Shown piece after piece: positions 1 to 64,000 of a stretch of 64,000 bases of DNA. This DNA comes from Bolinopsis microptera (taxonomy: Eukaryota; Ctenophora; Tentaculata; Lobata; Bolinopsidae). A model generated the notes under the pieces. That model was given only the letters and a program-made list of their open reading frames with translations, was not told where the DNA came from and made no database searches. The stretch spans positions 3,348,001 to 3,412,000 of the forward strand of contig NC_087077.1 in NCBI RefSeq assembly GCF_026151205.1, read 5' to 3'. Both the position numbers and the translations under genes were made by a program. How positions within the stretch are numbered: position 1 is the first letter of the stretch; each line of letters opens with the position of its first letter.

Positions 1-1425
1 TGGTGGGCTACTAGCTATAAAGTACCTGTTGGCTGCTAGACAGGTTAGTGGGGAGTGGCAGGCTCGACATGGTGGGCTACTAGCTATAAAGTACCTGTTG
101 GCTGCTAGACAGGTTAGTGGGGAGTGGCAGGCTCGACATGGTGGGCTACTTGCTATAAAGTACCTGCTGGCTGCTAGACAGGTTAGTGGGGAGTGGCAGG
201 CTCGACATGGTGGGCTACTTGCTATAAAGTACCTGCTGGCTGCTAGACAGGTTAGTGGGGAGTGGCAGGCTCGACATGGTGGGCTACTTGCTATAAAGTA
301 CCTGTTGGCTGCTAGACAGGTTAGTGGGGAGTGGCAGGCTCGACATGGTGGGCTACTAGCTATAAAGTACCTGCTGGCTGCTAGACAGGTTAGTGGGGAG
401 TGGCAGGCTCGACATGGTGGGCTACTAGCTATAAAGTATCTTCTGGCTGCTAGACAGGTTAGTGGGGAGTGGCAGGCTCGACATGGTGGGCTACTAGCTA
501 TAAAGTACCTGCTGGCTGCTAGACAGGTTAGTGGGGAGTGGCAGGCTCGACATGGTGGGCTACTAGCTATAAAGTACCTGCTGGCTGCTAGACAGGTTAG
601 TGGGGAGTGGCAGGCTCGACATGGTGGGCTACTAGCTATAAAGTACCTGCTGGCTGCTAGACAGGTTAGTGGGGAGTGGCAGGCTCGACATGGTGGGCTA
701 CTAGCTATAAAGTACCTGCTGGCTGCTAGACAGGTTAGTGGGGAGTGGCAGGCTCGACATGGTGGGCTACTTGCTATAAAGTACCTGCTGGCTGCTAGAC
801 AGGTTAGTGGGGAGTGGCAGGCTCGACATGGTGGGCTACTTGCTATAAAGTACCTGCTGGCTGCTAGACAGGTTAGTGGGGAGTGGCAGGCTCGACATGG
901 TGGGCTACTAGCTATAAAGTATCTTCTGGCTGCTAGACAGGTTAGTGGGGAGTGGCAGGCTCGACATGGTGGGCTACTTGCTATAAAGTACCTGCTGGCT
1001 GCTAGACAGGTTAGTGGGGAGTGGCAGGCTCGACATGGTGGGCTACTAGCTATAAAGTACCTGCTGGCTGCTAGACAGGTTAGTGGGGAGTGGCAGGCTC
1101 GACATGGTGGGCTACTAGCTATAAAGTACCTGCTGGCTGCTAGACAGGTTAGTGGGGAGTGGCAGGCTCGACATGGTGGGCTACTAGCTATAAAGTACCT
1201 GCTGGCTGCTAGACAGGTTAGTGGGGAGTGGCAGGCTCGACATGGTGGGCTACTAGCTATAAAGTACCTGCTGGCTGCTAGACAGGTTAGTGGGGAGTGG
1301 CAGGCTCGACATGGTGGGCTACTTGCTATAAAGTACCTGCTGGCTGCTAGACAGGTTAGTGGGGAGTGGCAGGCTCGACATGGTGGGCTACTAGCTATAA
1401 AGTACCTGCTGGCTGCTAGACAGGT
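1..1425 (+). repeat. BTAF1: In-frame 69-bp tandem array built from one BTAF1 HEAT exon (about 20.6 copies)
   Basis: The 69-bp unit repeats from the window edge to 1,425 and may extend upstream. It encodes 23 residues including [16 protein letters not shown], which matches the BTAF1 HEAT segment that reads QEQWEVRHGGLLGIKYALAVRQ-like in vertebrates, just before the exon at 2059. Each unit looks like a complete 64-bp exon (from TGGGGAGTGG to CTAGACAG) followed by GTTAG, which is both the start of a splice donor and the AG before the next copy. Since 69 is a multiple of 3, the frame stays open through all copies. The last copy ends CAG|gttagg at 1,423/1,424, in phase 0 with the exon at 2059. Copies differ at only a few bases. 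It could be a true coding minisatellite, a length polymorphism, or partly an assembly expansion. Confidence 0.9.
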
Positions 1426-4400
1426 TAGGCGCTGTTTTTCAGGGTTTTTTTAGGATTCTTATATACCATTAGATTTAATTGTGCGAATATATTACCTTCC
1501 ATATATAATATATAATATGACTTAATATATGTATTATTATACCAATAGAAACGACCGGTTGTATTGAGTCAGATAAATGTTTCAATCGTGCAAAACCATG
1601 ATATCATCAGTGACAACATATTACTATATGTATCATGTATGCTGATAAATTTCTAGCACTCAGTTAATTATGTACATAATTGGTTCATCAAGAGATCAAG
1701 GTCAAACACTCCTCTTTCAACACTAGTCTTTCAATCAACTCTCTTTCAAACACTCCGCTTTCAATCACTCCTCTTTCAAACACCTCTTTCAAACACTCAA
1801 ATTAAATGACTGTGTGTTACTTTATCATTGTGTTCCAAAAGAAGAGACTTCAACCCCTTATCTTATGACATTTGGGGCTATTAAAGAAAATAAACTTGCT
1901 AAATGAAAGAATGCCAGACACCACCTGCCCTGTTGTTATGATAACATTTGGCACAGGCTATATTGTTTCCTTAACCACAGTGCTTACTCATATCACAGAT
2001 TACTAATCAAGTGTTGTCTTCACTTGAAGTGTCAGCTAACATTAGGTGTATTGTTCAGGATATAACGCCACAGTTTCTAACGGCTCTGTTACCACATGTT
2101 ATTAAGAGTGTTAGTGATGATGATGACGATGTGAGGGCGGTTGCGGCTGCTGCGCTTCTTCCTGTGGCTGCCAATGTGAGTTGTGCTGTTTCTTATCTGA
2201 TTGCATGTTTTGGTGGTGAAAGATTATGTTCAACTTATACTATAGAAATCGTTATATTTTCTCAATTTTAATCCTGAAATTATTTTTAAGTATAAGAAGA
2301 TAAACTATTAATTATGAGGCTTAATCTCAAAAAACTAAATCTCCCCGACAGTTACCGGAGAAAGTTCCAGAAGATCTGATATTCGCTCTAACTGACAAAT
2401 TGTGGACTTCCCTGGTTGTTCTGGATGACCTCAGTGCCTCTACTAGCTCGATTATAACTTTACTTGCTGAACTTCTCAAACATAAACACATTTGTGAGTA
2501 AGAGGTATTTAAATACCGTTACACTCTACAGATCACTTGACGAAGGTGCTAAGTAATCGGAATGTGGTGATCCCTTAACACTCAATACTCAACAGGCGAT
2601 TATTACAATTCCGGGAAAAGTGGAGATAGTTTAGACCTGCTGGTCCCACGGTTGCGACCATTTATGTCACATACCATAAGGTCGGAAAAAATTATTTTAT
2701 CTTACCTTTTATATTCTATATTTTGTATTCTACCTTTTTTATTGTACTTAGTAAACTCTTTTAACTATCGTCTATCGTCACGTAAAAGTAAACTGTTTCA
2801 CACTCAGCTGTTTTCTCTGTAAATTGTCTTATGACTCCAGTGTGACCCTCGTGTTTCCTCAATTTGGCCTATTTGGGTCACACGACCCCAATTTAACTGC
2901 AAATTCATCAGATCGGTACGAAGAGACAGCCTGCTAGCTCTGCATGTCTTGTTACAAATCAGAGGTTCCTGGGTCGATAAGATTGCCCCGCTCTTCGCTA
3001 GAGTTCTCTATCAGCGGATATTTCTAGAGGCTGAGGATTCTTTCCACCCCCTCCTAATCAAGGTGACCTCATGCTTGCAAATGAATGACATTCCTACGAT
3101 AGTACGAATGACAGCTTCTTCGACAGCTTCTTTGCCAGCTTCTTTGCCAGCCATCCGAATATGTTTTGTTCGCGCTTATTCCTAATAATATTTCTTAAAC
3201 AATTTTGCTCATTTATTGTAGCGCGCGATAACATTTTGCTATACAGGCCTCTTGCTTTAGAGTCTTCGCGCACGTTAATATTTTTTGCGCACTTGCAGAA
3301 TTAAGATTTACCATGCTGCAAAGTGGCCTAATATCATCCGCAACAACTTGGATCTGTTGAGATGGTCAGTCATTTAAAGATATTTCATTCAGGTCTGGGA
3401 CGAACTGTTCGCTGCCACATCTGAAGATTGTGGTAAGAAGATCGTAACTGACCACCTTCCTCTTTGGTTCCACTTGCTTGGGGCTCCCCCTGGCCTTACT
3501 CTTGATGCTAGTCTTTTCTTCAAGCCTCCCACAGTACGTACTCGTAAATGACTAAATCTTCTTTGATTTACTGCTTAATTCGATCATCCCTGGAAGAGTG
3601 GAAGGATCCACCTGTACCCAATAGTTTTCTGATAGTCAAACTACAGGTCGCAGCACTAAGTGTCCCAATGGGTCCCCGAGAGTTTACTCTGAAATGCAGC
3701 CTTGTTGAAGTGCTGGCTAGTGCCGCTCAAGTTACCGACTTTGCCTTATTCACTCCGCTTATCGCTGGCATGTTGGACTCGGGCTGTGCTTCCCACAAAA
3801 AGGTAAGTCCTCTACAGTAACTTACATTCCAATCAACGTATTTTGATGTTATTGTGGCGTAATTGATTCACAAATTTTGACTCAAAGTCTCCTTTTGAAA
3901 TGGTGACTGGCCCTGCACTGCCAAAGGGGGGGGGGGGGGGGGGGGGGGGCTGCTAAATAGTATTAATCACCATGTTTATACTGCACCTTACTCCAGGGTG
4001 CATGCTTGGTGTTGCAGCAGTTAATAGAACGGTGTAAAGTAAACAAAGAATCTATCCCTGAACTGACTTCAAAGGTCACCACCCTGCTGACCAGCCCCAT
4101 GACATTTGATGAGGTAGGACTTAACATTCGGAAAAGCATCCCCAATAATCCCCAATAATATTATTTTCTTTCAGCAGACCGACATGTTTATTGTCTGAAC
4201 CGGACGATCAATTGATTCCACATCTCGATGACTAAGGCGCGGATAGATAAATCGAGTCTAAAAATATATCTTCTCCCACAGTTTATGAGCAATCACCCCT
4301 CAAACAAAATTTTGAGATAGGACTTTAAAAATTTTGTATTTAATTCTGAAAATCTTGGACCTCGTTTTTTACGATTTTCTCACTCCCCTCTATCAGAAAC

Positions 4401-7400
4401 AACTATAAAGTCAATTTCGAGAGAATTTTGATGAAGACCCCCCCCGGCCCCCTTAAATAACTCGTTCACAGCGTACCTGCTTTAGCTACTGAAACCACCA
4501 TATCAATAGCATGCAACCTCTAGCTTTTTATTTGTGATTCTGATTAATGACTTTCAGTTACTGGCAGTGAATCAAAACCTACAGATAGCATGTAGGGGTC
4601 TCTTATCATCAGCTAAAGATAAGCCAAGTGTGCAGCAGTTCACTGCCCTGCCTAACTTCTCAGTGGAAAATGCTTTCGCTCTCGGTCAGTTTGAGTTGTT
4701 TTTTTAAATTCTTTTAAATTTTAAAGAAGCCTAAAAAACCTTTTAACGCCGCTAAATGATACAAAACCCTGAAAATTGTCTGGAAATAACATGTTCTAAT
4801 ACTCACACAAAATGACGGCTTATTCTTCCGCAGTACAAACATGCAGACAAGCAGGTCACGTGAGCACAGAAGTTAGTGTGGTCGAGGCAGTTTCCCAGAG
4901 TTTCAGTACCTCAAGTATCGTGCTCTCCACCAGAGTTTACAGTGCTCTAGCGGGGACCATGGTACGGTTGGGGGTACTTCCTCCAAAACTGAATCCTGTA
5001 ATTAAACCTATCATGGATTCTATTAAACGGGAGGTTTGTTATGATACTTTTAGTTAATAGAAATCAGGGGCGCTCTGATGAATAAATGGATGACGTCTTA
5101 TTGCTAACAGTGCTTCACTCTGGTGTTTTATTTTCCGCACGAATCAAGCTGATGTTCCTTTAAAATCCCTGACATTGATGGTCTCGTGACTTGTACCACG
5201 TGACATTAATAGCAATCCTGTTCCTAGACTTCAGAAGAACTCCAGATATGTGCAGCACATAACCTACTCCACCTCATACTGCTCGTCAAGGACCGGTCAC
5301 CCTGCCCTACATCTAAAATTATCAAAAATCTCATATCTGGTAATTTTGCTTCACTCTATCTAAAACATTGCTCGAAATTTCAGATTTTATGCATTGCCCT
5401 TATTCCCAATTACATGTATGTATCTTATCAGAAAATTTGTCGCAGGATTGTTAGAGGACAGAGTGTTATACCCGAATGTTGAGTCCAGTTCTAATCCTTT
5501 TCTCTTTACTCAACTGTAAGAAATTGTTGTCTTCTCCTAGTATTTTCTTGGTTAGAGCAAAGTTTTCAACATTCTAGAAAGTGATAAATTTCCAGCATGA
5601 GGAAATGTTTGATCTAAAGCTCACTTTCAAAGTTTTCTCCTCTCTCAGAAGCAACCACGCCGGTAACATGACCCCTGCAGCAGGAGCAGGATGCTGCACC
5701 CCCACTACCCCCTCTACCCCTCTCACTGCTCCTGGAGACATCATGAGCCAACTTGCTACCCTCACCAAGTTCGAGGGCATGATCAGCTATGTTAGCCATG
5801 CTTGCTCCATTGGTAGTAAATCGGGTGAGTTTTTCTGGTAAAGTCAAGTTTGTTGTGTTGGTGAAATGTTCACTATTCGCAAGTCTGAATTCTTTCAACA
5901 ATTACAATACTGGAGGAATTTCGTATTTCCCATGAGCAAATGAATTTTTAACTAAATCATGGAATTGAAAAGTCTGGAGTATTTACCCGAAAATTTTAAC
6001 TTTCGTGATTTCATATGTAATGGTTAATATAAATAAAAGCGTATTATGACAATAAAATACCTATAAAAGTAACATCATCGAATAGATAACTCTAGATCAA
6101 TGAAAAGTCTACGAAAATCAATCTGTAGCTTCAAATGCTGACTCTCGCTCGGTACCAAAACACGTATATTTTTTAGAAAAAGACCACGATACGGTCAATA
6201 ATCTCAGATCGTCACATGACTCCTAGCGTGGATAACATCGCTCTGATTAAATGTTTATCGCTCTTGTTCCCTCGCACTGATCCAGTCATTTCTGTCTTGT
6301 TTAGTGGGGTTTGGAGCTATTGAAATAAATTCTGTCGCAGGAATGAGACATACCTGTCTGATAAAATGTCTCATGATGCTTGGCAGTGGGGGTTTTAGTT
6401 TTTACCTTATTTAAAATAGAGACTAAGCTGACAAATCACATTTTTACGAGTTCTGAATCACTCTGAAACGTCTACTACTACTACGTCAGCATAACATGGA
6501 GGCAGATCCTCCTCCTCCTCCTTTTCAGCTATTGCCTCGGTGTAAGTAGGTAGATCATCAGGGTGTGCCAGCTGATTGATAACAATTTCGTTGTTAGACC
6601 CTTCCTCGACATTATTTACCGGTCTGGTTTGAATGGGAGAACCCCAGTTTTTATCATTCATAGCAACACAAGATATTATAACGATAAAGAAAACAACAAT
6701 CGCAGCACCAATTCCCAGCAGGTAGAGACTTGGGTTCTTCTCCAAACGTATAGCAGTCAATACCGAAGAGTGGTCCCCGAATATTGGCCAATCGTTACTG
6801 TCCTCATCACTATCTGCGACTTCTTCAAAATCTTCAGAATGGTCAAAACAAGATATCGGAGCAGCTTTCCAGAACCGCTTGTAGATGGTCTCAAAATCAG
6901 ATCCAATCAGTTGACATCCCTCTCCGGTTACTCTGGACTGACTGACTGTTACACCGTGACACTCTGGAGTAGCCAAACATTCCCTGAAACAGTCCCCCAC
7001 GGAAGTGTATGTGACTTCTGCGATCAAAGTTCCGCATCCTTTAGTGTTGGGCTCCATCGTGCATAAGTAGTGGGTGTGGGCATGTTGGACTGTTGCCAGC
7101 ATTATAAGGCAAGCTGGGAGGAGGTGGTCATTAAACATTATCTCGTTACCTAAAAAGAGTCGATAATCAAAAATTGTCGCTTATATTGTAATTATATAGA
7201 TATTTAACTGACCTTTGCTGGTCAGAATTAGAAATGGCGTTATTTGACCCAGGGGTCACATGGATCTGCTTAATAAACTGATATCAGCCTTATTTAAACC
7301 AATAAACTGAAATATCATACTAGGTTCAACGGTAGTTGGGACAAATTATTTTAGCAGCAAATGAACCCCCCCCCCCCCCCCTTCCTAGAAGCTTGGGCCT

Positions 7401-10400
7401 AAATGGTGAGCTAGAGACTGCAAACAGTAATCACGAATGTAGTAAATCGCCTTGTAAATTAAAATGTTATCTTGATTGTAAGATAGCGGAACAAATTTGT
7501 CTAAACTCTACTAAGATTAGTGTGAAAAGGAAAATTATCTCTCGAGTTATCGGCACCAAAGTAAAAACGCGATGGCTATAAACTAAATGTACATTTAAAT
7601 AAGGATCTTGTTAAAATATCCATACTTCCCATTTACTTATTTGGATTTATTTTGCTGATTTATTTTGCTGTCCCCACCTTAGCAAGGTGGGGTGACCTTG
7701 CTCGTCATGATATTATGCCATAAGTGGTAGCCAGGATGAAGTAATCACAATTGGTTGTCTCTAGTCTTGTTATGTGAGATCGGTGCTGGGATTTGTGAAA
7801 CTATCATGTGTGTGTGCTCGAGCATGTCTAGAGATCTGATGCCGGGTATAAAGGCTACATACCGCGCCGGGTCCTTGGCATAGGATCACAGGGTTCAATG
7901 GCAGAGAGATCAGAAATTTCTAAACTTTTAGGATTATCGTTTAAATTTCCTGACATGTAGCAACCAGCGCTTGTCAGAAAAAGTTTGGGTCTCCTGTTTG
8001 CTGGAAAAACAAGTGAGATTGAATAACAGTCTAATGTTGGGAATGTTATACAATTGTGAAGTGTCTAGTGTTTAATTGTACAACAATTAAAACAACTAGT
8101 TTGCAAACGAATGTTCGGGAACATTGATCAATTAAAGAATACGTAAATTATTATACGTGTTAAGAGGTTAATTATAAAACATCGTATAATTTAGAAGCGT
8201 TATTTCGCCGGTCATGCCGGCAATCACATGATAAAGAATTCAGCATTAGGCATCATCGGGCAAGGTTCATCTCTAGCCCTGATTAAATGTTTAAAAAAGA
8301 TCGAACCTTCGCATCTTATCTGTGCTATAAACACTACGTCATGACGTCATATAATAATAATCATGACGTATTACACACAAGCGTCCCATCATACAACCTG
8401 GCGACCGAATATCTGCAGAAACAATATGTTGAACACTGTAAGCAAAACAAACTAACCGAGGCACCAGAACTGCAACAAAAGAAAGCACACACAGTGTAAT
8501 TATAATGATCGCAACTAATGTGTTCCTATAAACGCATTCTCTCTCTTTGACTGTATTCAGTAACAAGTATGATAATCTAAGGACTTCACATGCATTTGCG
8601 TGTTATCACAACCACGTGATAATATTAATCCTGGCTACGTGTCAGCATCGATTTTAAAGCTAGGTTTGGAGCGGGTGGAGCGTCTTTTTTTTAAACTTTA
8701 ACGGACAGGAACATCACAACAATCATCAAATGGATGACATTAAAATGAACAGGATTAGAAAGTGATCTCATTCAACAAGCAATGCCGAGACACATTGCTT
8801 AATCTTGAATATACAGGGGGGGGGGGGGGGGGGGGGGGGGGGGAGGGTGCACAGATAATATTCCGGATTAAATGACCTATTGCAATATGTAACAACGGAG
8901 TCTCTAACATGTCTCTAACATGTTCATTCAATGTTGATTCGGTGTGGCCCAAATCAACATTGGTGACAGAATCCTCGAGCAAGTAGGTACAGTATGCCAT
9001 CTGCAAAGCAGCAACTCTCAAATATAAAACACGGCGGTGGTATAAGAGCCAACGTATGAGTACTGACTTTTGTCTCCCCCCCCCCCCCCCTGTATATTTA
9101 ACTTCCTACTGAAACTAAACCTCATGACACCAGTGTAGCTATTACTATGTACTATGAGTATTGCTGAAAGCACAGTGTAAGGCCTACACGGACCGCCTCT
9201 AACTAGCCAATCCCTGTTTACATGCCGTGTAGCAGGGGACTAGAAAGAGCTAAACTAGTAAGCGGGGCATAGCCAATACACTATACTTGGTAATGCGCTT
9301 ACAGGAGCACATAGCATGGGCAACAACAACTAAACAACCGAACACTGAAACTAAACCTCATGACACCAGTGTAGCTATTACTATGTACTATGAGTATTGC
9401 TGAAAGCACAGTGTAAGGCCTACACGGACCGCCTCTAACTAGCCAATCCCTGTTTACATGCCGTGTAGCAGGGGACTAGAAAGAGCTAAACTAGTAAGCG
9501 GGGCATAGCCAATACACTATACTTGGTAATGCGCTTACAGGAGCACATAGCATGGGCAACAACAACTAAACAACCGAACAACAACAAGGTGTTTCAGCGT
9601 AAAGCTCACACTAGGTACGGCGTACGCGACGGGAAAGGTGTAGTCAGTAGTGGGTCGCCAAGGCCAAGGAGAGGTGTAGTGGGGGGGGGGGTGCCGGGGG
9701 ATGTGTAGTGGGTGGAGAGGTGTAGTGGGGGGGGGGGATGCCGAACGAACACCGCCTCGGCGAGACTAGTTCGGTAGAAGGCAGAAGGCAGAAGGCCATA
9801 ATCAACTTCCTAAAACTGGTCGTTCCGGAGATATAAAGGAAGCACAAGGAAATCGAATTAGTATAATTCCGGTCTCCAGATAAGGCCTCCACCCTTATCT
9901 GATGTTTCGAATAAGTATAAGGCCTTTTTCCAGATGTTAACATGAACCGGATGAGATTGATAGAGTTAATTGGCTTTGTCGTTCACTGATCATATTATAA
10001 ATTCAACGGTTATGAATCATCATAAACGGCAGAGGCAACATATAGGTGCGGTAATATTTTGCAAATAGTGTGATTCTGCACTTGCCTGCAATTGTTTATG
10101 TGCGCCACATTTGCAGCGTGGTATATATAACGTTACATTACACGATTGTCGAGTTTAACAAAACAACTGACTCACAAGGTCTTCGGGGTCGTTCACATAT
10201 TACGTAATCAGCTGAGGGGGGGGGGTTCAAAATGATTACGCTAGTGTAATTTTGACACAATAGCTATGTGTATTGTGTAAAACTGATTACGGAGCTGAGG
10301 GGGGGGGGGGGGGGGGTAAAAATGTTCCAAAAAATGATTACGTTATGATATGTGAACGACCCGTTACACCTATAGTTTCATTCACGTTCAATTGTCAGGA

Positions 10401-13400
10401 AACTTTAATTGAATTCATAGTTCTAGATTTACCCTCATTACATAGAAAGATAGAACTGCTTACTCGATTTTCACTCAATTTCTAGAGTAGATTTTTTACT
10501 CGTGCCCAAGTGAAGATCGGTTTTTCTGAATTTTTTCCAAAGATAAGCATTTTGGGTTTTCATGACCTTCATAGTACCAATATAAACATGTGCATTGCGG
10601 TCATTTTAAACTCAGGTTTGAGTCTCTAAGACCTTCAGAAGCTGAGATAAATATTTCCCATATACACACCCCATATGAAATATGGGCGTGGCTCCACAGG
10701 GTTGGGTCTAGCGACACAACCCTCGGTGATTTGACCTATTTAACCCGATTCAGTGGCAAAAAACTCTATGCAGCGAAGTGCACACTCAACCCCTCCCTGC
10801 TACTGAAGTACATAGAATTTAGCATAGTATAATATTTTAACTTTTCAACATTCCAATACGTAATACGTATATACATTGTGTGTAAATACCTGCTAACTAT
10901 AATGTTGTCTAACTATAACTATGTATTTAAACTATAGATGTGGATACTGGTGGGGAGGTGAAACACATTTGTTTACTTTAATAGTAAGCACATGTTCAGC
11001 GGGTTGAGGAGGTGAAACACATTTGTTTACATTTTTAGGGTAAGCACATGTTCAGCGGGTTGAAGAGATGATACACATTTTGTATTATAGAAGGCTTGTA
11101 ACACTTGTAACGCTTTCTTGTTACCCCCCTTTGAAGGCCCCGGATTATTTTCTGAACGAAAGCTCAAAAATAACCGAGAAATCGACTATTCTTATTAACT
11201 CATTTTGATGACTGTTTCTGACCAAAAATTGCACGAAAAATCGATTTAGCTAGGTTTCAGAACCTATAAACACTTCCTTATCCCTTCCTTAAAATTGATG
11301 TTTTATAGTTGATACGAGCAACAAGCAACATATGTTTTGATCCTTCGGTTCTACTCATGACCTAGGCAGTTAAGCTGAACCCGACAGATCGAGGCAATCC
11401 TCACCTTAACTGATCAAACTGGTACTAACACAATTTTCAGATATAAATGTTCTTTGCGATACGTTTATTGCAGCTTTGCAACTTGAGGGAAGACCAGAGT
11501 ACGAAAACACACAGCAGGTAAGCAACTCACTTTTGGTGACTGTTCCTCACGAACATTCTGATCCTGCAACAATTTAGTATACGGTAGCTTAGAAGTGAAA
11601 CCCACTTATTGTAGTACCAACTATGGTCATACGAGACTAAGGAATAATATACATAAATAAGTTACATAATAAATTACCATATATAACAAACATATGAACA
11701 GGGAGATCGTCTCCTTAACAAATCGAACAGGTACTATCACAATTTCCAGAGCAGGTACTATCACAATTTCCAGAGCGTAATTTTCACAATTTCCAGAGCA
11801 TAACAAAGTCAAAAGAAACACAACGAAAGTAGGTTACCAACACCACAATATAACAATTATACTAACAACTGAATTAAATTTATTCTGACGACGGGCAGCC
11901 CTGATGTGCTCCGTCATCCTCAACGAGCGACCACTTGTAATATAGGTGTTCTGTCATGTGACACCGATCCGTCCAATCACAAACAGGACGAGTCAGCAGA
12001 TCGATATCGTGTGTTTACTTTCCTTATCTTTATTTGACCCTCTGTTCACATTGTTATCTCTACCACATCTCGGCTCGGCAAGGTCCACGTGCAATATCTG
12101 CACCGCGGTAATCACGCCATGATTACGTCATGAACTTGAAATGGTGTGATTGTTGTACTTATATAACCGTGCCCATTGCCCACGTACAATACAAACTGTT
12201 GGGGGGGGGGGGGGGGGGGGATTGTAGGAACTTATCGTCCAGTCATGAACAGAATATTAACCTAATTTTTTAGTTATTTAAGCAGACCTGGTCATTTAAA
12301 AAAAAATCACTGTCCACTTCCCTCAAAAAAACAGGGTTCAAATTAACAAGTTGGGCACACACGAATGCGATGTCGCTCAGATAAGGCAACATCTTCGCCA
12401 CAACTTTGTTTCCCATAATCTTGTACCGCTTCAGATAGCCAATTGAGCGTTCCACGTGGATGCGGGCGATGCTGACTTTGCTGCTGGCTGCTACTTCTTC
12501 CGGCGTGAACTGAGTCTTGCCCCACATCCCCGCTGGGATGTTTAGGGTAACTCCTGAAATTTAATTCGCTTTTTAATGCCGCTTATTCTTAACTAACCGG
12601 ACGTTGATTCATCACTCTACACTCAACTGTTACGTGACGTTTCAACACGTAATATGCTGAAACCTTAACGAGAAATTAGAAACCATAGGTCATAGCACGT
12701 TATCTCGCCAGAGGAGCATCATTTGGGTGATTCGCAATCAGCATACAAAAATATAAATACTACGATTTAAGTTGGTTTCAACTGTTAGTGTTATATGGGC
12801 CCGTTCAGAAAAATCTCATATTTCGAGTGTAGCACGGTTGGAACTTACCTTCGGACAAAATGTCGTGAATGAGGAACCCCTTGTCAGCCATCACGTTGTC
12901 ACCAACAGTCACCTTCTGCAGTATGGCACTATCCACTACAATTTCCTTATCGGTTGTGCCACCAGGGTAGCAGCGGCTGACATACGTGATTACCCCACTG
13001 GGCGCAATTCCGATCAGTAACTTGGCTGTGTGCGTAGCTGGAGATGGAACAGAACGATTATGCAGGGGAAATTGTATGAGGTACGAAAGCAGAAGATCTG
13101 TAATTTACGTTGCAGGTTCAGCATTATTGAAAGGTATGATCGACTGAACTTACACTTATAATGGCTGTAACATCTGGCGCCCGACTCAATGTTGGACGGA
13201 GCTTCAATTGGGACCTGTGGATTGTAGGAATTTTCAATTGCTACAGCTGCAATAACAAAATGAAATTTTGAACATCACAATTCGCACCCCGCCGTAATTG
13301 TACTGATGTAGAGAACACCAATTCACTGGTCACGTTCAAAGCGAAATATTGCGTCAACTTATCTGATGTGACTTTCATAATTTTGTCTGAGCTCTAAAGT

Positions 13401-16400
13401 TGTAGCTGCTCATTCGGTTCTGGTAATGGACTCAAATCATACCTCGGTACAGTCAATCACAATCCTAGTGTTGGGGTGTCCTAGATTCTGTTTTTAAACA
13501 CTTACTGTCAAAGTTAAGCAAAGCAGCACTCATGGATATATGCATTATTCCTTTGCTTCCAGTTGGTGTAAACTTAAAGCACAGTTCATCATTTGGATCT
13601 CACTCAGTTCACAATCGCGACCTCATATTAGAGTAAATGTTTTTAATAATAGTCAGGGACGAAACGGAATCTCGTTAGCTTTTCGTGTTAAAAGCGATTT
13701 CTCAACGGTTATCACCTCTCTAGATGATTCTTAAAACATTTGGACTTCATTGCATTTTTGAAATAAATGCAATGAGGGCGTTTTCGGCCACACCCTTTTT
13801 CAGGGTTTCGCGGTCACTCGAATTTTTGTATATCAGCTCAGGAAGGTCTAAAAGACTATTCCGATACACCAAAATGTGCCTAATAGCCACATTTATATAC
13901 AACTTCTGGAGCAACATATACCTTAAAATGCTTCGTTTCGGAATTATGGCCGAAAAACGGTTTTTGGCTTGACGCAGTTCATAATTTCCGTGATTTTTGG
14001 TATTTCCGCCTAGGAAGGTCGTAGAGACTATTCTGATATACTAAAATGTACATAATGGCCACATTTATTTACAACTTATGAAGCAACATATACCCTAAAA
14101 GGCTTACTTTCGGAAATGTGGCTGAAAAACGAAATTTTGCCGAGCGAACAAGACAGTATTCACAAATGGGCTATTGGACTGTTAACTAAAAAGGTCTTAA
14201 AGAAGACTCATGAGGAACATAGCATTTGTCACAAGATGTAAGATGACTCACTTTGTGTCCAGAAACACTCACAAAAATTGTAGAATAATCTACTTTATTG
14301 GGCATCTCTCTTAATGGGCCAGGACAGCAGCATATTTGTGTCTTACGAAAGGGCAATTTTTCAAAATTACGGTTTCTTTAGTAAAGGTCAAAGTAAAGGT
14401 CAAAGGGTCAGTTGCTAACAGCAAATTGTTTGCAATTGCCGACTCATGCACATCATATACTCAAAAACGTTCACTTTAGGAGTGATAAGTAAATAAGTTT
14501 AACTATACTGCATGATTTGTGAAAACTCCAACAATTTTTCATTGGCACCAATTTAGCCAAAATGTAATGACCAAAATTCAACTTTTAATTTATTCATTCC
14601 ATAAAACCATATTGTTGCTTGACCGCTGACCAGTACCCCACTTTATAATTATAATTGACTTCACTGCCTCGACCAATATTGGTCTGTAATCCCTGGATTG
14701 AGATCTGTTGGCTGCAGTTTAATTTAGCTCATTTACCATTTAAATAGTAATACCGCAGTGGTTTGGTTCGCATAGATTTTCCCATCATATGATAATGTGT
14801 GTCATTCCCTCGTTTTTTAATCAAGTGGTTTCTAGCTAGCTCTTTTGTTATTACAGCTGCCTCGAGATCTTATCTAGGGCACTAATGCATTAGTACTAGA
14901 ACACTAGAACTGTAATTCTAGAACTTCAGATTAATATTACTTGACTGAATGGCAGGGTTCGAGATTCGACTCTAAAACTCTCAGTTTAGGAGTGATTAGT
15001 AGATGCATGATGTGCGAAAACTCCAACTAGACAAGGATCATGCTTAAGCAAAGTGTTCCTCGACTTGAACTTAAGTCTCGTAAGCCCAAACTGGAGTTTG
15101 GGCCACTGAATCGAATACAACCTGATATTAATTTTAGGATTTCGGGAAATTCATTCAGATTTTTATTCTTTGGTTTTTCAATTGTGCTACGAATCCGAGT
15201 TTGAGTTGATAACACCGAATTTCCTGTTTGACTCTCAAAGAGAGGAACCAAGGCGTAGGTTCCTCTTTTTGGCTCTAAGATCCAACTTTAAGATCGGACT
15301 TCGGAGATCATTGCGTCGGAGATCATGTAAGTGTAACATCAGTACCGGAGATCAGACTTTTTTGCTTGATATTGGACCTATAAATCTAATGATATATTCG
15401 AAACAGCACGGGATTTAACCAAGGTTAATTTAGATAAGATATACCAGCTTTCGGGGTTACAAGACCCCACGAAAGGCAGGCAGAGCATCCTAAATCCTCA
15501 TGCTATCCTCACGTTGACCATCTAGGTCCATACCCCAGCCTCTCATTAGAAAACAGCTACTAGGCCCGATATCCGTCCCTTGTCCCGTAGTACTAGTGCC
15601 CCGTAAGTAAGAGATCGTTCAGATTTTGGTCATTTAGACCCCCTCCCCGCTCTAAAATCCACTTTAGCACTTTACCCAAAGCTGGAAAAATTTCACATGT
15701 GAAACCTAAATAGCTAAATCAGCATCTCGAGACCTTCTATTATATAAACCCCGTGATCCTACTATAAGCTTATAACTTATAAGGCATTGCATGCCGAAAT
15801 TAAGATCCACCTCAACTGGTGATATGAACCTGGTATGTTACCTGAATGCCCTCAGTCAAATTTCGAACCCTGCTAATGCTATTCTGCCAAGTAACCTTAA
15901 TCTAGGTAAACTATAGGTAAAAATATAATATTAATCATAAGCTAAAATGTACTAATCTTTGTATTCTAAATGGGGAAAAAGAAGAAACATTGTCAGTCAG
16001 TCGAGAAAATTGTCAGTCAGGCTATATGGCAGCTTTGTAGATGTTGTGACTATTCTAGTAGTGGTCCCAGGCTTGCGACTGGAATTGCGGTGTTAAATCG
16101 ATTTAATGGTATACCAACGATCCACCTCCCACTTGTTGTTTGGTACTTAGCATTAATAGTGTTAGCTGTAGCCATTTATAGCAAGAATCTTAAAACTAAA
16201 GGGGATGACAAGGAAAAGAGGAAGGAAAAAGAAAAACGGGACATACAATTAATTAAAGTATTTATAGGAGCATTAGATATTGTAATTACAAGCTTCAATA
16301 ATAAATCACTGACTAAAACTTCTAATTAAAATGACATAATATGAGGTTCTAGAATTACAGTTCTAATGTTCTTAGTTAGTGCCCATGCCCCAGATAAGAT

Positions 16401-19400
16401 CTCGAGGCAGCTGTAATAACAGAAGAACTAGCCAGTCACCACTTGATTAAAAAACGAGGGAATGACACGCATTATCATACAATGGGAAAATCTATGCGAC
16501 AAAAAAAAGAATATGGGGTCATTCTGAAGTGAGAACCAAACCACTGCGGTATTATAGGAAATTAACTAAATTAAACTGCGGCCAACAGATCTCAATCCAG
16601 GGATTACAGATCAATATTGGTCGAGGCACTTAAAGTAGGGTCTGGTCAGCTGTCAAGCAACTATCTGGCCCGGATCCAGTGCCGATTTATTTTAGGTGCG
16701 GTATTCTTGGTACATATATCATGGTTTCATGGCATGAATATAAATAAAAAGGTTGAAATTGAATTTTGGTCAACAACGTTAATGTGGCTCTAGCTATGTG
16801 TTGGTTCAGCCGAATTAATTATTATGTTTAATCAAGTTTATTTTTCTCGTTAGTTGTCATCCGGCCAAACATTAAGCAACTTATATTGCAGTACCATTCA
16901 TCAATTTGTATATCAAAATATGTCATTGTAATTTTGCATGGCTTAAATGTAACGCTTGATTTATATATATAATGATTAATTGAATTTTCAAATAAAAAAA
17001 AAACACGTTTTATTTAAATTGGTGCCAAGGAAAAATTGTTGGGGTCGGGTTGTCACAAATCATGTAGTAGTTATTTACTAATGACTCCTTAAGTGAGCGT
17101 TTTTGAGTATATGATGTACATGAGTCGGCAATTGCGAACAATTTGCTGTTAGCAGCCGATCCTTTGACCTTAAGAAACCGTAATTTTGAAAAATTGCTCT
17201 TTCGTAAGACACAAATATGCTGCTGTCCTGGCCCATTAAAGCATTAAGAGAGATGCCCAATAAAGTAGATCATTCTCCAATTTTTGTAGGTGTTTCTGGA
17301 CACAAAGTGAGTCATCTTACATCTTGTGACAAATGCTATGTTCCTCATGAATCTTCTTTAAGACCTTTTTAGTTAACAGTCCAATAGCCCATTTGTGAAT
17401 ACTGTCTTGTTCGCTCGGCAAAAATTCGTTTTTCAGCCACATTTCCGAAAGTAAGCCTTTTAGGGTATATGTTGCTTCATAAGTTGTATATAAATGTGGC
17501 CATTATGTACATTTTAGTGTATCAGAATAGTCTCTGCGACCTTCCTAGGCGAAAATGCCAAAAATCACGGAAAATATGAACTGCTTCAAGCCAAAAACCG
17601 TTTTTCGGCCATATTTCCGAAAAGAAGCATTTTAAGGTATATGTTGCTTCATAAGTTGTATATAAATGTGGCTATTAGGCACATTTTGGTGTATCGGAAT
17701 AGTCTTTTAGACCTTCCTGAGCTGATATACAAAAATTCGAGTGACCGCGAAACCCTGAAAAAGGGTGTGGCCGAAAACGCCCTCATCGCATTTATTTCAA
17801 AAATGCAATGAAGTCCAAATGTTTTAAGAATCATCTAGAGAGGTGATAACCGTTGAGAAATCGCTTTTAACACGAAAAGCTAACGAGATAGCCTTTTAGA
17901 ACGGTTGGGATCCGACTATAATACGCAATTGGACAACTAAACCGAAACATGCTATAACTAAACAATGTTATTGTTCCGTTCCTGATTGAACAGTTAGCAT
18001 CACAGTCAGTTGGAGGAGCGACCAACACACTATCAAGATCGGTTGTTTATCTTAGTCTACCCCCCCCCCCCCCCCTAACAGTTTGTATTGTACGTGGGCA
18101 ATGGGCACGGTTATATAAGTACAACAATCACACCGTTTCAAGTTCATGACGTAATCATGGCGTGATTACCGCGGTGCAGATATTGCACGTGGACCTTGCC
18201 GAGCCGAGATGTGGTAGAGATAACAATGTGAACAGAGGGTCAAATAAAGATAAGGAAAGTAAACACACGATATCGATCTGCTGACTCGTCCTGTTTGTGA
18301 TTGGACGGATCGGTGTCACATGACAGAACACCTCTATTACAAGTGGTCGCTCGTTGAGGATGACGGAGCACATCAGGGCTGCCCGTCGTCAGAATAAATT
18401 TAATTCAGTTGTTAGTATAATTGTTATATTGTGGTGTTGGTAACCTACCTTCGTTGTGTTTCTTTTGACTTTGTTATGCTCTGGAAATTGTGAAAATTAC
18501 GCTCTGGAAATTGTGATAGTACCTGCTCTGGAAGTTGTGATAGTACCTGTTCGATTTGTTAAGGAGACGATCTCCCTGTTCATATGTTTGTTATATATGG
18601 TAATTTATTATGTAACTTATTTATGTATATTATTCCTTAGTCTCGTATGACCATAGTTGGTACTACAATAAGTGGGTTTCACTTCTAAGCTACCGTATAC
18701 TAAATTGTTGCAGGATCAGAATGTTCGTGAGGAACAGTCACCAAAAGTGAGTTGCTTACCTGCTGTGTGTTTTCGTACTCTGGTCTTCCCTCAAGTTGCA
18801 AAGCTGCAATAAACGTATCGCAAAGAACATTTATATCTGAAAATTGTGTTAGTACCAGTTTGATCAGTTAAGGTGAGGATTGCCTCGATCTGTCGGGTTC
18901 AGCTTAACTGCCTAGGGCATGAGTAGAACCGAAGGATCAAAACATATGTTGCTTGTTGCTCGTATCAACTTTAAAACATCAATTTTGAGGGATAAGGAAG
19001 TGTTTATAGGTTCTGAAACCTAGCTAAATCGATTTTTCGTGCAATTTTAGGTCAGAAACAGTCATCAAAATGAGTTAATAAGAAGGTCGATTTCTCGGTT
19101 ATTTTTGAGCTTTCGTTCAGAAAATAATCCGGGGCCTTCAAAGGGGGGTAACAAGAAAGCGTTACAAGTGTTACAAGCCTTCTATAATACAAAATGTGTA
19201 TCATCTCTTCAACCCGCTGAACATGTGCTTACCCTAAAAATGTAAACAAATGTGTTTCACCTCCTCAACCCGCTGAACATGTGCTTACTATTAAAGTAAA
19301 CAAATGTGTTTCACCTCCCCACCAGTATCCACATCTATAATACATCTAATCGTGAATAAAGTGACTCCATTTCAATCTGTTGAGGGATTACGATCAAAGA

Positions 19401-22400
19401 CCTTCTTTTGTTCTTTATCAATTATCGATAGTATTAAAAGTCGCTGCATCATGAACTTGCCATCTGATTATTAATAATGAACTATCTGCGAATATTTTTT
19501 GGAGGAAAAATTATTCTATATCATTAATTAATCGCATTATACGGCATATGCAGTTAGATAATTAGCGTATATAATGTGCTTCCTGATTTTTTAAAGTAAG
19601 AATTTCTTTCCAATGTTTTTGATGTTAAGTCATGACCCTAACCATAGTTATTATATGGCCATGTCGAATGTCGATCTTATCTCATCGTACATAGCAGTAC
19701 CATGTACTCAAGTATGTTAGAACGAATAACGGCCGATGGTGCGATAAAGTGCGGTATTCGGTCAAAAGTGCGGTTCCGCACCCACCGCACGAATATGTTG
19801 CCTCTGCAGTAAACGGTCGTCATTAGTTGTGAGTTAGCCTTGTTGCGATGCAAATGGCGACTTTGGTTGTAAGTTGTTAAGAGACAACGGTTATGATAGT
19901 TACTTTTAAACCAACCTGATGAGATAACCATACACCACCGAACCTTTTACAATTAAGAGTTATATTATCGGATTTAATTGATATACCGATTGTATTCCAT
20001 TTGTATCATTTCTATTCGACGGAGAACAAAGTCGCCATTACATAGCTTAGGTTGATGAAATAGTTATTAATAGATTAGTGGTTGTGTCTAATCCATTTGA
20101 CTTTGTGATTTCCTGATTTTTTCTTTTTTGGAGTTATAAATTACGACTCACAATATACAGGGTAAAAACCAAGAAATAAAATTACTTTTGTTAAGGCTAT
20201 AGTTGAAAATAATTACTTGGAAATAATAAATAAGTAATACACATGAACATTTTGTAGGATATATTTTTTTTCTAAAATAAAAATTGTCAAATTTATTTTT
20301 CTCGATAAATTGGAACTTAAAGGTTGAATGAGTTTTTAAATTTTTGAATAAAAGTTGAAAGAAACGTAATTGTATTATTTTGTAGTTTAGCTATGTCTAA
20401 GACTGTTCCTAACTAAATTTCAAGCAATTATTTGAAAACTGTTAAATTGTTCCACAGTAGTTTCTTTGTACCCAGCATGGCGGGAACATGGCGGGAACAT
20501 GGCGGGAACATGGCGGGAACACATTGCAAACCTCCGCTTTTATCTACAAGTATTTATAAGAACCTTGGATCACATCCTGATAACTTGGTGGCTGAGTAGC
20601 TAGCAGTGAGCTGTGTGGGATGCACGTGTAGGGGGGTGGAGGCAGGGTACTGGTTACAGGATATTGTAGTGTAGTTTGAGAGGAAGGAATGTATCCAACT
20701 GAGGGTCCTCCAGGAGCGGGACGGGCGATGACGGTAACAGTTATTTGCTGAGGTACTGGGATTTGGGCAGGCGCTCTGGCATTTCGTCGACATATCGACT
20801 TTTTGATGATCACGATTGCAATGGTCACAATTGTAATGATCAGTAGAAAAATAAACACAACTCCTGCAAGACCCGTGTAGTTAATACTTGTTTTAACATA
20901 AATATCATGATAATATGATATCGGCGAAGTAGTTATCGGAGAAGTAGTTGACAGATATGTACTATTATTCATCTTCAAGCCTCAAACTACAACAGAAAAT
21001 GGAGAAGTTTCCAAAGATAATTTGGAACCATAACAAAGTAATAAGAACGGTGATAATTTCTAGCTCCAAGTGGCAATATGGGCATACTGAACCAGGTGTT
21101 ATGTAATGAAATATGATCATACTGTTAGTGTGCCACCTCACCCTTATCTAAATGGTACCTCTTATGTAATGGTGAAATCTTTCGGTTTTGGCTTTACCCA
21201 GGTGGACTGAAAGTTCTGGATCAAATTGTTGGGTCGCGTTGATTCAATTTGGAGATTTTTAATGCAATCCTTTACTTCAGGAAAGCTTCATTATAGTAAG
21301 CATCGGAGTTTTATTATTCTGGCTATCTTCAATGTGAAAAAAGCTGAAGCCAAATAATTGAAACTAGGTTAATAGTAATGGGATACACTGAAATCTGTAA
21401 CCGTCCGCCAATGTCCATGCTCTGTACAACAGATCTGACGAGGTTCGGTTAAAACATTATTTAACCTACAGCCTAGCGAGGCAGAGGGATTTACCGTAAA
21501 ACCCCGATTTACCGCGGCCATTTCCTTCCCCCAAATAGGGCTGAACATACATAATGTAAACAATTGAAACCCCGATTTATCTTTTACTGCAAACCCTGAT
21601 ATTCCGAAGCTTTTTCCTTTTTCGTAAACTCCGCGGCAAATCAAGGAATTTATTACAATTTGTTCCAATAAACTTTGGGCACTTCAGGTAAAGGAAGGGG
21701 ATCCAAGAAAGATCCTGTACCGGAACAAGATCAGACGACCAACATACAAGAGACTACGAGGAGGGGATGTGGTATTGCACTGTCTCACCTAGCTAGAGAA
21801 CTGGGGGAAAGGTTGCTGGATCTGTTAGACGTTCTCGGGAAGGAGGTCTGGAGATTTAATTTTAATTTTGGTATTTTAACGCTGATTTTGAGTTGATACA
21901 CCTTAACAAACCTGAAAAATTTATTTATACAGATGTTGTTGTTTAGGGAATGTCAACACGATTGTTTTGTAGGTGTTCAGTGTGTTAGAGGTGGAGCTGG
22001 AGGTAACGCAGGGGGAGGAGGTCCAGCTCAAAAACAAGGTTTGTTTAAAAACTATTTAGTCCGAGAACAGTTATGTGTTATTGTGTTATTGTGTTATTGT
22101 GTTATTGTGTTATTGTGTTATTGTGTTATTGTGTTATTGTGTTATTGTGTTTAGCGGATATTACAATTCCCGTCCCCACAAAATTCTGGCTTTTCTGAGA
22201 ATTCGCTGATTCTTTAGTGTCCTCCTCCTGTCTCTGTATTAACAAATAATCCCATCTAAAAGTTTAACAAATTTGTTGTACCGGAACGGAATTCATAATG
22301 CAAAACAATCTCATTTGATGTGGATTGGAAATCAAAGATCTGTCTTTCTCGCAACGCAAACTATTTTTGAATTCTGAAAGTTATGGTCGGGTTCTGTTCA

Positions 22401-25400
22401 GTGTTTCTTGACATTGGAACAAAAAATTCGGCTACCGGACAACTGAACCCAATTTGGACTTTTTCTAGACAGGGTAGCTTGGGAAAATAATCTTAAACCC
22501 AATCAGTCTACCTAATTAACTTTGAAACGAAAACTGAACCCAATTGTCAGTTATAAATAACTAACAGATAAACAGCAAAGAAAGTATTGTGCACACTACC
22601 TTAACCGTCACTGGCCAACTAAATCCTTCGGCTTCCTGTAATTGGCTGGTTACACGTGTGTAACAATGTGGCTGTTGGAATACTCCGAAGTAAAATAAGT
22701 GTGTAGATTTAAAAAAAAAGATGACAAGGTCTCAGCTCAGGTGCCTTTCGATCGCGAGATCTGATCTAACAAGCTTACATGTTCACGGAGCGTGCCAAAA
22801 AGGATACGATCCACTGCTCCTCAAGCATCAAGATCCTACCGAAGACTGAACCATGGCAGGCCCTCCCAAAGCATTAGAATACACGAGATCTGAGCCAAGT
22901 AATCTGAGCAAAGTAACCTAGCCTTAACCACTTTATTGGCTAGTGCCCGAAGTGGTCTTACCAACGAGGAGGATACTTTGACTTCTTCCTTTACTGGGCA
23001 AGTAAGCAGTGAGCTACTAGTTCGCTAATGGTATTGGGACAGCTGCAATGACACAGTTTACTTGTCTTTTTGAGTAGTGAGCTACTAGTTCAGTAATGAT
23101 ATTTTGACAGTTTGGTAATATTGACCCCATGCAAAGACCTGCAACATCTTCGCCCCATTCACCCAGCCTCATAACATGGCCAAGTCAACTGGGGATCTTA
23201 CCCTTTTTTAGTGAGTGGGCTTACCTCAACTAATGGTATTGTAGTAGCGAATATCTGTTGAAAAGTGATCTGTATGCAGGATTGGAGAAGCAATGGTCAT
23301 AGTATGCCCTTGTGGTCTTGGTGGTTAAAAAAAAGATGACAAGGTATCAGGTGCCTTTCGATCTGATCTAACAAGCTTACATGTACACGAAGTGTGCCAA
23401 AAAGGATACGATCCACTGCTCCTCAAGCATCGAGATCCGACCCAAGACTCGAGATCTGAACCATGGCAGGCCCTCCCAAAGCATTAGAATACACGAGATC
23501 TGAGCCAAGTAATCTGAGCAAAGTAACATAGCCTGAACCACTTTATTGGCTAGTGCCCGAAGTGGTCTTACCAAATACCAACGAGGAGGATACTTTGACT
23601 TCTTCCTTTACTGGGCAAGTAAGCAGTGAGCTACTAGTTCGCTAATGGTATTGGGACAGCTGCAATGACACAGTTTACTTGTCTTTTTGAGTAGTGAGCT
23701 ACTAGTTCACTAATGACATTTTGACAGTTTGGTAATATTGACCCCATGCAAAGACCTGCAACATCTTCGCCCCATTCACCCAGCCTCATAACATGGCCAA
23801 GTCAACTGGGAATCTTACCCTTTTTTAGTGAGTGGGCTTACCTCAACTAATGGTATTGTAGTACCGAATATCCTGTTGAAAAGTGATCTGTATGCAGGAT
23901 TAGAGAAGCAATGGTCATAGTATGCCCTTGTGGTCTTGGTGGCTAAACAGTTTTTGTTAGTTTATAGCTTGCGGCTGGCGGCAGGAACCATTTTATTAAA
24001 AATTAAAAAACAAAATCCAACAAATATTCAGGCCAAACATCGAGATCTGAGCCAAGTAATCTGAGCAAAGTAACTTGAACTACTTTATTGGGTAGTGCCC
24101 GAAGTGGTCTTACCAACGAGGAGGATACTTCGACTTCTTCTACCTTAGGGGTCGTTCACATATTACGTAATCATTTTTTGGAACATTTTCACCTCCCCCT
24201 CCCTAATAAGTTTTACACATTGTGTCAAAATTACACTAGCGTAATCATTCGGAACCCCCCCCCCCCCCTCCAGCTGATTACGTAATATGTGAACGACCCC
24301 TTAGTGTGACAGACATAGTGGATAAGTTCTCACTACCAAGGATTATCGATTATCGCCTTCATACAAGCAACAAAACGATTCACCAAATGCGGAGAAAACG
24401 AAGTTTAACGTTTTTCTCCGCTTATTAATATTTTACCGGGGTAAGCACTAAGCACAGGGCTCCAATGCTCTAAATTACAGTGGTCATGACCTATCCTATA
24501 GTGATAATGACCACAGTCCCCTGCAAAGAAGGAGAACCTGAAAATCTGATCGTTGGGTTCAGTTGTCGTATTTCCGATTTCAGTGCAGTTGTGATATGAC
24601 CTGGGTTCAGTTGTCGTTTTGGGATTTAAGCTAATTGGTCACCAAATTAAGCTGATTGGGTACCTGTTAACAGCGTGGGAACTAGGTTCAATTGGGTTCA
24701 GTTGTCGGTCACCCAAAAATTCAGTCCAACTTATAGTAAAAGAAACTCTCAAAAGCAAAAATTCACATCCATCTGCATCAGTCTACACCTGAATATTGCA
24801 TCACATCATCACATCATGAATATACTGCATCACCTACAGCTGGAAATTTACATGCTATCATGTGGGCTGAGCTACATTATCTAGTACACAAATTATGGTA
24901 ATACATTCCAGAGTGCAGACTGCAGTATTAGTGCCAGTATTACCGTAATACTGCAACCGCTTATATCACCTCTTAGTGTCTAAACTGTTGCTTTGAGAGA
25001 TTGCAAATGTAAAAACAAAAGGTTTGCCTAGAAAGCTGTTTTGATCCATGGCACCACGCAACTCACTCATTTGGTGGTTAGCTCTCTCTTTCATGTCACA
25101 GAGTCAAACATGTACCTCTCAGTTCTCACTTCTCATCATGTTTATGTCAACCCTTTTATTCGATTCATAAGCTTATCCCATGTAGAGAGTATGCATACTA
25201 ACAATAAGTAATAATTCCACGGATAAATTATATTATTTGATCCGTTTGTTTTTTCTTATTAATATTATGATAATTTTGTTCGTCACGTACCGTCATGTAG
25301 TTGTTGCTAGGATACAGTGCTTTATAATGTGGTATATTTGTGAAACGTTTGTAGAGATAGCTCTAGCTAATAGATGTTCAATTAAGACAACAAAATGATT

Positions 25401-28400
25401 GCAATCGTTCTACTTCTTGGGCAAATGAGGTTATTGAAATTCAAGATAAAGTCCTGTTAATCAAGTGTATGTATCAAGTTTATGTATCAAGTTTAATATA
25501 GGACTATTCGACACGTCATACTGAACACAAAGTAAAAACCACAAAACATAATATGTGCACGTGCGCGTAACGCACCATGCAACTTCCTATTTGTCGGTTA
25601 TATAATTATTTATATTTATATATCAACAGCTGCTGGAACATTGGTATCCTAACAGTTTTAATATTTGAGTATGTTTATGAAACATAATTTCTATCTACTC
25701 ACTCCTTCCCTAAATTTATAGTCAACGGATATAATATATCGAATATTATGTGGAAGAAGACATGAGATACGCTGTGATAGTCTGTTTAGTGATTACATTC
25801 CACCACTGTTTTTCTGAGGAATGTACGATCGTAGAAGTGGGAGATAAAAAGAAATACCTCAAAGAACAATGTGGAAGTCGCTTCAAATGTCCTGTGACTG
25901 ATGAACTGTACTCTGTTGAACTCTACAGAGATAACCCAAAGTGGAACAAATGGTCCCCAAACTGTACTTTAAAGTACGACAAAGCTTGCAGCGATGACCC
26001 ACAATTTTACCAAGTCTGCGGTCACATCAGCTCTGCTTGTCATACAAATTTTGGAGGTGATCACGGTAGAAACCTTTTCTGTCAGTCATACATCTGTGAA
26101 CATAAAGATTACAACCACAGTTTCACGACCACTGGTCAGGGAACGATATCATTTGGAGGAAAGACCTTGTCAGGATTGGTAAACAATCGATATGCTGACG
26201 TAAATGGAGTGGAAACGTGTTCAAATACAAGGATTGACGAGGAGAACAGCCCGTCGGTGAATGATAGTTACATTTGCAAAGGAGAAACAGATTCCTTGAT
26301 ACGAAAGGACCAAACTTGTGACTTGAAATGTGATTGTTATCGCTGCAACGATGAAGCGTTTTGTAGCAATCAAACGTACGGGATTAAGTCCTGTAACTCA
26401 TCAATTGGAGAACACGTCCATGCAATGTACATGTGTGATGGTATGTCACACTGCTACAATGGTGAGGATGAGCAGGAATGTGAGGAGGAGAAGATCATCA
26501 GATACTGCACCCCGGGAGATGTTCACGGACCAAAACACTACAACTTCTTCCCGAACAACATAAGACCGATATACTCTCACCAAATATGTGCAGTTCCAAG
26601 ACTGGGACTCTTTGCTTACACGTGTAAAGATGGACTCGATCAAATCAACTGCACAGATTCTGGCAGGGTAGCTTTTACTTGTAAAATGAATGGTTTCCCG
26701 ACAAACTTGTCGATCTTTACCCTTTGCATGGGCTTTGATTTGTGCGATGATGATTACCAAAACCAATGCGTAGAAGCAGAAAACGGCTGTGTTCTCCATA
26801 AAAGTTTACTGTGCAATAAATATTCCGACTGTCCTCAAGGGGGCGACGAAAGCGATCGTTTCTGCTCAGTAATGTCCAATAGAAGTTGCATAAGGACAAT
26901 ATCAAAAAACGCTCTACCGATTCAATTCCCCATGTCATGGGTTAAAGACGGGATGTTGATTGCAGAGATGGTATTGACGAGGAAGAAAGCCTTTGGCAGG
27001 TATGCGGTAATGGAGCGGTGACAAGGTACTCAGAAGTAGGGGAACAATGTCAGGATGTATTTCTGTGTGGTGGTGATAATGAGCTCGATATTGGTGGTTA
27101 TATTGAGTTGCAGGATTTGTGTGATCAGGTTCACAGTTGTGGGTTGGAAGAAAAAACTTGTGCATCTGCCAGGAATATACCTGCAATCTATAATGAGGTA
27201 TCGCAGCATCGTGAAGAGGGGGCCTTGAAAATAATGCACTGCCTTTATGGACTTGAAAGTGTGAGGTACCTAAAGGGTCAATGCAATGAGGAAATATTCC
27301 AAGGGCCCCATAGAGAAACCTTGGGAGTTCCAGCCGTTTCACTGGTGAAGCCTGTGCAATCAGTTAGCTGTGCCAACACATTTGGAGAGTTGTATGTCTA
27401 TCTTAGCTGCTCTTCATCGTGTACAGACGCATCCTGCCCTTTAAAACCAGTGGGGTCCCAAGATTGTGTAAATATTGATAATCAGATCTTAAGTATCACA
27501 CGTGACTACTGGCTCACGGTAGTGAAGAAACATAAAGGGTCGTACATCAACCCATATTTTCCTTGTGACAATCACAAATGCGTGACTTATGACAAAGTCT
27601 GTGATTTGATAAACGACTGTGGTGACAGCAGCGATGAAACAAATTGTAGCAACCATTTCTTCTGTGAGAATTTATCCCAACGACATCGGTCTGCGATACA
27701 AAATTCGACTGCAGAGACTTTTCTGACGAGTGTGGAGAAGCTTGTAATGTTATATCGAAGAGACTGATACCTGGATCTTTTCTAGCGACTTTCTCATGGA
27801 CTTCAGGGATCTTGGCTTTCATGTTAAATGCATTTGTATTGATAACAACATTGCTGAGCGTTAAGAAGACGAAGTCTCTAAAGCAAAAGCAGGATAAGAT
27901 TTTAATCTTGTTAGTATCGTTGGGGGATTTTACAACCGGCATTTATTTGATCAGTATCGCCGGGTTCGACCTATGGTATGGAAATAGTTTTTGTTTGGAT
28001 AGATTTAACTGGTTAACTAGCTCATACTGTGATTCGCTTGGAGCCCTGAGTACATTTGGAAACCAGCTATCCCTACTTTCCATGACGGGTCTGAGCATTT
28101 CTAGAGTAATGAATTTCGACAATTTGACCAGAGGAGGCACTGCTTCAAGAAAATGTCGTACCATCTTTGTGTCCATGATTGTGTTTTTGATATCAGTTTC
28201 TCTGCTTGTGTCGGTAATTCCCCTTGTTCCAATTCTTGAGGACTACTTTGTTAACGGTTTGTTTTATGATGGAGTAAACCTTTTTTCAGCCACTGTTAAC
28301 AAAAAAACTCACTATAAAATTTTCAAAAACTACTTTGGACGATACAGATATCGATCGATGAGCTGGTCAGAAATTCAGGCAGTTGTTAAAAAGATGTTCT

Positions 28401-31400
28401 CCAATGATTATGGCAATGTTGTTGGTGCCAAAGTTGGATTCTACTCGAATGATGCGGTTTGCAGCTTCAAATATCTGGTAACTATGTCAGATCCACAGTT
28501 CGGATATTCAGTTGGAATTATCTATCTGAATTTCACATGTTTTGTCATAATAACTGCATGTTACTGCTTCATCGAATATACGGTAAGAAAATGTTCAGAG
28601 AACGTTTCTGATGCTGGAAATGTTGTCCAGAGTAAGAATGGAATAAAACTGACGACGAAAGTGGCATTCATTATAGCAACAGATTTCCTCTGCTGGATTC
28701 CATTCATAGTGATCTGCACTCTCCACTATTTGCAGGTAATGGACGCCGCCCCCCTGTACTCTTTATTCTCAATAGTTGTACTACCCATCAACTCTGTGAT
28801 CAATCCTATCCTCTACAGCGCGACTCTTTGGGCTAAACTGTGGTCGTTCTTTGAAGGAACAGGGCGTTTACTACAGGGAATTGTCATGAGAATCAGTGCC
28901 GGTATTGGGAATTGCAACAGAAGAGCGACTGAGGGCACAGGCAATGTGTAATTGTAAAGGGGAGTAAACAGTAAATTGACAAACATCGTAGAACTGTTTT
29001 CTAATTTGTGTTTGGAAACGCTTCCGAATCATTTTGATTTCTAGTTGTTTTATTTTTTCTATTTTAGCTTATTATCCTCATCATTTTAAACTACATAATA
29101 CACCTAGTGATATTTTATATCACCCAGTTTAACTGTCGTTCAGTTCCACATCCCCGAATTTAAATATTATAGATATAAAAGTAAAGCACACCCACTGTCA
29201 ACAGCTCTTCGAACTTCTCCTTGAGATTTTAGTTCAGTCCTTTGTCCTTGAGTTCTTCATTTACTTACAATTCCATCTTGCTACCAGGGTTTAAAATAAA
29301 TAATTCCAAGACGGAGAATACTCCAGAATACTAAAAGAGTACTTTTCTTAAAGAGCTGTTTCTACCAGAACCTATCCCTTAATAGGTTCGGTAGAATATG
29401 CTCTATTTACAGGTAGAATATAAAGTTCAATTAAACTATTTAATTCAATACCTAACTTGGAGCAATCTGGAGATCCGTCTGGAAAGGTTATCTGCCCATT
29501 TTCACAGACTGCTGTGACTTCGCCACCTTTTTTGGCATGTTTCCGAGGACACCTATAAGCTACTTCCGCTCCATTTTCTGCCGGAAACTGCGAGTCTGCC
29601 ACTTCAATGTTCAGCTCAGATTTGAAAGTCTTACAATTAGCTGAAATTTATTAGATAAGGTCTTAATTATAAATCAAGAGGCTTGCATTATATAATGAAC
29701 ATATTGACACGGGTGCAGAGTTGAGTCTGTACGGAACCTAGTAGTTTCAGATCCTTGTTTAACTTGCCGTACAGCAAGGTCATCCACTACTTTAGCCCGG
29801 CGAGGCACATAACTCCCTCCACAACTCCATGACAAATGTTTCATATATACTAGCCGAGTTCACAAGATATATCCTTGTGTTTGAGAAGAGCTCGTTAGAA
29901 CTGCTTCCTTTCCCTTCAGTATCCCACAGTCTCTCGAGTTTCGTAACTGCCAGAGAACTCTCTTAAACAATTACTAGACTCGGTGAATAACACGTTTTAG
30001 ATATTGTGATAAATTGACTTGAAATCATGGAAATGCTCGCCTGAGAAAAATTGGGACCAAATGATCGTATGATAGATTTCTTGAACACGGTCATCGCAAT
30101 TTATGATGTATTCTGACGCATACAATGAAATTAATCACAAATTATTTTTACCATAGCAACTTGGAGGATCACCAGCATGTTGAAGATTCCCATCGTTACA
30201 AGTCGCTTTTTCATCTCCAATGTAAGTGTAGTCTTCAGGACAGCTGAGTGTAACCTCAATCTCGTGTTGAACTGGTAGCTCCGGTTCTGTCAGCACCTTC
30301 TTCCATGTTGGGTCCACTGTGTTGCATTGAGCTGGTTCAACTGAAATGAGCAGTGACACTCTACTTGGAATTCAATGTGTATTGTTCAAAACTCAAAAGT
30401 ATTTTAACTTATTTCTCCCCTTTTTGAAGTACTACTTATCTCACGATCCTAACCTGATTTTTCGCATGTAGGGACCTCGCAGAATTCCCACCGTATGTCG
30501 GGTGAGGTTGTGTAACACCATGTTTCATTGTACCTCTCTCCTGGGTTTCTGCAGTAGTTGTGATCACCTATTCCTTTGTCACCATATTTGGCCACAGTGT
30601 ATCCATGTGGTGTAGGTGATTGTTCAGTCCATTTATGACAAGTTAATCCACTCTTAGTCACAGACCGATTTCCATTGTACCCTGCTCCCTTAGCGTCTCT
30701 GTTGTCTTTGCTCCAACATCCAATATCTGCAATACAGTGTTACTGAAACATTGGGAGGATTACTTTTCCAATTCAAATGGCGTAAAAGTGAACTTAATCT
30801 AGTCTTTTCTGTGGAATTCTCTATGGTGCAGTTTTGCTTCGATCAAATAAACGGTGTATTCATGCGTGCTTCGACGAATTAAATTGAGCTTCGCGACAAA
30901 AGGTAGAGGACATGGGATGCAGATGGTTAATTAAACTAATCAGTCTAATAATTGCTTACCAGAGAAGTAATTACTAAAATACATTTTAAATTTATCTAGT
31001 TTGTATCGAAAGACAATACTTTTGACTCAGTAAGTAAGGAAACCTGCTGCAAGATCTTTACAGCACCAACATGTACCACAGCCGGGTGTGTTCTCATTCT
31101 CTCCTTTCGTATAGCGACCACCAACAAGCCTAAACAATATGCACTATATCAATTACTTCCTTAATTTTGTATCCTTGATCGTTACAAATGAATCATTTAC
31201 GTAAGGTTTAGATATAAGAGGGAATATCTGACCTGTTGCACGCGGTCAGTCCGTCGTTAGCTGCTACCCATTCCCGGTCCTCAGTAGTCCAGCGGTGGCA
31301 TACCCAGTCTTCTTTTCGTTCTGCTGAAATGTTGCAGTGATGATTAAAGAAGACGGTTTGGGGTGTAGTAAATTAAAACTGATTTTAATAAGCAGTGAAT

Positions 31401-34400
31401 CGCTACTTTTCATAGATTCAATAAATACTGAAAAAATATAGTTTACTAATTATATGTGGCTTAAGGATTAACGTCATGGGACGGTGACTTAACTTAATCA
31501 GTTCAATGAAAACTTACCACAGAGAGCTAGAAAGTAGAAGATTATGAAAAAGACTGCCAACGGAAGAATTGACATTCTGGTTTTCTTTTGGAATGAACGG
31601 TCAAAGGACGGTCGACAAACAAATATTAACAAATAGAATTCACATTGAAAAGTAATTGTCAAGCAGCTTGCTGGTTTGCAGCATCATGGGATATTGAATA
31701 AGCGACCACATTTAATTAAATTATACGACGTATATACAACAATTATTGCGAAAAACCGTTGGATCACGTGACCTGGCCATAAAAGGAAACTGTAGACCTC
31801 TAATATCTCGTTAAGGACTAGGGTTTTAACAGATGCTTGAGTTAGGGCAACCACTGGACAACTGAGTAACTAGGTTCAGCTTGTCGGAGTAGATAAGATT
31901 GTGAGGCGCCACAAATCTTTGCTCGTTAAAAACCAAATGAGAAATCTCTTTGTATTCCTCTGATCCTCTGTGTATTCTCTTTGTATTCCTCTATCCTCTT
32001 TATCCCCATCAGAGAAAATTTACATGATTTATGGAAATTTTACAATTGCACTGCACACTGAAAGTTAGGGAAATGAAGAACTAGGATCATACAAATTTTG
32101 GGGAAAGATGTCATAATAGCTATGACTGTGCGGTTAATGAGTCATTGCTGCTGTTGTTGTTGCGAAAGTTACAAATTTAGGAACGTCCTTTATTCTTGAA
32201 ATAGAATACAAGTACACACACAAAGGCTAACTACGCGGTAGCAGCAAACTGAACTTATCGCTTAGTTACAAAAGATAAGAGAGCTCGATAATTGCAACGT
32301 AAGCTACATTGACTTCACACATTATGATTTATGGAAATTTTACAATTGCACTGCGCGCTGAAAATGAGGGCAATGAAGAACTAGGATCATAAACATTATT
32401 GTGCACAGATGTCATAATAGCTATGACTGTGCGGTTAATGAGTCAATTTCTTTTTGGCTCAAGGGAGGGGAGTAAATTTTTTGTTGTTGTTGTTGTTGTT
32501 GTTGTTGTTGCGAAAGTTACAAATTTAGAAAAGTCCTTTATTCTTGAAATAGAAACGTGTTCTAACCTTCTAACGTTTACAGGTGATAACAGGATTATTT
32601 GTCTTGGAACGACTCTACTCCTCCCTGCACGTGACTCTACAGCAGAGACTGCTAAAGAGACTCGGCACTTTATCTTCTCTCCTGGTTGACAGATACACTG
32701 CAGTGAGACATGCTGCTGCTAGAGTCCTTACAACCCTCGCCAAACACAATACTGTGAGTTTTGGGGAGTACACAATCTCATTCAACGTAGGCTAGGCTAC
32801 AAACCGTTTTTACTATAAATATCTCCGGGATTTCGACGCGGGATCATATTATCACTCAGCCCGGCCCGCTGTTAGATAAACATTTCAAGGTGATATCATC
32901 CCGCCCCGGAAATTTGTATAAACCCGCCCGCTTTTTAGTCGTAACTGATGTTTATCCCTCAATTCTCCGACTTACAATAATCAATGATACTGCTGATTAG
33001 AACTCGATAATAGTAGAACAGTTAGACGCGCGATCACGTGGGCGCGTCACGTGCGTACCACGTGCCACCAATAGCATACGCCGAGTCTATACCACGTGAC
33101 ACGAAAGCGCACCACGTGATATGAAACAACGTTCAAGCTATTGCTCCACTATGACAGATCGGTTTGACATTCTAAAGTATAAATCCCTTGTCGAAATCGC
33201 CGGAGATAATTATAATCCATAAACACTTCACGCTCAGGGCTAAATAAATGTAATACCTCAGCTGGCGCTTCGGGATTACATATTAACACAAAACTCGTGC
33301 GCTGCGCGCACTCGTATGTGTTTCCCGCTAGCGCGGGATGATCTGTTATATAAACCCTTTGCGTGGCGGGTTTATGTTATTATAAATTATCCTGCAAAAT
33401 TGATGATAACACAGTATTTATGCAGCAAAATATCCAAAATATATTGTATAAGATATATAACTAAATAATTTACACAATATGGTGCTCATGTCTGAACGGC
33501 TATCCTTTCCGCCTTTTTCCCCCTCATCGGTGCAAAATTTGTAAACCAAACACTGGTCGTCTTATCATATTGTTAATGTTTTCAGGTGGATGTAATGAAC
33601 CATTTACTAAGTGATACTATCAGAGAACTGGACAGTTCTGATAGTCACAAGCGTCAAGGCGTCACAGAGTGTATTCATTCCATCGTCAAGGTATAAATTC
33701 AAATGCAATCTATATCATTTCGTCAGTCGTAAAGCCGTGACCTTAATGAATGGCATCATTGATGGTCGATGGATCATTCGTGATAGTTCACATAGTGTTA
33801 CTACACAGTACCTTAACGAATAAAACCCACCAATTCTCCAGAAATTAGACCTGAAAGTTGTCCCCTATGTCGTGCTGCTGGTAGTGCCCATGTTACGGAG
33901 AATGGGGGACTCTGCTCCTGACATCAGGTCTCTTGCTACCCTCACCTTCGCTCAACTTGTTAAACTCATGCCACTGGACGCAGCAAAGGGAGAGGTGAAG
34001 GGCTTGTTGGAGGAACTGGCAGTGGAGAAGGTCAAACAGAAGGTAAGGGCGTGGCTCAGTAAAATCCAGATTTACTGCAAAGTGCAAACCCCCATTTATC
34101 TCGTCCATTTCCTTCCCCCAAATTAGGTTTAGCATACATAATTAGAACAACCAAAACCTCGATTAATCGCAAACCCCGATTCACTGCGGCTGTTTCCTTT
34201 ACCCAAACCCCGCGGTAAAATCGGGGTTTTATTGTATCGGTATTGGTTTAAAATCGAGCGAGACGTGCTTTTCTTTGAGTGATCTCTTATTTGTTAGGTA
34301 GATCTTTCAATTATCAAAATTTCAGCATTTCTTAGAGCAACTTATGAATCCAAGTCTGATCAAGGATTGTGAAGTTCCGATAAAGATAGATGCCAAACTT

Positions 34401-37400
34401 CGTAAATATCAACAGGTTCTTATCGATATAATTTTTAATTTGAATAATCATATTTGTTGCTATTTTTTATGATTATTGATAGACGGAATAGGTTATTCAG
34501 CCAAGTTGTAAGGTCGTTACATAGTGATTTGTTAGGGCAAGATTTGCAATTTATGGGACCATTCACCATCTATATATGTGAATAAGTTTGTAACAAAGGT
34601 TTCTCTTCATAAATTTGTTGTCCATAGTCCCAGGAAACACATCAAAACGTTGTCAGGACTATGAACACATTCTTGAAGAAAAACCTTTGTTACGAATGCA
34701 TCCACATCTTATCCTACTCCTGCCCTAACTCCAGGCTTCTTAACGACAAAACGTTTCCCTCTATTATTGTATTACATGAAATATTTGTGCTCCTATCTGA
34801 GTTATGCTACCAAGGCAGATCCGAGGCTGTTCGGGACCAAACAGAAACCTTAAGCAGCTGAATCGCTCTCAATGTATTGAAGACTTCAAGGAAACTTGCT
34901 ATAAAAGTAGTGACTTCAATTTGAAGTCACTACTTGTATAGCAAGTTTCCTCTGCAAACCAAGTCGTCAGGTGTTAATCCATTGTCCACGGTCATACGAT
35001 CTAGAACTTATACTTCTCCTATCGTCTAGTTTTACTTTCATTCTCTAAGCTTTCACAACCTCATTGCTCACACTGAGGTGTTACCATGGTGTTACTATGG
35101 TAACTACCCCACTGAGCCACTCACATCTGCTGTGGGTCCTAACACTCAGACTTCCGAGTCCCTACACTAGCATAAGAGACGGGAAAGGGTGGTTCTCGTA
35201 TCAAGGAAAAGGAACGGGCTGAAGGCATACAAGGGTAGCATTAATAATAATTAATAGCATCCTCATGACCTACCATAATTTCTTTGCCATACAATGCCAA
35301 ATCTCGTCACATTATGCGGCAAGTCCTCTTACGGCTCACGACTAGATTCTATAAGCTTGTCTTCTCGAGTCTGGAATCTGCTGGTTCATTGTCATTCATT
35401 ATACTAAACACTGGAGTGGGTGATTAATTATGTTAATAATTCATGTATTAATAATTCATTGTCTTTACGCCATTGAATCTCTCCAGGACGGAGTTAACTG
35501 GTTGTGGTTCCTGTGTCAGTTCGGACTTCACGGTATCCTTTGTGATGATATGGGGCTGGGGAAGACGCTTCAGACGTTGTGTATTATTGGAACTGCTCAT
35601 CACAACCGACTCAACTCTCATCCGGTTAGTAGCTTATCTGGGATTTTTTAAGTCGACTTGTTATGGCTAGTTCTTTGAAACCCTTTTGAATAAGTTGGAA
35701 CTCTATCAAGGAAAATGTCCAAAGATAAGAAGGTACTAGCTATGTCTGGGTAATCACACTGTATCTCGACAACCCTATATCTCCATTCGATTGGATTTTT
35801 TACCGGGGAAATCCTGAAATAATATCACAATATTGATACAATTTTGTGCAGCTAGTTCTAGTATACTTTTATGCAAATTTTGCCAACGAAATTAACTTTC
35901 TCAAGAATTTAAAAAACATGGCTATTGGACCGAAAATTGGGTTCTAACCGGGTAAACTCAGTCTAATCATCGCAGAACCACTTTTAATGAATCTACGGTC
36001 AAAAATAGGGAGTATCTGGGGTCCAAGCGTATCGAGCAGAAAATTCCCGTAGGCGTAAGGCATTCTACTACATGGCGATATAATATGCGTGACGACTGAC
36101 GATATGTACAGTGTTTTTCGAGAAACAGTGTGCAAACTATGTCTGTAATATACGGTTACCTAAATTCCATAATATTATCTCCATCGTACACGCTTTTAAG
36201 GTCCCCTGTGGCCTTAAATATTCTTTATCGCGATTTTACTGATAACATGAGGTTCAAGGTTATAAACCTCGCGATTTTTAACCTGGTTAAAAGTCAGTCA
36301 CGTATTGTGGTATGACGCAAAATTCCTTATCTCTATTTATGAGAGGCTGTTAAGAGTTACCGACTAATAGGGACGCGAAGTGCATTGCATATTTTATAAA
36401 TTTATGAAGGAGTAAGTTTTCAGTTGATGCTAATTTGTATATTAATTTATTGCTTGTTTAATTTGTTTTGTGCTTAATTTATGATTACTTGTATCTGAGA
36501 TTCTGTGATTTAATTAATTTTGTTGATTATAATGTTGTGATTGTATAATTTATTGTAAATATAATATTATATTTCAGTATTATGTAACGCGATGGAAATA
36601 TTTTAAGCGGGTAATATCCTGTCCAAACCCAGGAATCAGGATACATAACATTAAGACTTTGTAGTAACTTTGTATGAAAAGCAATAAGCATTAATAGGCC
36701 ATCAAAAGTGCTCAGCAGTTAGCGCATTTTGTTTACATTTTGCACTTAACTGCTAAAATCTGGATATGAGTGTAGAATTTATCATGACGCCGATGTTTTA
36801 TCGCATCTCAATATATTGTAGAGACTTAGATCTGATTTTGACGCATAGTTTGAGGACAATAATCACACACTCCTGGTAGATTTCTCAAGTGGAAGTAAAT
36901 TTTACCAGAGCTAATAAATTTTGATTGACCTTTGTTGTTTTCAGGAGGAGAAAGCACTACCTTCTCTAGTGGTATGTCCCCCGACCCTGATAGGGCACTG
37001 GTACTATGAGACCCAGAAGTTTGTCTCCTCCACTGACCTGTCCCCTATAATGTACCACGGGACTGCTGCAGAACGGATACTACTACAAGTGAGCTCTTTT
37101 ATAGTCAACCCCTTCATCAATTGGACCCGAATTTATCTCCTCAATTTACAAAAACTTTATACACCTAGAAAGTACCACTGTATCATGTCAAGCTTAAATT
37201 CAAAGAGACACGTTTACATTACAATACAACGGTAATTTGCAGCCAAAAATCACTATTTCATGAGGTGTTGTTGTTAACAAGTTAACAGATGCACAAGAGT
37301 CAAAGTTCAAGACTTTGATTCATTTGCATTTATATACCTACTTGATACGAAAGGAATAGTGAGGCGTATTCTGCCTACTTCTATGTAAAGCGGGGTCTAA

Positions 37401-40400
37401 CAGCCCTCCGGACCACTTGTGGGTTAGACTAGAGGAACACTTATTCGTTGACTTGTTACATTAAATTTGCGATTGGTTTTATTTGTACGTCGTTGAGGCC
37501 ATCCGCCCTTGTTGATTACAACTTCTGTAAAAATTAATTCTACGTAATTATTCATCTCTTGTCTGTTCACAGGCTGTAGTCCGTTCTCGAAAACACGACC
37601 TAGTCATCTGCTCGTACGACGTGCTCCGCAATGATTTCGAGTTCTTCTCAACCCTCAAGTGGAATTACTGTGTTCTTGACGAGGGTCATGTCATAAAGAA
37701 CAGTAAGACGAAAGTTTCTCAAGCTATCAGAGGTAGGAATAAAAAGTTGAGAGGTAGTATTTCGTTACAGTTATGTAACGGGGATTATTCTAATTCGATC
37801 AATCCAACGCTTTTTTGAAATAATGATTCCAGTTAATATATCGTTAATGTTAGAGATTTGAAGTGGAAACATTGTAAACTTAAAGTTCCGGTATGGTGAA
37901 TGAACGAATTTGTCTAGATAAAACTGCACCTCTGTGTGTTGTACAATCAATTTGGTAGTTGCAGTTCCACATCCAATTGGTAATATAATGGAACTGGGCA
38001 ATTGCGTTATCTCATTGCATGAAGCTACCGGGGTTTGACAAGGAGTTAAGTATCATGGATTTCCAACTCATCTGAGGAAACAGTGTTGTTTATGCTAAAC
38101 TGTATCTACGTCTGTTCACAGATTGATCACATATTGTTCACAGATTGAATAACAAATCTCAAACTCAGTTATTAACATCAACATTATTTTAAAAAGTCCC
38201 CCTGAAGAGTAGAACATAATGCCAGGAATGCAGGCATTACACAGGCTGATACTATCTGGTACACCGATACAGAACAATGTTTTAGAGCTCTGGGGACTAT
38301 TCGACTGGCTTATGCCTGGTGAGTACTTTTCATTGAATAAGTGGACTTTGGTGACTTGGTTAGAGTTCAACTAAATTCGGACGATCTCCTGCCCGCCATA
38401 TTGAATATGTTTTAGCTCGACCCATTTGAATAAGACTATGACAAGACGACATATTATTGCTTATAAAAGGGTGCCCTCATATTCTTTGTAAATGATATTA
38501 AGTGCTGACACTATTCTCTAGGTTTCCTGGGCAGTGAGAGGCAGTTTAATGAGACGTACAGTAAACCTATAAACCTGTCACGTGATGCAAAGTCCTCCAC
38601 CAAGGATCAGGAGGCTGGAGCCCTCGCTATGGAATCCTTACACAGACAGGTTATCTCACAGTTATATGGAACTTGATGGGGGGGGATGCAACGTCAATTA
38701 ATGTCAGTATTCCATAAAAACCCCAAACTGACATTGGACATTAATGACATTAATTGACATTAATTGACATTAATTGACATTAATTGACATTAATTGACAT
38801 TAAGTTGTCCTTGAAAATTTGAGATTATCATTATTCGATAAATATTCAAGATATTCACGTCTATGTAAGTTAGACCGGTTCAAAAAAAAAACAAAATGTC
38901 CTTGAATAATTATGAGTATGTTCTTATCTGTTGATCCTTAGGTTCAAAGACCACCAAAAAAAATTTCAGCTTCCAACTCTTCCAACTCTTTCCATCTTCG
39001 GTCCCCACCGGCCACGCCCATATTTTATTGGTTTCTTATACAGGTAAAATATCTAGAATCGGCTTTTTTAGTATGTAGGAGTAATGTTAGCTGTTTAAGA
39101 TTCGTTATTCAAATATTAATGTCATGAAGGCATTTCGTTTAATGTGGGTTTTAAGTTCTGATGATGTTGAGAACCACGCCTTTGGATGGCCACGCCCATT
39201 TAGAAAATTGAATTTCGGAAAACCGTATTATTTTAGTTTTTATTGTTTAATGATCTGAATTTTTTCACATTTCACATTTCCATATGTGATAGTATTGATT
39301 AAATTGATGATATAAACGTCTCAGTGCTAAAAAATATGGTAGAACTACATAATCTCTGGTCGAAAAATATCGTGTCAATTAATGTCAGTATTCCAAAGTT
39401 TTGCAAAACTGACATTGACATTAATTGACATAATATTGACATTAATTGACATTAATTGACATTAATTGACATTAATTGACATTAATTGACGTTGCATCCC
39501 CCCCAACTTGATACACTTTGTGAATCTTCTGCTTGTGACCTATTTAAAAAACGAATTTACAATTTTTACATGCTGAAAATTCAAAATTTGCCCATGGAAC
39601 TATTATATAGGGCAACCCTCTAGTTCCATGGGAAAATTTTCATTGAAATTTTTCACTCTAAACAAATTTGTGAACGTGCTCACGTTTTAAATTTTTCTCA
39701 TTCAAATAATTTAGTCGCTGCGGTAGTAATCGATATTATAATTGCACTTTGTTGTCCCGCACCGAAGTTTCTGTTTCTGTTTGTGTATCCTAATTAAAAT
39801 TCGAGTGGCTGCAGTTCTGATCCTACCCGACACCACCAATACGCGTATCGATTACTGTGTGCAAATCATTTGCCCATGAAACAGGTCCAAGGTCAAAAGG
39901 AAATCGCGGCACGTGCGGAATCGCGATTTTTCCCATTCTCCGCGACAAATCGCTATTTTTTCATTTCTCCGCGACAAATTGCGCATTTTTCTTTAAATCT
40001 GAGGACCAAATTTGCGTATTCTCCTTTCAATCCGAGGGCTAAATATCACGCTCTTTATAATTATATGGAACCAATCACTATCACATCCACAGCCGAATGT
40101 AGGCACGGACTTGAGAAGACCGAACAGATATTTTCGGCTCATAATGATCAGGGTAGCATGAAAAAAGTAGTTTCCAGAAAAATTAGTTTCCAGAAAAACT
40201 TTGATAACAATTTCGACTTTCCGAGTCATTCTCGAGAGGTACTTCGATGGCAAAGCTCCCGCTTCCGAGCTCGTATTGCAAAGGAGAGGTCTGCCTTCTG
40301 AGATCTCATTACAAGGGGAAGCATCGAGTCCAAAATCGTTAATCGAGGGGATACGTGTGTACATTTTGACTGTCCATCCATTGTTAATGGACAAGGAAAG

Positions 40401-43400
40401 TGCCTCAATATGTAAGGGAACTCATGGTCAGTCTATAAAACACATGAAAAGTAGTGTGCTTAGTCTCTAGCTTTGTTATCAAAACACGTGATTCGATCAC
40501 GTAATGTTATCTCATTGTAAACAGGGTTTCTTTGTTTGTTTACGTGTAGTATGGTAAAGTATAAACACAAATTAACTAATAATATTATGTATATGAGTAC
40601 AGATTCGAAGTGAAACATCGAGTTCCGTTCTGGCGAGGTCTGGCGAGCTGAGAGGAACCTTCGAGATCGTCTGGAAGGGCTGATCTAAAAGCAAGCTCTG
40701 CTCAGTATTTATAGCTAATCTAACTAGACTAACGAGCTAGTTAACGAATATATGAAATCTAAGTTTGCTCTGCAAATACATTATCTTTCGCCGCGATTTT
40801 CTCGATTTTCGCCGCCATAATCGCGATTTTCTTTTGTCCTTGAACAGTTCACCTGTATAATTTTATTTCGCAAATAAAATTAGGACACATTTTTTCTCTG
40901 TATTATTTGCCCATGGAACTAAAGGGGTTTACTCAAACTTCAAACTTTGAGACGAACTTCAACAATTAACGCTATATTTGAACTACAATTTTGTTTGTTC
41001 TTTTTCTCAAATATAAATCACCAAACTCTTAAAACCAGCTCAACAAATGTCTCCCTGGTAGGTGTTGCCGTTCTTACTGAGACGGATGAAAGAGGACGTG
41101 TTGCACGATCTCCCTCCCAAGATAATACAGGACCACTACTGTACCCTCACTCCCCTACAGGTTAGTAGCTGTGATCACAGTCACAAGGGGTTTTTTTTTA
41201 AACGTACTAATTAAGATATTATAATCTTAATTTCTGATGGTGGCGTCAGAGGCTCTTACTAGTTACTAATTCGCTCGCCCAAAAATTATCACTTATCTTA
41301 TTCTTGGGTTTTTACGGTTTTGCAGCCGAACAAAACGGTTTTACATATAATAAGTCCTAATCCCAACCCTAACCTTAACCATAAACCCGAAGCTATCCGT
41401 TACCCTAATCACAACCCTAGCCCTAGCCCTAAACAGTCGGATTCGTGTTTTACTAGCCTGTCACGTGACCAAAATAGTTGCTTGCCCATAACTCTCCAGG
41501 GAGTTATGGGCAAGCAACTTTCGGACTTGTTAACTAGAAAGGTCCTAAAGACTCATGAGCAACATAGCATTTGTCACAAGATACAAGATGACTCACTTTG
41601 TATCCAGAAACACCTAAAAAATGGTCTACCGACAGTTTTGCCCTTTCCACACCTTAATAGGCCATTAGCAGGTTCCCAATCAGTGACGTGATCTGACAGT
41701 TGCGCCCAAGTGCACGTTAAGTTCGACTCCCAAAGTCGCACTTCATATCTAAGTGTGAACTTAAATCATGCAACTTAGGTACAAATTTGTGCTTAAGTTA
41801 TTTTTAATACACCAAACTGTTCGTGGAACAGTACCCAAGATGCCCACTACACCCACTACCCAAGATGCTACGTCCAAGCTCTGAGTAGTAGTAGTAGTAG
41901 TAGTAAACCCGCGATGGGGTGGCATGTGCCTCAATAAAAATATTACAATCATTTATTATTATATCAATTTATCGTTAAATATTTCAAAAATATCAATAAC
42001 GTATGGTTGATCCTTCACACTTGGTAAAATATATAAAAATAAAGTTAATCTACACTAAAGAATAAATAATCTATATTATATAAATCAACAATATTAACTC
42101 CCCATCTTCTTGTAGTCATTCATCAAAGCGGTAGAAATCCAAGTAATTTTACATAAAGCCACGGACCCTCCTGCATCTCGTAGAATTAACATTAGGTTAA
42201 TTACAAATAAAATAACTGTGCAAAATCTAAAAATAAAGTTCAGACGAATACTATATTAATACAGTCCGCCCTGAAGAATGCATATATTCACTATTTCATC
42301 GCATATTATCCCCGATAACGCAATTTGTGCTAGGGTAAAGATAATAATGTTAACGATCCTGTCCTATCTGTACCATTCTTCGTAGCTTTGCGTCTATCGT
42401 TATGATCGTACGATTTTTGATTGAATAAAGATTATTTTTATTATAATTGGGGGATTTCAATATCGATTGGGCGGAACTTTCGTATCTGATCAAGCAGTTT
42501 TTTAATTGGTTTTGATTCGTCATCTTCCCATGGTAGCTAGATCTAGATTGGGCGCAACTGTCTGACAGCCAAAGTCTTCTGCCAAGTAATCTTAATCTGA
42601 GGTTCTAGAATTACAGTTCTAATGTTGTAGTATTAGTGCCCCAGATAAGATCTCGAGGCAGCTGTAATAACAAAAGAGCTAGCCAGTGCAGTAATCACTT
42701 GATGAAAAAACGAGGGAATGACACGCATTATCATGCGATGGGAAAATCTATTCGACTGCAAAACAGAACATGGGGTCATCCTGAAGTGGGAACCAAACAG
42801 GGGTGTAGGAAGCGGGAGGGGGCAGGGGGGGGCCATCGGCCCCCATGAAATCTGGGCAAGGGGCCAAAAAGGGCCAACTTTTTAATTTAGGTTTCTAAAA
42901 ATTGTTGGGAAAACTACTTTTCTTCATGTTTCATGCTATCCTGATCATTATGAGCCGAAATATTTTTTTCGGTTTTCGAAGTTCGATATACGATTTTGGA
43001 CTCGAGGGTTCCCCTTTGTAATGCGATCTCGGAAGGCAGGACTCCCCTTCGCAATACGAGCTCGAAAGTGGGAGCTCTGCTTTCAGAGGTACGTATCGAG
43101 AATGACTCGGACCGAAAATTTAGGGCCTGTCGTGATATAATGGATCGCTTAGGTTCCACCAGGATCTGGTAGTCCTCATAATTCTGCGGCCTCTATGTAT
43201 CGTCATCTCGCACAATTCTTTAAGAATCTTGTGAATTTGGCATGTGAAAATTTGCAGCCTTCCAGATATTGCTTGGGTCAACGAGGTGTCGTACGTCACC
43301 TCAAGATCGGGTGACAGGGGGCTGACCAGGCCAGAACCCAATTGATTGGGTGTAAGGTCACGAGATTATGAACCTGAGCTGAGGTCACGTGGCTTGCTCT

Positions 43401-46400
43401 CCGAACTCGAGCTACTCGATCAGGCTTTATATGGAATAATATAGTGTATAATCGCGTGTAATTGGATCCAACTATAGGAGCTGCGCAATTATTGCTGCAT
43501 ATTGATCAGGTATCACATTCTGAAACCCAGCAGGCAGCTGGGCCAGAGATTTGAAAATAGAAGGATTTTTTGTTAATGAATATTGAAGCGAAAATCATGT
43601 AACCCTATGTTTTTGAGGACGCCGAACACGATGAAACTGGTTATAATTATCATACTCGAGGGCAAATTGCTTTAAAATGCACCTGAATGTCATAGATGTT
43701 ATTATAAGCTAAGCGCCTGAGCGGCTTATCGGGTGGCACCAGTCTCTGCCGAATCTCAGTAATTGTAAACAACGACGCCACTAGTTTTCAGCTAATAATC
43801 GGGCTTATGAAGGAAAGATCTCAAGTTCAGAAGACGAAAGAAATTTATCCAAATATGGATTATTCTATGAGTACGGAGTAGCCAAGCCTGCAGCCTAACA
43901 ATTATATAATGAATAATTCGTTTATTGAATTTGCATCTTTAATGCTGCATTATATATGCTCATTTTCCACTCTATTGCAAGTTAATTATTATTATTATTT
44001 TAACCCTTGCACAAACTAATCATTGAGGATAAGACCGAGTTTGTCTGTCTATTTCTTACTTGAAGTAATACTTCTCCAATCGAATTAGATGATAGCGGTG
44101 CTTTATTGAAATAATGATCACTGGAGGTCCAGTCAAAGTCTTGGGTCGCAGACTGACATTAAGCATAGAATCGTCTTCGCAAATTCCACCTTATAGATCA
44201 TTTCCGCCAAATTTATAATCTTACGCGACGTAGACAGGATTTTCTGCAACCTGGCCTCCTATATTTACATTGTTTTATTTACGTTGTTTTATTTATGTTT
44301 TTTTATTTACGTCGTTTTATTTACGTTGTTTTATTTACGTTGACCACGCTTTATTTACGTTGACCACTCTTTCACAGTTTGTTATTAAAATGCAATAGTG
44401 GCCAAATGTTTTAAGCATAATCTAGAGAGGTGATAACCGTCGAGAAATCGCTGATGAGGGTACCTTAGAATTTACTTCCAAATATTCGCGTTTTATTCCT
44501 GCGAAAGTGTGTAGGATCAAAAATACACCGGACTGTGTAATCGATAATTCGCGCAATACCACGCCGCGCTCCTATTGGCTGATAGCAATTTTGGGCTGTG
44601 ACGTCACTTAAGTGTTAAGACCTATCTGCACGCGCGTCGCGCAACCTCGTGTCAGCATTTTGTTCTGTTCTGTTTTAATTACGTCGTGTTACCTTAGCGA
44701 GAGCGGTACCTTTGGTTGCGTTGAATTAGTTTAAGTAACGATTAATTAACTCTCTTTAATAGTTAAATGTAACTTAGAAAGGCTTTCTTGTAGTTGTAGA
44801 AGATATTTCTATTTAAGCCAAGATATGCTACTTATAAACCCCTCCGGGTTAGAATAAGATTCTGATAATCCCGGCTCCCGCTAAATAGATTCTAATAATC
44901 CCGGCTCCCGCTGTTAGTTTTTTCCCGCTGAATAAATAACCCCGGCACAGCTTCTATAATCCCGCCCCGCTAATTATGGCTCAACAAGATTTGTTTTGTT
45001 TTGATATTCCATGAGAATTTCAAATGCGCACTGTCACGTGTTTTGATGACGTGTATCACGTGACTAACTACTACGACGCGCATTGGTAAAAAAAATGTCA
45101 CGTGACCTATGGCTTAACGTAAGAACTATAAATACACATGATCTACGTATCGGTCTAATTGCAGGCGCTGGCAAAACTCAGCACACTGCTTACATTACCT
45201 AAACTCTTACATTATTTGGACCAGTTTCCAGAACTTGTCTCGACGGTTACATTTGTGCGGTTAATTTTGTCGTGTTTGATATAAGCCATGTATTATAGTC
45301 GTCTACTTTGATGACGTTCTGACTGAAGGACTAATGTTCCAAGATAGGCTAACCGCCAATTTCCAAACTGTCATAGTACCTTATTTGTATTATTTGGTCT
45401 AGTCCCAATTCCCTTTCATATTTTCCATACAGATCACATATAGCTAGAAATAAGAGTAAAATGTCAAAATTTGATGGTCCAAGCACATAACCCGGCGGTG
45501 TATAATAACCACATAACACCGGCACGCATAAGAGTAATATTAAACTAACCCTCGTGCTCAAGCACGTCGGGTGATCTTTTCCATCCATAATCCCTCGTGC
45601 ATCGCACTCGCAATTATTCTAAATTTTTCCCGCGCGTCGCGGAACAATAGACATAATAACCCTGCGCATGCCGGGGGATTATGTAGTGTTCCTATACTAA
45701 GTATGCTCCGCTAACAACAACCCACTTTACTTTTGTTTTTGACTGTTTGAACCCGAACTGGCCACCATTTAACCTCGCCAATATTTCTTTATACAGAATA
45801 AAGAATGTATAAGACGGCAAGGCGCCAGAGCAGATCTAAAAATCGATTGATGTAGTAAAAGACATTTTACTAGCTGGCCCTTGGCGCCTCTAGTCCTATC
45901 TGAGTGCGCACGTGCGGTTTGACATTGCTCGTGTTCCTTTAGTTTTTCACTCATTTATAATTTACCGTTTTGAGTTTGCTGTGACTTGAGTGTAAAGCGC
46001 AACAAATGTGGATGTGTTCGTCTGCTATGCTTGGTATAATATTTTGTGCTGTAATAGTTGAAAATCTGGCTTACGTTATAAGTAGTGTCTCATTGCGAGT
46101 TAGAACTTAAAAGCTTGCTGCTAGGTGCTTGTCCAACTGGAATGAAGACATGCATTTCATACCTACCCGATCCATTTTTATTAGAACCGTGTTGTGTTGA
46201 TATGACATGTTGATATATCAACTGTGGTACAATACATGGAGTTGCTAGGTGTTACGTTGGGAGCTATAAATATACATAATTTACATGCCTTTCTGTGACT
46301 TCAATGTTCCATCTATTTCAGGTGTATCTCGGCTCATGGTTATGGTAGGGTGATAATTCTTTTTTCACCCGGTCATAAAAAGACTCCTCTCCATTGGTTA

Positions 46401-49400
46401 TACGCTCGTTAGTATCGTAAATTGTTAATGTATTCTTAATTAGTAATTTAGTCGGCTCGCACGCTCATTTTACCTGTATTACTATATGCGCGGATCAGAG
46501 CCTAGCAGGTCCCATAATTGACGTCACAGGTTCAAATTGTTTTGGCTGGATATCTCGGCGCACGAATGGAATACAACTTTGCGGATTTCACTAATATAAA
46601 GTGGTTTATACGATTAATGTAATAGAAGGATTTGCACGAGAAAAAAACTTTTTTTAATGTCCCCTCATCCTTTAACACGAAAAGCTAACGAAATGGCCTT
46701 TTAGAACGGTCGTGATCCGACTAAACTTTCATGCCCTCAGGGCCTATTCACAAGAATTTTAAAAAATTTGGGCGAGTGATTTAGCTGGGATCGGGCGTCA
46801 GGCGTATTATCTTAATCTAACTATTAATTAGCTGCATTATTCATGTCGCCTATAACTGTGGGTGGTATAACGACCTCATAGAGCCAATACTTTGATTTTA
46901 AATAGCTGAGTTTGCGGTGCCATGATTTTCGAGTGTTTTGTTTAGGAAGCAAACTTGATTATCGCGTGTGTTAAAAGCGGGAAAATATTATAAATGTATT
47001 TATATTGCCGGGATAATCGCCACACTAATAATCGCCACACTAATCATAACGTTTCCAGTGAAAATTTTGTATTTGTAATTACGAAGAAAAGTTATTGAAA
47101 ATATTGCAATGAGGCATTGGACTGAGATACATAGTTGAGCGCAGTGAGAGAACCATTGTATTTATAATCACGCATAACTCAAAACATAAACGGTCCGCGG
47201 CCCCGCTCGGATTGTACTAAGTGTTCTAGTTTCTCAAAGGTGTACCCTAATTAGTAGCAATTTGCCACCATTTCGTTCCGAGTTTATTGTTAAGGACTGC
47301 GGCACTGGCAACTTGTTTTGGCAATTTTCCAGGCGTATACTTTTATTGTGCTCAGGTGCTGCGTTGCACAATTACACTGCTGGAGAGATAGCCCTCTGCC
47401 TCACCTTGCGAGTGTGCCTGTTTTCGTTGTACTTCTAAAGTAATGTATATCTCAGCTATGATATCTAGCACACTTTGCCCTGTTCAAAAAGGGTGTCACG
47501 TGATCGACGGTCCCATGTGACTGTTCTCTGCAAATCCCCGCGGAGGTATTTAATCCGCCGGTTACAAAATTTGAAATGGCAGTGAATCAGTGCAGTTTGA
47601 GTACCAAGTGTTATCATTGATTCTTACTATTTTCCCTTGCATTTTGTTATATTCATCAGTCTCGCTCACAGTTAACAGCTGCCGAATTAGGCCCTTAATT
47701 CGCCGCCGAGTAAAATTCTAGGCCATCAATGTAGACGGTAGATAACTCACTGCTATCAACAGCTCACTATTTTTTTAAACTGTCAACGCTTCGATTTGCT
47801 GGATATTTCTACTACACTTTCAACAATGTTCTGTTCATTGTTTGAACTCAGTTTAACTGTAAAGGCTCCCAAACGGTAATTTATCAAACTGAACGCCAGA
47901 TGGTTAAAATTAAACGCAAACGCGGTAGCTTTGAAAGTAAACGGTTAATTTAATCCCATTTAAATATTTAGTTATTAGATTAATATAATTATAAGTTTTA
48001 ATCTCATAATATTGTTATCATAAGACGTCAGAGCACGGTTCAATGCCCTGAACCAGGTTCTATGATGCAGCTAGTGAGCCCACGCCACACTTGAACGGAG
48101 AGCAGACCACGTGTGGTATACTAACTACTATAATACCAGTCTATAATAGAGAGGGAGGTCAGATGGTATGAGTCAGCAAATGTTGCTGTTTATCAATACT
48201 TAAGATGGATAGTTTTGTTACTTGAACGTGCATATGGGAGATTTATCCAACAGCTGGCTAAAGTCGGGAAATGGGATGACGCACATTGTGCGAATTAGAT
48301 TATAGAGAGAGGGGCTAGCTTAATTGCTCGTGGAGCTTAGAGAAGAAATTACGAACTGAACTCTTTATAAACAAAGTGCTGTCTGGCTAGAATGAGCGTT
48401 GTTGTTAACTTTGAGCTGGAGCGAGTGTTATACTGAGTTAGTTACTGAGACCAGGGCAGCTTTACACTGTCGTTGGAGTGAAGAAGACGTTGATATGGGA
48501 TTGTAGTTCGGCTGTAGTCGGTTAAGTTATATATTTTTTAATTTATTCGTTTTAATGTTACATGGAGCGGTTATGGCAGAGATATTTTGGCATGGCTGTT
48601 TATAATTCCCCTGTGTGCTGACTCGTGCTATTTCCACAGAAAGAACTATACGAACAGTATTCAGAGTCTGTTGAGTCCGCCGATCTCAAGTCAGAGTCTG
48701 AGGTTCACGTCTTCCAGTCTTTGCAATTCCTCAGAAAGGTTTGTCTAAGTATTTCATCAGGTTTTAGTTTAATTAGCGTAATTTTGAAATAATTAAATTG
48801 TACGTCCTTAGTTACAGTTTTTCTAGCAGAAATCACACTTGAACTTTCGGAACCAAAAGATGCGCAGCAGGAATATTTACATATTATTTATAATAAATAA
48901 TCCTCCCCCAGATATGTAACCACCCCATCTTGATACTGCCCAAAACGCACGAGAAATACCCCAAGTTGGAAGGTGCTGACAGTTATACTTACAGTGGTAA
49001 ACTCATGGCTCTCCATCAGCTCCTTCTCGACTGTGGCATCGGTAACTAAGAGCATTCTTTTAACTTCGATGATTCAAGTTTGAATTATAGATAAGAGTTT
49101 AGTAACTTTGTTACCACTTGGTTAACATTTGGTTAACACTTGTACTTGGTTTATAGTTAGCACTTGGTAAATAACCTAAAGAAATAGCCTAATTAACACA
49201 TAATTAATACCTAATTAACCCCAGGTTCCCAAGTGGTGTCGCCCCACAGAGCGCTGGTGTTCTGTCAACTGAAGAGCATGCTGGATGTGGTAGAGAGGTT
49301 CCTCCTTAAAGCGCAGATGCCTAATGTATCCTATCTTAGAGTGGATGGTAAGTTGAATCAGTGTTATCAAAGATATTATAATTCATTCGTCTTAGAGTTT

Positions 49401-52400
49401 CTTTTTGTACGCGGTGAATATTTTGTAGTATTAGTAAGTTAAGTTATAGATTATAGATTTATAATATCAACAATTGGTACTGGTAGAATAATTCTTCTAA
49501 GGATCTAGAGGGGCGAGCACAGGTAGACAATAGGTGAGTTATAACTATGCAGTGGAAGTGGAACATCAAGTTCTGGTCTGCGTGAAAGGTTCGGCGGATC
49601 TGCACCTGGGAAGAGTGCTAAATGTATCACCTCAGAGGGGAGGGGCTGTGAGACAATGTAGCTAGAAGTAAGGGCTGTGAAACACAATGAGTTTGCCATT
49701 GTTGAATCTTCCGGACTGCACCTGGGAGATCTAAATATATCACTTGGTTATAGGGCTGAGTTGTTAGATCACAAATTAATTGTGGTTTTTGTTGTAGACG
49801 TTGAATTCGCACTTAGAAGGAAGGAGGTGGGTGTCTTAATTATTATCCGAAAAAACAGTTAGAACCGTGAAGGGCCGGGGCTGGTGGGTCTTATGAAAAA
49901 TTCCAAAATTACACTTAGTCGACTTCACGTACAGAAATTAATACTTGATCCCCCCGAAAGAAGCTTTACAACTACCTAACTACAGATTTCCCAGCCTCAG
50001 ATGTCAACAATTTTTCCCGATTTCTGAGAAATGCTAATTTCTCAGAAATCGGGAAATGCTAATTTGTTATAAAGGGAACTTACTCGGGTAGTCTAGAACC
50101 CGAGTAAGTTCCCTTTATATATATTAGTGGAAATTCGAAAATAACTTATAACCCTTGCATCCCATACTGACAGAATTCGAAGATTTATAATAGCCTCGTT
50201 TTTACCACTCTGTCGATAATTAGATAAGGCGAGTTTCCCTCATTTTCCTCTACAAAGTGTCTTCAAACATAATATTATCACCCAAGAATATCCTCTCGGT
50301 TGAAAACACTGTTAAGGCGTCTTTGTAATCTTTGTAAGAATTAGTCCCAGTAATACTAATGCTGGTCGTGCGCTTTAACTGTTGTGCTGTTTTGAAGCAG
50401 ATTGTCAAGATCCAATTTTAACTCAATTTCGTGGGAGTTTGATTAGTTTAAGGAATTATAGAATGGAGTTTGATTCAATTTGGCTTTAATCAAATGTTCG
50501 TTAAATTCATTAACTGGGAGATTGAAGATTTGAAGATCGTGGGTCGAGCACTTCCGTCTGCTTTGTAGTTGAGTTACTCTGCGGTGCAAATTTAATTTTC
50601 CCGATATATGAATCAGCGAGACGGACAGTCTGCCAGTGTCCTCCAGACAATCGGGTAACCAGACACCTCGGTGCCAGTATAACTGTGGTTGAAAGCTGTA
50701 TTCACAGCTTCAGCATTGAGATGTGGTCATAATTTACATTCCACGCATTTGACAACAGGATTTAGGAACCAGCCAGTTTGTAATCAATAATTGTCTGGCC
50801 TAATTTTTGTATACTGTTTAATAGCCAGTATTATAGATGCCAATACCATTATAGTAACCAGTATTACAGTTACCATTATAGTAACCAGTGCAGTATTACA
50901 GTAACCATTATAGTAACTTCTTAAAGCAAGTTGACCATGAAAAAGATTATCATTATATATTTGACTTCACTAATTTGCAGAATTATACCTCCAACGCACC
51001 TTTATCAGGATCGACCCCAGCAGCGGAGAGGGTACCTCTGGTCAACAAGTTCAATTCGGACCCTTCCTACGATCTGCTACTGCTCACCACTTCTGTGGGG
51101 GGTCTTGGTCTCAATCTTACAGGTTAGCAACTGCTGAACTACAAAGTGTATTATGTTAAATACTTAGTGTGTTTAAAGACGTTTATTATAACTTTAAAGG
51201 AGTTTCGCACAAAAAATCAACAATTCGAGTTACGGTCGGAATTATTAGTTTATTCCGCAACTTTGATTGCTCGGATGTACTTTTTCACACCAAGGACTAA
51301 GCTTTTATACGAGTTAGAGTTCCTTTTGTTGGTTAAATTTCAACACTCCTTTTCTGACATATCAGAAAATGTATGTTTAATTGTGATATTTTCAGTCATA
51401 AAAAATCGTTATATCAAAGAAATACTGTCAAATCTGTATAGGAATCTCACAATTGCTATTGTCAAGATCAATAAAAAACATACTAGATGATAAATAAATT
51501 AAGTTGATTATATTATGAACGTCGGGCCATCTGCATCATCACGTTTCATGTCTGACTGTAAGAATAAAAAATATTTAAATTTCAAACCTACAATTTTTGA
51601 ACAAAATCTTATCCACCGTTACCAAGACAATACTTACAATTACCAAAACAGCTCCAACAGTACTAAAGGCATCAGGAACGCTTTTAAAGAAAACAATCTG
51701 AATAATGTAAGCAAAAACAATGTCGCTATTCTTCATCAATAATCCAGGACCTGATTTCTCTATGGTAACTCCTCGATTAATAAAAAACAGTGCAGCGAAA
51801 AGAAGGAGTCCGCCACCAAAGAGAAGAGCTCTATCTCCGTAGCATCCAGGAAGAACAAATGCATCTCCAGCTATAGCCTGAAATGCGAGACCATTCACTG
51901 AAGAGAACAACGATACAAAAATGCTAACCAAAAAGGGGCTAACTTCAGTTCCAACTTTTCTCATCAGACTGTAAGCTAGCCCAACCAAAATACTTGCAGT
52001 AATGGGCACGAGAGGAAAAAATGAGCTGTACTCTTTCTTTTCAGTTTCATCGGGGACCCCAAACAAGAACGTTGGTTTTGCTATCAGAGAAATTCCTGCC
52101 AAGCCAACCACCAGGGCAACAAGTGTAAATATGCTCAACTTTTCTTTCCAGAGCACTCTTGAGAAAAGGGCTGCAAAGATTGGAATAAGTGAGGCCAGAG
52201 CCTTGCTGTCTCCATAATCCATTACCCGAGCTGACCAATAAGTAAGTATTCCATAAAACCCACCCAAGAATGCTCTAGGTATGAAATATTCAGCCTTTCC
52301 GTAAAAATGAATGCCGCTTTCTTTGAAGAACAAGGTTGGTACCAAAAACAAAATGACGAATGTGAAGTTTATAAAGGACAGTTGCCCGATTGGCATATTC

Positions 52401-55400
52401 GGTATTATTTTAGCAAAAGAAAAGACAACCGCGCCGATCAAGCCTGACAAGAATAAAAGAATCTTTCCCTCCATCTGTCTGTACATAGTTTTAAATGCCA
52501 GACCAGAACACTTTGCTCCATCACCCTGACCCTGTGAATTTTCACGCTCTATTGTCTCAATCTCTTGAACCTTGGAGGCATCGTCACATTGTGAGGACTC
52601 TTTATTGGTTACCGCTATTTTGTTCGATATAACTGTCGTACCGTCAGTAGAGCTCTCTTCTACACAAACTGCCATTCTTGCTGAAGTGACCTGGTAAGGG
52701 CAGATATTAAGTTCAGATGAGAAATATAGCTACGTAATATAATGTCAACACCATCTGCAATCTGCATTATCCATGGCCGATAGTGTGTAACAGTACACCA
52801 CGGATAATATGAAAGTTTCACTTTGACAACACTACTATTAAGGGTATTAACATGTTTCCAGTGAGGAAGGGTCTGTTGGGAAAATTCGAATCCACCAATG
52901 GCAATAACAGAGACAGCCTCGTCCAAAACGAAAAGCACAATGATAATATAGCATTTATAAAGTGCAGACAGATCAAAAATAAAAGGAAGTGGAACACTGT
53001 ACTTGCTATGAAGAATTTCTAAATGGCAAAACTGAACAGTAAACATTTGAATAAATGTGGAGCAGGACATGCATGTGGTAGATAATTCAGGGATATTCAT
53101 TAAAACAAATCTTCATGAACAATTAGCTCAGAAGACAGCTGCAGCACATGTTTTTTATCGCGTACGTGTAAAATACAGTACGTGGTATAGTATAGTAAAG
53201 CATAAAATTAGACGGCAACTTTAAAAGAGAAATGATAAATTCATTACACAAAGACTGCCCACTCTTTAAGAAAACGACGCGAATGTGTGATTGAGTTTTT
53301 AAACATTATATTCGCGTTTTTTAACATCACTTGGGGTCCAAATTTTGGGCACTAAAATTCTTATTCCTTAGCCTATTTTTATCTTTTCATGCTGATTTGA
53401 AGGCCATTTAAGCATTTGAATCAGTCAAAAAAGTTTAGGTTGTTTATCTTTTACGGTTTTTGCGGAAAGTCGTTTTAAAGTTGATGCCGTGCTGTCAGTA
53501 AAATGGCACGGAATGGGGGGGTACCAATGGCATAAATGGCATAATGGAGAATTGGCCAAACAAAAATTCCATTTATGCCATGAAATTTCTATGCCATTTG
53601 ATGAATTTTATGCCATTTGTCTCCATTCTATGCCATTCGAAATATGAAATTTTAAAACTTTGAACTGAGAATTTAATAACGAATTGTCTGCACCCCACTA
53701 GTACTGTCCACCTTTATCTCTATTTATTGTACTAGTACAACATCTATTTTCACCCATTAAATTCCTCAAAATATCCCTAGCATTGGGCATTATTGATTAT
53801 AATGACGTTCAATGTATATCAATATGATATAAGAATTTGTTTGATAGTGGACAAGTGACCGGGCAGTATGGCATAGTTGATAGTACACGCTACACACCAT
53901 ATAACAGAGAGGACAGTCGACTGGGCTGCCAGACCTTGGGTCAGAAGTGATATGACCACCATATACGTCATCAAGTAATTAACATGCAAGCTTGAAGCTT
54001 GTGGCGTATAATTAGTGATGTGATCCATGGATTGAATATAATTGACCTATAAATGGCTAGATCTGGGGTAGAGTTCATATGGACTCCGGATCCTGAAGAA
54101 TACTGGCGAAATGATTCCAGAACTCTAGGGGATATGTGGGAGGAACATATCAAAGAGGATACATTGTTCGTCTCTTCTCGTAGATGTGCAGCTGGGAGGA
54201 AGAACGAATTCAAGAGTGGTCTTGACCCCTCTTGGGGGCCGGATCAGTTTTCTGACCCTAAGTCTCCCAATGGTCGACTGAATGCTCCGATCCCAGTCAA
54301 TCGGATATCCAAATTAACAGTGGAAAACTGTAACATTACCAACTCGATTAAAATATTATTTGTTAATGATGTGTACAGATGTTTCGTGTCGGGACTGTGT
54401 TCATGTTAAAGGTTTTTAAATTTAATCATTTTCATAAGATTGATAATGATCTGTAAACATGTTTCGAATGGGTAGCCTCTTAAAAATAATATTCATTGAT
54501 ATCTCGAGGAACCTGTATATTAGTATTACATAACAGTTCACCAAATGACCTGAAATACTTGCTTCCTATTAAATACAAAATGATGATGACATAATATATG
54601 CTTAAATATCTCCATATTCACTGCTGCATAGCAACATAGCACTCCTTTATTAGTTTTCTATAATAACGTTAATCTAGTATAATCTAGCATTTATTCGGGT
54701 TTTTTTTTCATCTGGTCGCTCAAGAAATATGGATGCGATAACTATTAACTATGGCCCATTGAATGGAGAGAAAGAATGTGTACAGTGCATTATCATTACA
54801 TGAAGACACATCTGCAATTGCACATGCACGTGGAAGTACAGTTTTGCATCCTGCAGTTCACCTCAAAAAGGTTAAATCTACAGGCCAGAAAGCAGAACGA
54901 GTGAAATGGACTGGTGATATAATAAGCCTAGGCAAGTTGGCAAAAACGCTGGACAGGGCATCGAGGGACTGCATTCGAGAAGGGAAAAGAAACAATTTCC
55001 CTGTGTTCGCCGCAGTCGCAGATCCAGAAGAACAGAGTGGGAAGCCAATCGTCCATGGCCAAGTACTTTCTTGGGAAGCTGTAGATGATGAAGCTGGATG
55101 CCTCGAGGATGAGGACGACTTAGCTTATGAGGTAGAACCTGAAGTTGATGATTGTGATGTTGGAGAAACGATATCAACAGATAAATATGGAACAGTTTCC
55201 TTCCGGTCTATTGAGACACTCACGCTCAATGGAGGAAGAAGCACTTTATCAACAAAATCTCGTCTTTCAAGATTCAAGGGGAACGCGTTTGGAGTGTCTT
55301 CTGATGTTCGCATATACAATCAACCTGAATGCGGATGTTCAACAGTTTTGAAAGCTGGCAGTACAGAAACTCTTGAAGTCTTCAAATCTCAGCAGGACTT

Positions 55401-58400
55401 TGCAACAGGAGTGGTTAGATTTATTTCTTATTATTCATGCCCGATGAAGTACTACTGCCAGGAGTATAGCCTAATCAACGGATCTTCTAATGTTTGGCTA
55501 CTCGTCTAAGACAAATACATCACATGCATTGTTCCTTGATGACATTCAAAATTGTTGTGTTGTCAATATTTGTATTGTGTACATTTTGAACATCTCACAA
55601 TTTGCTTTTCTTGAATAGTCTTGAAAATGTTTGGTATATGTTTAATATAATACATTTCTATTTTATTTATTTGTCATATGAATCTTTAACGATCATTCTA
55701 TTCCAAGCCTTATAAAGCATGAAACATGTCTATTATTCAAGTACTAATAATATTTGTGAATTTAAAGTCATCCTAAAGGTCAAATATGAAGACCTAAATT
55801 CATGGCATAAATTGGCATAAATGGAGAATTGGCCAAACAAAATTTCCATTTATGCCATGAAATTTCTATGCCATTTGATGAATTTTATGCCATTTGTCTC
55901 CATTCTATGCCATTGGTACCCCCCCCCCCCCCCACGGAATACGGATATATAAATAAATTTCACTAAAGGCTTAGTGGCGCAGTTCGTTAGTCGACCTGCC
56001 TTACTCGTGAAGTCGTGATATGCTGCTCAATCACGAGGTTGCGGGTTCGATCCTCACCTGTGCCACTAGCCACATGGGGTGAGCGGCGTTGCCGTTCTGC
56101 TAAGGGTTCCGATAAACCTATGCAGCCCCCCGGTCTACTCAGCCGAATGCTCGAGAAATCGTGTGTAAGGGTTCAATAAGGAGCTGTACATGATCAATAC
56201 AGCGGAGCCACGGGCGAAGAAAGTGTGGTATAATACCTTAACTGTCGCTGGCCTTAGTTATCGATCCTTCGGTTTCCTGTAAGTGCTGGTGCCGGCCATG
56301 GTTGTCCGAAGTAAAAGAAAAAGGGTGGTTTTCATAGATGACTCTGCTGCCTTGCAGCTAAACAACGTAAAGTAAAGAGGAACCAAATAAAGACTTGAAA
56401 CCTTCTGTGTATGTGATACGAGTCCATGGCTTACAGATCATTAAATGATCAATAAGACACCCATGCAGTGAGGGCTGGAAATAAATCACTTGAAAATACT
56501 AATTAGTTACAAGATTATCCTCCTTGGTACCTGCAAGTGGTACTCGGGGCTTTTTCTTGTTTGAACTGAGTCCACCTAGATCACGTGATCGATAAACCAG
56601 CTCACGTGATAAATAAAGCACATTCCAGGAGCGGACACTGTGATATTTGTTGAACACGATTGGAATCCTAGTAAAGATCTTCAAGCTATGGATCGAGCTC
56701 ACAGAATCGGACAGAAGAAAGTTGTTAACGTTTACAGGTAAGATTCTTTTAGATACGACGATCTAATAACTTATCTAGAATTACAAATTATTAAAATTAA
56801 TTATCTTGCAATTTGTCGTCAGACGTCAGTCGTTAGTCCTCATAGTTAATCTTTACTCATACAACCGTAGAGCAATGTGAAAACTTGCGAATTAGATTAT
56901 CCAATATAAAAATATAATATTCATTGCACCTCATAGAGTCAGTGTCAATATCACAATTTTTGTTTAAGTTTCACTATGTCCATGCCAATCGTTCGTTACA
57001 CCCGACAATTGACATTGCCTTAGTAAAAGTGTAGTTTATTCCTAAGAATATTATCATTTTTCCGAGGCGGGAATTTAAACCTAGCATCAATTTTGCATTT
57101 TGATATAAATAAATTTGTTATGTTGTTGACAATGACAGTGACACTGCCCAATTAATAGTGCTGATTTATTTAAAGACCCCCCCCCCCCCCCCTGCCCCCT
57201 TAACATTTAAACAAGTATAATAATACTCTATAATAAGCTCATTTTAAAAACTCATTTCAGATTGATCTTTTTTCAGGCTAATTACCAAAGACACTCTCGA
57301 AGAGAAAATAATGGGACTTCAAAAGTTTAAAATGAACATTGCTAACTCAGTAATAACAACAGTACGTATTCAAATTACCAATAATTCTACAAATAAATTT
57401 TTAATCATTTGAAAACGTGTATTTTTCTTTAAACAAGGAATCTGCGTACCATACACTGTAAAGTATTCTTTTGGTTTATAAACATTTCCGTCCTCATTTC
57501 TCGATTGAATAACTTGTCGATGACCGTGGTTAATCTATTAGCCCCAGCTGGGGCATGAAGCAAATAAAATTATAGCTGACAGTTATTACTCTCTTTAGGA
57601 AAACTCTTCACTGCAACAAATGGGTAACTCCGGATTACTGGATCTATTCAATGGTAAAGATTCTGTCGAAAAGAAGAATAAGAAGACTGATCAGTCTAAG
57701 AAAGGTCAGGATTATTATTCCATATTTGGAAGTCGCCGAACTGTGATTATAGATATTTTAGTATAGTATATAACCTAGCAAATTCTGAATTACAACGTTT
57801 AAAATTGAGTACAAAATTGCTTTTTTAAATTTAATGCTACTTGAACTTTTATACACAGTGTGTATACATATGAGCTGATCCTTATCACGATTCTAGTAAC
57901 TGATGATAAGAGGCATTTGTGAAAATTTCATTTTAAAATTACTTGTTCGTTATTAATCTAAATTCGGTTGTCGTGTCACGCAATGACGTGATTTATCTTC
58001 CGCTTATCTTGATATGTAACTGTAAAAGTTGATTGTTTTGAGTTAAAAGTTATCAGGAGTGCGAAACTGATTTGTTGAGCCGTTTGATTCAAATGAGGTT
58101 CGACCAATGTAGTTTGTCGCTCTTAAAGGCGATTTATTGTTCTATCAAAGCCCCTCGTGCATTATATTATCTCCTTGAACTTTCTTCAGCTTTAAATGAA
58201 ATGAGATAAATTGACCAGAGAATAAATCTCTAATTTTCAACAGCTTCAAAATATTTCCTTGTGTTTGAAAACCTGTTCACTAGGTCTGGCGGGTGTGTTG
58301 GATGACCTGGGTGATCTCTGGGAAGATGATGAGTACGAGAGGGAGTACGATATCAGAAGTTTCCAGGAGTCCCTTCACGGGGAGAAGAAGGAAGAAATCA

Positions 58401-58405
58401 GCTAA
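1..58405 (+). CDS. BTAF1: BTAF1/Mot1-type TBP-removing Snf2 ATPase, 33 exons (5' end outside window)
   Basis: BTAF1 (TAF172/Mot1) binds TBP through N-terminal HEAT repeats and uses a C-terminal Snf2 ATPase to remove it from DNA in the nucleus. Exons: up to 1423; 2059-2175; 2352-2493; 2596-2680; 2912-3062; 3393-3533; 3647-3802; 3997-4113; 4558-4684; 4834-5033; 5228-5339; 5446-5515; 5649-5824; 21688-21845; 21973-22038; 32583-32753; 33586-33690; 33842-34042; 34326-34415; 35487-35624; 36945-37088; 37573-37732; 38226-38318; 38522-38649; 41062-41160; 48640-48738; 48912-49041; 49225-49347; 51009-51122; 56629-56737; 57277-57361; 57599-57704; 58284-58405. Junctions are GT-AG and phases agree; exons 2-33 sum to 4,035 bp (1,344 aa plus stop). 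Family motifs read directly: [53 protein letters not shown]. Least certain are 21973-22038 and the start of 5649-5824, both in a poorly conserved linker. Confidence 0.95.
2059..5824 (+). CDS. BTAF1: BTAF1 HEAT-repeat exons, block A (12 exons)
   Basis: Twelve closely spaced exons encode the middle of the HEAT solenoid. The exon at 2059-2175 reads [20 protein letters not shown], matching the conserved [17 protein letters not shown] segment of BTAF1. The exon at 4834-5033 ends [19 protein letters not shown], matching LPEKLNPIIKPLMETIKKE. The exon at 5228-5339 carries [12 protein letters not shown]. The segment between VWDELF (3393) and the exon at 3997 is shorter than in vertebrates, lacking the charged linker there. 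The 5649 start was chosen because it is the only tested acceptor, after a pyrimidine tract, that continues the frame left by 5446-5515; it yields a Pro/Thr-rich linker. The 5824 donor opens a 15.9-kb intron. Confidence 0.9.
3803..3996 (+). other. Intron with a long poly-G tract
   Basis: Short BTAF1 intron holding an uninterrupted run of about 22 G (around 3,927-3,949). It is one of about a dozen long G or C homopolymers in the window. No other feature is visible. Confidence 0.6.
6458..7138 (-). CDS. Secreted-domain type I membrane protein with PAN/apple-like Cys module and PPxY tail
   Basis: A 226-residue intronless reading frame lies antisense in a BTAF1 intron. Residues about 1-22 form a hydrophobic signal peptide. 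About 25-100 hold a cysteine module ([37 protein letters not shown]) with the spacing of a PAN/apple or WSC-like domain. An acidic stem follows, then a transmembrane helix at about 135-158 ([20 protein letters not shown]). The cytoplasmic tail carries LPTYTEA and PPCY next to a glutamate run; PPxY motifs are known ligands of WW domains in NEDD4-type ubiquitin ligases. Inference: a cell-surface protein whose turnover is controlled by WW-domain partners. The start is the first ATG before the signal peptide; a possible splice acceptor just upstream (ttttag/GTAACGAG) hints at a 5' non-coding exon. No specific orthologue recognised. Confidence 0.75.
   Translation of the reverse strand: MFNDHLLPACLIMLATVQHAHTHYLCTMEPNTKGCGTLIAEVTYTSVGDCFRECLATPECHGVTVSQSRVTGEGCQLIGSDFETIYKRFWKAAPISCFDHSEDFEEVADSDEDSNDWPIFGDHSSVLTAIRLEKNPSLYLLGIGAAIVVFFIVIISCVAMNDKNWGSPIQTRPVNNVEEGSNNEIVINQLAHPDDLPTYTEAIAEKEEEEDLPPCYADVVVVDVSE
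7139..8809. other. Intronic sequence without a convincing gene
   Basis: BTAF1 intron upstream of the minus-strand membrane-protein gene. It holds a C homopolymer near 7,367-7,382 and short AT-rich stretches. A 75-codon minus-strand frame at 8,339-8,566 has one hydrophobic segment, but no homology I recognise and no splice context, so it is not called. Confidence 0.5.
8810..9096. repeat. Segment bounded by opposed ATACAG-G(n) and C(n)-CTGTAT ends
   Basis: The left end reads ATATACAG followed by about 27 G near 8,811-8,842. The right end near 9,077-9,096 reads about 14 C followed by CTGTATAT. The two ends are inverted copies, so this could be a small terminal-inverted-repeat element of about 290 bp. 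There is no clear target duplication beyond TATA, and no coding content. Confidence 0.35.
9108..9579. repeat. Perfect 236-bp tandem duplication
   Basis: Two adjacent copies, 9,108-9,343 and 9,344-9,579, start ACTGAAACTAAACC and end CTAAACAACCGAAC with no difference that I can see. The identity implies a recent duplication or assembly duplication. No gene is seen in the unit. Immediately downstream (9,664-9,742) is a shorter G-rich duplication around GAGAGGTGTAGTGGGG. Confidence 0.85.
10185..10362. mobile_element. MITE with GGGGTCGTTCACAT ends (copy 1)
   Basis: The ends GGGGTCGTTCACATATTACG and the reverse-complement-like ATGATATGTGAACGACCC form terminal inverted repeats. The interior has two G-rich tracts and more ATTACG motifs. 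A second copy lies at 24,148-24,300. No coding capacity; movement in trans is inferred. Confidence 0.75.
10933..12220 (+). repeat. Left terminal inverted repeat of the 8.4-kb transposon
   Basis: Pairs with 18,061-19,339 in inverted orientation. Subterminally it has two direct copies of a GGTGAAACACATTTGTTTAC block (around 10,958 and 11,010). Further in is a short tandem CAATTTCCAGAGC-type repeat near 11,739-11,800. It ends in a G run at about 12,199-12,220. Confidence 0.88.
12270..13600 (-). CDS. DDE transposase (DDE_Tnp_4, PIF/Harbinger-ISL2EU type), 5' end missing
   Basis: Minus-strand exons, in coding order: about 13,600-13,506; 13,480-13,443; 13,214-13,154; 13,037-12,849; 12,553-12,270 (stop). 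GT-AG junctions and phases agree. Spliced pieces read [117 protein letters not shown]. These are the signature blocks of DDE_Tnp_4 transposases. Candidate catalytic residues are D in VIDCTE, D in TTDKE, and E in HVERSIG, all present. The catalytic half (about 220 residues) looks intact. I find no N-terminal DNA-binding exon; the upstream side is occupied by the nested element starting at about 13,649. The protein would cut at the element ends and drive excision. Confidence 0.85.
13649..17925. mobile_element. Nested long-palindrome element inside the 8.4-kb transposon
   Basis: Left arm about 13,649-14,960 and right arm about 15,850-17,925 are inverted copies. Matching blocks include CTCGTTAGCTTTTCGTG/CACGAAAAGCTAACGAG, the AAGACTCATGAGGAACATAG block, the CGACCAATATTGGTC-like block and CTGTAATTCTAGAAC/TTCTAGAATTACAG. 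The right arm has extra inserts, about 16,775-17,010 and about 15,900-16,340; the latter holds a 119-codon frame (15,970-16,329, Lys-rich, one hydrophobic stretch, not recognised). There is no transposase, so it is non-autonomous. Fragments of the same family lie at 41,520-41,660, 42,590-42,800, 44,395-44,451 and 46,672-46,725. Confidence 0.75.
18061..19339 (-). repeat. Right terminal inverted repeat of the 8.4-kb transposon
   Basis: Reverse complement of 10,933-12,220 with only scattered differences. It begins with a C run at 18,061 and ends CCAGTATCCACATC next to TATA at 19,339. Confidence 0.88.
19340..20475. other. AT-rich intronic sequence, no gene seen
   Basis: AT-rich BTAF1 intron between the transposon and the minus-strand PPxY gene. 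The short minus frame at 19,677-19,931 lacks recognisable features. Confidence 0.5.
20476..20519. repeat. Four exact 11-bp repeats containing GGCGGGAA (E2F-like)
   Basis: CATGGCGGGAA occurs four times head to tail, just 3' of the minus-strand gene ending at 20,544. GGCGGGAA is close to the core that E2F/DP factors bind; a regulatory role is inference, as a simple minisatellite would look the same. Confidence 0.6.
20544..20972 (-). CDS. Small single-pass membrane protein with two PPxY motifs (Shisa/WBP1-like tail)
   Basis: About 142 residues from the first ATG at 20,972; no intron seen. A short Ser/Thr-rich N terminus carries N-glycosylation sequons (NNST, NYTG) and is followed by a strong transmembrane helix at about 34-57 ([20 protein letters not shown]). 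After a basic stop-transfer (KKSICRR) comes a Pro-rich cytoplasmic tail with PPPPY and PPSY. This TM plus PPxY layout is shared by Shisa-like, WBP1/VOPP1 and NDFIP-type adaptors, which bind WW domains of NEDD4 ligases. There is no clear signal peptide, so either a type III topology or a missing upstream exon is possible. It lies antisense in the same BTAF1 intron as the PPxY protein at 6,458-7,138. Confidence 0.7.
   Translation of the reverse strand: MNNSTYLSTTSPITTSPISYYHDIYVKTSINYTGLAGVVFIFLLIITIVTIAIVIIKKSICRRNARAPAQIPVPQQITVTVIARPAPGGPSVGYIPSSQTTLQYPVTSTLPPPPYTCIPHSSLLATQPPSYQDVIQGSYKYL
21483..21652. mobile_element. MITE with ACCCCGATTTACCGCGG ends (copy 1)
   Basis: The segment holds ACCCCGATTTACCGCGG and, inverted, CCGCGGCAAATCAAGG. 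It also shares CCATTTCCTTCCCCCAAAT and AACATACATAAT with the copy at 34,056-34,235. It ends about 35 bp before the 21,688 splice acceptor. Confidence 0.6.
21688..22038 (+). CDS. BTAF1: BTAF1 exons 14-15 (21688-21845, 21973-22038)
   Basis: The first exon continues the codon split at 5824 and ends in a segment ([20 protein letters not shown]) that aligns with vertebrate EFALTTIVKHFGGEMAVKLP. The second, 66-bp exon ([18 protein letters not shown]) is read in phase 0 between good splice sites; alternative starts at 21932 either shift frame or hit a stop. It is poorly conserved, so its exact limits are moderate confidence. The flanks are repeat-rich: a MITE copy ends about 35 bp before the 21688 acceptor and an 8-bp microsatellite follows the 22038 donor. 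Confidence 0.75.
22073..22152. repeat. 8-bp microsatellite (TGTTATTG)n
   Basis: About nine uninterrupted units immediately downstream of the BTAF1 donor at 22,039. Confidence 0.95.
22577..22700 (+). mobile_element. SINE 3'-half fragment
   Basis: Shares ACCTTAAC.GTC.CTGGCC, ATCCTTCGG.TTCCTGTAA and CCGAAGTAAAA with the body of the tRNA-headed SINE at 56,223-56,320. The tRNA head is absent, as in 5'-truncated SINE copies. Confidence 0.6.
24148..24300. mobile_element. MITE with GGGGTCGTTCACAT ends (copy 2), TTA target duplication
   Basis: Terminal inverted repeats GGGGTCGTTCACATATTACG and CGTAATATGTGAACGACCCC are flanked on both sides by TTA. A 3-bp TTA/TWA duplication is typical of PIF/Harbinger elements, the same broad group as the transposase at 12,270-13,600, though the ends of that element differ. 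It interrupts the third copy of the 615-bp repeat, so it is the younger insertion. Confidence 0.75.
24710..25761. other. AT-rich sequence 5' of the GPCR gene
   Basis: No gene seen. It is the likely promoter region of the receptor at 25,762; an AT-rich TATATTTATATATC stretch at about 25,611-25,626 could act as a TATA-like element, but nothing here is decisive. Confidence 0.4.
25762..28951 (+). CDS. Intronless LDLa-repeat GPCR (GRL101/relaxin-receptor-like), two apparent frameshifts
   Basis: A family A receptor with a large Cys-rich ectodomain lies sense-oriented in a BTAF1 intron. The ATG at 25,762 starts a signal peptide ([18 protein letters not shown]). LDL-receptor class A-like modules follow, for example [16 protein letters not shown] (about 26,430), [18 protein letters not shown] (about 26,812) and [17 protein letters not shown] (about 27,598). 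The 7TM domain begins near 27,790 ([18 protein letters not shown]) and ends with [10 protein letters not shown] in TM7; the DRY position reads SRV. The frame changes twice, near 26,957 (expected [15 protein letters not shown]) and near 27,665-27,685 (expected [16 protein letters not shown]). Both behave as single-base losses inside LDLa modules, and reading is otherwise clean. Either both are draft-sequence errors or this is a young pseudogene. Ligand unknown. Confidence 0.8.
28952..29371. other. Gap between convergent GPCR and kringle genes
   Basis: AT-rich 3' flanks of two converging genes. No other feature seen. Confidence 0.5.
29372..31575 (-). CDS. Secreted kringle plus two sushi (CCP) domain protein, six exons
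   Basis: Minus-strand exons in order: 31,575-31,518; 31,320-31,233; 31,129-31,044; 30,726-30,454; 30,340-30,152; 29,640-29,372 (stop). All junctions are GT-AG and phases agree, giving about 320 residues. The signal peptide is [19 protein letters not shown]. Next is a Cys/Trp-rich module ([22 protein letters not shown]). A kringle domain follows, with [28 protein letters not shown] and [10 protein letters not shown], its cysteines in place. Then come two CCP modules ([18 protein letters not shown] and AYRCPRK...[10 protein letters not shown]). The protein is presumably extracellular; kringle and CCP modules mediate protein binding in coagulation- and complement-like systems. It has no protease domain. 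The final exon could be spliced again after SKL (a GTATTG donor is present), so the last 27 residues are less certain. Confidence 0.88.
32021..32556. repeat. Divergent tandem duplication upstream of BTAF1 exon 16, with (TTG)n
   Basis: The block from GATTTATGGAAATTTTACAA to CTTTATTCTTGAAATAGAA occurs at 32,021-32,205 and again at 32,324-32,556. The second copy gained a (TTG)n run (about 32,483-32,510) and ends about 27 bp before the exon 16 acceptor. Confidence 0.8.
32583..34415 (+). CDS. BTAF1: BTAF1 exons 16-19, last HEAT repeats and lead-in to the ATPase
   Basis: Exons 32583-32753, 33586-33690, 33842-34042 and 34326-34415 are all in phase 0. They carry [40 protein letters not shown] and [14 protein letters not shown]. 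These match vertebrate STAVRHMAARCVGVMSK, VPYIVLLVVPVLGRMSD and VPINAELRKYQQDGVNW. The final YQQ leads straight into the Snf2 Q-motif/Walker A exon at 35487. Confidence 0.93.
32820..33400. repeat. GC-mixed dispersed repeat with clustered CACGTG sites
   Basis: Contains CCGCCCCGG and GCGGGTTTAT-type GC blocks and at least four CACGTG E-box palindromes within about 90 bp (33,036-33,120). Similar blocks (CCCGGCTCCCGCT, GTCACGTG, CTCGTGC.TCGC) recur at about 44,820-45,690, suggesting a shared repeat family. Boundaries are unclear. Confidence 0.4.
34056..34235. mobile_element. MITE with ACCCCG...CGGTAAAATCGGGGTTTTA ends (copy 2)
   Basis: Relative of the copy at 21,483-21,652, sharing CCATTTCCTTCCCCCAAAT and CATACATAAT. 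It starts 13 bp after the BTAF1 donor at 34,043. Confidence 0.6.
34890..34950. repeat. 61-bp hairpin, 30-bp arms with one mismatch and a 1-base spacer
   Basis: Arms 34,890-34,919 and 34,921-34,950 are inverse copies (AAGTAGTGACTTCAA/TTGAAGTCACTACTT) with one mispair. A cruciform, a small foldback element or a small-RNA precursor are possible; nothing selects among them. Confidence 0.85.
35487..38649 (+). CDS. BTAF1: BTAF1 exons 20-24, first RecA-like lobe of the Snf2 ATPase
   Basis: Exons 35487-35624, 36945-37088, 37573-37732, 38226-38318 and 38522-38649. The first contains the Walker A motif DDMGLGKT, the third the DExx box LDEGH, and the fourth motif [12 protein letters not shown] followed by [12 protein letters not shown]. 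For 38226 I chose the acceptor giving [13 protein letters not shown], because it is the only one keeping both the frame and the homology to TANYRIILSGTP; the AG at 38237 breaks the frame. The catalytic residues appear intact. The introns contain no recognisable gene. Confidence 0.94.
35625..36944. other. BTAF1 intron, no gene seen
   Basis: AT-rich intronic sequence between ATPase exons 20 and 21. No repeat or reading frame that I can support. Confidence 0.5.
38678..39504. mobile_element. Poly-G-ended non-autonomous transposon, 8-bp target duplication AACTTGAT
   Basis: The ends are G(7-8)ATGCAACGTCAATT and its inverse AATTGACGTTGCATC(7). Both sides are flanked by AACTTGAT (38,670-38,677 and 39,505-39,512). 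Inside each end are arrays of the 10-bp unit TGACATTAAT. The block GTCAATTAATGTCAGTATTCCA occurs near both ends in direct orientation. There is no coding sequence. The 8-bp duplication fits hAT, P, Merlin or Zisupton/KDZ-type transposases; the ends do not match the CAGGG start usual for hAT. Confidence 0.85.
39880..40350 (+). repeat. Dispersed repeat family rich in TCGCGATTTTT (copy 1)
   Basis: Contains ATCGCGATTTTT, CGACAAATTGCGCATTTT, ATCTGAGGACCAAAT, CTCCCGCTTCCGAGCTCGTA and GCATCGAGTCCAAAATCG. The same blocks in the same order occur at 61,400-61,850 (+), and partly inverted at 42,895-43,110. Repeated frames in it are not conserved as protein. Confidence 0.7.
41062..51122 (+). CDS. BTAF1: BTAF1 exons 25-29, second lobe of the ATPase
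   Basis: Exons 41062-41160 ([20 protein letters not shown]), 48640-48738, 48912-49041 ([10 protein letters not shown]), 49225-49347 ([20 protein letters not shown]) and 51009-51122 ([15 protein letters not shown], motif V). Between 41062-41160 and 48640 the frame stays in phase 0 across a 7.5-kb intron made largely of mobile-element debris. The segment after LTPLQ ([20 protein letters not shown]) is shorter than the vertebrate acidic linker before HVFQALQYLRKLCNHP. Confidence 0.93.
41345..41435. repeat. Degenerate telomere-like CCCTAA tract
   Basis: About ten imperfect hexamers of the CCCTAA/CCCTAG type (e.g. CCCAACCCTAACCTTAACC) in a BTAF1 intron. It resembles interstitial telomeric sequence left by a break repair or element ends. 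Confidence 0.6.
41476..41519. repeat. Perfect hairpin, 19-bp arms and 6-base loop
   Basis: AGTTGCTTGCCCATAACTC, loop TCCAGG, then the exact inverse. It abuts a fragment of the nested palindrome family at 41,520, so it may be that element's end. Confidence 0.85.
41520..41660 (+). mobile_element. Fragment of the nested long-palindrome family
   Basis: Shares GACTCATGAG.AACATAGCATTTGTCACAAGAT and ATGACTCACTTTGT.TCCAGAAACAC with 14,180-14,290. Confidence 0.75.
42590..42800 (+). mobile_element. Second fragment of the nested long-palindrome family
   Basis: From AGGTTCTAGAATTACAGTTCTAATGTT to GAAGTGGGAACCAAAC it matches 16,343-16,545 closely, including CAGATAAGATCTCGAGGCAGCTGTAATAACA. Confidence 0.8.
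42895..43110 (-). repeat. Dispersed TCGCGATTTTT family, inverted partial copy
   Basis: The reverse complement contains CATTACAAAGGGGAACCCTCGAGTCCAAAATCG and CTCGTATTGCGAAGGGGAG, shared with 61,660-61,770. Confidence 0.7.
43111..44263. other. BTAF1 intron, no gene seen
   Basis: Intronic sequence with no reading frame or repeat that I can support. Confidence 0.45.
44264..44372. repeat. Minisatellite of TTTTATTTACGTTG-type units
   Basis: About seven imperfect 14-19-bp units built on TTTATTTACGTTG. Confidence 0.85.
44395..46725 (-). mobile_element. Old copy of the nested-family end, split by a 2.2-kb insertion
   Basis: 44,395-44,451 (AATGTTTTAAGCATAATCTAGAGAGGTGATAACC) and 46,672-46,725 (TTTAACACGAAAAGCTAACG then CCTTTTAGAACGG) are adjacent in the copy at 17,815-17,925, but here they are 2.2 kb apart. 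Confidence 0.75.
44452..46671. mobile_element. 2.2-kb insertion with GATGAGGG...CCCTCATC ends
   Basis: The interval separating the two halves above starts GATGAGGGTACCTTA and ends, inverted, GATGAGGGGACATTA. This is a short terminal inverted repeat of about 15 bp, with perhaps a 2-bp CT duplication. Inside are GC-mixed blocks like those at 32,820-33,400. No protein is recognised, so it is non-autonomous. Confidence 0.6.
46726..48639. other. BTAF1 intron, no gene seen
   Basis: Mixed AT-rich sequence before exon 26. No frame or repeat that I can support. Confidence 0.45.
50013..50056. repeat. Perfect hairpin 1, 20-bp arms, 4-base loop
   Basis: TTTCCCGATTTCTGAGAAAT, loop GCTA, then its exact inverse. 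Lies in the intron before BTAF1 exon 29. Confidence 0.9.
50069..50118. repeat. Perfect hairpin 2, 21-bp arms, 8-base loop
   Basis: Left arm starts ATAAAGGGAACTTACTCG, loop AGTCTAGA, then the exact inverse ending at 50,118. Only 12 bp separate it from hairpin 1; the two share no sequence. Confidence 0.9.
51575..52675 (-). CDS. Drug/metabolite-transporter superfamily protein, SLC35G-like (two EamA repeats)
   Basis: A 366-residue single-exon frame lies antisense in a BTAF1 intron. A polar N terminus of about 70 residues precedes roughly ten hydrophobic helices in two EamA-type halves. The first half contains [39 protein letters not shown] and [20 protein letters not shown], typical of SLC35G (TMEM20) carriers. 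The second runs from [20 protein letters not shown] to [20 protein letters not shown]. The length matches the family's usual 330-400. Members sit in Golgi, ER or plasma membrane; the substrate is unknown here. The ATG at 52,675 is the first in frame. A second minus frame further upstream (52,660-53,100) is in a different register and is not supported. Lack of introns suggests a retrocopy or an intronless family. Confidence 0.88.
   Translation of the reverse strand: MAVCVEESSTDGTTVISNKIAVTNKESSQCDDASKVQEIETIERENSQGQGDGAKCSGLAFKTMYRQMEGKILLFLSGLIGAVVFSFAKIIPNMPIGQLSFINFTFVILFLVPTLFFKESGIHFYGKAEYFIPRAFLGGFYGILTYWSARVMDYGDSKALASLIPIFAALFSRVLWKEKLSIFTLVALVVGLAGISLIAKPTFLFGVPDETEKKEYSSFFPLVPITASILVGLAYSLMRKVGTEVSPFLVSIFVSLFSSVNGLAFQAIAGDAFVLPGCYGDRALLFGGGLLLFAALFFINRGVTIEKSGPGLLMKNSDIVFAYIIQIVFFKSVPDAFSTVGAVLVIVSIVLVTVDKILFKNCRFEI
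54053..54409 (+). CDS. Unknown 118-codon ORF inside the 2.4-kb transposon
   Basis: Starts ATGGCTAGATCTGGG and encodes a Trp- and charge-rich polypeptide ([20 protein letters not shown]). No family recognised. It may be a 5' part of the product of the 54,763 ORF, but no splice junction is evident; low confidence that it is translated. Confidence 0.3.
   Translation: MARSGVEFIWTPDPEEYWRNDSRTLGDMWEEHIKEDTLFVSSRRCAAGRKNEFKSGLDPSWGPDQFSDPKSPNGRLNAPIPVNRISKLTVENCNITNSIKILFVNDVYRCFVSGLCSC
54763..55509 (+). CDS. Unknown 248-codon ORF inside the 2.4-kb transposon
   Basis: An uninterrupted frame from ATG to TAA. The N-terminal third is basic and Ala-rich ([20 protein letters not shown]), the middle is very acidic ([20 protein letters not shown]), then comes a Ser/Thr-rich region with [11 protein letters not shown] and a Cys-containing C terminus. 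I recognise no domain, and it lacks the D-D-E blocks of transposases known to me. The length in AT-rich DNA makes chance unlikely, so it may be a captured host gene or an accessory protein of the element. Confidence 0.5.
   Translation: MERKNVYSALSLHEDTSAIAHARGSTVLHPAVHLKKVKSTGQKAERVKWTGDIISLGKLAKTLDRASRDCIREGKRNNFPVFAAVADPEEQSGKPIVHGQVLSWEAVDDEAGCLEDEDDLAYEVEPEVDDCDVGETISTDKYGTVSFRSIETLTLNGGRSTLSTKSRLSRFKGNAFGVSSDVRIYNQPECGCSTVLKAGSTETLEVFKSQQDFATGVVRFISYYSCPMKYYCQEYSLINGSSNVWLLV
55968..56385 (+). mobile_element. tRNA-derived SINE
   Basis: The head has an A box (TGGCGCAGTTCGTTAG at 55,975) and a B box (GGTTCGATCC at 56,044), so it resembles a tRNA with a long variable region; outer segments GTGGCGC and GTGCCAC can pair. 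A tRNA-unrelated body of about 300 bp follows to AAGTAAAGAGG. Body fragments recur at 22,577-22,700. Being a copy with a body, it is a SINE rather than a tRNA gene. It was probably transcribed by RNA polymerase III. Confidence 0.8.
56629..58405 (+). CDS. BTAF1: BTAF1 exons 30-33, motif VI and C-terminal tail
   Basis: Exons 56629-56737 ([20 protein letters not shown] then [10 protein letters not shown]), 57277-57361 ([20 protein letters not shown]), 57599-57704 ([17 protein letters not shown]) and 58284-58405. The last exon has the acidic [18 protein letters not shown] stretch typical of the BTAF1 C terminus and ends at TAA 58,403-58,405. Motif VI has its arginine (DRAHRIGQ). I cannot place a poly(A) signal with confidence. 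Confidence 0.94.
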
Positions 58406-58588
58406 GGAAGATTCTTAGTTTTAGCTGCTTCTTTTTTGAGAAGATTTATAATTTTTATTTTACTATTTCTTCCTTTCTGTGAAGATTTTTTAGTCCTTTA
58501 AGTTAATCATTTGCTTAAGATCAGATAGGTTTATTGCCAACTGGACTAATTTTAATAGAACGCCAATAATATTAATTATATAGTATAA
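58406..58588 (+). other. BTAF1: BTAF1 3' UTR region
   Basis: Follows the BTAF1 stop. T-rich, with no clear AATAAA. The transcript may end here or within the transposon starting at 58,589. Confidence 0.4.
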
Positions 58589-60121
58589 GGTCAAGTTCGG
58601 AGACAACCTGTACATAAAATCAGTCACTAATTACACTCATTTCACTGCCATAAACGGAAAAATTAATTATAATTCCTCTGAAAGTCCAAGGGGTACAGGC
58701 TCTTCAGATATTATACTCCAAACCTTTCTATAATGATATCTGGGTTCAAAATTTAAATAACTCAACCTTGGTGGAGACAGTGGCCACCTGAAAATTACAA
58801 AAATAAAGGAGCTGTAAATCACTTATGAAAAAAAAATTTACTCCAAATTTCACAATTTAAAGTTACGTAAGACAGGTGGGTACTCAAAAAGTGCCGGTTG
58901 AGCAGGTTTGTCTGCTCAACACAGGTGGAGCAGCTCACTGACTACATGAGCTAATATAAGTGACTAGAACTAACCCTCTCATGCTTTTTAATTGCTCCAA
59001 AGTCCTAATATTTAATATTATGGGTTATACCAATCATATTTCATAGAATAGGATCCTCAGAATCGGCTCAACCGAGGTGGAGACAGCATAACATGCAGTT
59101 CAAAATCTGTTATTCTGTAGTTTAGGAGCTGTAGAGTGACTGTGGCAGTCCATTTGCAATACCAATGATTCTAAATCTTCTAACAACTCATATTACAAGG
59201 CATCCTTGCTGAAAAGTACACTCAACATAGGTGGAGACTCAAATTTGGCAAATTTGGGCGTAAATTTGACCTCAGAAGTCAAGGTTCTCCACCGCGGTTG
59301 AGTGGTTGATGGCTAGTTTGATGAGTTGTATACATGCTAAAGGGTCACCCAATGTTATTTCTTCCAAAAATCAACTGCCAAAGCTCAACTCAACCCGGTG
59401 GGGCCAGTTTTAATGCATTTTTTAATGTTTTAATGTTTAATCAACAATTTCTCCACCTTGTTGAGTACCTTTTCACAACTTTGATAATTTTTTCATTTGC
59501 TAGAACACTTTGCTTTAAGACAGAAGGGGTAACAGTTTTATGATCCCCTACAGTAGCAGTTAACAGAGCAGATTAGAATTAGTGATAAAACCAATGAATT
59601 TAGGCATGTTTGACAGGCTTTTTACTGTTTCTTAATGAAAGATCTCCACCCTGTTGAGCGTCAATGGAAAAAACAAAATTTAACGGGAAGTAGAAAAGTC
59701 CGAGACGCAACTTTCTAGCTAACCTAGAACTCTCTAAACCTTTCTCCACCCCCGGTTGAGCAGCTTTGAAAAGTGCATTTAATTTCTCCACCTCGGTTGA
59801 GCACTTAAATAAAATATTGATAAAACTATCAGATTGCAAATTTGATGTAGTTTGTGTTACCAATAACCTTTTCCACCTTAATCAAAAGTTTCTTCAACCA
59901 GAGCCAGTCTCCACCTTAAATCTCCACCTTTTAAGGGTTTGTTTAATACCACCTGTATCTGCTCAACCGTTCAACCTTTTAATTTTTTTTTTTTACTCAG
60001 AGAAAGTCCTGAAAAATGTCTTGTCAGCCATATAATCAAGGAGTTTCAGTCTGTGTTGAGCTGGCTCCACCACACACTTCTAAAAAAGTAAAAAATGTAC
60101 AGGTTGTCTCCGAACTTGACC
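58589..60121. mobile_element. 1.53-kb terminal-inverted-repeat element packed with CTCCACC/GGTTGAG motifs
   Basis: The ends GGTCAAGTTCGGAGACAACC (58,589) and GGTTGTCTCCGAACTTGACC (60,102-60,121) are perfect inverted repeats. They are flanked by TA-containing sequence, so a TA or ATA target duplication is possible. About a dozen copies of CTCCACCnnGGTTGAG, in both orientations, fill the interior (e.g. 58,762, 58,897, 59,068, 59,289, 59,392, 59,450, 59,642, 59,743, 59,788). No coding sequence. The motif recalls transposase-binding subterminal repeats, but it runs through the whole body. Confidence 0.8.
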
Positions 60122-61399
60122 ATAACTGTTACATTTTGGTATTTTATTATTCATATTATTAATGAATTTTACTTCTTAGTTATGAGGTAAATTGTGTGGA
60201 TTTTATTGGGTAATGTTACGTTTAATAACGGCTAATATCATTTAAAATCATTTTGGTTATAAATTTGAATTTGTTATTTGATGGTTTGCTAAATTATTTT
60301 TATCGATTTATATCTACATTTATCTTTAAGATTATGATGTTTTTACACTTATCGCGTAATATCTATAGCAGATTAATTAAAAAGTAACGCCCAAGTAAAA
60401 ATAAAAATAATCTACCCTTTTGTGAGCCGAACGCGTTCCTGCTTGGGGCAGCCCCCAAGAGAAAGAGCGCTGAAAGTAAGTCCTAGCAATGATATACCGT
60501 CAGTTTTATTAGTTTAGTGTTGGAGGTCATTCGTCAGGTGACCTCCGACCGCGGGCCGCTCTTGGTTGAGGCCCGCAATGTTTATTGTTACGGAATCATA
60601 ATTCAATCTGTGTGTCGGAGCCCGGAGGGTAGGGTGTAATTACATTAAGTGAGCGTTTGTAGTCACAATTAGTATAATTACAGTTTCGGAACGCGCCGAT
60701 CACACTCACCAACACGTGGACACTTTATAATTTAGATGCTAGCTATTAGCTAATTATTAGCTAATTGCACGCTAAAATTGGTAGGAGTTGATCATGAAAT
60801 GTTTAGAGTGTCTCCCATTTGAACTTTGGTGTTTGCTATTGGTGAGCTATGGAAGGTTATGTAAACACTAAACATTCTACTCAGCTGGCCACACAAACTA
60901 AACAAATTAGCTAATTGCACGCTAATAAGCAGGATTGATCATGAAACGTTTCTGATTGTCTCTCATTTGAGCTGTGGTGCTTGCTATTTCCATGGAATTC
61001 ATCTCACATCTGAAATGTTTTAATCTCACATCATTTTCAATCATTTGATATTCGATCATATTTTAAACTAACGAACAACCACTTTTGTTTAGCTATGAAA
61101 GGTTATGTAAACATTCTACTCAGCTGGCCACACAAACTAAACCAACAAAGACCGTGAGTTTTCATATTTAGTTCTGTTGGACCGATTTGACCAATTAGAA
61201 TTTTTGAATTACACTGGTAATTGTCAAAAAAATAAGCATTTAGCATAGTCATATTTATTTTCATTATTTCCAATACACAGTAATTTCATAGTTATATAAT
61301 TAAATATATCAACAGGGGTGTATGAATGATTTTCTTCATGGGGGGGCCAAATTCTAAATTTTTTTGGGCGCTTCGCGCCAAAGCCTGAATTTCGAGGGT
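60122..61399. repeat. Intergenic sequence with a degenerate duplication around AATTAGCTAATTGCACGC
   Basis: Blocks AGCTAATTGCACGCTAA, GATCATGAAA.GTTT and CTACTCAGCTGGCCACACAAACTAA occur at about 60,760-60,905 and again at 60,905-61,145. Nothing else is recognised. Confidence 0.55.
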
Positions 61400-61850
61400 A
61401 AGGACGAAAGGAAATTGCAGCATGTGCGGTATCGCGATTTTTCATGTTTGCCGCGACAAGTCGCGATTTTTCAGATCCTGGCTTCACGACAAATCGCGAT
61501 TTTTTCAATTCTCCGCGTCAAATTGCGCATTTTCCTTTAAATCTGAGGACCAAATTCGCGTATTTTCCTTCAAATCTGTGGACCAAATATCACGTTTTCT
61601 ATAATTAGAAGAAAACTTTTTAAAATAAAAATTTTCGGTCCGAGTCATTCTCGATACGTACCTCTGAAAGCAGAGCTCCCGCTTCCGAGCTCGTATTGCG
61701 AAGGGGAGGCCTGCCTTCCGAGATCGCATTACAAAGGGAACCCTCGAGTCCAAAATCGTATTATATCAAACTTCGAAAACTGAAAAAATATTTTTGTCTC
61801 ATAATAATCACGGTAGCATGAAACATGAACAAAAGTAGTTTTCAAGAGCA
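61400..61850 (+). repeat. Dispersed TCGCGATTTTT family (copy 2)
   Basis: Same block order as 39,880-40,350, ending in ATGAAACATGAACAAAAGTAG. It abuts the Penelope-like region. Confidence 0.7.
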
Positions 61851-62033
61851 GACGACCCACACTACACTCCCATATCGGGAAAAAGAGACTTAGCAAAATT
61901 CTTCGAAAACTACGAATTTAGCATATCAGAACAATGTAAGGATACCTTAGATACCTTTATAAGAGAAGGCTTAGCAATAGAACACACTAAACCGAAAATC
62001 AATAACATGTGTGGAAACGGTTTTACAGACTAA
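61851..62033 (+). CDS. Short open tail (61 codons) before the Penelope-like ORF
   Basis: Reads through to TAA at 62,033 and contains SGKRDLAKFFENYEFSISEQ. It has no start in sight and no family that I recognise. It could be the C-terminal remnant of a neighbouring element copy. Confidence 0.3.
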   Translation, partial: DDPHYTPISGKRDLAKFFENYEFSISEQCKDTLDTFIREGLAIEHTKPKINNMCGNGFTD

Positions 62034-62370
62034 TTTCTAGTACACTTTTACTACGCTGATCTGAGGGTTGTAAACTTTCTCTGTTGTGATTTTTTCTTAT
62101 TGGCAACCCGATTTTTCTCGCATGGATGTGTACACCCCTTTTCTATAAATTTTGCTGAAATTTTCTTCCTAATGATAACCCTGATCTTTGTCGCATGTAT
62201 GTTTACTTTCCTAACCCTATTACCACACTCTCTGGTTCAGAGATCAAACCTCCCCTTTTCAGTGTAACCTTGATAAAGTCCAATGCGTGACGAAAATTTG
62301 GTTTTACAGTTCACTTAGTTCCTTGTTTCACTTTGTTCGCAGTTTTATTTCGGGAGACGTGAAGTCTAAA

Positions 62371-64000
62371 ATGAAAGCTAAATTCGTCTCAAACTCACGC
62401 TCAGCCTTAAGATCTATTTGCTCGATACCTGCGGCTAGCAGTGTTATAGAGGCTGCCCGAAAACTGTCCACCCTTACCCTCAAGAAGACCAACCTACAAC
62501 AGCAGCTAGACTTCCTCAAAACTTGCAGAAAAGAGAAAGTCTTCCCTAAAAACATCTTAACCCTTAAACTCCCTACTCTCCACCAAGCCTTCAAAGCTAA
62601 GTTTGATATAGATGGTCAACTGCGCAGCCTACCCCCATCTATCGTCCCCAAATACCTCAAACTTCAAAGCAAGATCGAAAGAATGACGAACACCATACAT
62701 TGTTTCTTCCTCAAAGCTGAAATCGATGAAAAATACCTTGAAGTTAAAAGATGTACCCTTGAGATTAACCACACCCTTAAAACGCTACACAGTGTAGCCT
62801 CACCTCGAGAGACCAGATACATCAACAGAGTTATAGAACAGCATACCCAAAAAGAAAGGTGTGAGTCACAACAAAAACTGGAAAAGAAGCTCAAAATCAT
62901 TAAAACAGCGTGTCAAAAACCAGAAAACAGCAATGTATCGACTACACCCAACCTCCACGAAGATCAAGGAGATAGCAAAGCTAATAACCCAGAAGAATCT
63001 ACCAACAACCCAAATGAGGAAGCCCCTCTGAGCTCTGGAGTTATTGTAACTGTCCCCAGCACATACAGCAACGCAGCTACCAACATCTTAGAAAAAGGAA
63101 GGAATTTCAAGATTTCTCCGGACAATGGGAGAAAACTGGAAACAGATTTCCAGACTGGAGTATGGAGGATGATTGCAGCAATGCGATACAGCAACCCTGC
63201 ATACGAGTTCGGTATTCCCAACCCCGCGAGAAATCCAGACCCAGACCTAAACACTATACTCAGCCTCAAACAGGTTGTATCGAGATTCGATAAGGACCTC
63301 GCACCCCCACCAAAAGCCATACCACCTGTTGAGGAGACTATCAAACAACTTAAGTGCTCCATGGAAGGCCTAAAACACGATCTGAGGAAGATACACATCC
63401 CCAGGAACTACCTTAAAGAAGATCTCGAGAGCCTAACAGAGGCGAAAACGCGGGAAAATGTACGGATTATCCTGACCGACAAAACCAACAATATTGCTAT
63501 CATGGAAAGAGAACTAGTGGAGCAAAAGCTAGCTGACCACCTGCGAGAACCTGCTTACAAACTATTAGAAGAAGATCCCACTAATAAGTACGAAACAGCA
63601 GCAAACAACCTGTTTACCGACATATGCATAGATCTTGGAATAGATGTCACGAAACCCCCCATCAAACACGTTCTAAGCAACTACTCGTCGGCCCCAGAAC
63701 TCTACCCAATGGCTAAGGATCACAAGCCCAGCTTTCCCAACACCAAAGTTCGAGTAGTACAACCTATCAACAACAGTGCTATAGAAAAACTCGACATGGT
63801 AGTGAGCAAAGTACTGATACAAATTAATCAGCTCCTCCCAAACCGAGTCAAAAGTACAAAAGATTTTCTCACTAAGCTCCGCAAAACTTATCCTGACAAC
63901 ATCACCGTAACCAGTAGTGTCAGTTTCCAAGCATCCCTTGATGTGGAGAACATGTACCCTACTCTACCCACTGACGAGAGAGCTTTACAAGTCATACTAT
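62371..64000 (+). CDS. Penelope-like element reverse transcriptase ORF (runs off window)
   Basis: Open from the ATG at 62,371 to the window end (over 540 codons), with no stop. An N-terminal region of about 360 residues is basic and coiled-coil-like. Then come ENVRIILTDKTNNIAIMER, PELYPMAKDHKP, VRVVQPINNSAIEKLD and, near the end, SLDVENMYPTLPTDERAL. The last is reverse-transcriptase motif A in the form typical of Penelope-like elements (DVxxLYTxIPxDEAL), and KDHKP upstream is another of their hallmarks. The catalytic YxDD motif and any GIY-YIG endonuclease would lie beyond 64,000. The frame is also open upstream of the ATG, so the true start may be earlier. The long intact frame suggests a young copy. 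Confidence 0.85.
   Translation, partial: MKAKFVSNSRSALRSICSIPAASSVIEAARKLSTLTLKKTNLQQQLDFLKTCRKEKVFPKNILTLKLPTLHQAFKAKFDIDGQLRSLPPSIVPKYLKLQSKIERMTNTIHCFFLKAEIDEKYLEVKRCTLEINHTLKTLHSVASPRETRYINRVIEQHTQKERCESQQKLEKKLKIIKTACQKPENSNVSTTPNLHEDQGDSKANNPEESTNNPNEEAPLSSGVIVTVPSTYSNAATNILEKGRNFKISPDNGRKLETDFQTGVWRMIAAMRYSNPAYEFGIPNPARNPDPDLNTILSLKQVVSRFDKDLAPPPKAIPPVEETIKQLKCSMEGLKHDLRKIHIPRNYLKEDLESLTEAKTRENVRIILTDKTNNIAIMERELVEQKLADHLREPAYKLLEEDPTNKYETAANNLFTDICIDLGIDVTKPPIKHVLSNYSSAPELYPMAKDHKPSFPNTKVRVVQPINNSAIEKLDMVVSKVLIQINQLLPNRVKSTKDFLTKLRKTYPDNITVTSSVSFQASLDVENMYPTLPTDERALQVIL

Follow-up and report, generated by a model that had tools for sequence, protein, structure and literature searches.

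How does a conserved gene accommodate an exon that has been copied in tandem at least 20 times, with a candidate splice donor at every junction? BTAF1 is a conserved, probably essential gene and a core TBP regulator, and the array considered here lies at the left edge of our window (the whole 64,000-nucleotide stretch of Bolinopsis microptera DNA that was analysed). TRF describes positions 1-1428 as a repeat with a period of 69, 20.7 copies, 98% matches and 0% indels. Exact parsing gives 20 full units of 69 bp on the plus strand (44-1423), each opening with GTTAG and continuing for 64 bp up to a final CAG; they are preceded by the last 43 bp of a further unit (1-43), truncated by the edge of the window. 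The array ends sharply at 1423: the 3′ flank shares no more than GTTAG (1424-1428) with the start of the unit and then continues with GCGCTG. The copy number is a lower bound, the left border and the native acceptor lying outside the window. The original prediction that a BTAF1 exon has been amplified at least 20 times in frame is borne out by the 20 full units and the partial one, by the open frame and by the Mot1/BTAF1 match. Its description of the unit as a 64-bp HEAT exon plus GTTAG holds for the 69-bp unit and for the HEAT region, while the true start of the exon falls outside the window.

The 20 full units are 94-100% identical in pairwise comparison (mean 98.5%, without indels) and fall into five variants, which follow each other in the irregular order ABBCDEDDDDBBEBDDDDBD. 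A 29-base piece of the unit, searched with up to 3 mismatches allowed, occurs 20 times at 0 mismatches, compared with 0 occurrences in 100 shuffles; no further copy with 3 or fewer mismatches was found elsewhere in the window. Relatives of the locus were sought in a protein scan of viral contigs, where none of the 17 pattern matches was a relative, and a 20-base unit pattern had 0 matches in viral contigs. The sole match to that pattern among genome contigs, in a Pseudomonadales MAG, covers only about 20 bases and was taken as chance.

The array leads into a gene that continues on the plus strand. Behind an intron at 1424-2058 lies the next BTAF1 exon (2059-2175, phase 0), followed by exons at 2352-2493, 2596-2680, 2912-3062 and 3393-3533, the last of which falls within the Mot1 match with its first residues alone, and by seven more BTAF1 exons whose ends were set by eye (3647-3802, 3997-4113, 4558-4684, 4834-5033, 5228-5339, 5446-5515 and 5649-5824). 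One unit joined to these 12 exons (2059-5824, set by eye) encodes a stop-free peptide of 554 residues, and all 11 introns between the exons run from GT to AG. The unit and the next five exons match the solved chains 7zb5, 6g7e and their relatives (E of about 7e-25, 235 residues, query 4-195), and in the alignment the unit shares its W, HGG, Y, A and R with chains of the 7zb5/6g7e type; the joined 554-residue peptide matches the same group with an E of 2e-31. These chains carry the database label "Helicase-like protein", and we take them to be Mot1. The unit and five exons alone stayed below the Pfam cut-offs for HEAT_EZ, HEAT and DUF3535, and the joined peptide gave DUF3535, a domain presumably linked to Mot1/BTAF1, at 143.9 bits (cut-off 26.2; residues 264-486, profile 123-383 of 448).

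A tblastn search with an approximate human BTAF1 sequence as bait placed 17 of 19 pieces, at up to 91% identity, in order between 4920 and 57706, covering the SNF2 ATPase, and the remaining two were out of order with E >1. The pieces of the C-terminal HEAT region and the SNF2 ATPase extend over 25 kb of the plus strand (32580-57706), with exon ends that are mostly approximate. No tblastn piece in the window corresponds to residues 1-265 or 352-495 of the bait, and the gap for residues 352-495 falls in 5825-32579. Judging from sequence, the BTAF1 gene is likely to be intact across the window. The identification of the gene as BTAF1, with the array in its HEAT region, was confirmed by the 7zb5/6g7e match, DUF3535 and the SNF2 ATPase pieces.

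Other features share this window with the gene. On the plus strand, open frames at 25735-28951 contain an LDL-receptor class A repeat and a rhodopsin-type 7TM domain; they are probably part of a receptor gene that lies inside a BTAF1 intron. Within the BTAF1 gene, the opposite strand holds an EamA-type transporter frame (51575-52729), a 240-codon open frame with no Pfam match at E 0.001 (6458-7180), and a weak CYYR1-like match that is below the cut-off (20544-20981). The segment at 10954-11804, also within the gene, recurs inverted at 18474-19318 with 98.7% identity over 850 bases, and the whole of 10954-19318 is probably a mobile element of recent origin, at least about 8.4 kb in size and bounded by long inverted arms. 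Two tandem 236-bp copies with a 100% match occupy 9108-9580, and runs of at least 18 G stand on the plus strand at 3926-3949, 8816-8843, 10299-10316 and 12201-12220. An open frame at 62215-63999 (plus strand), which runs off the end of the window, resembles a Penelope-type reverse transcriptase by eye and has no Pfam match at E 0.001.

In the reading frame of BTAF1, the unit consists of 23 whole codons, and the 23-residue translation is the same in all 20 full units. The frame that begins at base 2 is open across the array for 474 codons, up to 1423; when the intron behind the array is read through, a stop follows at 1453. One open frame into the next exon had been predicted: this stood for the array itself, and the frame continues into the exon at 2059 after splicing only. 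With a complete codon (CAG) at the end of the array and phase 0 at the start of the exon at 2059, any junction used as a donor would give an open frame. The choice of donor shifts the length of the mRNA by multiples of 69 bp, and the frame holds (69n mod 3 = 0).

Variation among the full units is confined to four sites, all of them synonymous (CTA or CTT, TAC or TAT, CTG or CTT, and CTG or TTG). The chance that four of four are synonymous is 0.005-0.01 by formula and 0.006 by simulation; the TAC/TAT and CTG/CTT variants always co-occur, so that the variation can be counted as three events, for which the chance of three of three is 0.02-0.03. Variation of this kind favours the view that selection acts on the protein in many copies. 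A young array into which old allelic synonymous differences had been shuffled could show the same pattern, and four sites are few. A long reverse-strand ORF over the array was also considered as a gene and rejected, as the variants change residues there and yield three period peptides, compared with one in the BTAF1 frame.

The 20 internal junctions, CAG/GTTAGT (the slash marks the exon end), are candidate donors on the plus strand, the first at 41-49 and then one every 69 bp, with the last at 1352-1360; a final junction, CAG/GTTAGG at 1421-1429, leads into the unrepeated intron. The 9-mer CAGGTTAGT occurs 21 times on the plus strand of the window and 0 times on the minus strand: 20 copies are in the array, and the sole copy outside it (41158-41166, plus strand) stands at the inferred end of an SNF2 exon. 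A position matrix was built from 18 donors of the BTAF1 gene, set by eye and including the identical site at 41160; of the 19 donors gathered, one was left out for a wrong coordinate. The donor at 41160 has a left-out score of 9.71, the third best of the 18, and the internal array donors score 10.5 with the full matrix, which contains that identical site. Only 0.11% of 3661 plus-strand GT sites to the right of the array, a set that contains the real donors, reach 10.5. The last donor, CAGGTTAGG, scores 6.4, which is mid-range, above 9 of the 18 left-out scores and reached by 2.7% of the GT sites. By this matrix, CAG/GTTAGT would be a strong donor for the BTAF1 gene, and the expansion seems to have yielded donors that score above the native one. 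The expectation of about 21 near-identical splice donors proved correct for candidates, 20 of one form and one of the other.

The junctions are less convincing as acceptors. GTTAG had been proposed to serve as both donor start and pre-acceptor AG, and the donor half of that proposal agrees with the scores above. The AG of GTTAG scores -8.7 as an acceptor in a matrix from the BTAF1 gene, which is very poor, and since an intron of 5 bases is too short to be spliced, GTTAG was ruled out as an intron in itself; the term can therefore refer at most to how the unit arose. The CAG that precedes GTTAG appears to be the better acceptor candidate, with a score of 7.18, above 15 of 18 BTAF1 acceptors (left-out) and reached by 2.6% of background AG sites. 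AGGT is present at 20 of the 20 internal junctions. No match to yTnAy was found 10-50 bases upstream of the CAG in the unit tested, whereas such a branch-point match is present in 16 of 18 BTAF1 acceptors, and it is for this reason doubtful that the junction AG acts as an acceptor in the way of human UBC. The shortest of 14 measured introns, one of them with an approximate end, has 102 bases, as against 69 in the unit.

Structure prediction gave a divided picture. For four units, AlphaFold places one helix in each unit at modest confidence (pLDDT 72.6, pTM 0.45). For 20 units, the best of five runs is a beta model with a pLDDT of 88 and the other four reach 39-44, a result that is unreliable. 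The two predictions disagree and support nothing firm on the structure; on the shorter model, the repeat unit probably forms one helix.

These results can be joined in a scenario to which we give slightly less than an even chance, namely that an in-frame ladder of donors puts a variable number of units into the BTAF1 mRNA. On this view, the 69-bp minisatellite would have arisen from a short BTAF1 exon and the five bases that open the intron behind it, and unequal exchange or conversion would keep the array uniform. With a strong donor and 23 codons in every unit, the array would act as the ladder: an acceptor that we infer upstream of the window would open the exon, and any of at least 20 donors could close it. 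The frame would then be kept whether the BTAF1 mRNA held a single unit or many, and the BTAF1 protein from some transcripts would have a HEAT solenoid enlarged by additional 23-residue repeats. Such a frame-neutral ladder would allow a conserved gene to tolerate the expansion. The original prediction had offered two outcomes, translation of all copies or the picking of one donor. This was too narrow because every junction is a frame-0 donor candidate, and the mRNA is open whether it takes up one copy, all copies or some of them. The array is also compatible with fixed use of one donor. As a further step, array length and donor choice might together set the length of the HEAT solenoid and produce a graded family of BTAF1 proteins, a suggestion that we make tentatively.

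Other readings of the array were weighed against the donor ladder. The whole array might be one long exon, running from the first acceptor to the last donor, with at least 20 units translated and more than 450 residues added. The frame that stays open throughout, the same 23 residues in all full units, the synonymous nature of the differences and, at modest confidence, the helix per unit in the four-unit model agree with such an exon, but 20 donors scoring above the last one would have to be skipped, the insert would sit within a conserved HEAT solenoid, and the 20-unit prediction, unreliable as it is, gave beta structure instead of helices in its best run; on balance we think it unlikely. A single unit might instead reach the mRNA, with the other copies forming an intronic minisatellite without effect on the protein. 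If splicing took the first strong donor behind the acceptor, the exon would be normal, in keeping with the conserved and probably essential nature of BTAF1. Unused copies should gain amino-acid changes, however, and there are none in the 20 full units, although homogenisation or the youth of the array could explain their lack; our estimate is that this, too, is improbable.

The remaining two readings have much lower odds. Following the pattern of human UBC, units might be spliced out as introns of 69n bases between CAG/GT sites with a double role as donor and acceptor. AGGT at each junction and the acceptor score of the CAG speak for such removal, and length would be no obstacle to the joint removal of two or more units, but the missing branch-point match in the unit tested and a unit length below that of the shortest measured intron make it highly improbable. 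The array might also be an expansion made by the assembly, the genome holding fewer copies or one. Its position at the window edge is consistent with this; the irregular order of the five unit variants is unexpected from a simple assembly loop, and we see very little likelihood of an artefact.

The donor ladder has partial parallels in known systems. Coding VNTRs of the mucin or PRDM9 type are, like the BTAF1 array, in-frame coding minisatellites that are kept uniform, but unlike it they usually lie within one exon and have no donor in each unit. Coding repeats with AGGT junctions are known from human UBC and VCX3A, and UBC is the closest proven case: the AGGT junctions between its ubiquitin units give rise to RT-PCR ladders in one-repeat steps (PMC10809524). 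The BTAF1 array resembles UBC in its tandem coding units, an AGGT at each junction, a length divisible by 3 and a frame that is kept when units are removed. UBC is built of 228-nt ubiquitin monomers and has a demonstrated RNA ladder, whereas the BTAF1 unit is short and probably one helix; the unit tested also has no branch-point match.

Two further comparisons concern splice signals. In the potato RdRp gene, an intron was gained from a duplication spanning an intron-exon boundary (PMC4974935), and there, too, the duplicated segment carries splice signals. That case involves one duplication and one new intron, in contrast to at least 20 copies and no proven intron in BTAF1. In Drosophila recursive splicing, donor strength is reported to be a potent determinant between two competing donors (PMC8605326); ratchet points share with our junctions the adjoining AG/GT acceptor and donor and an outcome affected by donor competition, but those studied are in long introns and not in tandem coding arrays. 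Searches of the open-licence literature found no prior minisatellite with a splice donor, no duplicated BTAF1 exon and no earlier case in connection with donor competition; among the papers listed, judged by titles and the starts of abstracts, there were no comparable tandem coding exons and no BTAF1 tandem repeat in the HEAT region. For dual-specific splice sites in tandem, the UBC work was the sole case found there (PMC10809524). Either outcome had been expected to be new for this family, and that judgement needs qualifying: arrangements of its kind are already known from UBC and VCX3A, and no BTAF1 precedent was found in the open-licence literature.

If the proposed ladder is true, the array would be a natural test of how the spliceosome chooses among at least 20 identical tandem donors, and a case of a coding minisatellite tolerated in a conserved gene. 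It would also illustrate the early phase in which duplication gives rise to a new intron or exon. The cell could make BTAF1 with one copy of the unit, with many, or with any number between, and the length of the BTAF1 HEAT solenoid may then vary between transcripts or individuals.
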